From NCBI GenBank assembly GCA_025617745.1, contig CM046853.1, forward strand, positions 34,542,625 through 34,606,624: a stretch of 64,000 nucleotides of DNA, read 5' to 3'. Below the pieces are notes generated by a model. It was not told the DNA's origin, did not search any database, and worked only from the letters and a program-made list of their open reading frames with translations. Position 1 is the stretch's first letter. The number at the start of each line of letters is the position of its first letter. Source of the DNA: Heliocidaris erythrogramma. Taxonomy: Eukaryota; Echinodermata; Echinoidea; Camarodonta; Echinometridae. Made by a program: the position numbers and the translations under genes. This document shows, piece by piece, positions 1 through 64,000 of this stretch.

Positions 1-1783
1 GGATGAACCCAGACAAAAGGAGTTCGTCCAAGCTTTGCGATTGTTCTGAAATTACGGCGTCCGGGTTGTGTCCGGGTTCATCGAGTATAATATAGTTGAT
101 TTCGAATAATTTGTTACATACCTGCGTGATAACCTGATGAGTGCAGGTCGAAAAGCTTCGTTATCATGTCTCTTTTTCGTGCCATATTAAAATAATTACT
201 CTTATAATCATGTCAGAATTTGTCGTACATTTAAGAGAGTCGCTGAATATATTCAGGAAGATCGCTTCAAAGCACTTTTAAATGTGTGCTATCATAAAAC
301 CAAGAATGGCTTGTAAATGTATGCATCAGTTTGGTATTTGTTTCTTTGATCTGTGAAGTTTCAGAATGAGCAGTCATATCTTTTATCCTTTTGTAAGGAA
401 TTTGGTGGAAGGCCTAAAAATTATGCCTGTTCTTGAAACTCGAGATCCAAATAAACTTTGGGTTAAACATCGACGTAAGAGATGGTATTAAGTATTTTCT
501 AAACTTTAATGGACCCCCTACATGAACTAATGTGGTGAAAATTTATAAATGATTATTGTCAGTCTACGTAAGATACATGTACTAACAGTGTGTGAAAAAT
601 TTGTTCCAAATGTCATTTAACACTGCCAAATTAGATGAAAATCTGTTTTAAGAAATGAACTAGAACTATATACTAAGTAATAGCACAGGTTGCAGATGTT
701 GAAATAATCAAATGCAATGCAAAAAGATTTTGACGAAAACTAAACAGGATACTGTGAGTCCATAGAAATACATATACATCTTGCAGAGATGCTGGTTGAA
801 ATATTGCTTCATTTTCATTTTCCTGATCATTAAGACATGATCGTTTCAACCAAAACCTCTACAAAGCCGTCGGCATTCGGTACCAATCACCGGAAAAAAA
901 TAAAATGTGTACAGCTAGAAAGTATAAACTCATGCTCAAAGAACTTTATCTGGCATTCTATAGGTCAACAGTAAAGGAGTACGAAGGAAATAAAGAAAAC
1001 ATGCAGGTGCTGGCGCGGAACCGAACTCCAAGTTGGGTTCTGCGTGAGCCCTTATCTTGGCGAGCATGTACCAGTGCGTCGATTAGTCTACTCACGAGTC
1101 CCTTTTACGCTTATAGAGAGTGTAATTAAGCTTACATAATACATCTTTATAGAAGTGAATTTGAAGCCCATATTTTGAATATAGTATAATGACATGGAAA
1201 CTCTAACATACAGAGCAAAATATATTTTTGGTGATTGTTACACTTTAACTCTTGCTGTGCCAGTGTCCCAAATATGTGACGAACAGACTAGGTATTGTCA
1301 ATCACACATTACTCCACCAAGGAACATGCATACGATGGTCAGTTTATTTTAATGTTACAGCCTAAATCAAGTACCGGTATTCCAAATATCTCAAGATTTG
1401 ATACCGTAGAAATTTGTGATAAAATTGTTGACTTGGTTCAGATGCTTTCTCACTGAGAAACAGAAACATAACAGACTCAATGGAAATTTTAAAATAATTT
1501 TCATGCATGAAAAGGATGAAAGTAATTAAAGTTAGAATGTTTGGTACCATTAGAAAGGGTGGTGATTTCCTACATAAATTTGTACTCAACATTTTGGTGT
1601 ATAAGACGTGTTTAGAGAAGTGCAGGAGTTTGGAAATGAAGCATTGTTTGTTCAATATTTGGTAATGTCTGGAAACAAGCAAAAGCCCATGGCACTGTAA
1701 GAGGTGAAGGTCGATCATGTGCCACATACATGTACATGTTGTTTTCCATGAATGCTGCAAGCTATAGTTGTATTAAAGGTATC
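1..1783. other. AT-rich sequence with no recognised gene
   Basis: Positions about 122-190 are the reverse complement of about 27355-27430, so this part is a dispersed repeat. A short foldback (GATGAACCC.. with GGGTTCATC) lies in the first 90 bp. The 74-codon frame at 905-1129 has no family features and I do not call it a gene. Confidence 0.5.
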
Positions 1784-1920
1784 GGGAGCAATTCATCAAG
1801 CGTTTTCTCAGTGATTTTTACCGACAACTGTTATAAGCTACTGAAATCCTTGCATCTCATTGGCTGAGAGCAAATATGTCGGTAAAAATCACTGACAAAA
1901 TGCTTGATGAAATGCTCCCC
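1784..1920. mobile_element. Foldback MITE, family 1, copy 1
   Basis: The ends GGGAGCA..TTCATCAAGCG and CGCTTGATGAAATGCTCCC-like sequence are inverted repeats, and an inner arm GTGATTTTTACCGACAA is also mirrored. The centre is AAATCCTTGCATCTCATTGG. Three other copies are in the window. Confidence 0.8.
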
Positions 1921-2736
1921 AGGTGGACAGATAAAGGCCTATTATGAACATCTCAAGGAATACCTTTAATGGTATTCTTTTTAAGTTTTTAAAATTTTCC
2001 TTGTTCATGAATACAGAAAAACGGTCATATTTTGGGTGTTTTGTACACATGCAGCTATTAATTTACAGTATTCTTGTACTGTACTTATATTATAATGCAA
2101 TATTTTCAAAGAAAGACTTTGTTTCCGAACTTTACATACTTTTTTTGTATTCAACTTTAATTGAAAAGCTTCACTTCCTATATGAGATGCTTGTAAAAAT
2201 TGTAAAGATTTGTATCATATCAGCATTATTGAGCAATATATCTTACATGCAATCAATTAAATCTGAAAATAGTTGATGGTTAAAAGAAATGTCATCTAAT
2301 AACTGGTCAGCTGGGTTTTATATTCAATTTTTAATATATATAATGATGATGCAATGACATTTTAGCATATTGTTTTACTTTTTCATAACATTGTGCAAAA
2401 CAAGATATATTCTGGTGCTCATTATGTTAGTATTATTAATACTATGCCTGTATAACTACCAGAAAGATTCCTTTTATGTCATGAAGTGCATAGATATCTA
2501 TTTTTGTATGTGGTTTAGGAACAATTAGTGAAGATTTATTAAACTTTGTTGATTGTACTGTTTGTGTACCTCAGTGCCATATGTGTCTTTATTACATGAA
2601 AATTGGTAGGAACATCCTGCATGTATCAGTAATTCAATGAACAACTGTTTTCCAGTATGTCAAAGTAATTCATGTGCATGAAAATGTTATACAGGCCTAT
2701 CATCATTTTCCCTCTCCTTCACCCCCCACCCTTTTT

Positions 2737-2772
<36 letters not shown>

Positions 2773-3280
2773 TGGTTGCTTCTTGTTTTTGCTCTTTTAA
2801 TCATCACTTTAGTCCCCTTGTCTTGACCTTTCGAGTGAATCTTCAAGAATATGATATGAGAAAAGCTAGCACAGTACTTTTAAAAACTCTATTTGTCTAA
2901 TGAAACCAACACAAAAAACCCTGGACGTTTTATCAGTATGGAGATATATGGTCTTTGCGTCATACAAACATCTGCATACATCTGTTGATGCAAACATCTT
3001 GTTTGCATCAACGTCATTTTTCTTTCTATCTTTCAACAAATTATTATTCTGGGTCATTTATACGTATTTACCTCTTCATTTTTTCTATCTTTCTCCGTCT
3101 CTGTTTTTCATTTATCCCTCATTATTTCAATTTCTTTTTGCTACTTATTTGCAACCCTTGTAACTCGTTATTCTTTCTTCCCATTTAAAGAATTCCTGTC
3201 GATTTCCAAAATACCAGGTTCTCTCGCTGCAACCTGGTACACAAACGTTGACGTACCAAGGAGTTATCTCCTTAATGGGA
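1921..3280. other. AT-rich intergenic sequence with a CT microsatellite
   Basis: No coding family was recognised. A (CT)n tract runs about 2737-2770. Open frames at 1944-2276 and 2900-3188 are AT-rich and lack motifs. Confidence 0.45.
2737..2770 (+). repeat. (CT)n microsatellite
   Basis: Uninterrupted CT repeats inside a longer pyrimidine-rich stretch. Confidence 0.9.
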
Positions 3281-4098
3281 TATACACTAAAGGAAAAAAG
3301 AAACTTATAAAAGTTCAAGAGATCACCAAATTAAATTCTCTGCATGGAAATGTACCAAATTTGGATATAATGTTGATTCAATGCATGGCTTTAAATGACA
3401 GTCAATAACAAAAAGTTTTCTTCAATGCCACAAAAGAAATGTGCACTGAAACAAAGGACTCTCTAATCCCAAAGTCACAAAGATAAACTGCAGTCTTGTA
3501 CACCATATGCATGTCAATGAATGAAACAAAAGAATTTCAAAAGGGATTTGCACCCCTCGAGCAAGAGGATATTGATGTTCTGCCATGGTTCGCCCGTTCA
3601 CCAGACCTTTCCCCAATTGAACATCTCTGGGAAGAGCTTGGTCGACGTGTGTCAAGGCGTGACAATCAACCCATCAATAGGAGACGCTCATTGCAGCACT
3701 GCAAGAGGAATGGAACAATGTTCCCCAGGCTACCATCGCGAATCTGATCGGAAGCATGCGAAGACGGTGTACAGCTTGCCAGCAAGCTAGAGGTGGACAT
3801 ACTGGCTATTAATCTGTTTGGATATGAACTTGCAAATCCCTTTTGAAATTCTTTTGTTTCATTCATTGACATGCATATGGTGTACAAGACTGCAGTTTAT
3901 CTTTGTGACTTTGGGATTAGAGAGTCCTTTGTTTCAGTGCACATTTCTTTTGTGGCATTGAAGAAAACTTTTTGTTATTGACTGTCATTTAAAGCCATGC
4001 ATTGAATCAACATTATATCCAAATTTGGTACATTTCCATGCAGAGAATTTAATTTGGTGATCTCTTGAACTTTTATAAGTTTCTTTTTTCCTTTAGTG

Positions 4099-4102
<4 letters not shown>
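3281..4102. mobile_element. Tc1/mariner-like internal-deletion element with ~270-bp inverted repeats
   Basis: The left arm 3281-3552 is mirrored by 3831-4102 almost base for base, starting TATACACTAAAGG. Between the arms is the end of a Tc1-type transposase. The outer bases are TA, as expected for this superfamily. An AT dinucleotide run follows the right end. Confidence 0.85.
3559..3812 (+). pseudogene. Tc1-like transposase C-terminal remnant
   Basis: EDIDVLPWFARSPDLSPIEHLWEELG is written here only by its markers: LPWFARSPDLSP and IEHLW, the region holding the last acidic residue of the DDE triad. After about RRD the frame shifts, and ALQEEWN..IANLIGSMRRR continues in another frame to TAA at 3810-3812. 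The N-terminal two thirds, including the DNA-binding domain, are missing. Confidence 0.85.
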
Positions 4103-4132
<30 letters not shown>

Positions 4133-6060
4133 CAGATTTAGTCAAGTCAGTAAAGACCTTTTTGACCCCTAATTTGCAAAAGGCTTTTTGACGGTTTTAA
4201 TGGTATTTAACATCAGGAATAACATACTAAAGTCTAAGAAAATCGCTCCGGAAATTAGTTATTTTTATAATGGCGTCCAAGATGGCCGCCAGTATGCCTA
4301 CCATAAATCATGAAATATCCTAGAGATGTCATTTTGGTGTCTATACCTATAGTTTTTTGGGGTCGAGAAATCCATTCAGACCACTTGAAATGTGTTATGG
4401 CAGTCGGTTACCCAGGAAACCCAAGATGGCGTTCAAAATGGCCGCCAATTTCCTAAACATGACCAGAAGTGAGTAACTTTTTGCCTTGGATGAGTTTAAA
4501 AGTGTATTTTAGGTTTCAGGATATTCATTGATAAAAGGATACGCAGTAAGGTATAAGAAAAGGGATTAAATTAGCTATCTATTCAAGACAATAGTGAGCT
4601 TTCGAACGTGTGGACTTTGAACGCCGTCCTAGATCTTCCCAGCTACAATGGACTGCGTTGCGTTAGCTGCATACCGCGCTTTGAGTAAAAACGGCTCACC
4701 CGTTCACTGGCTTCTCCCTTGTCCACTAGTCAGATCGAGAACGCGTCAAACATGGTTTTGCCGTCTTCTCTAAAACGTGAACCTCGCTTCACCCACTAGG
4801 GAAGTGCACTGGGTATACACTAGTACTTTGGTAGCCTTAAAGGGCAATCCAACAGTGGTAATAAGTTGATTTGTGTGAAAGCAGAAAAATCCGAAAAACA
4901 TGATGGTGAAAGTTTGAAAGAAATCGGACAAGGAATAAGAAAGTTATGGATGTTTGAAAAATTTTATTCAATTTCTTAGGGGGTCATATTGTACCCTTTT
5001 GATATTTAGCAGAGTCGAAATTCATCCCCTATTTGGCATACTTTCGAGCACATTTCCCACCAAATATGATCCCTTTCAGTGTTCAAAAACGGGTGTACTA
5101 AATGGGCTCTAAATACAAATTTATTTATGGCTTATTGAGTACACATTCACAAAAGCCACCCTATATTTTCGCTAATGAAAAAATACAAGGTACGCATTCA
5201 CATGTTCGCAAGCATCGTAAACATGGTAAAATACATGTATGTCCATTTTTATGTCAAATTTCTTCCTCTTTTAAATCCGCGAACATCGATCCCTAGCCCT
5301 TAAAGTGACAGTAAACTGAAGCGTCTAATGGCGCCATCTTTTGGCAGGATTTGAAAAGTGTCTGTGCCTCTCATTTTCCCATCATGCCCCATTCTAGTTT
5401 GTAGAAGCTTAAAAATCTACCTGTAGGTAATTTTCCACATTTGCAAAGTCAAAAATAACAGTTTGAAATATAAAATGTTTCTATTATCCAAACAAGATGT
5501 TTGTCAAAATTCCAAATAAATTTCCAGATTATAACTGTAAGATGGCACTGTTCCAGTTAATGCCAGTTTAATGCCACTTTAAAATTACCCCCTTTAAGCC
5601 AAATTTCGTACTATCATGCCAGGGTATACAATGAAGTCGGTTCAAATATCTTGTGAAGAAACATTTGACCGATTTATACTGATGTAAATAATTCACTCTG
5701 CTTTTATTTTTTTTTCGTTCCATAATATTGTATTTATCTTTTTTATATTTAATAGTTATGTATACGTGTATATATATATATATAAAATACTGATTTCCAC
5801 TCGAAATTTCTTTTATTTCATCAATCTTATTTTGTAATCTTAGCTCAACTGTATAAAATGTACATATGTTTTGTTAAGCAGTTTTCTCCTTCTCAAACAT
5901 GCAGTTACTTTGATTAATTAAACGAAAATATTTTTTTTAAAACATATACTATTGTATCATTATTCGATTAGGGGGTCTACATCAAACAAGCTAAGCTTTT
6001 TAGTAGATCCCTCCACATATCCTTTTGTCATCTTTCTATGTCATATCCATGTATTCTCTG
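4103..6060. other. Intergenic sequence with diverged repeats
   Basis: A TA-repeat run is followed by 4142-4560, which holds two similar blocks with ATGGCGTCCAAGATGGCCGC (4269) and ATGGCGTTCAAAATGGCCGC (4427). 4840-5300 starts AAAGGGCAATCC and ends near AGCCCTTAAAG, possibly another element. No gene is recognised. Confidence 0.5.
5303..5582. repeat. Dispersed repeat, copy 1 (pair with 54445-54735)
   Basis: It runs from AAGTGACAGTAAACTGAAG to GCCACTTTAA. The second copy shares TTTGAAAAGTGTC, CTCATTTTCCCATCATGCCC and TTTGAAATATAAAATG in the same order. The ends are weakly inverted. Confidence 0.75.
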
Positions 6061-6135
6061 TAATTTGTACATATTGTTTATTGTAAATGTGGAATCTGAA
6101 TAAAATCAAATCAAATGAAATCAAATCAAGTCAAG
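6040..6135 (+). mobile_element. LINE 3' tail with AAATC repeats
   Basis: TTTATTGTAAATGTGGAATC is followed by AATAAAATCAAATCAAATG and more such units. This is the typical 3' end of a truncated CR1/L2-like LINE. Confidence 0.6.
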
Positions 6136-6266
6136 TCAATATAACTTGATTCCACCGAGATAAGGGTATTTTATGGATCACTGAGTTGAGCTAGGGCAAA
6201 GATCAGCTGACTGGCAAATAGGAAATGGTGCTGAATATAGGCATATTACTGAGCTATCACTTTACA

Positions 6267-6345
6267 AACAACCAGGCTGCATGAAAGTTGTGACTAAAAA
6301 CCAGGCTGCATGAAAGTTGTGACTAAAATACAGTCTGCATGTAGC
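6267..6345 (+). repeat. Short tandem duplication (unit about 35 bp)
   Basis: AACCAGGCTGCATGAAAGTT and its continuation occur twice, with a diverged third start. Confidence 0.8.
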
Positions 6346-7221
6346 AGCTGACATGACATTTGTAATCATTAACCTGCCATTCGTATATAAGTTGGTAAGT
6401 AAATAAAATTTCTTACCCTTTTCTGTTACAAAGAAATTTACTACATGCAGTACATGCATGTATACTCTTTCCTCCAAAATTTATTTACCTCTCCTTGTAT
6501 ATATCTATCACGCTCCCCCGGCCCGTGCACGTCCACAGGCCCCATGAGTTCGCTGTGTATATAGTTGCCGCAGAGATAATAGATATAATCAACCCATTGA
6601 CAGAAGACTGATGACATGAGGCTAGACCCTACCGTATAGGCTTTTGTGGCGTTATTTAGAGTTAAAATTTATATAACTGATCAGACAAGTTCTTTATAAA
6701 CTACTAAATAAATTAACCTTAACAACAACATTCATTCTAGATCAAGATTCATTCATATATTGACACAATTTTGATATCTTTATCATAAACATGGGGAGGA
6801 CTAGTTTCATGCTTTTAATAGCAATCTTCAGGCAAAATGTTTTGAAATTTTGCCTGAAAGCATGAAAAGCATGAAACTCGGAGTAGCAAATAGAACCATG
6901 TGTTAGTGTGCATTCTTTGTCTTTGTCTATATATATATATATATACAGTGCGTATCAAAAAAAAAGTATATCCAACTTTGGTAGCTTTTAACTAAACAGT
7001 TAAAACCTCTGTGGGCTTAAAATCTATTTTATATTAAAAAACAACTTATATACGCTGTCAAATGCTACCTTATTCATAACCGTGCTGCAACAGATGACTG
7101 AGCAGCAGGCTTTTCAAAAAGTATTGTCAAAGTCCTCTTGTACCAAGTTTGGGCTGAAGCAACGAATGTGGATCAAAACCAATATGCATTTGTTATTCCA
7201 GTTTGAAAACAATTGCTTAGT

Positions 7222-7337
7222 CAGAGGCAGCGGAACGTCGAACTCGGATAATGGAAGTGGAGTGGCACCTATTCTCCGCCAAACAAAAGCTGCACCCCCG
7301 CTTTCATTGTCCGAGACCAATGTTCCGCCGCCTCTGC
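7222..7337. mobile_element. Palindromic MITE, family GAGGCGGC, copy 1
   Basis: CAGAGGCAGCGGAACGTCG at the left is mirrored by CCGCCGCCTCTG at the right, with CTCGGATAATGG and CATTGTCCGAG inside. Copy 2 is at 28462-28592. Confidence 0.75.
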
Positions 7338-7814
7338 ATGTGCTTATAGTTATTCAGTTGATTTTGTGCGTATGAATAGAAAAGGTTTAATGTCAACTTA
7401 AACTCACTAATAGGCTTATTACAAGCAAAAATTATGATATTTTCTTTGCCATGCTGACACAATCTCAGTTTCATCCGCATCCCTCATTTAAGGAAAGCCT
7501 TTTTATTTAGTCATTCAAAATGGACAAAGTTTATTTGGGAAGCTTTTTTTAATGAAAGTCTACTATCTAAGTATGAAGTTTTACATATTTGTTATTGCAT
7601 GCATAGCTAAATGTAAGACAGTAAAGTAGAGTAAGATAGCTTTAATTTGGTACCAAATTTGTACCCATATGACGAGTTTTGACAAAAACAATATTTTCCC
7701 AAAATTGCTGTAAATTCAAAATTATCCACTGACATTGGACTAAGCGTGAAAATACAGTTTTGGCATTTTTAATGGCTAATAACTGAAAAGCTATAACTCT
7801 TCTCAAACTGAGGT

Positions 7815-8160
7815 CTTCGCATTGTAAAGCTGTTCAAAGATACCAAGTTACTTGGAGTAAGTTTTACGAAATCTCCTTCATCAATATTCTCACAATAATG
7901 TCGTGATTATCAAATTAGATTTTCCCTTTTTGCAAACTCAAGGCCACAAATCTGTGTGTATCAGTAATTAATTCAGAACACAACAATATTATTGTGCATT
8001 GCACCTGTCAATTCTTTTACTGTCCAGTTCCATTAATGATTCATGACTCCGAGTTTCGCATTGTAAAGCCGGGTTTCGCATTGTAAAGCTGTTCAAAGAT
8101 ACCAAGTTACTTGGAGTAAGTTTTACGAAATCTTTTACGAAACTGTGTATATATATATAC
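7815..8160 (+). repeat. Local duplication of a 60-bp segment
   Basis: TTCGCATTGTAAAGCTGTTC through GTTTTACGAAATC occurs at 7815-7875 and again at about 8070-8132. A partial extra copy at 8055 and a doubled TTTACGAAA follow. Confidence 0.8.
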
Positions 8161-8375
8161 AGCCCTGGAAAAAAATTATTAGACCAAGCTTCTGTAATAA
8201 GGGTACAAAAATATGCGTACAAAATTAGAAAAATGATTTGTCTTTGTATTTCATTGAATGAATACCAAATTCCAGCAATGATATAACTTGCTATGATGTA
8301 ATTTTATCTCCTTCTTACCACAAATATAACACTATCAATAACCATGCTTGGTCTAATAAATTTTCCATGGCTGTG
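8160..8375. mobile_element. Tc1-like MITE, family CAGCCCTGG, copy 1
   Basis: CAGCCCTGGAAAAAAATTAT at the left is mirrored by ATAAATTTTCCATGGCTG at the right, with TTAGACCAAGC on both arms. TA precedes the left end. Copy 2 lies 380 bp away in reverse order. Confidence 0.85.
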
Positions 8376-8757
8376 CATGTATTATATATATATATGCGTG
8401 TGTGCGCGCCTATATACTACCTGGTACTGTATAAGGGTCAACGGGCATGAAATCAAAACTGTTTCATATCTAACCGGCTAAAAGTGTTTGATAAATTATA
8501 TTACGCGTTGTGTAATTCAGAAGATAAAACTGTGGAGAAAGCTGCACAAAATATGTATTTGATTCTTAAATTATATCTAGATAAAGAAAACTAAAACCCT
8601 TCTTTTTTGTCATTATGGCAGTATAATGGTAATCATATACTGTAGGCATCTTTATGAAACATCAAGAAAATTGCATCATAATAGAATAATCTTAGTAATT
8701 TGGTCTTATTTTCACAGGGTAGCCACATCACTCTTCCTGCGGGCCCCCTGGACTATA

Positions 8758-8957
8758 CAGCCATGGAAAAAATTATTAGACCAAGAATGGTTACTGAAAG
8801 TGTTATATTTGTGGTAAGAAGGAAATAAAATATCATAAAAGCAAGGTACAATTGCTGGAATTTGTTATTCATTCAATGAAATACAACGACAAATCATTTC
8901 CATTAGTTTGAATGCATATTATACAGAAGCTTGGTCTAATAATTTTTTCCAGGGCTG
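8758..8957. mobile_element. Tc1-like MITE, family CAGCCCTGG, copy 2
   Basis: CAGCCATGGAAAAAATTATT and AATAATTTTTTCCAGGGCTG are inverted ends, with TA on both sides. The inside matches the reverse complement of copy 1. Confidence 0.9.
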
Positions 8958-9077
8958 TATATTACCCCAGCATTGCCAGGTACACACGAATGTGCATTGA
9001 GCAAAACACCTTTTCGAAGGATGTAAGCACCGGGAAAGGATCGAACTGGGCCGGTTACCTCTCGTATAAGAGTCGAG

Positions 9078-9195
9078 AGACCGCTTCTGTAATTTATACA
9101 AATTTATGCACATGTATTCTCTGAGCACCTAGTGACGAGCTATTTCATGAACCTGCTTTTTAACAAATGAGCCTCAATGCTTGCATACATTATTT
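9078..9195. repeat. Dispersed repeat, copy 1 (pair with 20560-20686)
   Basis: AGACCGCTTCTGTA through TGCTTGCATACATTATT is shared with copy 2, including CTCTGAGCACCTAGTGACGA. On the minus strand, 9010-9085 upstream has a GTTCGATCC stretch like a tRNA B box, so this may be a tRNA-derived SINE. Confidence 0.7.
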
Positions 9196-9746
9196 GTTGA
9201 TGTGTCCGGCAAGCTTTCAGGTTGTCAAGAACAACCTTTGTTTGAAAGGTATCCATAAAATTTGCAATATTACCGAAGCGGTCTATTAGGAGCCTTCAAC
9301 AATATACAGAACACCACAGTGACAGTGCTCCCATAGTAATGAAAATAATGAAAATAAATGTATTCCTTGTATTTTATATGTATATTATCTATCAAAATCA
9401 TGCTCTATATAATTCCCGAAGAAATGGATAGGTTATAGGTCTTTGAATCCATATCAGATATTGAGGGATATTATGCATTACATGCAGACAATCTTCCATG
9501 AAATTAACAAAACAGTTTACTGATGAAAAGCGAAACAGATGGTAACCATTTATCATGTTTATGAATCAATTCAGTGTTATGTTCATTTTTTAATGTTTGA
9601 TTACCTGTCCGACTGAAATATTCTAAATTGCTGGTACCTAATTATGATATTCTCCAGATACACAACAGGGGATTTGTCCCGCGATCTTATCAGGATTAGC
9701 CAAGGAATTCTGGGAGAATACTTATACATGCATCAGTCTGTGAAAG
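9196..9746. other. Upstream region of the SLC49A4-like gene
   Basis: AT-rich sequence where I see no repeat family or clear TATA box. The promoter and 5' UTR must lie here or further up if there are noncoding exons. Confidence 0.4.
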
Positions 9747-9969
9747 ATGTCAGGAGATTCCGAGAGAAAACGCCTCTTACCCCAAAATGGAACAGAAGAA
9801 GACCCTGAAGGAGACCTTCAAGCCAGGACGCCAATTAATGCTCCCACTCAGAATCAGAATACTGAGTACGTCGTGTGTAAAGAGCGGTGGTACATTTTGG
9901 CCATTTTCTCAGCTCTGGCACTTCTCTATTTGTGTAATTGGAACACCTGGGGACCAATACAAGCCACAG
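9747..9969 (+). CDS. SLC49A4: SLC49A4-like exon 1 (residues 1-74)
   Basis: Start codon, a 40-residue cytosolic tail rich in polar residues, then TM1 (about 48-65) and NTWGPIQ. The donor is CACAG|GTAAG, phase 1. Confidence 0.9.
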
Positions 9970-12900
9970 GTAAGAATACTACTGAATTTGAATTTGTTGT
10001 ATTAACTCAAGGAAATACTTTTGTGTTCTGATGCTTGTTAAAGGCCCAAATTCAATTATAAATTTATAACTTGTCTGTAAAAGCAATTAAAGTCCGTTTG
10101 AACTTTATTTACCCAATATAGGCCTATTCCGAAAGTTGAGGATTGGGGAATATGAATATATAAATGTTAATATATAATAGGCAATTTCTTGAATGTAATG
10201 CTATAAGGTATGCCTATACCACAAGTTTGAAAGCATGCACCGTACGTACATCAGGTCAGTCAGGGTGTTTATTTAGACAGAGTGCACAGTGATAATTCTC
10301 CAGTTCAAAATCCAAACCCAGGTCAAATTGACATATCATTGTTCAGGGGTGTATATAGCATGGATCCAACCACTGAAGGGACACTGGCAATCATGTCGGG
10401 GAGGGGGGGGGGGGGGGTACATGTCTTACTTGTCGAATGGAAATCACATTTACAAGGCCAAACGATCAGGGGGAAGATGTGGAATGAAGTACTCTCTTCT
10501 TTGAATATATCATGAAGAAATTAAATGTGAGAAAATTACAATGCCCCGACATTTATTTTTTATGATATATTCAATTTACTTCAATCCTATCAATTATGAT
10601 ATTATAACTCTCATCTTTGTTTACCCCTCCCCCTTTCTTTTTTTCATTGTTCTTATTCTTTCATTTTATGAGGAGGTGGAACATGGCCCTGTGCACCCCT
10701 CATTGTAGCTATGTATATTATGCCAGTGTCAGATAATTACGTATTGTCAGTTCATCGTTTTAAGTGATTATTCTGATTTCCTGTAGCATCTGCGGTTCTA
10801 CACTGGAGCCCAGGTCAGTTCGCCTTGCTAGCCAATTGGGGTCCCTTTTCATTCCTGACATCTGCTTTCTTCTTTTCATGGCTTCTCCATGCCAAAGGTC
10901 AGTATGGAATCCAGTGACATACTTGCCAATCTTCCAAAGCTAAAACTAGGAAAAGGGGGCAAAATATAATGTACTTTGTAAGCTTATGACACAGATTTTT
11001 TTTCTGAAAACATTCTGCGAATCTAACGCTCGGAACATTAGTTTGAAGGCCCAAAATAGGAATCATTCCTCCAAAATGGGAATGACTGGCAGCCGTGCAG
11101 TGTATCCACCATTAATGTCATATTTCTTCAAACAGATATGTGTATCTTATGTAAAAAAAAATCCATTCAAAGGACATTTTTTTTTTAATTGAGTTCTGGG
11201 AAAGGTGAAAAAATAATTTATGAACTTTATCATTCCTTCTATGTCAGTTTGGAAGAACATCATAGTAGAAAAATCCCCTGAAAAGGATTGCTCTTCAAAT
11301 GCCCTCATATACGAAATATGACTACAGATAGCTGAAAAACGGTTTGGGACGGAACATATATAACTAATGTTATATATTTCCATAATGTCGTGTAATGCTC
11401 TGTTTAGGACCCCATTGTAAATTAGCCCTCGAGCTTTCATGGGTCATCCTGTCAAGCTTCTATGAATTTTCTATTTTATGTATGTGTATATTTGAACTTG
11501 ACAAATAAATCAAATCAAATCAAAATTCATGTCACCTGTGTGTGTAGTCCCATACAAGCATTTCTGTGTGTAGTACATGTGCTTTTCAGTGAGATTGGGT
11601 GAATTTCTTATATATTTGATGATTACAAAACAAGACAAGACAGTTATTATGTAGACATGGTCAACCTTTCCCAGTTGTTTTGAGACAGTTTCTTTCACAA
11701 TGTAACTGCGTGACCAGAACTCGACTTTATCTTTAAAGTGAAGTAAAACAAGCTCAGGTAAAATCTATATGTGAAGTCATTTTCCTGCATTGAATCCAAA
11801 GAAAAGATCTGTACTCATGAATGTTGAATAATTAATATCTCTGTAAAACTTTCTTAGTGTGTATAAGAAATTCATCGGATGTAAATAGATGCATATCGAG
11901 ACTGGTGGTGATAGTGTGTGTCAAAGGCCTACATATGTATCTTGTACTTTAACCATTATATTTTGAATGTCTAAAACGAAATGATTAGCATGTATGCTTG
12001 CAGAAGAAATGAGTGCAGCGTTATATTTGTACTTTGTGTGGTATCTTGTAGGTCTACGGGTATCAGTTCTGCTCTCAGGAGGATGTCTTCTTATTGGATG
12101 TGGCATAAGATGCATCCCTGTACCCATCTCTATGATGAAATGGTATGATCAGTCAAAAATTGTTTTAGTTACTTGAACTTCGTTGTTTCAAACAGTGCTT
12201 GTCTCCATTAGAGAGATTCTCAATCGCAGATTGTGGACGTGTTTATCCACGAGAGGCACCGTGATCGTTAGCTTATCATGCCGTTGTCCCCCGGGGCGCA
12301 AACTTCGGACAGACTGTTCGCCGCGCAACATGCATGCATGCATGCTCCGCCTGAGCTCAAGCTCTCGTGCGAGATTCGGTCGGCTCCGTGCAGTCCGAAA
12401 TGTAATCCCAGCAGTCCGACGGACGCGTTCGACGCACAAACTTTGTGTACGAGTGAATGGGGCTTACGCAATCCTGACTTTCCCCACGGCCGATTTAAGA
12501 AAGTTTTTTTAGATAGAGAATGCAGGGGGGGGGGGGGCATGCCAGATCCCCCTCTCTGTTTTTGCCTGTTACATGTATGGGTTTCTGTGTACTGGCCCCC
12601 TTTTTTTCTGGCAACCTTTTTTTTTTTGATTGTCAGAAATTTATGGATATTGAACCCCTCATTTACATAATCCTGGATCCACCTTGAATTTGCCTTCTAA
12701 TTTTGCTTAATTGACATGTATAGCATGAAAAGAAAAATATTAAAGATTACATGGTGTAACCCTGAAAAACTAAACCTACAATTCCAAAATATTATTGTCA
12801 ATTTGAAGAAGAAAATGTGATGAATTTAGCCCTTAACTAATTTATGTCATGAAAGTGTTAACTGGAGTGGAAATCCACTCTTAGGAGTCATCTGTTTTAA

Positions 12901-15900
12901 AAAGTTGAACCACTCTTTTAAGAGTGGTCTAGCAATCCGGAGGTCTCTGGTTCAAGTCCCGCTGGAATCCCGTTTTCTTTGCTCATTTTTCACTCCACTC
13001 TTTTAAGAGTAGATTCCACTATTATTGAGTGCATTTCCATCCCAAACCAAGTGATAATATGACTCCTAAAAGAGAGGCTTTGCACTCCTTTATAATTAGA
13101 GAGTGTATAAGAAGGATATGACATATTGTTTTTTTTCCTTTTATCTTGCAGGACCATGAACATTGGGCACCTCTTCATTGGACTGTCTGGGCCAGTTCTG
13201 GTTTCAGCTGTCACAACTATATCCGCCACCTGGTTCCCAACTCATGAACGTACCACAGCGACAGTCCTGTCCGCTACCATACCCTACCTCGGACTTGCTG
13301 CATCCTTTATCATCGGACCAGCAATCGTGAAAGAAATTCATAATCCAACTACTGGGTATGTTCACTTCAACCATTTTCAAGAATCTATATCACACAATAT
13401 TTCGTCTTTTTCGTTCTTTACTCCACACTCCACATTCTGAGCTTTGTTCTCCTTTGCACGTTTAGTGAACCTGATACTTCTAATCCATTTCGCTTTTTCA
13501 ACACCTATTTACCGTACATTGCACTTGATTTGTGTTCTGTACCTGTATGTTTTGAAATTGACAGATATGCTTGTAAAATCTGAATTGTTTTTTATGCAAA
13601 AGTGGAACAAATTTTAAAAATCTCTAACAATTCAGCAACAAAAAAAAATGGGGGGGGGGGGTCTCTAAAATTTTACTACAGAATTACAACTTGGTATGTA
13701 CTCTTTATATTAACAAAAAAAATCCAGTGATCACTCACGTGACTCCCCAGGTAGTGAAAATATAGTTTAAGAGAGTGGAAGTTCACTCTTTTCTCTTTAG
13801 AAAACACGCTGAAATAAATTGATATTCACTCCTAAACAAATGATCACTGACATGACTCCTGGGAGAGTGAAAATTGAGTGAAAATAAGTTCACCCCCATT
13901 TTTTTTTTGAGAGAGGGGGTACAATAAATATCAAAAGGAAAATTAGATATGCTTGAAAGTGTATGGGGCTGTTTGAAGAACTTTTTTAAAGTGGTTTGGC
14001 ATTCATTAAATGTACGGTACATTATTTTGATTTAAGGAATGGTAATCCCCTTTAAACAGTACAACAGTTTCTTTATAGGTTAATCTTCTCTAATATCCTT
14101 TAGATTTTATTAAGCAGAAAAGTAATGACATTTAAAAAAAATTCTTTCAAATATAGATCTCCTTTAACAACACCAGGTGGAAATCTATCAGAGCAGTACT
14201 ACATAGGTATGAGGTGCAACATTATTATTTGATTCGATTTGATTTGATTGATATATTTTTCTTTATGATCCTTTTTTTTTTCTTAAAACATATTTTACAA
14301 ACTGATTGCAACATAAACCAATATTAACACATTATCAAATAAAGTAATTATATTGTATACTTGACGTGAATAAGCGAAGCTTGATGGCGTGACAATCCTT
14401 CACAAAAAAATAGGAAATATTAAAGAAAGGGGATATTAAACAAGAAGAAAAAAAAAACCTTTTCGTTGTATTCAAAGTGATAGAAGGATGGGGATGAGAT
14501 GAGATGTATGGAGATAAAAATATAAATAGGAGAGGATGGTAAGTAGAATGGTGAACTGTGTAGAAAAGATATTAGAGAAAATTAGAGGGAAGAAGTGAAA
14601 AGTGGGAAGTGTATGGAGTGCAAAGAAAGATAGAGAGAAAATAATGACAATATTCAGACTATATTATGGAATGTATGCAGTGCAAGAGAAACTTTGCACT
14701 GACTATTTGCACTGAATTTGTTGTAGAAATAATATTTTTTTAAATTGTTATTTGCCTCTGATTAATTGCAGACGATTTCTTTTTAAGTAGACCTTTTAAA
14801 ACCATAAGACATGATGAGGTGTTCTACTTCGTGAATTGTAGATATTTAGATAAGCAGTTCCAAAAAATTGTAAAATTTGATAAATTTAACAGACCTGTTT
14901 ACTAATGTTATGCATACTTCTTGAACAAAAGTTTCTCTTGACACTCATTAGCTTGCTAGAGACTTTCCCCGACATAGCAACTAATGTATGCAAAATGGAT
15001 TCCATCCATGTAGAGATGTTATTATCCATAGTAGGTGCACTGAGTAGTTAACTATGCGTTCTGGAGAAAACATACATAAATTGAATATATTTTGGCTAAC
15101 TGTCTGCAGATAATGACGACATTCAAAAACATCTCCAGGAAATTCGAACTCTCATGTATGTAGGTGAGTTTACCGGGGATTTTTTGTTTGTTTTGTTTTG
15201 TTTTTTGTTATAGAGGTGAATTGAAAGGTAGTGTGTTTTCATGGGAGTTGAAGTTTATTCAAATCATGCGTTCCAAGGGTTTGAAAAATCCCCTCTATCT
15301 AAAAATAAACAGAAATGTAAGAATGTTATAACTGTTGGGTAAACAACACTCCTCTCGGGGATGGCTCCAGGATTTTGTAAAACGGGGGCCCGACTCCCCG
15401 AAAGTTCTGACACTGCAGTCAAACAAAAAAGGAAGAGCAAAAAAGGTTATCAGCCAAAAAAGGGGAGGGGTCTTCTACACAAAAACCTATGACAAGCTAC
15501 CAGGCCCCCATGACCCCTGGATCAACCCACGTTGTTTTGACTGGAAAGTTCACCCAATAATGCAAAGTCGTTAGTTTGAATGCAATCTCCAGAGTGGAGT
15601 GTTATTCAAATGTTGTGCATCTCCAGGTATAGTTATGAAAAACCCCTTTGTCATCAAAATTTGAATGAAAACTGGGAATTCTGTGTGGCTCTATAAGTAC
15701 TCTCCTCCATGTATGTGTTCACTGAACACATTTGAATAGATTCTGTGTCTGACCTGACCTGCCTATATTGAAAGTCATGCATGCATGCAAGCGTGTAGCA
15801 TAATAAACTGCAATGAAAAGAAATCCCTTTGTTATGAGTGGAGTCCTTTTATACACAAATGAATATTTGGATTTAAAGAATATAGTGTGTGGCTGGTGAA

Positions 15901-18900
15901 AATTGTTAACGATTTTTTAAAACCGGAATTAGTCTATGTACTTGAGTTACACTCTTGAGTATAACACGGATTGGTTCATTACAGTTCCTTCCAGTTCAAT
16001 ATACATTGACATTATACGCCTTTCCTTCTCTTTTATATATCATTTGATTTGATAGATAGGAGTATGTCTTAAATTCAAATGCTTAGACCTATTGCAGTAA
16101 GCAGAGAAAGATATTACCATTTCACTTTTGAAAATATCTGTGGTGTACATGATTGTATACCTTTATATATTATACAAATCAGGTTTTGTTCAGTGTTTCC
16201 AGTATACTGTTATATGGTTTTGCACGAAACTGCAGGTCAGACCTAAATCTAATAAAATTATGATTATTTGTACACCCCAAATAGTTGTTGTTTAAACTTA
16301 ATCTGGCCGGGTATAATTGTTTATAAGTAATCTAGTGCTAGGCCGTACTAATGTTCCTAAGGCCGTACGCAGAAATTTTTTCCTGGGGGGCAAGATGATA
16401 GCTTTTTATTATTGGATCATTTAAAAGTCTAAAACCCGATTTTAAAAAAGTATGATTTTGAAATTTCTGGGGGGCACTTGCCCCCCCCCCCCCCCCCCCC
16501 CCGCTGCGTACGGCCTTGACCTCATTATCTTTAATACACACGAAGTTATATACCCATCAGTTGTCATAAAACATCTGTTATATCACTCTTGCTTGACTTT
16601 GTAAGCAAATAAGCAAAACAATTTGGTCGAAATATCAAGACTTGCTCTAGCATTCTTTTCACATTTGGCTTGCGATGTGTCTACGGAGCCCGTAAACTGC
16701 CCGTTTTCCTTTCCGCACGGCCTCCGTGCGGAGGCTGTAAGATTTTCGTGCGGATTCACGGGCTCCGCAGCCTCTACGATTTGTTATCGAGATTTGTTAT
16801 ACGGCCCTCGCACAGCTATCGCAAGGTTACCGCTCGCTGCCCGTTGAGTACCCGTAAAATATGAAATATGTACACATAATCCCTATTGCTGGGGATTGGG
16901 ATCCTCAAACGGCACGGCGACTGCACAGTCACCGCACCACCTCCGTGAAGCCTAGCTCGCCACGGAAGCCGTGCGGGCTCCGTATGATTTCCTCATGGAG
17001 GTTGTGGAGACTGTACGGCAACTGCATTGAGATCGCACAATGCCCGTGCGGAATTTAGACGGGTTGCCCCCGAGGCCCCGAAGAACAAATTGCACGATGC
17101 CCGTAGACAATGTGAACACAACTGCCGTAGCCCTTAGCGGCATGGAAAGCGGCACGGAAAATCGTAGACACTTTTATTGCACGGCGTCCGCGGCAAATGT
17201 GAACTAGGCATTGATTCAGGACATTAGTTATGTGGAGTTGGGGTATCAAAAATACTTATTATTATTACTAATTTTAATGTTGATATGGTTTACTACATAA
17301 TTAGAATCAGTTTCAAAATTGAATTCACAAGCTTGCTATTTTCATTTGATCTTTCTATTTCTGTACTATTTTCTACTTCTCTATTGGTACAAGCTACTAC
17401 ATTAATTGTGGTGATATGCACTATAATAACAGTTTATTTTTTTTATCATTTATTATTGTTAATGTTGTTGTAGTTGTTGACATCATTATCATTATTATTA
17501 CTATTTATTATCGAAATTCCTAATTATTTTCATGTACCGTATTTCCCTTTTTGTGACAGAATGTGGTATCGTTGCTGTGGTATATTTAGCAGCTCTAATC
17601 CGTTTTCCTGCCCGACCACCCTCCCCTCCTACAGCTTCAGCCGTGACTGAGAGGGAGGATATGAAAGCTGGAATTATCGCTCTGGTTAAGTGAGTCAAAA
17701 TTTGTAAACACAGATTTGCCTTTTGGACATCTATATTTCTTCTCTAATTTTCTTCCTTAGACCTTGTATTATTGTTTGTGGGCCGGCTTTCGGTGACAAG
17801 ATTATGAAATTTATACAATTGACAAATTTGATAAAATCTGTTTTCCAATAATCGTTGTAACGGTAATTCAGGGTGTTGACTTTTGTATGGGGAGAAGGGG
17901 GGGGGGGGGGGGGGGGGGCTTTTGAAAAATGCTATACATTACAAATCTATTAATCACTTTCAAGTTTTAGATATTATGTTGCTCATTTTAGTCGTATGCA
18001 CGAGTATGTTCAAAATATTAGTACCGCCGTCTATTTTATGAACAAATTTGGTTTATCACAAAGGCTCACATATGCCTGCAAATGGTGAGAGATATGGGGA
18101 GCGTTTCATCAACTGTTTGGTCAGTGATTTTTACCGACAAATTTGCTCTCAGCCAATCAGATGCATGCAAGAATTTCAGTAGCTTATAATATTTGTCGGT
18201 AAAAATCACTGACAAAGCCCTTGATGAAACGCTCCCATGTTCTCCGCAGAATCATATTTAATAGAGAATGGAAAATCTACAACAGTCAAAATTTTCTGCA
18301 AAAAAAAAGTAATCAAATTATATGTTACTGCAGGGCAATATTTGGAAATCTGTTTGTTTTTTAATTAAAAGGAACATATCATTCTGGATACCTGCCATTG
18401 CTTATGCTAGTATCACTGGTGTGTACTTTGGATGGACTTCCCAACTTGGAGCTATATTCGGTGACAAAGTCAGCCAGGTATTTGGAAGTTCATGCCATAC
18501 AATCATTATTACATACAATCATTATTAAGGGGGTCCACTCGCTATTCATAACACGCGTTATGAATAGCGGTCCTTACGAAAGGAGGTCCTTATGAATAGC
18601 TAGGTAATTTGTCCAAGGACCGCTATGCATACAAAACGGCTATTCATTTAGTCACGCGTTATGGATGGCGGTCATTATGAGGCTAGCGAGGTTACCCACA
18701 TATTAAGGACCCTGCATTTGCTCCTGTTCCCAAACTTCACGTTCTTGATTCCCTTTTTCCCCGTCTCTTATTCTACAACCTCTCTCTCTCTCTCTCTCTC
18801 ACTCACTTTAAACCATACTCTAAATTCGCTATTATTTATCAAAAGTTGCTATAATTTGTTTGACCCAAATTCTATTACGTAACTCAGTCCAGGAGGGCTT

Positions 18901-21900
18901 GTCTCGAATGGGTGGGGTGCGGGAGCGGGATGGGAGCGGGAACGGGCACACCCTTTCGAGACAAGCCCCCCCGGTTATCTCGAATGGACGCGTTCCCAGC
19001 GAGAAGTTCAATGAACGCGCCACTTCGAGACAACCGGGGGGGGCTTTCCTCGAATGAGTGTGTTGAGTAGACTTTTGTAACAGACGTTTTAGAATTTTTT
19101 TTGAAAAATGTACTCTTGCTGGTTTTTTCGTTTTTCTTTTGTCTAAGATGTAGAAAATATAAAAAACGGTATCTAAAAATGCTTTTGACAAGGAAATCAT
19201 TATTTGTGCAAAATAAATCGGAGAATTGAATAATTATGCATTAAAACACACGGGGAAGAAAGGGCAAGTGGCGTAGCTAGGATTGTTAATTTATTTTTTT
19301 GGCGTGACCTGTTAAATATTGTGAAATTGTGTTACAGACATGTGCTGACATAAGCCAAGGTGTGTTTATCATCTTTCCAAAGTTAGAAACACCTTTTAAT
19401 GCCACTATCATTCTATCAATACCCACTATCAAAAGTCAAAACTCATATCAAAAGGTCGTTTGTACCCGGCCCCCAACTCCCCATACCAGGGGTAGGCCTA
19501 TGCTCGTAACTCCTTTTCAAAAGTGACCCCTATTCCGGAGAAGTTGGAATTTGTTTTACCCCCTATCCCGGGAAATTTTCTGAGATATTGGACCCCCTAT
19601 CCAGGCAATTTAGGAAATTAACCCCCCCCCCCACCTATCCCCGGGGAGGAAACCACCAGAGTCTGCGAAAATTGACCCCTATTTACATTTTCCCGGAATA
19701 TTTTTTCATCTTCCTCATTCATCTTCCTATTTTCTTACTCACCCACCAATAAGGGGTGGGGCATGGCCATCTTGTGCCTCCCCCCCCCCCCCGTAAAAAA
19801 ATACGCCGCAGTGAATTAACATTCTATTCTGGACTGTCTGCCCGACCAGACCTTTGAATTTTAAATGAACATTCCATTATGAATTCATGCAACCTCATAC
19901 ATTCATTTGACAACTCCCGGTTATCAGTGACGGCACCGGGGGGCATGGGGGGGCATTTGCCCCCCAGTCAGAAGCTTTGCCCCCCAGTTGCCCCCAATAA
20001 TTTTCGGAGTGAAAAAAATAAAAGGGTGGAAAATTTTGTTTGTCCGCCCTTGCCCCCAACAATTTCTTTTGCCCCCCATTTGCCCCCCCCCCCACCCCAC
20101 TTTAAAAATCCTGGTGCCGCCACTGCCGGTTATATTTTCTACATCTTAGACAAAAGAAAAACGAAAAAACCAGCAAGAGTACATTTTTCAAAAAAAATTC
20201 TAAAACGTCTATTACAAAAGTCTACTCAACACACTCATTCGAGGAAAGCCCCCCGGTTGTCTCGAAGTGGCGCGTTCATTGAACTTCTCGCTGGGAACGC
20301 GTCCATTCGAGATAACCGGGGGGGGGGGGGCTTGTCTCGAAAGGGTGTGCCCGTTCCCGCTCCCATCCCGCTCCCGCACCCCACCCATTCGAGACAAGCC
20401 GTCTAGGAGGCATGTACCACACCAGCACTGCTCTCTATAACATGCCCCTCCATTTCAATATAATTATGTTTAGGTCAATAATGATTCGTTTTTCATTAAT
20501 AGGCATCAATATAAGAACAGTGTTTCACATTGTTTTGTTTAATGAATACGGTGTTCAGTAGACCGCTTCTGTAGTGTATACAAATTTATGCACATATATT
20601 CTCTGAGCACCTAGTGACGAGCTATTCATTAACCCGCTGTTTATAAATAAGCCTCAATGCTTGGAATCCAGTTTGCATACATTATTAGCATGTGAAGAAC
20701 TAATTTTCTGTTGTCTATCATGAAATTATTATAATCATTATAGATGTTTTACTGAATAGAATTCAGATATCATTCTCTTCCATTCCATGTACCGTAATTG
20801 TCATTATTTTGTTATGTACATTTATACCAATTATCATGGTTATTAGGAGTGAAATTATCCAAGATGGAGCTGAAAACAGAGTGATTGAATTTGATACTTT
20901 TTTTTGTCTTTGACTTCGAAGTTCGATCTTCACAAGTTCTGCAATGTTTCATAGCAATTTACTCACATATATTTTTTTTTACATAATAGTAATCTATGTG
21001 ATAGTGTTATGTTGTTTATATCCACAGACCACTTCAGGCTGGATGGGTTGTTACACAAATATAGCATCATTAGTCGGTGGGGCAGTGACTGGCAGGTAAG
21101 GAGAAGTGGGAATTCATTTGTGATAATGATAATGATATTATAGTTTCATCATGATAAATGATAATGATGGTGAAACTACTTATATCCTACTCCTACTTCC
21201 ATTGGCGGATCCAGGGGGCACTTTCGGCCTGTGCCCCCCCCCCCCCCCTTTTGAAGAAAAGTATGCATTTTGACCATATAGCATCCGCCCTTTTGTTGAT
21301 TGTGCCCCCCCCCCCCCCACCTTTAGAATGAAAACTTTTTTTTGTTGCTTGTCAGAGAATTTTGGAGGGGAATTGGACCCCCATAACCCCCCCCCCCCCC
21401 CCAACACACACACACACACTGCCTACTTCTACTACAGTATGACTACTATTACCACAAATAAATTATAATAACAGAAATAACAATGATAATAATTATAATT
21501 ATAATGCAACCTTCTCTACGTATGTACATAAACATAAATGTCAATAAATGTCCAAGGAACCAATCATTTTGTTTTCACCAGTCCTATTAATTTTATTTTG
21601 TTTTTGCTCCAGATGTGCAGATTATTTCACAGGGAAGATGAAGCCTATCCTCCTAATCCTCATCATAGCATCCTCTGTTTCTCTGACCTGGGCTATTCTT
21701 CTTGCTAATGAATACATCCCTTTCAACTTGGGTAAGAGTTTGGATACATATACAGTCAAACCTGCTTTAGTGACCACCTGTATAGAAAGACCACCTGTCT
21801 ATAATGACCACAATTTTTGTTTCCCTTGAAGATCATTTCTCATTGAAACATGTATTAAAGGAACCTGTCCATAAGACCACCTGCTCATAAAGACCGCTTT

Positions 21901-21965
21901 TCTTGTCTCCCCTGAGTGGTCTTTATATACAGGTTTCACTGTATTAACAAAGGTCATGATTTTTT

Positions 21966-21996
<31 letters not shown>

Positions 21997-23802
21997 GGGT
22001 GAAATCATTGACACTACTAGGTGACTGCTTGTTTAATTTCATTGTTGTAATGATTGATGCATTCAACATGAAACACTTCTTTTCAATATTTTGAATGTCT
22101 TCCTATATTTTAACTGCTTGATTTTTATTTTTTTTAATGGAAAAAGCACATTTCAGATTTACAAGTAAAATGATAAATGTTGAATGTTGGAAAAACAATA
22201 TTATTGACCTTAGTAATCATGAAAGAGGATTCGCCAAGTGGATGTACAAAATACAGCTTGAAGCCATACATTTCACTTCATCAATACGGTACATTGGTTG
22301 TATTTTTACAACGTATCACGCCGAAGACTGACTTTACCTAGTGAATTATTAATGTCACAATTTTATTGAGAATGTAGCTTCATTTCATCCATTTCCAGTG
22401 CAGTTTTAGTCCTCCATGATTGTCCCTATTTTTGTGGAGAAGGATGATTAGCCAGATCACAAAACGTGCAAACTCTATAAATCCGTATTATGCGATAAGA
22501 ATCCACACTTTCTTTTTCTAAATATTCGTTTTTCATTAACAGTGGTCAATGTAAAACGTTGTCTTTTCTCGCAGTTAAGGCCAAATTGATTAAATAACTA
22601 ACTTTCACAACCATGATAAAATGTTGATCATGAGTTGAGGCCAACTTAGCTGTCGAACTGCAAGGCACTCTTTACTTTTAAAACTCCTTCCCCAGCATTC
22701 ATAGCAGTAAAAATCCTACATCACATGAAAGTAATTCTCATTTTTTTTCTTTCATAGCCTGTCTGTATATCGCTGTTATCCTATTTGGGTTACTCCAGAA
22801 CTCCACCATACCTCTCTTTTTGGAGGTAACCGTGGAGAGCGCATTCCCCATCGGTGAAGAAACGACTACCACTCTGATGACCTGGATGAATAATATTACT
22901 ACTCTGGCCTTCCTCATCCTGCCCATGACCACATCCATAGGTGTGTCTGAACAAGCTGCCATGTTTTTATTTGCTCGTAAGATATATTCAAGGGGGGGGG
23001 GCATCCCCTAGTCATTTTCTACATACCCTCCCCAAGTCATTTGCTACATACCCTCCAATTCCCTGATACAAAGGTCTACAGAGGGGTGATCAGTGTCCAG
23101 TTTACTTTGTTTGTTTCAAAATAGAACTGCTATCCCCCTAGAAAGTTTCGATAGATTTTCGAAATTTCTCATGTCCCTTTTCCTAAACTGAGAATTTGTT
23201 TGGCCCATCAAAATCATCAAAATCCTGGTGCCATCGCAGGACACTGAGTCAGTACTTTATGAAAAGTAACAGTTCATTAATCTTTTCCAACATGGAATTA
23301 AACATTGCTTTATTTTCCAATTACAGTGCAAACTCACCTTAACGAGGACCTTGGTACCATGAAAATTACCTTGTTATATCAGGAGTCTCCTTATGTCAGG
23401 ATAAAGAAACAGGAGAACATAAAGACCTGGGACCAGCAAAATGACCTTATATCATATCTCGTTATATCGAGATTCCACTGTAGTAGTCCACCTGCACATC
23501 CAATCATCCGATTTACATAGGAAAGACGTAAGGGTGACGGTAATTAAGTTTGCCTTGCTTTTCCCAGGCATGGAAGAGGTGAAATACACAATTACACGTA
23601 ATAAGCATAAAATTTGTTTTTCTTTTATCTTCCAGTCGACTTTTCCTGGCTGAACTGGGTGATGCTAGGGTCTGTGGTCATCTGCATCCCTCTGATGGTC
23701 TTCTACAAAGAGCACTACAACAGAATAAACTTTGATGCAAGCCATGCGGTTGATGACAGCAATACACCAGAAAACTGTAATGGAGAAAGTTCTGTGAAGT
23801 GA
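9747..23802 (+). CDS. SLC49A4: SLC49A4/DIRC2-like lysosomal MFS transporter (12 coding exons, 501 aa)
   Basis: Exons join in frame with GT-AG junctions: 9747-9969, 10787-10897, 12052-12142, 13152-13355, 14157-14206, 15110-15163, 17560-17689, 18372-18477, 21028-21095, 21613-21731, 22758-22940, 23636-23802, ending in TGA after 501 codons (human DIRC2 is about 480). The translation follows the human protein throughout: NTWGPIQ (66-72) after TM1, LRVSVLLSG and IRCIP in exon 3, ATWF..ERTTAT in exon 4, AYASITGVYFGW in exon 8, a DFSWLNW-like stretch near the end. It is hydrophobic with the segment pattern of a 12-helix MFS carrier. ERKRLL (6-11) fits the [DE]xxxL[LI] sorting motif. The family acts in the lysosomal membrane; I recall a report of proton-linked pyridoxine export for the human protein, but substrate here is inference. 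ATG 9747 is the only start giving this N-terminus. FLVCR-type SLC49 members are related but fit less well. Confidence 0.9.
9970..10786 (+). other. SLC49A4-like intron 1
   Basis: AT-rich, with a G tract near 10400-10418. No nested gene is seen. Confidence 0.6.
10787..10897 (+). CDS. SLC49A4: SLC49A4-like exon 2 (residues 75-111)
   Basis: Acceptor CTGTAG|CATC, donor CAAAG|GTCAG, phase 1 on both sides. It encodes TM2, with ANWGPFSFL matching the human VLWGPIGFL stretch. Confidence 0.85.
10898..12051 (+). other. SLC49A4-like intron 2
   Basis: It holds a LINE-type tail at about 11480-11522 (GACAAATAAATCAAATCAAA). No coding family is recognised. Confidence 0.6.
11480..11522 (+). mobile_element. 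LINE 3' tail with AAATC repeats
   Basis: GAACTTGACAAATAAATC is followed by AAATC units, as at 6100. The body is cut off. Confidence 0.5.
12052..12142 (+). CDS. SLC49A4: SLC49A4-like exon 3 (residues 112-141)
   Basis: Acceptor CTTGTAG|GTC, donor AAATG|GTATG, phase 1 to phase 2. It encodes LRVSVLLSGG and GIRCIPVP, conserved with human LRITVLLTS and GLRCIPI. Confidence 0.88.
12143..13151 (+). other. SLC49A4-like intron 3
   Basis: 12280-12480 is unusually GC- and CpG-rich and contains a CATGCATGCATGCATG run. 12860-13015 is a MITE with CACTCTTTTAAGAGTG arms. Open frames in the GC-rich part exist in several frames and lack motifs. Confidence 0.55.
12860..13015. mobile_element. MITE-like unit with CACTCTT arms and a tRNA-like B box
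   Basis: TGGAAATCCACTCTTAGGAG and ACTCTTTTAAGAGTAG-type arms recur around a short stretch AGCAATCCGGAGGTCTCTGG. GGTTCAAGTCC (12949-12959) matches a tRNA B box. Either a SINE piece sits in a MITE or the match is chance. Confidence 0.45.
13152..13355 (+). CDS. SLC49A4: SLC49A4-like exon 4 (residues 142-209)
   Basis: Acceptor TTGCAG|GACC, donor CTGG|GTATG, phase 2. GLSGPVLVSA, ATWFPTHERTTAT and YLGLAASFIIGP match the human central helices. Confidence 0.92.
13356..14156 (+). other. SLC49A4-like intron 4
   Basis: It contains a G tract near 13649 and more CACTCTT/AGAGTG arms near 13770-13870, related to the 12860 unit. No gene. Confidence 0.5.
14157..14206 (+). CDS. SLC49A4: SLC49A4-like exon 5 (residues 210-226)
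   Basis: A 50-nt microexon, acceptor ATATAG|ATCT, donor CATAG|GTATG. It encodes the poorly conserved luminal loop. It is accepted because it joins exons 4 and 6 in frame. Confidence 0.7.
14207..15109 (+). other. SLC49A4-like intron 5
   Basis: AT- and purine-rich, without a recognised element. GATTTGATTTGATTG near 14230 may be a LINE tail in reverse. Confidence 0.5.
15110..15163 (+). CDS. SLC49A4: SLC49A4-like exon 6 (residues 227-244)
   Basis: A 54-nt exon, acceptor CTGCAG|ATAA, donor TGTAG|GTGAG, phase 1 on both sides. HLQEIRTLMYV aligns with human HIKDRIEAVLYA. Confidence 0.78.
   Translation: MMTTFKNISRKFELSCM
16359..16517. mobile_element. Palindromic MITE with AAGGCCGTACGCAG ends
   Basis: AAGGCCGTACGCAG is mirrored by CTGCGTACGGCCTT. 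A 22-base C run (about 16481-16502) sits inside the right arm, and GGGGGGC in the left arm is its shorter partner. Confidence 0.85.
16640..17212. mobile_element. GC-rich element with TTCACATTTG inverted ends
   Basis: CTAGCATTCTTTTCACATTT at the left is mirrored by CAAATGTGAACTAGGCATTG at the right. Inside are repeated GTGTCTACG / CGTAGACAC and CCGTGCGGA hairpins. The composition is far richer in CpG than the surrounding intron. No transposase is seen. Confidence 0.6.
17560..17689 (+). CDS. SLC49A4: SLC49A4-like exon 7 (residues 245-287)
   Basis: Acceptor GTGACAG|AATG, donor GTTAA|GTGAG. A helix is followed by RFPARPPSPPT, matching the human YFPPRPPLPPS linker before the central cytosolic loop. 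Confidence 0.9.
17690..18371 (+). other. SLC49A4-like intron 7
   Basis: It holds a 22-base G run (17897-17918) and a family 1 foldback MITE. Confidence 0.6.
18096..18236. mobile_element. Foldback MITE, family 1, copy 2
   Basis: GGGGAGCGTTTCATCAA and TTGATGAAACGCTCCC are inverted ends, and GTGATTTTTACCGACAAA and TTTGTCGGTAAAAATCAC are the inner arms. Confidence 0.88.
18372..18477 (+). CDS. SLC49A4: SLC49A4-like exon 8 (residues 288-323)
   Basis: The acceptor is ATTAAAAG|GAAC after a T-rich tract; donor GCCAG|GTATT. NISFWIPAIAYA aligns without gaps to human NFRFLMIALAYA. The CAG at 18331-18333 upstream puts a TAA in frame, so it was not used. Confidence 0.85.
18543..18680. repeat. Cluster of TATTCATAAC palindromes
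   Basis: CGCTATTCATAACACGCG with TTATGAATAGCG forms a near-perfect palindrome. Variants GGTCCTTATGAATAGC and ACGCGTTATGGATGGCGG follow within 130 bp. Confidence 0.65.
18896..20400. mobile_element. 1.5-kb element with ~265-bp, nearly identical inverted ends
   Basis: 18896-19160 is mirrored by 20131-20400 with very few differences, mostly in C-run length. Each end contains several copies of CTTGTCTCGAA or its complement. The middle has C-rich repeats (19480-19800, 19930-20125) but no transposase. High arm identity suggests recent activity or gene conversion. Confidence 0.85.
19930..20127. mobile_element. C-rich MITE with GTGGCGGCACC ends, nested
   Basis: GTGACGGCACCGGGG is mirrored by CCTGGTGCCGCCACTG. 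Runs of TTTGCCCCCCAGT-like units fill it. It touches the right arm of the larger element. Confidence 0.7.
20560..20686. repeat. Dispersed repeat, copy 2 (pair with 9078-9195)
   Basis: Shares AGACCGCTTCTGTA, CTCTGAGCACCTAGTGACGA and GCCTCAATGCTTG with copy 1 in the same order. Confidence 0.75.
21028..21095 (+). CDS. SLC49A4: SLC49A4-like exon 9 (residues 324-345)
   Basis: Acceptor CCACAG|ACCA, donor GGCAG|GTAAG. GWMG..NIASLVGG matches human GWIGFWSIVGG. Confidence 0.88.
21200..21420. repeat. C-tract repeat (GGCGGATCCAGG type)
   Basis: TTGGCGGATCCAGGGGGCAC is followed by three C runs of 14-16 bases and a short CA repeat. The same GGCGGATCCAGG start occurs at 52573. Confidence 0.6.
21613..21731 (+). 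CDS. SLC49A4: SLC49A4-like exon 10 (residues 346-385)
   Basis: Acceptor CTCCAG|ATGT, donor CTTGG|GTAAG. RCADYFTGKMKPILL matches human RFADFIRGMLKLILL, then a full membrane helix follows. Confidence 0.9.
21732..22757 (+). other. SLC49A4-like intron 10
   Basis: After the MITE there is a T run and a G run (21961-21999), then AT-rich sequence without coding signal. Confidence 0.55.
21753..21941. mobile_element. Pogo/Tigger-like MITE (CAGTCAAACCTG ends)
   Basis: CAGTCAAACCTGCTTTAGTG is mirrored by GTATACAGGTTTCACTG-like sequence, with TA beside each end. Repeated GACCACCTGT units fill it. The TA duplication and ends suit a Tc1/mariner/pogo derivative. Confidence 0.75.
22758..22940 (+). CDS. SLC49A4: SLC49A4-like exon 11 (residues 386-446)
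   Basis: Acceptor TCATAG|CCTG, donor CATAG|GTGTG. LLQNSTIPLFLEVTVE and FPIGEE match human FLNSSVPIFFELFVE and VPEG, with two helices. Confidence 0.9.
23324..23480. mobile_element. Pogo-like MITE, family CAGTGGAACCTCG, copy 1
   Basis: CAGTGCAAACTCACCTTAAC and GATTCCACTG are the ends, flanked by TA. Inside are AAAATTACCTTGTTATATCA and TGACCTTATATC-type segments shared with copies 2 and 3. Confidence 0.75.
23636..23802 (+). CDS. SLC49A4: SLC49A4-like exon 12 with stop (residues 447-501)
   Basis: Acceptor TTCCAG|TCGA. FSWLNW, a last helix, then YKEHYNRINFD (human FRESYDRLYLD) and a hydrophilic tail ending in TGA at 23800-23802. Confidence 0.92.
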
Positions 23803-23978
23803 TTTCTTGTTCTACAGAGTCCCAAAGATTCATGAAGCTTTTTATTGCAATGGGAGATCTTTGATATAACTGGGCCATTCTCCGAAAAAGTGTACAATTA
23901 GAGTTGTACAAATGATAAAATATCAACATCAAAGATTTCATTAAATTCTCATGAATTCAGAAAATTTAATCCCTTGAG

Positions 23979-23984
23979 AATAAA
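23979..23984 (+). promoter_or_regulatory. Candidate poly(A) signal of the SLC49A4-like gene
   Basis: AATAAA lies 177 bp after the stop codon. It is the first match downstream on this strand. Only transcripts would confirm its use. Confidence 0.4.
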
Positions 23985-25038
23985 AAACAGTCAACGGGTG
24001 ATTTTTGGCTACCAACATTTTTTCAAGAAATATTTCCAAACTCGGTGACCCTTTTTCACATTTTGAAGCGAAATTACAGGTACGTTACCAGAGGTAGTAT
24101 CTTAGAAAACTCTGATAGTCTGCTTAATTCTTGCTTTAAAATGTCAACAGTTATGTAAAACTACAAGCTTGAATATGTACAAACATCATGGAAACATTTT
24201 GGAGTCAACCTTGATCTTTGCTGTAAAGAAAATGATCGTGATTTATAAAGTGAAGGTTAAATACAAAGCAAAAATATATATTTATTTCTGCTTGAAGTAT
24301 GTAACCCTAAATTGAGTTTCTATTTGTAGTTTAATTTTATCAGTAATCTCGTTGATTATGTATGAAACGTTATGAATAGATATTACACTTGTGATACCTA
24401 TTCATAACGTTTCATACATAATCAATGAATAGGTATTACACTTGTGATAAAAAAAACAAATGACACGTAACATCTCTGCCAGATTAAATAAACTCTGGAT
24501 GCAAAGAAGAACGGTGTATGGTAACGTATTTGACGCGTCGAAGTTGCGTTGGCATATGCAGCAACAGACCTATAGCACCCATAAATGCATTCTAACTTGT
24601 AGAACATAAAAATATGGCTGCATTCGTAAAAGCAACATAATTCTATCCGTGAAGAACGATCTTAATGTAGATAAATGATTAGATACTTCTATAACATTGA
24701 TATATGTCAAATACGAATACTAACAATAAATCATAAAACTACAATGTTTTTCTGAGATAGACGGTGAAAACAAAATTAGAGAAGATTTTTATAAAAATAA
24801 TACGCATAAATTCCATTTCCCATTGTTCCTGTAATAAATAATGTCTCAGGAAAATTATAAACGACAAATGAGCAATACATAATTATCTCATCAGATACGT
24901 TACAAGCCTGATCAGAAAAGAATTGAGGAAAAATGAAAGGATCGAGATAGAAGATAAGGAATGTGTCAGCAGAAGAGGTTAAAATTTCATTATTAATAAT
25001 TACATAGATTATTATCTTGCACAATTAATATCACATCT
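23985..25038. other. Intergenic sequence after the SLC49A4-like gene
   Basis: AT-rich, with one palindrome at 24352-24425. No gene is recognised. Confidence 0.5.
24352..24425. repeat. Near-perfect 74-bp palindrome
   Basis: TTGATTATGTATGAAACG and CGTTTCATACATAATCAA are exact inverted arms around ATATTACACTTGTGATACC. A partial direct copy of the centre follows to 24450. Confidence 0.85.
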
Positions 25039-25148
25039 GGGGCCTGTAACATTAAGAAATAAATCAATCTTAAGTCCATGGCAAACCATGTACTGATGAG
25101 TTACAATTGATTGTAAGATTGATTGTATCTCTTTATGTTACAGGCCCC
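25039..25148. mobile_element. Palindromic MITE with GGGGCCTGTAACAT ends
   Basis: GGGGCCTGTAACATTAAG and TTATGTTACAGGCCCC are inverted ends, with AATCAATCTTAAG and TAAGATTGATTG as inner arms. Confidence 0.85.
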
Positions 25149-25269
25149 TGGACAAAGCAATTTGCCACAGGGACTGACAGACACCTAATTCGTCTTCAGT
25201 GACAAATTAAAATTCTAGTTGTATATTCATTGTGTGTGAAAATGTTAATGTTTCCATATAGGACAGGTA

Positions 25270-25445
25270 CAGTGGAACCTTGTTATAAAGAACACTCGTA
25301 AAACAAACTCTCATTACAACAAGGTAATTTTGCTGGTCCTCGTTCTTTGTATACCATTGTTTTTTTAACCCTAATATAACAAGGAGTCGATAAAAAGAGG
25401 TAATTTCCTTGGTCCCAAGGCGTTCGTTATAACGAGGTTCCACTG
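25270..25445. mobile_element. Pogo-like MITE, family CAGTGGAACCTCG, copy 2
   Basis: CAGTGGAACCTTGTTATAAA and CGTTATAACGAGGTTCCACT are inverted ends flanked by TA on both sides. It shares GAGGTAATTTCCTTGGTCCC with copy 3. Confidence 0.9.
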
Positions 25446-25614
25446 TACAAGTAAACTCCCCGTGAACCTACTCAGTGGAAGGACTGTGCATACACCCTGG
25501 CTACTGAAGAACACGTTATCATTTGCATGTCCAGATATTGATTAACTGGGCAGCGGAATTCCCTCCAGAGGGGAGGTAGAATTTTCCTTGGTCCGCCCAG
25601 ATGACATATATGTA

Positions 25615-26695
25615 CACTCTTAAAAATGCGTGGTCAAAAATAACCCCAAACGGGGTTACAAATGACCCCAAACGGGGTTACAAATGACCCCGCATGCGGG
25701 ATCAACTATGCACAAACCCTGTGCGTGGTCACCCAAAGTAACCACATATGTGGTCAAATGTGGTCAAAATGTAACCACGATTTCTGCATAATTTGACCCC
25801 GCATACTAATGATCATTACCTTATAACCCCGTCAAAACGTACGGGGTCATTTCTTCCGACCACGCAACGTGGTCATTTCCCGTCGGACGGGGTTGATACT
25901 TCTGCCGGATGCGCGTGTACCATCCATGTTTCAAAGATTAAATAAAAAATAAAAAAAAGAAGCTAATGTCAAGTAATATCATAACATATTTTGTATACTA
26001 TGACCTATCCTCTCCTATCGTATAGCATTCATACCCCTATCATCCTACTTTAACCCTACTCCCATTATAGTCCTACATCCTATACCTATATATCCTGAAA
26101 ACCTTTACTTTATTATATAGGGAGTGTATTGCAGTGCTTGCTAAAAGTGGTTAAAGATTTTAATTTAATTTTCTAATGTAGATTTTTAGATCTTAAACCT
26201 AATTACATGTTTGAATATGTACAACATAATAATTAGTATACATACATTTTTCATCACATTTCAAAGTGCAATCATTGCATAAAAACTTAAAAATCAAGTG
26301 TCATTTATATATATAAATTCTGGTTGTTTACGGTTGCTCATGGGTATTCAGGATACATCATGAATATTCATGACAATGGCCCAACGTTTAACCAAGTAGA
26401 AGTCGGACCAATACTTTGCTGATGAATAAGCAATATTTCAAATGGTTAGTGATTAACCAGTGAAATTGGAACATTGTGACCAACATATTTTTGGAAATAA
26501 CCCATATGGTGTTGACCAATCGCATTGGTACATTTTTTGACCAGTCCTTTTTTAGAGTGCATTAAAATGACCAGTTTTTGCAAGGTCAAAATGACCACGC
26601 AAAAACTGGTCATTTTAATGCAGCGGGAGAATTTATTGATCGAAAACAACCCCGAAACGTGGTCGAATTTATGCGACCCCGCATTTTTAAGAGTG
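25615..26695. mobile_element. 1.1-kb element with CACTCTTAAAAATGCG ends
   Basis: CACTCTTAAAAATGCG is mirrored by GCATTTTTAAGAGTG, with TA on each side. The subterminal parts repeat GGGGTTACAAATGACCCC-like and ACTGGTCATTTT hairpins. The middle is AT-rich and has no transposase, so it is a non-autonomous element. Confidence 0.85.
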
Positions 26696-26857
26696 TATAG
26701 ACATGCTGCAAGTTGTCTAAAATTATATATGCAAGGCCCTTGAACAGGAGGAATTCTTGGCAGATTATCTGCTTGTATGTACTTTAATACATGTATCACT
26801 ACACAGTAAGGATGGCTAAATTTCTGTCCTGTGCGTGGAGTTTAACACCAACATCAG

Positions 26858-27049
26858 ACCTGCCAATCCTGAAACCCAAGAAATAGGGACAAATGACAAC
26901 GCAGAGGCTAAAAATAGGGACATTTCTGAGTTTCCTATAGATTACTGCAGGCAGATTTTTACAAAAATAGGGACACAGTGGTAGAAGTGGCCCTTTTTTT
27001 TACCAAAATCGGGATTGTCCCTGTTAAATAGGGACAGTTGGCAGGTATG
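26858..27049. mobile_element. MITE with ACCTGCCAA ends
   Basis: ACCTGCCAATCCTG is mirrored by CAGTTGGCAGGT. Four AATAGGGACA units lie inside. A related end (ACTTGCCAATCTTCC) is at 10921. Confidence 0.7.
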
Positions 27050-27129
27050 TTACCTCTGTTCGAGTATATCACTTTCAGGGAGCAAATGAGTAAAAACTAC
27101 ACTTTACTTGAACTATACATGTACTTCTG

Positions 27130-27335
27130 TGATAAGAAAAAGAAAGAACTTGAAATCAATCAAGTGGTTCGCCATATGTATCCAACTGTTTATTTTTCCT
27201 TAACAAAGTTTTCTACCCATGCCTCGGGTCTTCCTCAGTGTTTAGACAATTGTCTTTAGACAATCAGTATTTAAACAGTTGGATACATATGGTGAACCAC
27301 TTGTTTCAAAGTTCTTTCTTCTTGTTCTTATTATC
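27130..27335. mobile_element. Palindromic MITE with CAAGTGGTTC arms
   Basis: CAAGTGGTTCGCCATATGTA and TACATATGGTGAACCACTTG are inverted arms. The pairing extends outward through AGAAAGAACTT. TTGTCTAAAC palindromes are at the centre. Confidence 0.8.
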
Positions 27336-27354
27336 CAACACGTGGCATTATATA

Positions 27355-27440
27355 TATATATATATATCAATATGGCACGAAAAAGAGACATAACGAAGCT
27401 ATTCGACCTGCACTCATCAGGTTATCACGCAGGTATATAA
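27355..27440 (-). repeat. Dispersed repeat copy (pair with 122-190)
   Basis: TATGGCACGAAAAAGAGACA through GGTTATCACGCAGGTAT is the reverse complement of the segment at the start of the window. Confidence 0.8.
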
Positions 27441-27456
27441 CAAACTAGAAATATCA

Positions 27457-27640
27457 CTGGGCGTTGTGGCGTGCGCCTGTAATCCAGCTACCAGTGGAAG
27501 TTATAAACTGATTCAGCGGACCCAGGTTTGAGACTGAGTCACGTCTTTCGGATGGTGACGTTAAAGGTCGGTCCCAGACGTAAATAATCATATCTGATTG
27601 ATACACTTCTGTAAAACCCCAATTACACACACTGAAGATG
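27457..27640 (+). mobile_element. SINE-like element
   Basis: It starts CTGGGCGTTGTGGCGTGCGC and CTGTAATCCAGCTACC, which resembles the 5' part of 7SL RNA and Alu. Further on is CGTCTTTCGGATGGTGACGT, close to a core I remember from widespread invertebrate SINEs. The tail is not clear. The 7SL likeness may be convergence of a short motif. Confidence 0.55.
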
Positions 27641-27664
27641 ACTAATACCCCCGCCCCGTGACAA

Positions 27665-28065
27665 CAGCCTTTCTTGACTTTTGGTCGAAAACTGAGGAAG
27701 TAGTTCGATCTGCAAGATTTTTCCGTTTTACTGCCATAGATATGCCATTTCCATGGCAACGCAGCTTCCGACTCATCCGAAAAATATGTCTTGCACATTT
27801 TCCCACCAAGACCAATTTGTGTACCAAATTTCATGACTTTCGGTCAAAAACGGAGGAAGTAGTTCGATCCGCAATGTGTTTCCTTGATTTTCTGCCATAA
27901 ATATGCCGCTGCCATAAATATGCCGTTACCATGGCAACGCAGATTCCGACTCATCTGAAAAGTATGTCTTGCACATCTTCCCATCAAGACCAATGTGTGT
28001 ACCAAATTTCATGACTTTCGGTCAAAAACTGAGGAAGTAGTTCGATCCGCAAGATTTGCAACGGA
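27665..28065 (+). repeat. Tandem repeat, unit about 180 bp, about 2.3 copies
   Basis: GACTTTCGGTCAAAAAC..GAGGAAGTAGTTCGATC..GCCATTTCCATGGCAACGCA-type units recur starting near 27670, 27835 and 28012. Copies differ at a few per cent of positions, with a small internal duplication of TGCCATAAATATGCCG. Confidence 0.85.
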
Positions 28066-28461
28066 CCGCCCGATATGATATATATATCAAAGCTCCATAT
28101 AATATGCATTGTCCATATATGCACAAATGTTATTTGTTATGCATTCCGTCACTTCTAAACCACAAGTATTTTGTGCCATTCAATTTTAGTCGAAAATATA
28201 AGTACCGTATCTCCTCCAAATTTGTCATATATTCACACCAGTATAACCTCGGGTGCATGACTGCATGTATAAAAATATTTTGCATGGCAATTTTTTATAA
28301 AAGTTTGTATTTAATTTGAATGAGCTGTTTCCATATAAATATAGTGTGAAATATATCAAGACTTGTAGATATATATTGTCAGTCTTTTACATTTTGAAAT
28401 TTGCTTCATTTCCATCTCCATGCTAATAGCAGGTGGTTAACCCCTTGCTAGCTCTCGATTC

Positions 28462-28592
28462 CAGAGGCGGCAGAACGTCAGGCTCGGACAATGGAAGTGG
28501 GGGGGGGGGGGGGGGGGGGTGGCGGGGCACCTTTTGTCCGCCAAACAAAGCCCCCCCCCTTAATTGTCTGCGCCCGGATCTGTTGCCTCTGC
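28462..28592. mobile_element. Palindromic MITE, family GAGGCGGC, copy 2
   Basis: CAGAGGCGGCAGAACGTC and GATCTGTTGCCTCTG are the ends. It shares CTCGGACAATGGAAGTGG and GTCCGCCAAACAAA with copy 1. A G run of about 21 has expanded in the left arm. Confidence 0.8.
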
Positions 28593-28810
28593 TTGAATCA
28601 AGTCACTCTACATACATGTACTATTAATTCCTTTTTAATGTTTTTGTTTCCTTCGTGTATTTATAGAGCATACAGCAAAATCATTCTTTTCTATATCTCT
28701 GCACACAACACTAATTTCTATCATGTCCCAATTATTTGTAATGCTTGGGAAGGCTAATATCAAGTATAAATGTTGATTTGTAGTTGTACTTATTCATTGT
28801 TCATAAAATA

Positions 28811-29208
28811 CAGCGGAAACTCACTATAACAAGGAACTTGGGAGCATGAAAATTACCTTGATATATCAGGGGAGGGTTTCATCAAGCGTTTTGTCAGTGA
28901 TTTTTACTGACAATTTGCTCTCAGCCAATCAGATGCAAGGATTTCAGTAGCTTATAACAGTTGTCGGTAAAAATCACTGACAAAACGCTTGATGAAACGC
29001 TCCCCTGGAATCTCCTATCTGGGTAAAAATCAAAAGAACCTGGGAATTGCAAACTTCCCTTGTTAAAAAGAACACTATCGTTATAACAAGGTGATTTTGC
29101 CGGTCCCACTTCTTTGTATTCTATTGTTTTTTAGCCCTAACATAACAAGATTTCAATATAAAGAGGTAATTTCCTTGGTACCAAGGGGTTTGTTATGAGG
29201 TTCCACTG
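28811..29208. mobile_element. Pogo-like MITE, family CAGTGGAACCTCG, copy 3, interrupted
   Basis: CAGCGGAAACTCACTATAAC and GTTATGAGGTTCCACTG are the ends. The left part AAAATTACCTTGATATATCA continues as GGAATCTCC only after the foldback MITE 28869-29005, by comparison with copy 1. Confidence 0.85.
28869..29005. mobile_element. Foldback MITE, family 1, copy 3, nested
   Basis: GGGTTTCATCAAGCGTTTTG and CAAAACGCTTGATGAAACGC are near-perfect inverted ends, with the same inner arms and core as copies 1, 2 and 4. Confidence 0.9.
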
Positions 29209-29922
29209 CACTTTAATTTGCTGTCCAGTTGATAGTGCTTGTGGGAAGTCATTTTTCTCAAATTCAATGTATACTGTTAATATTTGTTATACTTCGGGAG
29301 GACGAGCAAAACTACTTTCATGTGTAAGGAAATATAAACTCAGATGTCTACTAGCTCTGAAGCATATGTGTGGGCCACATCAAAGATATGCAATGCGTTA
29401 GTACTAATTCATGTATTGGCAAAAAGTGAATTCATTTGAATATGGATGTACAATACATGAATAAATGGACAACTTTTTATATTAAATTCAAAATAATAAA
29501 ATTTTATCTGTCCATGGTATTTGTGCATAACAGAGTTATCTACCCAACTTTTCTCACTACGGTATACTTCTCTTGAAAACTGTCCTGTTCTTGATTTTTA
29601 TACCATCCCCCCTTTTTCTTTCTCTGTTCATCTTAGTCTCAATCTTTCCTACATTTTATCAGTGGAGCCTTAAATTACCCAATTTAATTTTCTTTTCTCC
29701 TTCCATGAAGGCAGACAGTTTAAAGGCCAAGTCCACCTCAATATCAAGTTGATTTGAATAAACAGTAAAATTAAACAAGCATAAAAGTAAAAATTTCACT
29801 GAAATCGGATGTAAAATAAGAAAGTTTTGCATTATTTCATGAAACAGTGATATTCATAACATGGGCAGTATGCAAATGAGTGAACCGATGTCATGCACTC
29901 ACTTTTCCTGTACTAACTGTAC

Positions 29923-30153
29923 TTGTCTGATTTTAATATACATAGACCAAATACAACAGTAATGGCGGAAATTCTTCTTACAAAAAATGCTTGCCATCTT
30001 AAAAAGCTTGTTAAATTTGTTAAAATTATTATGCAGCAATTCACATGTAAATCAAAAGAGGATAGAGTTGTTGATGTTATAGGTGACAATCAAAGTCAGG
30101 TAGTTACACGTAGTGGTAGAATAGTTAAAAACCCTATACGTCTAGTACTTTAG
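29923..30153 (+). CDS. Short retroelement-like reading frame (fragment)
   Basis: 77 codons ending QVVTRSGRIVKNPIRLVL. A TRSGR-x-V-K-x-P-x-R ending is common at the C-terminus of retroelement polyproteins; the rest is not recognisable. It ends in TAG and lies inside an inverted-repeat element. I treat it as a fragment, not a host gene. Confidence 0.35.
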   Translation: MSDFNIHRPNTTVMAEILLTKNACHLKKLVKFVKIIMQQFTCKSKEDRVVDVIGDNQSQVVTRSGRIVKNPIRLVL

Positions 30154-30357
30154 TTGTATTTACACTGTATATATATATATATATTTATTGTTGTTTTTGT
30201 TTTTTAATGTTTCGTTGAGAAATGTTGTTTAATATGTAAACTATATACCAATGTACAAGTATTTAATATACCATTTATATTATTGTAAATATGATGTGCT
30301 CTCATACCCCGAGAGGGGGTCGATAGAGTGAATAAAATCCTATCTTATCTTATCTTC
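30154..30357 (+). mobile_element. Retroelement 3' tail with ATCTT repeats
   Basis: CCCCGAGAGGGGGTCGATAG forms a small hairpin and is followed by AATAAAATCCTATCTTATCT and further ATCTT units. Short terminal repeats are typical of LINE 3' ends. Confidence 0.55.
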
Positions 30358-30741
30358 TATCCTTATATGAAATATATATTTCATTTTTTGCTTCAATAAT
30401 GTAAAACATGGTTTGACTCCATATGGAACATCTAAAATCATAATAATTGTAACTTATTTTCATACAAGGATTCTTTATTATCACATCTATAAAAATTGAA
30501 ATATTTGAAATTTCATATAATAAAATACATAAGGAAAAGTGAGTGTGTGACATCATCGGTTCACTCATTTGCATACCGCCTATGCTATGCATATCACTGT
30601 TTCATGAAATAATGCAAAACTTCAAAATGCCATAACTTTCTTATTTTACATCCTATTTCAGTGAAATTTTTACTGTTACGCTAGTTTAATTTTACTCTGT
30701 TTATTCAAATCAACTTGATATTGAGGTGGACTTGGCCTTTA

Positions 30742-32186
30742 AAGTAATGTGCTTACCAAACAAACACCCTCCACCCCTTCCCCCCTCAAAAAATGTGATT
30801 CAATGAAAGAATGCTTTTACCAAACAAATGAAATTAAACACCCTCTACCCCATTCCCCCCCAAAAAACAAAAACAAAAACAAAACAAATTGATCCAATGA
30901 AAGAATGTCACCTCAATTCCAATTTTACCCAAAGAAAACCAGTTTCTACTAAATCTATGGCCTTGATAAACAAGAGCAATCACTTATTCTATTATACACT
31001 GTATTTAAATGTACATGTACATGTATATCATAATTATTTACTTTTTTCTCTGTCTACTTTTTCAAAGACTTTCTTTCATTTACCATCAATAATTAAAAAT
31101 GGCGATATAGCCTGCCTCAACATTCTCAACTTCTCTGTGATCACTTTCTAAATACATGTGTACACCAGACATGTTCTTTGTATCATAATTGTGCTTTAGA
31201 GTGTTTAATCAGATAGATATGTATGTATCACCAATGTCAGGACTCCGGAGAGAGTAAAATGACAAAATCTGATATACTTAGATTTTGGATTAATTAACCT
31301 CCTCTTTGCCATTGGCGGAATATTTTGCCAAAAACATAAATTAACAAAAATAAATGTTCTACCCTAAAGTTTGGCAAAAATATTTTTATTACTTTCTATT
31401 CATTTCCTAGGTAACATGGAAAAATAAAGTAACTTCTTTTTCATCTAGTGTAGTCCATGGGCCTTCAGGGGAAAAATTTGCTGCAATTTTTAGGGGCCGT
31501 CTGCAAACCCATCCCGACAGAAAATTTTGTCAGTTTTTGTGCTTTGGTAATGTATAATTATACACCTTCCTTCTGACAAAGTTTGGTGCATATGTTAGAT
31601 GGTTTGAATTCGACCCAACTTGGGGCCCTATTTGGGGGGGGGGGGGGGGGGGGGCTCGGGGGCCAAACATGGTGGCTTCATTTGGGCTGACAAGCTTTAT
31701 GGGTTTGACATGATGGTCCAAGCATCTTTAAGGGGTCAAAGCTTACATGTAAAATAGGGTGACTTTTTCGGGACAGGCCCCTGGCCTATTAGTGCCATAT
31801 TTCTACTCGAAGAGTGACACTCTTTGAACAAAGGGGGAAAAGGTGTTGTGATTCATTAACATTAAAGCTGATGCACTTGGCACCTAAGCCTGTCCTATAC
31901 ATTTTCACATAATGCTCTCCTGAATGACTGAACTTTAACTACAATCACGAATACCGTACCTTAAAAACGTTGTACATGTAAAATGCAATATCTGTAATAC
32001 CTGTATTTCTTGGGTCAGCTTTCTGACCAGTTTTACAAAAATCAGCCATAGCTGAGTGATTTGAAAAAAACGCCCCCACAATTTTGAATATCCAGCAGAT
32101 AATTATGGGAGAAATCTCAGTCTGATCAGTGATCAATGTTACATACATGTAGTTCATCAATATTATTTGTCTTTCCATCATCATCA
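30742..32186. other. Intergenic sequence between convergent genes
   Basis: It contains a doubled CACCCTC..CCCC unit (30765-30860), a G run at about 31637-31654 and AT-rich sequence. The NIFK-like 3' UTR should enter from the right; I could not fix its poly(A) site. Confidence 0.5.
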
Positions 32187-32633
32187 TCATAAAGACACTC
32201 TCTTTGACTTCTTTCCAGCAGTCCTGACACCCTTAGCTGATTTTACTTTGGAAGGTACCTTGGCACTCTGGGCACCGCTCCTGGTTTTCTGTCTCGGCTT
32301 TCCTTCTGGAGTGGCTTTACTCTCAGTCTGTTTACTCTTCTTCTCTTTGCTAGCAGTTTCTTTTTTCTCCGTTTTCCTTTTCTTTGTTGCAGTTGTTAAC
32401 CTCCGCTCTGACACGTCACCAGAATCACCGACCTGCTGCTTCTTCTTCGACTTGGGGGCAGCTGAAGACTTGGTCATCTTCCTCTTAGTAGGACCTTTCT
32501 GTTCTTGTTTTATGGCAGGTTTCCTCGACCTAGACGGTGTCTTTGATGTTGCTTTTGAAGTCGATGCCTTCTTTGGAAGAGCAATCTTTGGGGCGGGAGG
32601 CTGGGATTCTTTCAGTCTTTCCCACTCAGCATC
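32187..32633 (-). CDS. NIFK: NIFK-like exon 5 with stop (residues 198-345)
   Basis: Acceptor GGAAG|GATGC, phase 0; it runs to TGA at 32189-32187. [13 protein letters not shown] is followed by about 130 residues of Lys, Ser, Thr, Ala and Pro, a disordered nucleolar-type tail. The acceptor has a weak pyrimidine tract. The plus strand is also open here but is only the mirror of this biased codon use. Confidence 0.85.
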   Translation of the reverse strand, partial: DAEWERLKESQPPAPKIALPKKASTSKATSKTPSRSRKPAIKQEQKGPTKRKMTKSSAAPKSKKKQQVGDSGDVSERRLTTATKKRKTEKKETASKEKKSKQTESKATPEGKPRQKTRSGAQSAKVPSKVKSAKGVRTAGKKSKRVSL

Positions 32634-35600
32634 CTTCCAAAAATAAACATGAAATAAATCAATAGTATGGAAGTCTCACTTTTCAAGCCATAGAAATAAC
32701 ATCAGTGGAATCTTTATGACTGCATCATTTACATGCCAAACTATTAAAGGGAGCAGGTTGAGAGTTTTATTCAAATGTTCTTTCTGATCACCGGAAGGGA
32801 AATAAGAGAATATCCAGCTATTGTAATATAGCGTTGGATCAGTAAAAAGTTACTTCAACTCAGTTCATGATACAGCAAGTAAGGCTTATATTACAAGTTC
32901 TTTAGTGTTCCAGCATCAGAAAATGTAATATCGTTCATTCAACCGTCACATGTGAGAGGTGAAATTGAATATTTGTCTCATCATTTGCAGGAACCACTTT
33001 CTGTATCAAATTTTGTTTAATGAAAAACAGTAAAAGAACAATCAGAATCCTTTATAGTTAAGGACGTAATATATTCTTGGATTCTCACAGGGAACTTAAC
33101 ACCACTCAGGTATTTAAACGATAATAAATGTTATGTAGGTCACTGAAATTAAATTTCACTTATAGGTCTTTAGTATGTAGTGCATTAATTTCATGAAGAC
33201 TTCAACAAGATTACCCCCCACCCCCGTGAGGTAAGTTTCTCAACAACAAAAAATGTACTCTTGAAGCAAAATGAATTTCCTAAAAGGTACAGGGTTTGAA
33301 TTAGGGTTGCAATTGGGTTAAGTTTCAGATTAGGATTAACCCCTACCATGCCGTGGGCGGCAAATCCCGCCCAAACATTTGAGTGTTGAACATTTTTTCG
33401 GCTCAGAATGGCTTGAAAATTCTTCCTCATACAGAAACCTGAGCCTTCAATATGTTGTTTATTCCTATGCAATAAATCTTTGCCTAGTTTGCTCAAGAAA
33501 AAACTCATTAAAAGTTAAGTTAACTCTTGAAAATTTATTTTTGACAATTGCTCACAAATCTGGCGGCATGGAAGGGGTTAAGCTTGGGCATACAATGTAG
33601 TGTTTGGTCCAGGGTTAAAGTTAGGACTTCAGTAAGTGTAGGATACTGACAACAAAGAAATTGTCACTGGAGTATGTGTTGTATGACAGAGTATCTTCTA
33701 TTTGTCCTGAATAGTATGTTTTCTCACATATGTCAAATATGGTAAATTAATTCTTAAGACATAATTGACATTGACAGCAATTATTTTAAACTTTGGAAAT
33801 TCATCTCAAACACTACAAGCGATTTTATTTTATTCAGGTCCAGTATTAAACATGACAGCTTAATTGATTTTTTTTTCTTGGGGGGGGGGGGGGGGGGGAG
33901 GGCACGTATGATGTAAAAAAATAACTGCTGGAGTATCTGTGTGCAATATGCCAGAGTTCATGAACACAGGACTTGGTAGAAGCCTAGAGCAATTGTCCAC
34001 GGAGCAAATGTTGGAGCACCAGATACTCACCACACCCTCAATCTTGAAGTCGATGCCAAGCTTCTCAAGCTTCTTCTGTTTCTTGTTGAGACCAGCCACT
34101 CTTCGCTTCTGACTTTCCAAAATATGGTCTTTCCCGCTCTGCAACAAGCCATTGTTCCTGGCTGCTGCAATCTCTCTTCTTCGGGGTCTTTTGAAGTGAC
34201 GGAAGCAACCCTTGAAGGTGTCGGCATGGAGCTTCTCCTTAGGCACATAAAAACCTAGGTTGTGCAAAGAAAAGGTGAAAAAAGAAATATTTAGAGAGAT
34301 ATTTGCAGGAAATCCAACTGTGATAGCAAGCTGCTTTGAGGAAAAAAATCAGAGAAATTGATTGGTGAAAGCTGAAACGAAATCTGATAAACAATCCCTT
34401 GTAAAAAAGTACCATAGTATCCATGGTAATTTGACAGTAATTTGACCAAATTACAGTCAAATCATGGTAATTTGATCTAGTACTCTGCATGATTTGATGT
34501 TAATTTGGTCAAATTACTGTCAAATTACCATGGGTACTATGGTACTTTTTTTACAAGGGATGGGAAAGTTTTTAGTTTAAAGATCACATTGCAAGAAAAT
34601 CACCAATATGGCAATTAATGTATCACTAGAAACTGGGAAGCTTACAGATGGCAATCGTATAAGTTTTATGTCAACTGCGTATCTGATGATTATGAAAACA
34701 ACATAAATAAAAGCTCTTCTAAGCATCTGGAATATCCGAGGATTCGCCAGAAATATAGCGATGTTTTGATGTCGTCACACAAGGGGTCGATCCTGCTTAA
34801 GCAGACGTCGTCCTATAATGAATGAACGTAATTGCAATGCAATTATTTATCAAATTATAAAGAGTTTGGTATATTTAACATGACCTTATTTCACACCATT
34901 CTAAAAGGGAAAGTGAACTGATTCTGATAACTAAAACCGTTTGATAGTAAATACACAGGAGAAGGGTCAATGATCAATGAAATAAACCCCACTTTCAAAT
35001 TGAAAAGCCCTCCGAATAATATCACAGATTGTATTCGTTCCCTCTTGAAACGCCGAACATGCCCCGGTGCAAGCAGCTGAAAATACAATGGCGTCTTATT
35101 TTGTTTACAAGTGACTGATTCTTTTATTTTTTTAACGCTGCATTTTTCATCAAAATAATACCATACACGAAGTTAAGAGTGAGGCAACAGACTAACATTA
35201 AGACTGACGCTAGTCAAGCAAGAGAAATAAGTGAAGAGGAGATGACAAAACAGGCACTGAAAAATGTGTAAGATGTTATGGGACATCGTCTGCTTAGACA
35301 GGACTGGTCCTTCGTGTGTCGTCACACATCTCAGCAGCGTTCAAGGAGCTCTTCAGCTGCTATATCAGGGGCTGTATTTTACCGTTTTATAATTGATAAT
35401 AATCATTAATTCAAATGTTTCGAAGCGTTGAATTTGGATAACCTTGTATAATTTATGCCATCTATGCAATAAGTATTAAGCCAATATTTATTTTGATGGA
35501 ATTTTCTTGCAATGTGATCTTTAAGAGTTGATCTAAACATAGCCGAGATCAGAATGTTCATTGCCACTAACTTCACACAGTTATCAACAAACTGAAAATC

Positions 35601-38600
35601 TTTTAGAGGAGAATGAAACCCTGGGGAAAAAAAATTTTAAGGAAAGAGAGGATACAAGAGAAGCAATTTAAAAAAAGTTCCATCAAAATCGGTCACATAA
35701 TTATGAAAGTTTGAAAAGTCTCAATTTACTTTCTATGGCGATCCTCAAATTGGCAATGTTGCTTCAAAGTGACAGATTTAGCAGTACAACCTCTCCATGT
35801 TTTGTACACAAAATTTCATATTTTCCCCATTATCTCTCAAGGTGCAGCTTGTTTCCTAAGCTCATGGGAAAATGTTTTGACAGAACATATGTTGAGTTCA
35901 CGAAAAGACAAGCAGCATCTTTAGAGATAATGGAGAAAATATGAAATTTTCTGTACAAAACATATTGAGAGTTGTACTAAACAACACAAAAAGTAAGTTC
36001 CCCCTAAAGCAAAATGGCATAACATTTTAACGAAAAGGTTTTAAGCAAAATAACTTGGCAGGAGTGTTCCTACACTTATTGACTAACTTCTGTGTGAAAA
36101 TGAGATTGATCTGTCAAGTCATGCATGAGTGAGCACACATTAAAGGGAAAATTGTCACTTTTCAAAAGTCACAGGAGTCGTATTTTATGCCATATTATTA
36201 ACAGTGAATTTTAGCATTTCTTGCTTAATTTTAAAGTGTGCTCACTCAACCAGCCAAAAAATTACCTCTTGTGTTTACACTATTGACAACTCATTTTGGT
36301 AGCAATATCTGATGTTAATTTTTTCAATAATCTGAATGGATTTTGCCATTTCAAAGTTAAGAGGGTTGAACATTGCTACTTTCCACTAAAATTGTGCTCA
36401 CCAAACCGTGCAAAAACACGAAAAGTGTCAGGATAGGTGCGAAGGGGTCAAACGATGGATGATAAACAACTACAGCACTTGAACAAAAACCAGAAACAGA
36501 ATTCGCCAAAATAACCCCCCAAAATGGCTCTTGTGACTTTTGAAAAGTGACAATTTTGCCTTGAATGTGTGCTCACTCATGCATGACTCGACGATCAATT
36601 TCATTTTCACACAGAACTTAGTCAATAAGTGTAGGAACACTCTGACCAAGTTATTCTGTTCGAAACCTTTTCGTTAAAAAGTTATGCCATTTTGATTTAG
36701 GGGGAACTTACTTTTTGTGTTGTGTTTATATTAAGCCTGAGTCGAATCGATTGGTTAGCCGGTGTTCGATCGAAGACATCGAATCCCGAATTCGTTTTGG
36801 CAAATCCGGTGCATCGATTTGTAGTCCGCCAGATTTTTGACTACCGTAGCCACCATGAAAAGAGCAAATAAAAAAAGAAACTCCGTAACGTACAGCATAT
36901 ATACTAGCAGAGAACGTGAAGGCGACTTCAAACTGTTGGCTAACTTTCGCTAATGCGCTCGCGGAGGACGTCGCGCTTTACCTGTGCTTTCTCTATGGAA
37001 AAATCGTTTCGTCGATACGAACTGAAGTTTACGATAATATTCTTGCACTCTCTCTGCATTGTCAATTTGACAATTGTATAATTGAACATGATAAATACGG
37101 GCATGAGTACCAGTGTTCCTACTTAATTCGCAATAACTAATATCACACTCTCATCAAATTGGCAATTACTTCTGAATGAAGATCAAGCTGAATGAAGTCG
37201 GGTCATGAGCGACGAAAAGTTTATTTCGTATTGTTTTTTTTTTTTTGCATCGAACAAACGTGTTCCATTCAGCTCTCCAAAGACAAAGTAAGATTATTAA
37301 TTCGTTGAATTTGAATCATTGTCGGGTGTGGCGACAATGAGCATCGCTTCGTGCGACACTAAAGTGATATTTTGACTAGCCATACGGACTAGAAACTTAA
37401 GATTTTGGCTAATCCGCTGTGATTTTTACTAGCCATTGGCAGCGAGAGCCCATACATATGCCCGCGATGCCAGCGGACCAGTCACCGGTGCATGGTGCAT
37501 GCACTGCGTGCAACTGTGTGCAACTCTGTTTTCACCGCCCATCATTTATCGATGCACCGGTATTCGATCGAATCAAAGCCGTCGAATCCCGGATTATGAA
37601 TTATTCGATATGACTCAGGCTTAGTTTATATACCTGTCATTTTGAAGCAACATTGCCAATTTGAGGATCATAATACTGTACATGCATATCTTACTGGTCG
37701 CAAAAACCTCATTCAGAACTTTGACAACTAGCAGGTCCGCACTTCTCCTCTAATAAAAGGAGAGTACTGTTTCTACTGAAACAATGCAAAATTCTTTTTA
37801 CACACTGCACATGAATAGAATCCTAAAGGAAAAAAAAATGATCCTGCATCAGAATAAGTAATATCGTTCATTCAACTGTCACATGTGAGAGGTGAAATTG
37901 AATATTAGTCTCATCATCTACAGGAATCATTCCGTTCTATTTTGCAGTATGAATCTCTTAACATATACAAAGAAAAAGAGTCCATTAGAAGTGAATATTG
38001 CAAAATACCTACAAACAAGCCATTTCAAGAAAACATACTCTTTCATACTCACATTTTAGAAGCTTCTGATACATAAGGTAGTTGTGCATTGTCTCAGCCA
38101 CTACCTTGGCGACTTCATTGTATTCAAACTCGATATAAGCGTAGCCCTTTGACTTGCCACTCTGAAAAATAGAAAAACATCAACATACCGTTTAGCAAGC
38201 AGACAGAATAATAAGAAGGAAACCTAAGGTATGATGGATTATGTCCCCATCACTCTGTCATTTAATATAAAATGCATACAATTTCAATCACTGCAATAAA
38301 TCTAAATGAAGCTACCATTCAGTAAAATAAAGGTACATTCCACTTTGACACTAGAACTTCTAGAAGCCTTCCCATAAGCTGTGACCACTAGAATAAGTGA
38401 CATGAAGCAAGTTATACGATCATTATGATGTAAAACAAGAGCCCCAGGGGGCACGACGCTCACCTGAGGTGGATCTATTCACATCTGGTGCATGTTCTCT
38501 CCAGCACATGAACAACTTTCATTCTTCATCTATAGAGGTATCTCTATACACAATACCAAGTCTGAGCTTCCTACCAAGTTCGGTTAAATTCCAATCATGG

Positions 38601-41600
38601 GTTTTGGAGAAGAAGCTGAAAATGTAAAAAGTTTATGGATGGCGGACAACTGGCCTCCCCCCACCCCCCCCCCCCCCCTCCAGTATGTTACCCCCACAGA
38701 CCCCCTATAGGGCCACCCAGAAAAAAATCTCCATACACAATACCAAGTCTAAGCTATTCCTGGTTCTGGAGAAGATGTTTGAAATTTACATAGCTTTTAT
38801 ACTTGGGGGCCCTCCCCCTGGGCCCCCCTGGGGGCCACATGTACCATTTTAGCACCTTTGGATCCCCTACCCCTAAGGATGATTCCTACCAAGTTTGGTT
38901 GAATTCCGATCATGTGTTTTGGAGAAGATCAGAATGTACATTTTGCCTGGCAGCGCCCCCCCCCTCCAGTATGTTACCCCCACAGGGCCCCTATATGGCC
39001 ACTGAGAGAAATTTCATGAACAACATTCATTCTTCATCTATAGAGGTATCTCCATACAAAATACCAAGTCTGAGCTATGCCTGGTTCTGGAGAAGAAGAT
39101 GTTTGAAATTTACATAGCTTTTACAATTGGGGGCCCTCCCCCTGGGCCCCCCTGGGCCCCCCTGGGGGCCACATGTACCATTTTAGCAACTTTGGGTCCC
39201 CTACCCCTAAGGATGATTCCTACCAAGTTTGGTTGAATTCCGATCATGGGTTTTGGAGAAGAAGATGAAAATGTAAAAAGTTAACGGACGACGCACGACG
39301 GACGACGGACAAATTTCCATCGCAATAGCTCACTCGAGCCATAGGCTCAGGTGAGCTAAAAATGCATATATTTGAATGCAATCTACATAATGCCTTGCGA
39401 TTTATGAGAGATATTTAAGATGCACAAGCAACTAGAACCATGTTATGCGACTTGGGTTCCCGTAAACTTTCAAAGGAAACCTTTGATACTTCAACTTTAA
39501 GTCAGCTAAAGGCATCGGGACCATTTGCATGGTTTGAATGCAATTACATGTAATCTCATCTTATCCATCTAGGAAGTGAATTGTCTCTGCCACATGATGA
39601 TCACCTTTTTACTTCTGCTGAGCCGTAACCGCTTGATGTTGCCAAACTGTGAGAAGAACTTTTTCATCTGAGGTTCATAGAATCCATGAGGAATGTGGGA
39701 GACGTAGATCACGCCGGAGTCCGGATCCTCTTCGTGGACGTCACGTTTCTGCAGGAAACATAACATTTGGATAAAAATGCAAAAGTTTTACAACATGAAT
39801 AACTTAATCAAATGTTATTTTTGTAACGGTAATTATAATTTGAAAAAGAAAATTCACTGCTTTGGATATTTTTTTTTCTATCCTCAAGAAATGTAAACTA
39901 AAAATTACTGTATTGTCTATTAATAATTGTGAATACAAGATGAAATTGAAATGTTGATATAAAGAAAAATAAAGCAAGCATCCTGCCAAAAGAATGGAAC
40001 TAGGCTTGACTAGCACTTATGCTAACTTCTAGTTCCAACTAGAAATGTGCATTGCTGGTGCCGCGCATTGCGAAATGTATCCCCCGGCACTGGCAGCGAT
40101 TTGAAGGAGGGACAAAGACCCTCCCCCATCCCCTCCCTCAAACAAAAGGATGGTGTAGAAATTGCCGCCAGTGGCCCGGAATATTGTCAACACTAGGAGC
40201 AGCATTACCAAAACGATTTGTGCAGATTAGACTATAATGCATTTTTATAGAAAATTCGGAAGAAATATGACCTCAGAGCGCACATAAGCCATCCACTAAA
40301 ATATGAACTTTGATCCTATGAAAGACGGAACACTAGAGGCAGCATCACCAAAAACTGTAGAGGTGTAATCTATAATGGACCTACATACAAAATCTGAAAG
40401 AAATGAGTTAACAAATGTGTCCTCCAGAATGCATGCAACGAAAATATGACATTTGACCCTAACAACAACCTGAATATGACATTTGACTGTATAGAAAGTG
40501 GTACAGTGGGGGTAGCATCAGCAAACAATTTAGATGTGTAGGTTTCACTAAGACACATCTTCATATAAAATTTGAAAGAAATGTGTTGAGAGATATACCA
40601 AGATACATCTCCATACAAAATTTGAAAGAAATCCATCAAGAAATGTGGCCTGCAGAGTGCACTCACGCCATGCCCTGAAGTATGACCTTTGACCCTATAA
40701 AAGACGAAACACTGGTGGCAGCATCACCAAAAACTATAGGTTTTTAGATTACACCAAGAGACACCTTCATGCAAAATTTGAACGAAATCCGTCAAGAAAT
40801 GCAGAAGTAAGAGTGCAAGAAATGGAAAATGACCTTTGACCCTATAAAGGACGGAACAATGAGGGCAGCATCACCAAAAATTAAATATGTGTAGATTATA
40901 CCAAGATACATCTCCATACAAAATTTGAAAGAAATCCATCAAGAAATGTGGCCTGCAGAGTGCACTCACGCCATGCCCTGAAGTATGACCTTTGACCCTT
41001 CGACCCTTTGACACCTTCATGCAAAATTTGAACGAAATCCGTCAAGAAATGCAGAAGAGTGCAAGAAATGGAAAAATGACCTTTGACCCAATAAAGGACG
41101 GAACAATGAGGGCAGCATCACCAAAAATTAAATATGTGTAGATTATACCAAGATACATCTCCATACAAAATTTGAAAGAAATCCATCAAGAAATGTGGCC
41201 TGCAGAGTGCACTCACGCCATGCCCTGAAGTATGACCTTTGACCCTTCGACCCTTTGACACCTTCATGCAAAATTTGAACGAAATCCGTCAAGAAATGCA
41301 GAAGAGTGCAAGAAATGGAAAAATGACCTTTGACCCAATAAAGGACGGAACAATGAGGGCAGCTCACCAAAAATTAAACATGTGTAGATTATACCAAGAT
41401 GCATCTCCATACAAAATTTGAACAAAATCCGTTGAGAAATGTGACCGCTAGAGCGCACACAAACTATCCCCCAAAATATGGCCTTTTACCCTATAAAAGA
41501 CGGAACACTGGGGGCAGCATCACCAGAAACTATAGGGGTCCAGATTTTACCAAGAGACACCTTCATACAAAATTTGAACAAAATCCGTTGAGAAATGTGA

Positions 41601-44600
41601 CCGCTAGAGCGCACACAAACTATCCCCCAAAATATGGCCTTTTACCCTATAAAAGACGGAACACTGGGGGCAGCATCACCAGAAACTATAGGGGTCCAGA
41701 TTTTACCAAGATACACGTCCACAGGAAGTCTGAAAGAAATTCGTCAAGAAATGTGACCGCTAGAGCGCACACAAGAATGTGACGCGGCGGCGGCGGCGAA
41801 ACGCTGCTGAATCCAAAGTATCCTCCCGCATACTGCCGGGGGATACAATTAGCAACTTTATCTTAGTATAAATAGTGCAACTGTATGACATTCAGTTAAG
41901 TGCAATCACATACTTGATTTTTCATTGATCTACAAACATAAATTATTGTAAATCCATTTATATTCATTTCATGTAGAAAGTCCTTTTTTTAAAATATGTA
42001 TTCACGTAACATGATTAATCTTTATATTAATGATTATACTGTCATTTATGTGATGTGTTGTTAATAAACCCAAACTCAAACGCAATCTCAAACTTCAAAG
42101 AGACATGGTTGCCATGTTAAAGAAAAAGTTGAGGTCTGGTTAAGGTGAAAAATAGTGTGTGCTTTCTCAGTTTCTCACTCTTTTAGTCCCATTTCTACAG
42201 ATAGTTGCAGACTTTGAAGTTTGAACCAAATTTTGATTTCATATCTTTGTCTAGTCTCATGTGGGCCTACTAAAATCTGTGTTAAGTGCTGTTAATAGTT
42301 TGTGATTGTCAGCAAGATTTATTTAGTCAACTGTTATCAAATTTTGATGATTCTGAAACCTGAAAATAACTACTTTTAATTTATTTACTATATTTTACAT
42401 CCACCAATCAGGATATCCAACATAACTACTACATGTAGGCACCTTTTTTTTCACTTCACAATGCTATTGCCTGACTGGGCAGTACCCAGTTTCTCTTGAA
42501 GTTTAAATTTATCAAGTCAGTTCAGTCTCCAACTGAGTTTAAGTGCCAAGTACATACATACCGGTACACATTTTTTTAAACAGTCCCTGATACCATTCTG
42601 GGCAACATAACGTCCAAAAGTAAAAGAATAGTTAGAACCTCACTACAGCCAAACTTGGGACACATTATGAATTTAAATATATATATATATACGTTATTTA
42701 AAAAAAATAATAGAAATTCCTGCATCAGAGAATAAATAATATCGTTCATTCAACTGTCACATGTGAGAGGTGAAATTGAATATTTGTCTCATCATTTGCA
42801 GGCATCATTTTGTTGTATCCTACAGTATGAATTTGTATTGCAAAAAATACAGATGTTCATTTATGATATGAACAAACAACATGAATATGTGGTTTATGGC
42901 ACCAATGTATGCGCAGACGTAGATGACAGCTTCTTTTGCAGGAGGAAGTTTGAAAACACACATACTAGTATTGGCGATAGAGGTGCACGACCAATAGATG
43001 TAAAGGTATGGGAGACTGTCTCCATTGTGAGAGACTTTTGTTCAAGATTTTTGGTAGCATGTTTGGGAGACTTCTCCCATTATGGAAACCAATTTTCTTT
43101 GTTCTTTGTTCACTCAAATTGAAAATGTGTTAGGCAGACTGCACATGAAAAATCACCAATTTTGACTGTCTACTTTAGAAAATCACCCTCTCCTTTCGTG
43201 TTCATAACGTTGTTTTATTTGATGATCCACACACAAAACAAATGAGCTTATGACCTCAGAGAGGCCAAAATTTGGCGGGGGGGGGTAATTCCATTGTTGT
43301 TGGTGACTATTGTCCTATTGTAAGCCAAGTCTCCAATATTGTGAGACTGCCTCAAGTGGAAGAGAGTCTCCTGATTGGGTCATGCACCCCTACCGATTGG
43401 GTCATCTATTGACAGCACAAATATAAATATATTTTTCCTTTAACATGGACTAGATCTATTCAAGATTTAAAGGGCAGGTTTGGTCCCATAATAGCCTCTT
43501 GTCGAGGCCCTGGCGCTGTTGAAATCCTTGGCGATATGGAGCCAGAAACACCGAGGCGCTTACGCCGAGGGCCTCTTGACACCCGATTTGAATTTCTTTT
43601 GTATTTCATTGTTTTGACGAATATTCCGACCAAATTTTGGTCGGTGAAAATCAACCAATAAGCGTGAGCTACCATGACGTAATGTTAAATATTCATGACT
43701 CGACTGCATGCTATTTCTTACATATTAATTAATCGCAGCCCAAAATGGCGTTCAACGTTTCTTCCACGACGAGTGATGATGATATTAAATTTGTAAGGGC
43801 TTAGAATATGCCGCTAGAAGGTTGAAGATTGACAGATTCAAAGATTTGCAAGTTGATGCAATCAAATCTGCACTTAAAGGACAAGATGTTTTTGTGAATC
43901 TGCCTACTGGCTATGGAAAAAGTGTTATTTTTCACGCGCTACCGCTCTGTGCTGACCTCCATGGGCCAGGGATGGAGAGTGAGACAGCTGCTTAATTCGC
44001 GAGGGCCTAGGCCAGGCGGATCCCCCGGGGCCTTGCCGGGCAGTGAAGTTGCTGCTAACTCCTTGGTTACATCAGAATTGATGGGAGATGTATCTATTGT
44101 TGAACGGTGAATTTTATTGCCCATTCTTCATTATTTGTAAATATATGATGATCTCTTGAGAAATATGTACATTTGTCTTATTTCAAATTACCATGGTTTG
44201 TAAGCTAGAGATCGAATTCTTCATAATGTGCTTGTCTGTGAATGTATTTTGAGCAAGACATTTACGTAATCCCCCCCCCAAAAAAAAATAATAGACTAGT
44301 CCAGCACTGAAGTAAGAAATCCTTGAGATTTCATTGGCCAATTTGCTGGGCGATCGCCGCGGTTATGTAACTATTCACGTTTTCATGCATAATTCAGTAG
44401 GAAATCGTGCCTCATGAATATATAATTCAGGTCGGGTGTCAAGAGGCCCTCGGCGCAAGCGCCTCGGTCTTTCTGGCGAGCGAAGCGAGCCAGAAATTTT
44501 GCCTCCATATCGCCAAGGATTTCAACAGCGCCAGGGCCTCGACAAGAGGCTAGTCCCATAATAACTTACTTTCATTTCAACAGATGCAGAAAAATCAAAC

Positions 44601-47600
44601 AGGTAAAATGTTTGAGCATTGGAGGTAAAAAACATTCAAGGAAAATAAAAAAACTGACAAAAAAACTAATCATGTTTTTTTTTAATGATAAACTATGGAA
44701 ACCTATGAAAATCAATGGACACATTGGCAACTTAGTTTGTGACATAATTCAATTGCTCTGTATATATGTATTTTGATACCAATATTAATTTAACCACATG
44801 AATTTCATTTCCTCATGCCTTTGCCAGGGTTATATTTAGTGCATGCATGCACCTCTACAAAGACTATATTCATAATAGACCCCCCTTGTATATTTGGGTA
44901 AAGGTATGATGAAATTAAGCCTGAGTCATATCGAATATTTCATAAACCGGGATTCAACGGCTTTGATTCGATCGAATACCGGTTAATCGATAAATGATGT
45001 GCGGTGAAAACAGAGTTGCACACAGCTGCACGCAGTGCATGCACCATGCACCGGTGACCGGTCCGCTGGCATCGCGGGCATATGTATGGGCTCTCGCTGC
45101 TCGAAATTAACGATAGCCCGCTAGATGTATGACATTTGCTCCGGCGGCAATTGCTCCTGCGACAAATGCTCCTAAAAATACGACAATTGCTCCGCGACAA
45201 TTGCTCCGCGATAATTGCTCCTGCGACAATTGCTCCGTCGACATTTGCTCCTGCGATAATTGCTCCGACGACATTTGCTCCTGCGACAATTGCTCCGTCG
45301 ACATTTGCTCCTGCGACAATTGCTCCGTCGAAATTTGCTCCTGCGACAATTGCTCCGTCGATATTTGCTCCGATCGAGCGACAATTGCTCCGCGACAACT
45401 GCTCCGTCGATAGAAATGCAAATATGCGACAATTGCCCCTGCGACAATTGCTCCGCGACATTTGCTCCGATCGAGCGACAATTGCTCCGTCGATAAAATG
45501 AATATATGAGACAATTGCGACAATTGTTTCTGCAACAATTGTTTTGTCGACATTTGCTCCGATCGAGCGACAATTACCTACTCCGCGACAACTGCTCCGT
45601 CGATAATAATGAGTATATGCGACAATTGCTCCGCCGATAAAAATGAATATGCGACAATTGCTCCCCGACAATAAACTCAGTAAATAGAAATAAATATTTG
45701 CTCCTCGACAATTGCTCCGTCGACATTTGCTCCGGCGACATTAGCTCCGGCGGAAAGCACTCGATCCGCCGACATTTGTTTCATTCGAGCGACAATTCCT
45801 TCGCAACATTAGCTCCGTCAAATAAAATGAATATGTGACAATATCATTGCTCCGCAACAATTGCTCATGCGACAACTTGTCCGCCGACATCTGTTCCGTC
45901 GGCCGTCGTTAATGCTTATGTATGTGACAATTGCTCCAACGACAACCTTATATAAAATCCTCATCAAAAGCGAACACAACGAATTCAGAACAATAGCTGT
46001 TGTTGGTGTTCATAGGTTCAATTTAATATTGTAAACAGTCAGAAAAAACTGAGTTATACAAATGTATAAGAGTTATTCTTGTTTTGAGATTCATGATGAA
46101 TCTTACGTATTTATTAATGCTTCGTATCCAAACTATAAACTTTTGATATGATTGTTTTTTTCAGACTTTCATAAATGATTTTTATTGAATACCACAATCT
46201 TGTGTCAGCACTATGAAAACAACGAGTAGAAAATTGTATGACTGAGATACGCCCGTTTGCTAAAAAGAAAAATACAAATTTTATAAACTGGACTGTATCA
46301 CTCTGTTATCTAAAAGTTCATTTCATCCTTTTTGCATTCAACTTTGTAGAATATGAACAACTGTTTTTAGTTTGTTTTGAAAGTTTAGTTGTGTCTCCTT
46401 GTTTGTTTTCATTTTTATCTTAAAATAAAGCGTAAATTTTTTGTGACATCTGTCTGAATATGCTTGTCTTACGGTTATTTGTAAAGCGAAATTAATTACA
46501 GAGTACAAAGAAACATATGCTACGACCCAGGAGGCTGTGGGAGACTTGAAAATTAATGATATTTATGGCCATAGAATGTGATATTTGGGTAAAAAGTGTG
46601 ATAATTGGACCAGAAAATGTCATTTTCGGGCAAAACACCTCACCCCCCCCCCCCCCCCCCCGAACATGGATTCTTTAAAAACATCTAAATGCAAAGAGAA
46701 AATGTGCACACTAAAGGTTAAAGGACTAGATCAAAATATATTGTACACTCACCATCTTCACTTTTTTTGTGCGGGGGGGGGGGGGGGTGCCCAGGGCTGA
46801 TTGTCAGAGCCCCCCATTCGCCCCTGTCTAGCCATAAATACATTTTAAAAATAATCGCTTGTAGAGGTGGAAGAAGGGTGAATGGCGTGTAAAAAATATA
46901 CCCCCAATTTTTAAAGAAGAAATAATAATGGAAAAGAGAAAGGAAAACATGGAAAAAGAGGAATGACAATGAAGGGAAAACCTGAACGTGGCTGTCAAGA
47001 CAAACCCACAAGGGTTTTTATACAGCAACCAGGTTCCTATTTTTATTGTCAGTCTTTTTTATGTTTTAATAATTACATGCAATTTTAATGACTATGCCCG
47101 TCTAAACACACTAAACTATATCATAATTTTCTTGCATGTTAATGTTAATGATACTCTTTTATATGTGAATCTGAATAAAGCTGAATTGAAAAGAATTGAA
47201 TTTAATTTAATTTAAAGCGTTGCTCGCTTCGCTCGCTTGATTTCACTATCTTAACCTATGCCGGTTATATTTATATTATCAAGAAAGGGAATAGGTTTGC
47301 ATCTTGTCTTTTATCCAATATTTATGCTTAATTCTTTAACTCATAAAGTGATAGTTATGTCTGCAAGGATTCGAGCAGCAAGTTGACCTAAAATAGATGA
47401 ATTTTCAGGACATGACCGCCTGTGACCATTAGCCTATTCATATCATCACACCCTGATCATACTCTCTGTGTGAACGGAAGATGCCGATAAATGTACGTTA
47501 CTAAAATCACGAGAAGGGATTGTAACAATACACTTAAACCTGTTCTTAGTATTTAAAAAAAAAAAAATCAATATTTGCCCTCTTATAAAATCTAGAAACA

Positions 47601-50600
47601 AGACGTTTTCGATTAGCAATCATTTTTATTCCAGCAGCGGATGCCCGCATATCATAATATTTTTCGCTGCGCTCACTGAAAAGCTAGAGTGAAACTTATT
47701 GGGAAGGCAAACAAATTGGGCATGCAACGGGAGTTGACGAAATGATACTTTATCCCCAAGAGAGTGCGTTTTCCTTGCTCGCAATGTTTAGAAACAGTGT
47801 GGTTTTGGACAGCAAACATTTGCAACAGCGAAGTATGTAATATTTGGCAGTGAGGTAACCAAATATACCATTTAAATATCTTATAAGTCCAGAGTGTATT
47901 TTGACAAAAAAACGAGACTTCTTTTAAGGCAAGATATGGTAATTTTTGGCTCGCTCGCAAAATAAATAAAAGTATGTGTCTTGGGGTGTGTGGGTGAGGG
48001 GTGTGTATAGTCAAATTAATGTGAGCAAGAAATTTCGGCAAAATATTTTGTTCATTCCCCATCCCACTCCTCGAAACGGATTTACGCCAGTGTCATCGTA
48101 CTCTCGTGGAATAAGCAGTTAGAGGTACGGTAGTAATTGTCTCGACATACATGTATTTCGAGATATTCGAGATATCTCGAGGCAATGATATTGTCGCATA
48201 TTCATTTTCTTCGACGGAGCTAATGTCGCGGACGAATTGTCGCTCAAATGGAGCAAATGTTGGCGGAGCAATTGTCGATGAGCAAATGTCGCATATTCCT
48301 TTTATCTACCATGTCTACCGAGTTTATTGTCGAGGAGCAATTGTCGCATATTCATTTTTAACGACTGAACAATAATCATATTTTGGAGCAAATGTCGGCG
48401 GAGCAATTGTCGCAGGAGCAATTGTCGCATTTCTATCGACGGAGCAGTCAGTTGTCGCGGAGCATTTGTCGCTCGATCATGTCGATCGGAGCAAATGTTG
48501 ACGGAGCAATTGTCGCAGGAGCAATTGTCGCATATAAGCATTTCTGTCGACGGAGCAATTGTCGCTCGATCGGAGCAAATGTCGACGGAGCAATTGTCGC
48601 AGGAGCAAATGTCGACGGAGCAATTGTCGCAGGAGCAAATGTCGTCGGAGCAATTGTCGCAGGAGCAAATGTCACCGGAGCAATTATCGCAGGAGCAAAT
48701 GTCGACGGAGCAATTGTCGCAGGAGCAATTATCGCGGAGCAATTGTCGCGGAGCAATTGTCGTATTTTTAGGAGCATTTGTCGCAGGAGCAATTGCCGCC
48801 GGAGCAAATGTTGGTTCCCCAGCCCGCTAGCCAATGGCTAGTAAAAATCACAGCGGACGAGCCAAAATCTTAAGTTTCTAGTCCGTATGGCTAGCCAAAA
48901 TATCACTAGTGTCGCACGAAGCGATGCTCATTGTCGACACACCCGACAATGATTCAAATTCAAAGAATTAATAATCTTACTTTGTCTTTGGAGAGCTGAA
49001 TGGAACACGTTTGTTCGATGCCAAAAAAAAAAAACAATACGAAATAAACTTTTCGTCGCTCAATATATATAGACTCGACTTCATTCAGCTTCAGAGATCA
49101 TTCAGAAGTAATTGCCAATTTGATGAGAGTGTGATATTAGTTACTGCGAATTAAGTAGGAACACTCGTACTCATGCCCGTATTTATCATGTTCAATTATA
49201 CAATTGTCAAATTGACAATGCAGAGAGAGTGCAAGAAAATTATCGTAAACTTCAGTTCGTAACGACAAAACGATTTTTCCATAGAGAAAGCACAGGTAAA
49301 GCGCGACGTCCTCCGCGAGCGAATTAGCGAAAGTTAGCCAACAGTTTGAACTTTGAAGTCGCCTTCACGTTCTCTGCTAGTATATATGCTGTACGTTACG
49401 GAGTTTCTTTTTTTATTTGCTCTTTTCATGGTGGCTACGGTAGTCAAAAATCTGGCGGACTACAAATCGATGCACCGAATTTGCCAAAACGTATTCGGGA
49501 TTCGATGTCTTTGATCGAACACCGGCTAACCAATCGATTCGACTCAGGCTTAGATGAAATCATATTTTTTTTAATGGGAAATTTATAATAGACCTAATAA
49601 AGGAATAAAATCACAAAATCAGAATGGAGGTTCTATAGTATTTGTTTGGCAATTTTCAGTGTTCCTATACTAAAGCTTTTCTTGTCATTAAAAAATTAAT
49701 AACTTTCTTTTTAGTAGATCTAGAATCTAGAATCTTGTCCAATTTTTCTCAAACATTTTTTGATGGCCGTTTGCCTTAATTTTTCTGCTTCTACTAGACC
49801 CATAATTGACTGAAAGCAACTTATTTTGGGACCATGCTATATTTTACTAATGTTAGACTCATTTCTAAAACGAAGACTTCATAAACTTGAAACAGTGTTG
49901 AAAGTAGATCTAGACTCACCCACGTAACCATCACTACATGTATGCGGGGCTGTGTCAATTTCGTCAGAGAAAATAATTTGAGAAAATACTTCCTTCTATA
50001 CTTTAGAACGATACATTTAATACCAGATTCTTTGATAGGATCTTTATCATTATGACCAAGTGAAAATGTCAGGCTGTTTTTGGCCGGCAATCTTGCTCCT
50101 CTCCAGCACACATGTGCTAGAGATCACACACTTGCTATGGGAGGCAATTGCTCACGGTATAAAGGTACAATAACCTCGCATAAGTGTGAGTGCTCTATTA
50201 AAGACTCTACACTTAATTATTCCATTACTTTGAATTCCATTTTTTTCCAGACAACTACAAGGTCAGTGTCAGGAGAGAAATTTAACTATCGTTCATGTTT
50301 TTCTTGCGTTTTGCACTAACCGAAAGGTCTGTCATTTTTTGGTTTTCTTTTACTTATCTCCTTCCCTGTTCTGACTCTGACCCTGGCCCTATTTTTACAT
50401 ACATGTAAAGACAAGTTAGACAACCAACCTAGACTACAAACCATCAAACTTTTTCTTACAAGCTTCATCACGTTTAACTTCAACTTCATGCAGTCTGCGG
50501 TCCAACATCATTAATAACACTGTCCCACAATTGCCAAACACAATGTCCTCAAACAACTCTCCACATGCTCAACACTCTACAGCACAGTATAAATTTGCCA

Positions 50601-51605
50601 TGGTTTATGACATGCCAAACATTCGAATTTTCTAGAATGAAGCATGATGTAGGCTAGTTCTTGTCCCTCTAAATCCTGCATTGCTTATAGTATAGTCATG
50701 ATAGTGACAGTTCATGCGATTCTTACTCTTGACTTTAGCCTTACACATATGCGAGGTAGGGGAACCCGAGGTAGTATGGTGGTGTGACCATATTTCGCGC
50801 ATGACCTAAGTTCGCGCACAGGGCAATATCTAAAAAACTACAAAAGATTTCGAAAATCTGATAGCGCTATTAGATAGAGGAAGCTAAAATTACATATGGA
50901 CTATATTTTCTTTTAAGTTGGGTGAGAAATTATGAAGATATTGACAAAATATCGGCAATTTTGCTACTTTTTGCGTCAGTTTCCGAAAAATATGAAGTTA
51001 CCGACAACGGTCCAAAAATCCTCATTTTGATAGATGTCATCAAAGTTGTAGGTAAAACGTGATACCAAATGATTGTATGATATTTTGTCTTACAAATGAT
51101 GCAATTATCTTCCCTTTGCTGGACCGCTACGTTGGATAACTTAGATGTTAATTTACGTGCGCGAACTTAGGTCTCGTGGTTTTTATGCCCTTTTTTTTTT
51201 CTTCAGTGTTTTGCGATCCGACACTGGGTTTTGAGATCGCGATATTTCCGAAATTCTTCGTCGATTAATGTTCTTGTTGAATCAAGTTTTAGTCCAGAAT
51301 TTTGCTTTCCGTTTGGTATAAAACTTTCTAAATAAATTATTGTAGAATATGAGAAATCAAGTATCGAATATCACATTTCTAATAAAAATTTGAATGTGCG
51401 CGAAATATGGTCACCCCATCATACTGTACTGTACTGTAGTGTACATGATTCGGGCATGTCGGGGCGGGGATTTAATGTCAATGAGCCTTACCATTCGTTT
51501 CAATTGTCCCATCTTTATGCTGAATGTACGCTGCATTTCAGCGTCAAGAGCTTTAAGACTCGCTTCTCCCATTCCATGTCTTCTTCTTGGTTTGATTGAT
51601 GCCAT
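32187..51605 (-). CDS. NIFK: NIFK/MKI67IP-like nucleolar RRM protein (5 coding exons, 345 aa)
   Basis: Minus-strand exons 51605-51492, 39748-39605, 38161-38053, 34254-34031 and 32633-32187 join in frame to 345 residues (human NIFK 293). One RRM spans about 50-125, with RNP2-like VIYVSHI (51-57) and RNP1 KGYAYIEF (91-98). [13 protein letters not shown] and [14 protein letters not shown] are close to human SRSKRTGNSKGYA and DVAKIVAETMNNYL. After the RRM come [14 protein letters not shown], the basic [14 protein letters not shown] block (human KKERLLRKKLAKKGIDY) and a long Lys/Ser/Thr-rich tail. The family binds pre-rRNA in the nucleolus, works in large-subunit maturation and binds the Ki-67 FHA domain in vertebrates; I cannot place the FHA-binding phosphosite here. 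Exon 1 is the least certain part. Intron 1 is about 11.7 kb. Three introns carry snoRNA-like copies. It converges with the transporter gene and diverges from the MDH1B gene. Confidence 0.88.
32908..32993 (-). ncRNA. C/D-box snoRNA-like sequence, copy C (NIFK intron 4)
   Basis: An 86-nt unit with C box ATGATGA (32984-32978) and D box CTGA (32919-32916). The terminal stem is longer: TTCC and GCA pair with TGC and GGAA around one T-T mismatch. The core matches copies A and B except for a few bases (GACGG for GACAG). It sits about 275 bp before exon 5. Confidence 0.75.
33337..33581. mobile_element. MITE with TTAACCCCTACCATGCCG ends (NIFK intron 4)
   Basis: TTAACCCCTACCATGCCG is mirrored by CGGCATGGAAGGGGTTAA. 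The inside is AT-rich. Confidence 0.8.
34031..34254 (-). CDS. NIFK: NIFK-like exon 4 (residues 123-197)
   Basis: Acceptor CCTAG|GTTTT completes a Cys codon split from exon 3; donor GTGTG|GTGAG. It encodes [14 protein letters not shown] and a very basic helix with [13 protein letters not shown]. Confidence 0.92.
34395..34560. mobile_element. Palindromic MITE with TCCCTTGTAAAAAAGTACCA ends (NIFK intron 3)
   Basis: The arms are almost perfect complements over about 80 bp each, including TAATTTGACAGTAATTTGAC. The loop is AATTTGATCTAGTACTC. Confidence 0.9.
34577..35524. mobile_element. 0.95-kb element with TTAAAGATCACATTGC ends
   Basis: TTAAAGATCACATTGCAAGA is mirrored by TCTTGCAATGTGATCTTTAA. 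Inner arms near 34773-34815 and 35279-35330 pair through GATGTCGTCACACAAGG and CTGCTTAAGCAGACG-type sequence. Confidence 0.75.
35732..37675. mobile_element. Inverted-repeat element interrupted by a hAT-like insertion
   Basis: CGATCCTCAAATTGGCAATG..GCTTCAAA at 35738 is mirrored at 37632-37672. The inner arms 35983-36180 and 36530-36724 are complementary over about 190 bp (AACACAAAAAGTAAGTTCCC at the outer edge). The hAT-like element at 36732 sits between an inner and an outer arm. Outer limits are uncertain. Confidence 0.65.
36732..37623. mobile_element. hAT-like non-autonomous element 1 (892 bp)
   Basis: The ends are TAAGCCTGAGTCGAATCGA and TCGATATGACTCAGGCTTA. GTTTATAT is duplicated exactly on both sides (36724-36731, 37624-37631), an 8-bp target duplication as in hAT elements. 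No transposase. Its sequence recurs, reversed, as the shell of 44916-49552. Confidence 0.9.
37843..37924 (-). ncRNA. C/D-box snoRNA-like sequence, copy B (NIFK intron 3)
   Basis: An 82-nt unit with C box ATGATGA (37917-37911) and D box CTGA (37852-37849). The terminal stem is CCTGTA with TGCAGG, where a G-U pair replaces the G-C of copy A. The core from ATTCAATTTCACC to GAACGATATTA is the same as in copy A, while flanks differ. A change that keeps pairing in the stem supports a folded RNA. Confidence 0.75.
38053..38161 (-). CDS. NIFK: NIFK-like exon 3 (residues 87-122)
   Basis: Acceptor TTTCAG|AGTGG, donor AAAAT|GTGAG. It carries RNP1 KGYAYIEF and [18 protein letters not shown], the most conserved part of the protein. 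Confidence 0.94.
38431..39360. repeat. Repeat ending in CTCAGGTGAGC (NIFK intron 2)
   Basis: GACGCTCACCTGAGG near the start and CTCAGGTGAGCTAAAA at the end are inverted. Inside, a block of about 290 bp (CATACACAATACCAAGTC.. through GGGGGCC) is present two to three times. GACGACGGAC units precede the end. Confidence 0.75.
39605..39748 (-). CDS. NIFK: NIFK-like exon 2 (residues 39-86)
   Basis: Acceptor CTGCAG|AAACG, donor AAAAAG|GTGAT, phase 0 on both sides. It encodes the first half of the RRM, with GVIYVSHIP and [18 protein letters not shown] against human GVIYVRHLP and YFSQFGTVTRFRLSRSK. Confidence 0.93.
40077..41851. repeat. Tandem-repeat element with TGTATCCCCCGGCA ends (NIFK intron 1)
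   Basis: TGTATCCCCCGGCACTGGCAG is mirrored by ATACTGCCGGGGGATACAA. Most of the inside is degenerate repeats of about 170-190 bp with GACCTTTGACCC, GACGGAACA and GGCAGCATCACCA in order. A 320-bp double unit is repeated almost exactly (about 40590-40990 and 40910-41240). A GCGGCGGCGGC run is near the right end. Confidence 0.8.
42035..42095 (+). mobile_element. LINE 3' tail
   Basis: GTTGTTAATAAACCCAAACT is followed by CAAACGCAATCTCAAAC, decayed A-rich repeats at a truncated LINE end. Confidence 0.5.
42719..42802 (-). ncRNA. C/D-box snoRNA-like sequence, copy A (NIFK intron 1)
   Basis: Read on the minus strand, the 84-nt unit starts CCTGCA, then C box ATGATGA (42795-42789). It ends with D box CTGA (42728-42725) directly followed by TGCAGG, which pairs fully with the start as a 6-bp terminal stem. 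It lies in an intron in host orientation. Its middle holds AATTTCACCTCT, complementary to the AGAGGTGAAATT stretch of 18S rRNA as I remember it. The D' and C' boxes are not clear, so the target is inference. Copies B and C share the core. Confidence 0.75.
42980..43391. mobile_element. MITE-like unit with AGGTGCACGACC ends (NIFK intron 1)
   Basis: AGGTGCACGACCAATAGATG is mirrored by ATTGGGTCATGCACCCCT. Several GGGAGACT..TCTCC segments lie inside. Confidence 0.6.
43492..44552. mobile_element. MULE-like element with ~100-bp inverted ends and a captured helicase fragment
   Basis: The ends begin TAGCCTCTTGTCGAGGCCC and are complementary for about 100 bp; the right arm has about 25 extra bases (CTGGCTCGCTTCGCTCGCC). 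GTCCCATAA is duplicated exactly at 43483-43491 and 44553-44561. A 9-bp duplication with long inverted ends is the pattern of Mutator-like elements. There is no transposase. The middle holds a RecQ-like fragment. Confidence 0.85.
43745..43995 (+). pseudogene. RecQ-like helicase N-terminal fragment inside the MULE-like element
   Basis: From ATG 43745 the frame reads [19 protein letters not shown], meets TAG at 43802, and continues one base off as [20 protein letters not shown]. The Walker A region [10 protein letters not shown] then VIFHALPL follows, and TAA at 43993. This is the motif 0 and motif I part of a RecQ-type ATPase. Everything after about motif I is missing. Frameshift and truncation make it a pseudogene. 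Confidence 0.8.
45131..45950 (+). repeat. 15-bp tandem array, left arm
   Basis: Units alternate CAATTGCTCC and CATTTGCTCC with CTGCGA, GTCGA or GCGA spacers. The array is regular to about 45400 and more broken after. Each unit contains the CAATTG palindrome or a one-base variant. Confidence 0.9.
45951..48154. other. Loop of the foldback element
   Basis: AT-rich sequence with a C run (46645-46662), a G run (46775-46788) and a LINE-type tail at about 47020-47217. No transposase is recognised in any frame, so the element looks non-autonomous. Confidence 0.6.
47020..47217 (+). mobile_element. LINE 3' tail in the foldback loop
   Basis: GTGAATCTGAATAAAGCTGA is followed by ATTGAAAAGAATTGAATTTA and similar units, the typical end of a truncated LINE. 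Confidence 0.6.
48155..48815 (-). repeat. 15-bp tandem array, right arm
   Basis: The reverse complement of the left arm: GGAGCAATTGTCGCA and GGAGCAAATGTCGAC units, most regular from 48560 to 48750. Confidence 0.9.
49821..50280 (-). repeat. Dispersed coding-like repeat, copy 1 (pair with 56569-56960)
   Basis: On the minus strand it reads [12 protein letters not shown] and DKDPIKESG; the other copy reads [12 protein letters not shown] and DKDPIEESG. Surrounding bases such as CACACTTGCTATGGGAGGCA match too. Both copies lie in intron 1 of a gene, in opposite orientation. The family is unknown to me. Confidence 0.6.
50434..50601 (-). pseudogene. Short Cys-rich coding-like fragment (NIFK intron 1)
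   Basis: From ATG 50601 the frame reads [10 protein letters not shown], a TGA, then [15 protein letters not shown] and [20 protein letters not shown] to TAG. The composition is protein-like, with several Cys and a charged helix. It lies close to the preceding repeat and may belong to the same element. No family is recognised. Confidence 0.35.
50773..51425. mobile_element. MITE with GACCATATTTCGCGC ends (NIFK intron 1)
   Basis: GTGTGACCATATTTCGCGC is mirrored by GCGCGAAATATGGTCACC, and inner ACCTAAGTTCGCGCAC by GTGCGCGAACTTAGGT. It ends about 66 bp from the predicted NIFK exon 1 donor. Confidence 0.8.
51492..51605 (-). CDS. NIFK: NIFK-like exon 1 (residues 1-38, predicted)
   Basis: ATG at 51605 opens 38 codons ending at ATG|GTAAGG in phase 0, exactly the phase exon 2 needs. 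The peptide is basic ([16 protein letters not shown]..) and ends in MGQLKRM, which continues into KRDVHEED of exon 2. That suits the charged N-terminus of the family, but there is no strong similarity to rely on. No better start was seen upstream of exon 2. A MITE ends about 66 bp past the donor. Confidence 0.6.
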
Positions 51606-52030
51606 GCTGCTGATGAATTTATATCTAGACTAGAGATTTAAACTTCCTTTTGTACCTCACACATCAGTACGGTTGACCAGCATAAATTTACAACAAAAAC
51701 GTGTATGCTGCATGCAGTACGTACATGTATTATAGGTACGTGGTATATATAAGCAGTGCAATCATGAATGCATGGTGCATGCAATATACAGTGCGTGCAT
51801 TTTTTACCACCACGTGTGCCTGATGGTATAGGTAATACAATGTATACATGTACAGTAGTTGCACGCTAGAATTCGGGTAGAGGGAGCTCTCTCGGATTTT
51901 CAGAGCTGGGATTTTTTCACAAAGATCCTAATCTCTATTATACCTTTTAGCAATATGTGTATATTCTTTACTTCGGTTGAATTTCCTGTTATAATTTTTG
52001 GGCCTACTTCGTTTCATTGCCCAGATGCCC

Positions 52031-52902
52031 ACTGGCGTAGACAGGGGGAGCAGAAGGGGTCCCCCTATTCAGCCCCCCCCCCCAAAAAAAAAGAGCGAAA
52101 AAGCGGGAGGGGGGGGGGGGTGACAGAAATCTTATCTTTCTCTCAAAATTTGCTAAAACGTACACACGGGAAGGGGGAAATAACTCCCCCTCCCTGCAAC
52201 CACCCCTGTTACATACAGTGCAATAGTGCGTCCAGATAATTGAAAAGCAGTATGTGCGTCGAACTAACTTTCCGCCTAAAAAAATAGGTACGGCGAGTCG
52301 TTATCTTCAGTCTCTCAAAATTGCTATAAAACGTCAAAGCTTTCGCGCTTCGTGTGGGAGGGGGAAAAACTCCCCCCCCCCCTCACTGCACCCACCCTGT
52401 TACATACAGTGCAGTATTGCGTCCAAATAATTGAAAAGCAGTCCGGGCGTCGAACTAACTTTCCACCTAGAAAAAGGTGCTACGAGCCGTTATCTTTCCA
52501 ATTTGCTATAAAACGTCAGAGCTTTCGCGCGGGAGGGGGAACCTCCCCCTACCTGCACCCACCCCCAGGGCAGGGGCGGATCCAGGATTTTGTATAAGGG
52601 GGAGGGGGAACACAAATGCAGAATTGTCAACTTTGGGAAACTGTTAGGAGGGAGACCCGTATTTGTTTGGGTCTCGCCAGCCCTCCATAATTTGCTGACA
52701 AGCAAAAAAAAAGTTTCCCGTTCTAAAAGTGGGGGCACAATATATACTTTTCGTTCAAAAGAGGTGGGGGGGGGGCACGGGCCGGGGTTGCCCCCCACCC
52801 AAATCCGCCACTGCGCGTGCTCACAAACGCCCCAACGCGGTTGGATCCTTCACGTCTGCCCCCCCCCCCCTAAGTTGAATAATCCTGGCGACCTCACTGC
52901 AG
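52031..52902. mobile_element. C-rich repeat with GGCGTAG start, copy 1, interrupted
   Basis: ACTGGCGTAGACAGGGGGAG starts it. Two to three tandem units of about 170 bp share AATTTGCTA..AAAACGT, CCCTGTTACATACAGTGCA and AATAATTGAAAAGCAGT. The end matches copy 2 after a nested MITE. Confidence 0.75.
52573..52815. mobile_element. MITE with GGGGCGGATCCAGGATTT ends, nested
   Basis: GGGGCGGATCCAGGATTTTG and CAAATCCGCCACTGC are the ends. It interrupts the C-rich repeat between units that are joined in copy 2. Confidence 0.75.
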
Positions 52903-53808
52903 ATGCCTTATGGCTAAAAGCGAGGTCCCAATTCGACCAAGCGTGAAACATTCAAGATATACAGGTATAAGTGGCCAGGTATTTCTAAAGGCACAGTCTG
53001 CTTATTACTGGCCCCTCCTGAGTAAGAATTTTCCCCTTCTATTACATTAATATGTATTCTTATATGTATTATATTGGGTTTTCCCCCTCCATGATTGAAT
53101 TAAGAGAGAAAAGGCATCAAAATCGTCTAAAAATGCCATTATTTGGCATGATCATATCGGAGGGTAATTTTCCCCTTTGCACCTGGAAGCCAATAGGCAT
53201 TCATTTTGCCTGGAAGGGGCCGGGGGGGGGGGGGTGCAACGGCACCAATCATTTCCAAACGCCGTAGGCCTATTAGTGCTTAGTGGATATATCGGGGAAA
53301 CGCTAATGGTGGCATCTAGGCCTACAGAAAAGGCATCTGTTTTTGTCATGAATGGGTATAAATTAAGGACAAAGCAGAGACAAACTGGGTTCAAGTCACT
53401 ACCACGGAATGGTTCATCTTCGATTGCGTGTCGTAGCATTTTTGTTTAGTTCACTCATTCGGGAGGGCAGCAGTGTAGTCGCAGCATTAAACATCCCCAG
53501 AAATGCATGTCGAACCAAGCACGCACACAAAATAATACTAATAAATAAACAAAAATGAATCAATAAAAATTAATTTAAGAAAACACTGGCAATGACAAGC
53601 TATCTATTGGGGAAAGGTTGTTTTTTTGTCATTAAATGGAATATAATGGGCACATGGCCTAGTGAGGGGCAATTTACGCTTTTAAGCCTGTTTTCGCTCG
53701 ACGGGAATTTTTTGTTGATAAATTTCCATACTGGAAGCCGGGGGCATGACAAAAGCCACCGATCTGGCTATATTTCAGGGAACTGCAACGATGAAACATA
53801 AATGGGCA

Positions 53809-54331
53809 CAGGCGTAGCCATGCAGGGGGCATAGGGGGGCCATGGCCCCCTATTAAAAAAAGCGAGATCGAAAAAGCGGGGGAAGTGAGAGGGAAAAAAA
53901 AGCCTAAAACAGGCGCTACAAGTCGTTATCTTTCTCTCAAAATTTGCTAAAACGTCAAGGGGAAATAACTCCCCTCTCACTGCACCCACCCCTGTTACAT
54001 ACAGTGCAATGTTGCGTCCAAATAATTGAAAAGCAGTTCGGACGTCAAACTAATTTTCCGCCTAAAAAAAGTGCTACGAGCCATTGTCTTTCTCTCCATT
54101 GTGCTATAAAACGTAAGAGCTTTCGCGCTTCGTGCGGGAGGGGGAAAACTTCCCCCTCCCTGCACCCACCCCCTGGCTTCGCGTGCTCACAACCGCCCCC
54201 TCCCCCTAAAATGAAATCCTGGCTACGCGGTTGGATCTTTCACGTCTCCACCCCACAGAACTCCGAAAGACGTCTTTAGGAGTTCTGTGCTCCACCCCCC
54301 CCCCTATTGAAAAATCCTGGCTACGCCTGTG
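53809..54331. mobile_element. C-rich repeat, copy 2, with CACAGGCGTAGCCA ends
   Basis: GCACAGGCGTAGCCATG is mirrored by TGGCTACGCCTGTGG. Inside are the same CCTGTTACATACAGTGCAAT and AATAATTGAAAAGCAGT units as copy 1. Confidence 0.85.
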
Positions 54332-54444
54332 GTATAAACTAAAAGCAAAACAGAAAACACTTTCAATTTTATTGTAAAGTTATCACGAAAGGGGCCTTTA
54401 TTCACTTGGCATCCGGGGCCTAAATCTTTAGGCTCACTTTAAAC

Positions 54445-54735
54445 TTTTAAGTGATAGTAAACTGAAGCTCCTAAATAGCACCGTCATCTTTTAACAGGAT
54501 TTGAAAAGTGTCCGTGCCTCTCATTTTCCCATCATGCCCCATTCTAATTTACAGAAGCTAGAATGTACCTGCAGGCTATTTTCCAAATTGCAAGTCCAGA
54601 ATAATAGTTTGAAATATAAAATGTGCCTATTACCCAAAACACACTGTTGTCAAAATTCAAATTATAATCAAATTATAATTTAATTTAGCAATCACTGTAA
54701 GATGGTGCTGTTCAAGTTTAATCCCACTTTAAGGC
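54445..54735. repeat. Dispersed repeat, copy 2 (pair with 5303-5582)
   Basis: AAGTGATAGTAAACTGAAG through CCCACTTTAAGG, in the same orientation as copy 1. Confidence 0.75.
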
Positions 54736-55236
54736 AAGGCTTACATCATAATCTAGACAATTAGTCTCATATAACCTATTAAAAGACAGTGATATATTTA
54801 AAATCAAGAATTTCTTTATCATTTGAAAGAAGGATAGTGATGGGATCAGGATGTATCCTGGTCCTTACATGGGTTAGAAAACAAACAGCCTGTGATAAAC
54901 ATGTCCTTCCTGGCTCGCATCAGTATGGTGTGTAATTTTTCTTCACCGAATTTATATTGATATAATTAAGGTATAGGATTACCTTTTCAGTGTAAGGACT
55001 CTCCAATGAGCCATATGGTATATGCTAGCTGTCCGGTAGCCAGGGGCTTCACTAAACGTTTTGAAAGGCTGGGTGGGGGTGTGTCGTAAAAAACCCATCC
55101 ACAGTCCGCAGTGAGCTGAGGAGGATTTTTTTCCCTTAATGATTTGCCTCTCTAATACACCATAAGTGCTTATTGTTCAGTATTTGCGCTCCAAATTCAG
55201 TAGTGGTGCCTGGCAACAAAAAACAACTTTTTGAGA

Positions 55237-55258
55237 ATGGCCAAGTTTGTGATTGCAG
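55237..55258 (+). CDS. MDH1B: MDH1B-like exon 1 (residues 1-7)
   Basis: A 22-nt coding part, MAKFVIA plus one base, with donor GCAG|GTAAG. It is identical to the human N-terminus and completes the Gly codon at the exon 2 acceptor. Confidence 0.88.
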
Positions 55259-58200
55259 GTAAGATTATCGTAATATTTAAGCATGATTCGTGTAAGTGCG
55301 TATGTTCAAATTAATCGATTTCACACATGTTACAATCTGATATCTGTTAATAAGTAATAATAAATGTAAAAATAGTAAAAACATGTGAAGAGTTTTGAGG
55401 AGGTTTTAGCTTCTCGGTCCCACACGTTGCAATTGGTGAGGTAGATTTAGAAAGTGTGATTTTTTTTTCCGTTGGTGCCCTTTTAGTTTTGGCACGGGCG
55501 TAGACACGCATAATTATCCAATGTTAGTGGGGGGGGGGGGGATGATCTATTCATCACCCCCCCCCCCCCCACTAACAATAGAAAGCGTGTTCATATCTAC
55601 GCCACTGCCTTTTGGTGCCATTTTGGTGCCCACAATAATGAATAAGTAACATTATTTAACAAGTTGGTTATTCTGGTTTGGAATGAAAAAAAAAGACAGT
55701 CATAACATAAACATAATGAAGTAATTTGGTAATGATAGCGTATTATGGCAGTAGCTACACTAATTAACTTAAGCCTGAACTAACTTTGTCTTTAATATAA
55801 AGGCAAAGCCATGCAATGCCAATGGCCAATGCCGATGATATCGTCGATATTCACATGGGGGGGGGGGGGGGGGAACTGTGTCCGGACAGTTAACAAAAAC
55901 TAACCTGTCAATTTTGCTGTCGGATTTTACAAAAAATATGTATCAAGTAACACTAAACCCAGTGACTTAGATCTATTTGCATAATCTGTTATTCGTAATT
56001 CTGTCAACCCATCTTGTCAAAGATTCATAATAATTTGTATTAAAACTTGTTTGATTTACTGTTTAAAAGTAACCTGTCTGGATAACCAACCTGTCAAGAC
56101 AGGCGGACACACGACATGTGGGTATACATGTATAAGTGGTCGATAGCCAAGGCGAATTTGATTTTCTGTTGTTGTGATTTATGATGTATTAACTATTACC
56201 ATACCTTAAAAGATACATTGAATTAAATGCAAAATTTAAAAAAAATACACATGCAAAAGTGAAACTGCAAAAGTGCAATATTGACAAAGAATTTCAGAGA
56301 TCATATTAGACTAATGTTAGATGTAATCTCAAATTCTAATGTTGTTAGATTCTATGTCAGGTTGTAACTTAAATCTAGTGCAAAAAAAATAATAAAGAGG
56401 GTCCAAGATCAAAGTATATAGGTCCAAATTAGGAAGGCAAATGTTTACAGATGATTTATATCAAATAGAGGTCCATCTAAAAGGTAGAAGTAGATTCTAA
56501 ATTTTAACTTGCAAGGAAAAATATTTATCAATAATTGAATAAGTTGTTTGCACTTTTAATTTGCAGTTGTGAAGCCATCTTCTCTAGAAATTAAGACCCT
56601 CTACAGTCTACACTTACACATATGGAAGGTTATTGTAGATAGCCTCACTCTCCATACCTTTGTACTGCGAAGAATTGCCTCCCATAGCAATTGTGTGATC
56701 TCTAGCACATATGTGTGCTGGAAAGGAGCAAGATCGCCAGCCAAAAACAGCCTGAAGATTTCACTTGATGAAGATGATAAAGATCCTATTGAAGAATCTG
56801 GCATGGAATCAGATATATTCTATAATCCTAAAATGTAGAAGGAAGTATTTTCTAAAAATTTTGCTGATTATATATATTGGTGTTTTTACCTCTTCAACTT
56901 AGAGGTCGCAACCACAGCTGAAATTGACACAGCCCCACCTCGTGATGGTTCCATGAGTGAGACCTTTAGACCCTTTTTGTAAATGTATACCATAACTGCT
57001 GAAACAGCTGGTATTTTGTCAATATAGATCTCTCTAGAGTCTTTATAATTTTTTTCATCCAAGTATGAAGAAAATTTTGTCACAATTTGTCACTACATTT
57101 GTGGTGCCAGAATTTTCTACATCAATGTTTCAGGAAGCCTGATCACACTACTATTGAAAGTTGTACCTTTAATGTTGTACATGTGTGATCTGGGTCCCAT
57201 TTCCCAAAGAGTTTTGATTAATTACCAACTAGTTTGCGATTGATATCAATCACAACAACTCTTTATAAAAAAGGTTCCTGTGCCCTGTTGCATAAACCTA
57301 GTCATCAATGACAAGTTGCAATAACTGTTATAAGCTACTGAAATCCTTGCATCTGATTGGCTGGGAGCAAATTTGTCGGTAAAAATCACCGACAAGACAC
57401 TTCATGAAATGCCCCCCCCCCCCCTTTGGACTGCAAGCTTTGCCATAAATGAGATTTTATGAATATTCATTTATATCAAATTTAAAAGCTCATAAATTGT
57501 ACATGCTCATTAAAAACTATTTTCCTCTTAATTTTTTGTGCAGGCAGGGCAAATTGTCCCTATTATGCAAAAGTGGAACTCCTTGCAGATGAACTAAAAG
57601 CCACGTTGCAAGACTTCTCTGTTCACAAGATAGTGAAACAACCAACAGAATGGGAGGTATGTACCAGTAAATAAAGATCTACTTTGAATAATATTGACCA
57701 TAACAATTACTTACAAAATAAATAAAATTAAGAAATTCCTGAAATGAAAAGATGATATATTCAGTTTTTGGTTAGTTTCTTCTATTTTTTGGTCACCAAA
57801 GGTGATTGTATTGGGATGCCAAGGAATGTACATGCTTTCTTTATATCCTTTTGGTTTTTTCAAATAAGATTGAATACTTACCAAGAAGTCAATAATCTCT
57901 CTTTGAATAAGTACTATATCTATTTTAGTTGATTACTGTATCAAGATACTCACTGTACTAAATGTCTTTTTTCCCCTCCTTGTATTTGTAATTCCAGATA
58001 TTGAAAAAAATTTCGTACACTTGCTTGTCATATGAATTTACTATTTGTTTTCTTCTTTTTCTATCTACTGTCAAACTAATTGTCAAGTGCTTTGTTGAAT
58101 TATCTAGAAGTCTGTGCTATGCATTTATTTACATGTATATGTTTGCTCCATTTTGCTTGAGGCAACATACTCATGATCCTCAACTTTTAAGAGGAGGAGG

Positions 58201-60483
58201 GGTGCCAACTCTTGGCAGATACGATCAGGTCTCTAAAATTTTTGCAACCACAAATTAATATAGGAAAATACAATTATGCCAAAAATAACATTTCAACTCA
58301 TCAGATCCTCATCAAAAGATTTGTATTTGCTTTTGATAAAACACATTTGAAGTATGCCACTGAATGTTCATATCCTGCATAAATTATTTTTGTCAATGAC
58401 ATAATCTATAATGGGATACCATTTCACCTTTTTTTAAACAGGATTGGTTGCAGCAAGTATGTAAGCAGAACAGCTGGTCATTCAAGAAATCACCCATTGT
58501 CTGGAGAGAACTTCTTGACAGAGGTGGAAAGGGAGTTCTTATAGGTGGATCCAATGAGTTTCAGGAATATGCCTACAGCTACTATGGGGTCTCATCTGAG
58601 CAAATGAGCAATGATATGACTAAAATTGCATCCGAGAATTTAGAAACAAAGATTATCGTGGATGTGGAGGAACAACATAGACTGAACCTTAGTAAGCCCC
58701 TCCAGGTTTGCATCACAAATGCCTCCAGCCCAGTAGCGTACCACATGGTCAATGAGATAGCAAGAGGAGATGTGCTAGGTCATGACAATGAGGTGAGCAT
58801 TAGACTCTTGACAAAACCAGAAGACAAGGACTTTGTGGAGGGACAGTGTATGGAAGCATTTGATCTAGCTTGTCCTTTGCTAAGGGGTGTTCAGGTTTGC
58901 ACAGATGCTACAGCAGCCCTCACTGGTGTACATGTTGCCGTGTTTCTTGACGAGTTCTGTCTGACGGAGGAAGAGAATGCCAATCTGGGTGGAGTTAGCC
59001 AGGAAGGGTGTGCCCAGTTTGCTCAATATGGACGCATTCTCAATCAGTTTGCAGATCAAGATGTCAAAGTATTGATCGGTGGCAGAGGCAAACTCAACTT
59101 CTCAGCGCTCATGCTCAAACACAATGCCCCTAGGATTGCCCGACAGAACATCGTCATTACCCCTCGCCTCCAGGAGAATCGAGCCAAGGCTGCCATCGCG
59201 AGGAAGATCACCGTCAACTCTGCAGGTGTGGCAGACCTTATCATCTGGGGAAACATTGGTGGAGTTACTCATACTGACATCTCCCAGGCTCGTGTCTACA
59301 AGTATGAGGGGGCCATCTGGGGTCCTCCGTCATTCTCCAGGCCTGTGACAGAGGTTGTCCATGATGAGAAGTGGCTCCATACAGAATACCCTCAGCTGCT
59401 CAACAATCACCCTGATGCCCTTCAGACAATGCTCAACCACAAGGTTGCTATGTCAGAGGCCCACGCTCTGACCAGTGTTCTCACTCACTGGTCCAATGGC
59501 TCACCTGGAAAAGAAATATTTTCACTTGGTGTTTACTCAGATGGTAAGCTCTTTTTGCAGGGTTCTCACAAGTGCATAACACCCGTGGTGCTAATTACCA
59601 AGCTTTGGAGATTTAAAAAAAATACCAAGGGCAAACTCTCCCCGACAGGGGTACTCTCAAATTGCTCGGATCCTCCCAAATCACCCTTTGAGATACTGCA
59701 GGACCATATTTCAATCAATGTGGAAAAACAGTATAAAGTTTTTTTTAACAGAATCCTGCCTTGTCTATTAAAAAGAAAAAGGTTTTAGATCTAGCTGTCC
59801 AGAAATATTATAGTTTCATTGCTTCTCTTTTATTTTTCAATATCAACTGAATGCATTTTTATATAGTTTTGCATACATGTGGAAAATTGGAATTAACAGT
59901 TTTAAAAAATATATCATGACATTATGTTTTGCCATTTAAATCTTCTTCCCAGAAAGAATACATGATAAGCTGCAATTTTTCTTTTCAACTTCAATTTTTC
60001 TTCCTTTACATTTCAGGATGGTATGATTTACCAGTGGACATCTTCTTCTCCCTCCCGGTCAAGTTCCAGAAAGGTGCATGGGAGGTTGTCCAAGATCGTC
60101 AGGTCACCCCCGAGATTCAGGCCCAGCTGGATCAGATCACGAATGAGTTGATCCACGAGAGGTACATCATCTTCCCCCCACCCAAAGCTGATACCCCGCC
60201 CCCTGAGCCATCATCTGCCGAGGAGGAGCCAACTCCAGTTGAGGATGCAGAGAAGCAGGTGTTTGGGGAGGAGGAGAAGGAGAAGGAGGGGTCCTCGGAA
60301 ACAGAAGGTGAAACAACATCATCGCAGGAGTCGAGGTCAGGGAATCTCTCAAGGATTGCAGAGGAATCTGAAAGTGATGCTACCAAAGGAAGGCCTGGTA
60401 GTCAATCCGAAGCAGAAAAGTCTAAACCAGAAACACCTCAGGCAGCCGAGGCTGTACCAATAACTGCAACCTCAGCAGAATGA
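55237..60483 (+). CDS. MDH1B: MDH1B-like protein, degenerate malate dehydrogenase family (4 exons, 567 aa)
   Basis: Exons 55237-55258, 57544-57656, 58442-59543 and 60017-60483 join in frame with GT-AG junctions to 567 residues (human MDH1B about 518). The N-terminus [17 protein letters not shown] matches human [17 protein letters not shown] and has a glutaredoxin-like CPYY (12-15). Residues about 46-110 carry the family block [15 protein letters not shown]. The dehydrogenase-like core follows (about 130-430), with [14 protein letters not shown] where MDH1 has the GAAGQIAY nucleotide loop, RLQENRAKA (287-295) and IIWGNIGG (312-319). Compared with MDH1 RLDHNRAKA and IIWGNHSS, catalytic Asp is Gln289 and catalytic His is Ile317. 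The last ~110 residues are Glu/Ser/Pro-rich and look disordered. Activity is doubtful; the mammalian gene is testis/cilia-biased as I recall. Confidence 0.92.
55497..55605. repeat. Palindrome with G-run and C-run arms
   Basis: GGGCGTAGACACG is mirrored by CGTGTTCATATCTACGCC, and TTAGT plus a 13-base G run by a 14-base C run plus ACTAA. It lies about 240 bp inside MDH1B intron 1. Confidence 0.8.
56569..56960 (+). repeat. Dispersed coding-like repeat, copy 2
   Basis: Encodes [20 protein letters not shown] then [10 protein letters not shown] in one frame from 56569 to TAG at 56836-56838. The pairing with 49821-50280 continues into noncoding bases (TGACACAGCCCC), so the shared unit is longer than the frame. 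Confidence 0.6.
57302..57424. mobile_element. Foldback MITE, family 1, copy 4 (left end decayed)
   Basis: It shares TTATAAGCTACTGAAATCCT, GCATCTGATTGGCTG and TTTGTCGGTAAAAATCACCG with copies 1-3. The left outer arm is degraded; the right ends in a C run. Confidence 0.8.
57544..57656 (+). CDS. MDH1B: MDH1B-like exon 2 (residues 8-45)
   Basis: Acceptor GTGCAG|GCAGG, donor GGGAG|GTATG. It encodes [18 protein letters not shown] and [14 protein letters not shown], close to human FRIHKITQRPEVWE. Confidence 0.93.
57657..58441 (+). other. MDH1B-like intron 2
   Basis: AT-rich. The open frame at 58001-58258 has no motif and lies between confirmed exons. Confidence 0.65.
58442..59543 (+). CDS. MDH1B: MDH1B-like exon 3 (residues 46-412)
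   Basis: Acceptor AAACAG|GATTGG, donor AGATG|GTAAG, ending after SLGVYSD. One 1.1-kb exon carries the whole dehydrogenase-like domain. The frame stays open past the donor to 59788, but that extension lacks family similarity while exon 4 restores it. Confidence 0.94.
59544..60016 (+). other. MDH1B-like intron 3
   Basis: The exon 3 frame happens to stay open here to 59788. Similarity to MDH1B stops at the donor and resumes at 60017. Confidence 0.75.
60017..60483 (+). CDS. MDH1B: MDH1B-like exon 4 with stop (residues 413-567)
   Basis: Acceptor [30 protein letters not shown] matches human IPKGIVFSMPVKFENGTW. An acidic, low-complexity tail then runs to TGA at 60481-60483. Confidence 0.92.
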
Positions 60484-60691
60484 TCTGATCATAAGAGTAC
60501 ATTCATTGTAGCATCAAACCATTAAACACATAAAGTGGAAAAGTTTCGTATAACCCACCAGTAATGTTCAATATTTCTATATACAGCTTCTCAAACATTT
60601 TTAATACTACCAAGTATGTGATATAACTTTATATTAACTAGCTCGGTCTATCCAGGTTCTATCCATATATTAGTTATATTATTGATACAAG

Positions 60692-60697
60692 AATAAA
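60692..60697 (+). promoter_or_regulatory. Candidate poly(A) signal of the MDH1B-like gene
   Basis: AATAAA, about 210 bp after the stop. Another match near 62867 could serve a longer 3' UTR. Confidence 0.4.
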
Positions 60698-60977
60698 CTG
60701 ATGCATGTGAATTCTGAGGAAGTACGGATTGTTATCAATACTTTGCAAAAGGAAAATGTTGTGATAGTGGAATTGGATTATTGCTCAGTATCACAATGCA
60801 TCCACAAAAGAAATAGCATTTAGTTGACTTCAGAGATTTCTAGATTTTCTTGTGGTGTGTGTATATTTGGTTAAAGAAACTTCTGATTTTCTTGACTTTG
60901 GTACTCCCGATCAAACTTTTATTTCCATCAGGCAGTACCCGTGAAACTAATGGATATTGTCATGTTGCCAGCAGATA

Positions 60978-61468
60978 CTGTATAAGCTGATATTTTCGCG
61001 TACAGATATTTTCGCCAATGGCGACCTCTGCCACTTATTCGCGTGTTGTTAAATTCACGTACACCACCACACAACAGATCTAGGGAAATTCCCTGACATC
61101 AACCAGTTTACGATCATGCTGTTTGTAAAGACTAAGCTCACGAGTTTGTTCTCGCTATACACACAACTCCCGTCACATATACTCACTCATTTCGACCCGT
61201 ATCGTATCTCTGGAGCTTGCAGTGTACACACACCCCCCATGCAATTGTTAGGGCAAGCTAGCTAGGGGATCGCGAAGCGACAACGCATGGTTTGTACTAC
61301 TAGTATGTACATGTATACAGCACTGTATTGTTTGCCTTGTAAAAATGTGCTCTCGTAATGTTGCATGTTCATATGAGAATATTTTTGCGTGTTGTTAAAT
61401 TCGCGGGTGATCTTTCATTCGCGAAATTCGCGAAAATAAAACCCTCGCGAAAATAACAGCTTATACAG
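60978..61468. mobile_element. TA-flanked MITE with CTGTATAAGCTG ends
   Basis: CTGTATAAGCTGATATTTTC is mirrored by AAAATAACAGCTTATACAG, with TA on both sides. Repeated TTCGCG / CGCGAA motifs are near both ends. Confidence 0.88.
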
Positions 61469-61473
61469 TACTA

Positions 61474-61683
61474 CTGTAAATGTGGAATATTTCGCGGTGT
61501 GGAAATTTTCATGCATTTCACGCGGCATGCAATTTGCGCAAAAATAAAAACACACAAATATTTCTGTCTATTTATTCTTTGGCCCATGAGCCTAGTGTGT
61601 CGGCGAAATTAAAAACATGTGAAATTCACCTTACTTGGCCGAGGGCAAAAGATTTATCGCGTGAAAATTTTCCACTTTTACAG
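61474..61683. mobile_element. TA-flanked MITE with CTGTAAATGTGGAA ends
   Basis: CTGTAAATGTGGAATATTTC is mirrored by AAAATTTTCCACTTTTACAG, with TA beside each end. It starts 5 bp after the preceding MITE and has similar CGCG-rich inner arms. Confidence 0.85.
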
Positions 61684-64000
61684 TATTTCATGGTATAGTA
61701 TCTTTTTTTCTTTCATTCAAATGGATGTGTTGAGTAGTCTTATAATGCTGTACTGGAATTAAGATTCAAGAAATGGTTCTCCCAAGTATTCTTTAGGTCG
61801 CTTTAGTATTGCATGGGATCAGAATATATTCTTTGATGCAAAAATGTAAAAATATATGGTGCCCCATAAGCAGAAGCATATATATTCTTCTGTATTCTTT
61901 ACCACCAAAATTTGTGCTTTCTTGTGCTTTCTTGATCTTCATTTTATGTGCCTACATTTTTTGCTTCAAGATAATTTTTATTAAATAGACTAGTAAACGA
62001 AGATTACAAATGTACTGATGAAACCTATTTTTCTAAATGAGAGCATGTATATACTACTGTGTAATTAATGATAGTACTTGGTGCACTTAATATCTAATTT
62101 AGTGTTTATATCTAAATACGTTAAAGCATTTTTTTTGAAATGAAGAAATTGTAAATAAGATTATATTATTTCTCTGTAGTCATATATGTGTTTATTTCTC
62201 ACTGGTATTTATATTTCTTGTCAAACAAAATACTAAAATTTAAAGAGATAAAGAGATAAATGTACACATTATTATGCATTGAAAGTTGCTAAGCAAGAAT
62301 GACTGTGCCATTATGATTGAAAAAAAAACTAACAAATATTTTAGAAACATGCATACTTGTGGCTTTTGTTTTCAGTTGGTAAAGAGTATTGTAATCGTAC
62401 ATTTACATAGTTCATGATAGTTCAGATAGTATCACTATCATCAAGAGCATGTATACTTTCTGCATATTTCATGAGAATAGGCATACACCTGTACATTGAC
62501 CTTTTGATATGTTATATACTGTCATTTACTAAATTTAGAAGAAAAAAAAAGTCAAAATATTTTTTTATTGGACTGTAAGGTGCTTGCATTGCTTTGTTTT
62601 GTTGATTGCTAATTACACACAGTTTTAAGCCAGTCTGGTGCTCTTTTTTCCCCCATTTTGGAGGAATTCTTTATTTTAATGACCTATTGGATGCTAATAG
62701 CTGTCTATCATGAGTCCACTTATGTGTTCTGCCATGATTTTATTCAAATTTGTTTTTAATTTTCATACCAGTTTGCACATGTATGAGATTGCTTTTTTTC
62801 TCTCTCTTTTTCCTTTTTTTTTTGGTATAATTTTTAAAAAACTGTTTCTAAGATTAAAATTTTGAAATAAATGTAAAGTTGCCTCAGATTTGACAAGTTT
62901 TTGTTGTCTTTCATTTCCATCATTTGGGGTGAACAATACTAAACACAAAATACTCCTGTGGTGACACTTTTACAGTGGGTAAGACCACGAGAGTCTTGAT
63001 AATAGGAAAATATTATGGTAGCATTTAGAATCAATATTGGAAATCTCTGAATATTTCAAATGTGAGAGTAAAATGGATGTGATTAGACATGTTCCACAAC
63101 AAAAATGACAACAATTTTTTTAAAAATCTAAATATGAAAAGAAAGTAGTAGAATTATTCATCAATCAGTTATCTTTAAATTGCTTGAAAATGGTATATTT
63201 GAAAGTTTCCAAAAAAAACCCAAATTGTTAAGTATTTTAAAAAATCTTTTGTTTTTTCATATTTTATGAACGTACCTGGCTAAAATGCCAGTATTTGTTA
63301 GAACAGAATAGATTAGAATAGAATAGATTCTGTTTTAAACTAGATTTTTAAAATGTATTTATTTTCAACAATATTGTTTTTATAATTTATGATTGTTAAC
63401 ACATCTCATCTCTCTGTTTCTGTCTGTCTGTCTCTCTCTCTCTCTCAGTCTCTCACTCACATTTTTTCCTTTTTTTGCTCTGCTCTTTCTCTGTTTCGAT
63501 CCCAATACTATTCGCATTTTATTCTCATTACCTTTGTCCTTTTCCTTCTATATAAACTGGATGATATATGCGGAGACTGAGGCAGATTATTAAATATCAC
63601 TTCGAGCTCGGACATGAATTCTAATCAAATCAATTGATTATAGTGGCAGTATTTTATTGAAACGCCTGCAGCGGCACAGACGAATATCTGAATATTCAAC
63701 TTTTCTTATTCTTAAATATATGTATTAATATATGAATAGTTATGGTCATATGACAGGATATGATGGAGGCGTATAACAAGACGATGAATGCATATTTAAA
63801 GTAAAGAGAATATAACAGCCTTCATTCTAATTCCCAGCGCGCACTAAGGTTTGATTACGGCGAAAAGCGACAAAAAAAGGGGGGGGGGACGGTGAACAAT
63901 TTTAAAAATAAACTTAAAAGATGTCTGCTCGGCCTATACCCTCTGACTGAAAACGGGTCACGTCTATAAAAAAATAATAATAATAAACATTCACCCTTTT
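61684..64000. other. AT-rich sequence downstream of the MDH1B-like gene
   Basis: No gene is recognised. There is a decayed GAATAGATTAGAATAGAATA repeat near 63307 and a (TC)n tract at about 63420-63455. Part may be a long 3' UTR (AATAAA near 62867). Confidence 0.5.
63420..63455 (+). repeat. (TC)n microsatellite
   Basis: TCTGTCTGTCTG leads into TCTCTCTCTCTCTC. Confidence 0.85.

Follow-up and report, generated by a model that had tools for sequence, protein, structure and literature searches.

The closest described systems are the box C/D snoRNAs that guide 2'-O-methylation of 18S rRNA, and the three units reported here resemble them in boxes, size, terminal stem, intron location and an antisense element preceding a D-type box. 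They differ in predicted target, here the loop of helix 23 (human positions 955-966), and in having no Rfam family at threshold. Ordinary C/D guides form duplexes of 10-21 bp, and U14 and U3 are the models for C/D snoRNAs of the chaperone type. U14 is also encoded as several copies in separate introns of hsc70. The present case likewise has a single C/D snoRNA repeated across several introns of the same gene, with a host and a guide sequence different from those of U14. What we take to be the nearest methylated sites of human 18S rRNA, Am1031 (U59/SNORD59; snR54 in yeast) and Gm867 (SNORD98), lie on either side of the predicted target. Site-to-guide pairings of known 18S snoRNAs appear in PMC3511168 and PMC8393311. 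Text searches of the literature found no paper in which Gm867, Am1031 and 18S occur together, and none for the unit sequence strings combined with snoRNA.

The window (the whole stretch of DNA analyzed, 64,000 nucleotides) carries the units, designated A, B and C, on its minus strand. Coding pieces of the host gene were assigned as listed below; splice ends of exons 2 to 4 were placed by eye, and the last exon was assigned from position, frame and composition.

51492..51605, minus strand, tentative NIFK exon 1, ATG to a phase-0 GT donor, by presumed likeness to NIFK N termini
39605..39748, minus strand, NIFK exon 2, encoding the first half of the RRM
38053..38161, minus strand, NIFK exon 3, encoding the second half of the RRM
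34031..34254, minus strand, NIFK exon 4
32187..32633, minus strand, probable last NIFK exon, encoding a basic C-terminal tail and running to the stop codon

NIFK is the MKI67 FHA domain-interacting nucleolar phosphoprotein (ribosome biogenesis protein 15 in yeast), which the host exons resemble. When joined and compared with chains of solved structures, they matched human NIFK (chain 8fkp_SH, E 2e-29) and ribosome biogenesis protein 15; the match to chain C1827.05c, which we take to be from fission yeast, had E 3e-34. Exons 2-4 encode an RRM and the conserved C-terminal extension, and no Pfam match was found in the probable last exon. By this similarity the host is a NIFK homologue, a gene for a ribosome-biogenesis protein. 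Judged by title and abstract opening, none of the 10 papers listed, out of 13 that mention snoRNA, NIFK and intron, describes a snoRNA within NIFK, and we found no earlier record of NIFK as a snoRNA host.

The preliminary description of this DNA had placed the copies in different NIFK introns, all in host orientation. This stands for B and C, which lie between coding pieces regardless of exon 1, and is less secure for A, which precedes exon 2 and counts as intronic only given a further exon on its upstream side. The exon 1 candidate was one of three places left after filtering for composition and a phase-0 donor, and was chosen by its presumed resemblance to NIFK N termini. Copies A and B are about 3.0 kb and 3.6 kb, respectively, from the next exon, distances that are long for intronic C/D snoRNAs.

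Candidates were defined by a C/D rule: RTGATGA, CTGA ending 54-95 nt from the start of the C box, and at least 6 terminal pairs with G-U allowed and at most 1 mismatch. Units were assigned from sequence, alignment and this rule, and boxes from sequence and the rule.

42802-42719, minus strand, snoRNA copy A, in intron 1 of the NIFK homologue provided that the exon 1 assignment holds
42789..42795, minus strand, C box AUGAUGA of copy A
42725..42728, minus strand, D box CUGA of copy A
37924-37843, minus strand, snoRNA copy B, in intron 3 of the NIFK homologue
37911..37917, minus strand, C box AUGAUGA of copy B
37849..37852, minus strand, D box CUGA of copy B
32993-32908, minus strand, snoRNA copy C, in intron 4 of the NIFK homologue
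32978..32984, minus strand, C box AUGAUGA of copy C
32916..32919, minus strand, D box CUGA of copy C

All three thus have a RUGAUGA C box near the 5' end and a CUGA D box near the 3' end, as box C/D snoRNAs do, and the three minus-strand units described earlier, with ATGATGA, CTGA and a terminal stem, were all seen at their reported positions. The common core and diverged flanks reported there were also recovered. From the C box to 8 nt (A) or 6 nt (B and C) before the D box, the alignment has only two variable columns, an A/T directly after the C box and an A/G in copy C; the segment preceding the D box varies among copies in both sequence and length. BLAST comparison of the 1.5-kb flanks gave only short matches of 14-29 nt. 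Just one of them was collinear, a 29-nt match at 79% that immediately precedes copies A and B. A near-invariant core between diverged flanks is stronger evidence for selection than is the stem.

The terminal stems comprise 8 (A), 7 (B) and 8 (C) pairs with at most one mismatch. In copy A the stem is CCUGCA/UGCAGG, in copy B it is UCCUGUA/UGCAGGA, with one G-U pair due to a one-sided C-to-U change, and in copy C it is GUUCCUGCA/UGCUGGAAC, which contains a U.U mismatch and extends further on the outside. Stems that differ among copies had been taken as a sign of a selected fold; their presence and their differences hold, whereas the covariation is weak, with no two-sided (compensatory) change among the six stem pairs common to A, B and C. 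Because no common pair is altered on both sides, the stem taken by itself argues only weakly for a selected fold, and covariation across three copies is uninformative on this point. Stability of the whole folded RNA was unremarkable (z of -1.45 for A, -1.81 for B and -1.03 for C). An internal hairpin, AUUCAA...UUGAAU, overlaps the guide in the minimum-energy fold of C and in the centroid of A, and is absent from the prediction for B.

Applied to both strands of the window, the C/D rule gave exactly three candidates, A, B and C. The expectation is 0.16 per 64 kb, based on 150 first-order Markov sequences of equal length, in which the maximum was 2 and three candidates occurred in 0/150. A stricter rule with a gap-free stem recovered A and B and missed C because of the mismatch in its stem. 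No further copy was found within the 64-kb window.

Many copies outside NIFK, named in the preliminary description as the sign of a mobile repeat, were looked for genome-wide. A search of the source genome (1.06 Gb, 26 contigs) with copy B found at least three matches, all in this gene, and a mobile or dispersed repeat was rejected on this count, itself a lower bound. Scanning the same genome for a combined pattern (C box, guide, D box) yielded 13 places, namely A, B and C, nine others judged by eye to be one dispersed repeat, and a singleton on C3 whose likeness to the units was limited to the pattern itself. A second copy of the guide elsewhere in the source genome was accordingly unsupported.

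No snoRNA family reached its Rfam gathering threshold in the window. The best hits at permissive settings scored 25.2 bits for A, 25.3 for B and 24.7 for C, where the gathering threshold is 45 in each case. For 141-nt stretches containing the units, C/D snoRNA families accounted for 33/37 (A), 16/16 (B) and 26/26 (C) of the permissive hits, most of which span the entire unit; none of the four hits to the one control intron stretch was to a snoRNA. The earlier assignment, a C/D-box snoRNA triplicated in a NIFK homologue, is supported by these hits, by the boxes and by the exon match to NIFK. The units thus show the architecture typical of the class, yet belong to no curated family. On present sequence comparisons, they would constitute a new family of intron-encoded C/D snoRNAs, apparently undescribed.

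Complementarity to rRNA was scored against 18S sequences from five rDNA contigs of eukaryotic origin that are catalogued with bacterial genomes. Only one of these (L007) has a full 18S, the others being cut or masked; the “18S” of L004 is partly N. Bases 5001-8000 of L007 are N, so the “25S” rows hold only about 500 real bases and were not used. The antisense elements and the D'-like boxes, the latter read from the sequence as the best candidates, are as follows.

42766..42777, minus strand, antisense element AAUUUCACCUCU of copy A, perfect complement of 18S AGAGGUGAAAUU
37888..37899, minus strand, antisense element of copy B, complementary to 18S
32955..32966, minus strand, antisense element of copy C, complementary to 18S
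42764..42767, minus strand, putative D'-like CUCA of copy A
37886-37889, minus strand, putative D'-like CUCA of copy B
32953-32956, minus strand, putative D'-like CUCA of copy C

In all three copies the invariant 12-mer AAUUUCACCUCU can pair without mismatch, over 12 bp, with AGAGGUGAAAUU in the helix-23 loop. This complementarity is absent from the preliminary description. Note that the rDNA contigs were retrieved by a pattern containing the 12-mer, which guarantees its presence in them; the informative point is that, whichever copy and whichever of the five contigs is taken, the 12-bp duplex ranks first. The same site also gives the best duplex in the partial 18S of the source genome. There the match is 16 bp, UGUGAGAGGUGAAAUU, with a duplex energy of -24.4 kcal/mol versus -15.8 for 12 bp. 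The single copy covering the site is partial and indel-rich, and the extension may rest on sequencing error.

Of 5000 dinucleotide-shuffled cores scored against the complete 18S of L007, 39 (0.8%, a modest rate) reached 12 bp and none reached 16 bp; the test was post hoc, and the 16-bp match comes from a different 18S than the one used for the shuffles. A second conserved block, UUGAAUGAACGAUAUUA, forms 10 plain pairs with the 18S of L003, L006 and L007; this stretch differs in the source 18S, and the pairing was given no weight. For 28S, the source genome offered one lone fragment and short 5'-end fragments. Scans of viral contigs gave two hits without any rRNA match and otherwise no hits.

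In each copy the AAUUUCACCUCU guide is followed by CUCA, 3 nt and a C'-like GUGACAG (GUGACGG in C). Both internal boxes are degenerate, CUCA sharing 3/4 letters with CUGA and GUGACAG 4/7 with RUGAUGA, so the 12 bp to 18S adjoin a D' box only if CUCA, or the alternative CACA two bases past it, is accepted. In the source genome the 18S duplex runs through CUCA, and at 16 bp it would occlude this box. A guide linked to the D box itself is unlikely because the segment preceding that box differs among copies.

The target base was taken as the fifth paired nucleotide from D'. L007 numbering was assumed to start as in yeast, and spacing between sites was assumed to be equal in human 18S. If CUCA serves as D', counting to the fifth pair lands on the G of GGU-G-AAA, at L007 position 904. 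Yeast Am974 corresponds to human Am1031 in the excerpt of PMC11542601, an offset of 57 that converts yeast G904 to human G961. Under this rule methylation is predicted at the equivalent of human G961 (G904 in yeast) when CUCA is the D' box, and would fall at the equivalent of human G959 (G902 in yeast) when CACA is.

We know of no 2'-O-methyl site at the helix-23 loop in human or yeast. Human G961 is presumably G693 of E. coli, in the 690 loop. Text searches for Gm961, Gm904, 18S-G961, Gm959 or Gm902 with snoRNA found no paper, and no mention of G904 was found in the available portion of PMC4513230. The excerpt of PMC13228274 places the human 18S sites that fly lacks in regions 99-436, 644-867 and 1383-1668, all of them outside 955-966. 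In the plant table of PMC11542601, which gives human and yeast sites only where they are common with plants, no site is entered between Arabidopsis positions 812 and 978, an interval that spans the loop. As described in the respective papers, the G961 loop is helix 23b at the E site (PMC6316650), the purine at mRNA position -3 stacks on G961 in human 48S complexes (PMC11746136), and emetine stacks on the T. gondii equivalent, beside the position of the E-site tRNA (PMC13419753).

Three other explanations were weighed. The units may be genuine C/D snoRNAs that pair with the helix-23 loop as chaperones of pre-18S folding or processing without methylating it, which we regard as unlikely. Such a role would suit the poor D'/C' boxes, the 16-bp complementarity running through the D' candidate in the source 18S, the hairpin that overlaps the guide in the predictions for A and C, and the block UUGAAUGAACGAUAUUA, which a single D' guide leaves unexplained; the excerpt of PMC11542601 also gives no plant ribose methylation near the site. 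On the other side, the guide adjoins a D'-like box, the D'-C' spacing is short, and the duplex length fits ordinary guides. It is rather improbable that the 18S match is due to chance and that the real target is 28S, an snRNA or an mRNA, or that there is none: the match is the best duplex in five rDNA contigs, is identical in A, B and C, sits at the D'-like box, and reaches 16 bp in the source 18S. What this explanation has in its favor is the 39 of 5000 shuffles that reach 12 bp, and a duplex scan confined to 18S, with 28S present as fragments in the source genome and masked in L007.

Three similar copies are also what would be expected of silent, unexpressed duplicates of an intronic repeat or of a retroposed snoRNA. 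This is very improbable, given that the genome matches, at least three, fall in one gene and in one orientation, that inspection of the flanks showed no A tail at the copy ends, that the similarity of A and B extends about 29 nt past the element, as intragenic duplication predicts, and that the core was retained while the flanks diverged. The short flank matches, of which only the 29-nt one upstream of A and B is collinear, point to an old duplication within the gene rather than to retroposition.

We consider it fairly probable that A, B and C are paralogous genes for one box C/D snoRNA of NIFK introns, with a D' guide on 18S helix 23 that directs methylation. Once expressed, the excised intron would probably be trimmed exonucleolytically to the terminal stem, which would be held by C/D proteins in the assembled RNP. 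The D'-linked guide AAUUUCACCU(CU) would then pair with the conserved loop of helix 23, and fibrillarin would be directed to the ribose of the G961 equivalent if CUCA is the D' box used, or of the G959 equivalent if it is CACA. That the snoRNA installs a lineage-specific 2'-O-methyl group on the conserved helix-23 G (human G961), the base stacked on mRNA position -3 in the scanning complex, is a more tentative proposal, and a doubtful one. If true, the ribosome would have a natural variant at the nucleotide that reads the Kozak -3 position, bordering the E site and the emetine pocket, and guide dosage would be secured by three copies in one ribosome-biogenesis gene. The fairly probable reading above, if true, would itself add a C/D snoRNA family and a host gene, together with a prediction at the level of one base for a highly conserved nucleotide.

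The only copy of 18S rDNA found in the H. erythrogramma genome (G000) that covers the helix-23 loop, the predicted target complementary to the snoRNA guide, is incomplete, with a run of N at its end and many indels at conserved sites (L012, 3005-4431, on C17). The rDNA arrays seem to be unassembled in G000. Nine short matches to 28S (41-49 bases, 92-95%) lie on C4, C8, C9, C10, C15 and C21; all correspond to the same 5' stretch of 28S, and the nine places look as if one 28S-derived fragment had been dispersed. The five eukaryotic 18S rDNA contigs used as targets for duplex scans (L003-L007) are filed under genome records named for bacteria (Blastococcus, Coleofasciculus, Flavobacteriales, Brenneria and Planomonospora); their presence there is presumably due to contamination.

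A dispersed repeat that contains sequence similar to TGATGAATGCCCTTTTCACCTCTGATAAATGCC fits the snoRNA pattern (C box, guide and D box) by coincidence, at nine places on C2, C4, C10, C12 and C13.

Other features of the window are as follows.

40682-41774: tandem arrays with units of 147, 156 and 247 bp, between the tentative exon 1 and exon 2 of the NIFK homologue
45132-45392 and 48551-48811: inverted arms of 261 nt, 98% complementary, spaced 3.2 kb apart
58412-59788 (+): long open frame with a sub-threshold Pfam match to the lactate/malate dehydrogenase C-terminal domain

The match in the open frame scored 22 bits against a Pfam cut-off of 22.6, and we take the frame to be, perhaps, an MDH1B-like gene. 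Both inverted arms are composed of GACAATTGCTCC-type minisatellite, and the pair has the appearance of a terminal-inverted-repeat or foldback element within the proposed intron 1 of NIFK.
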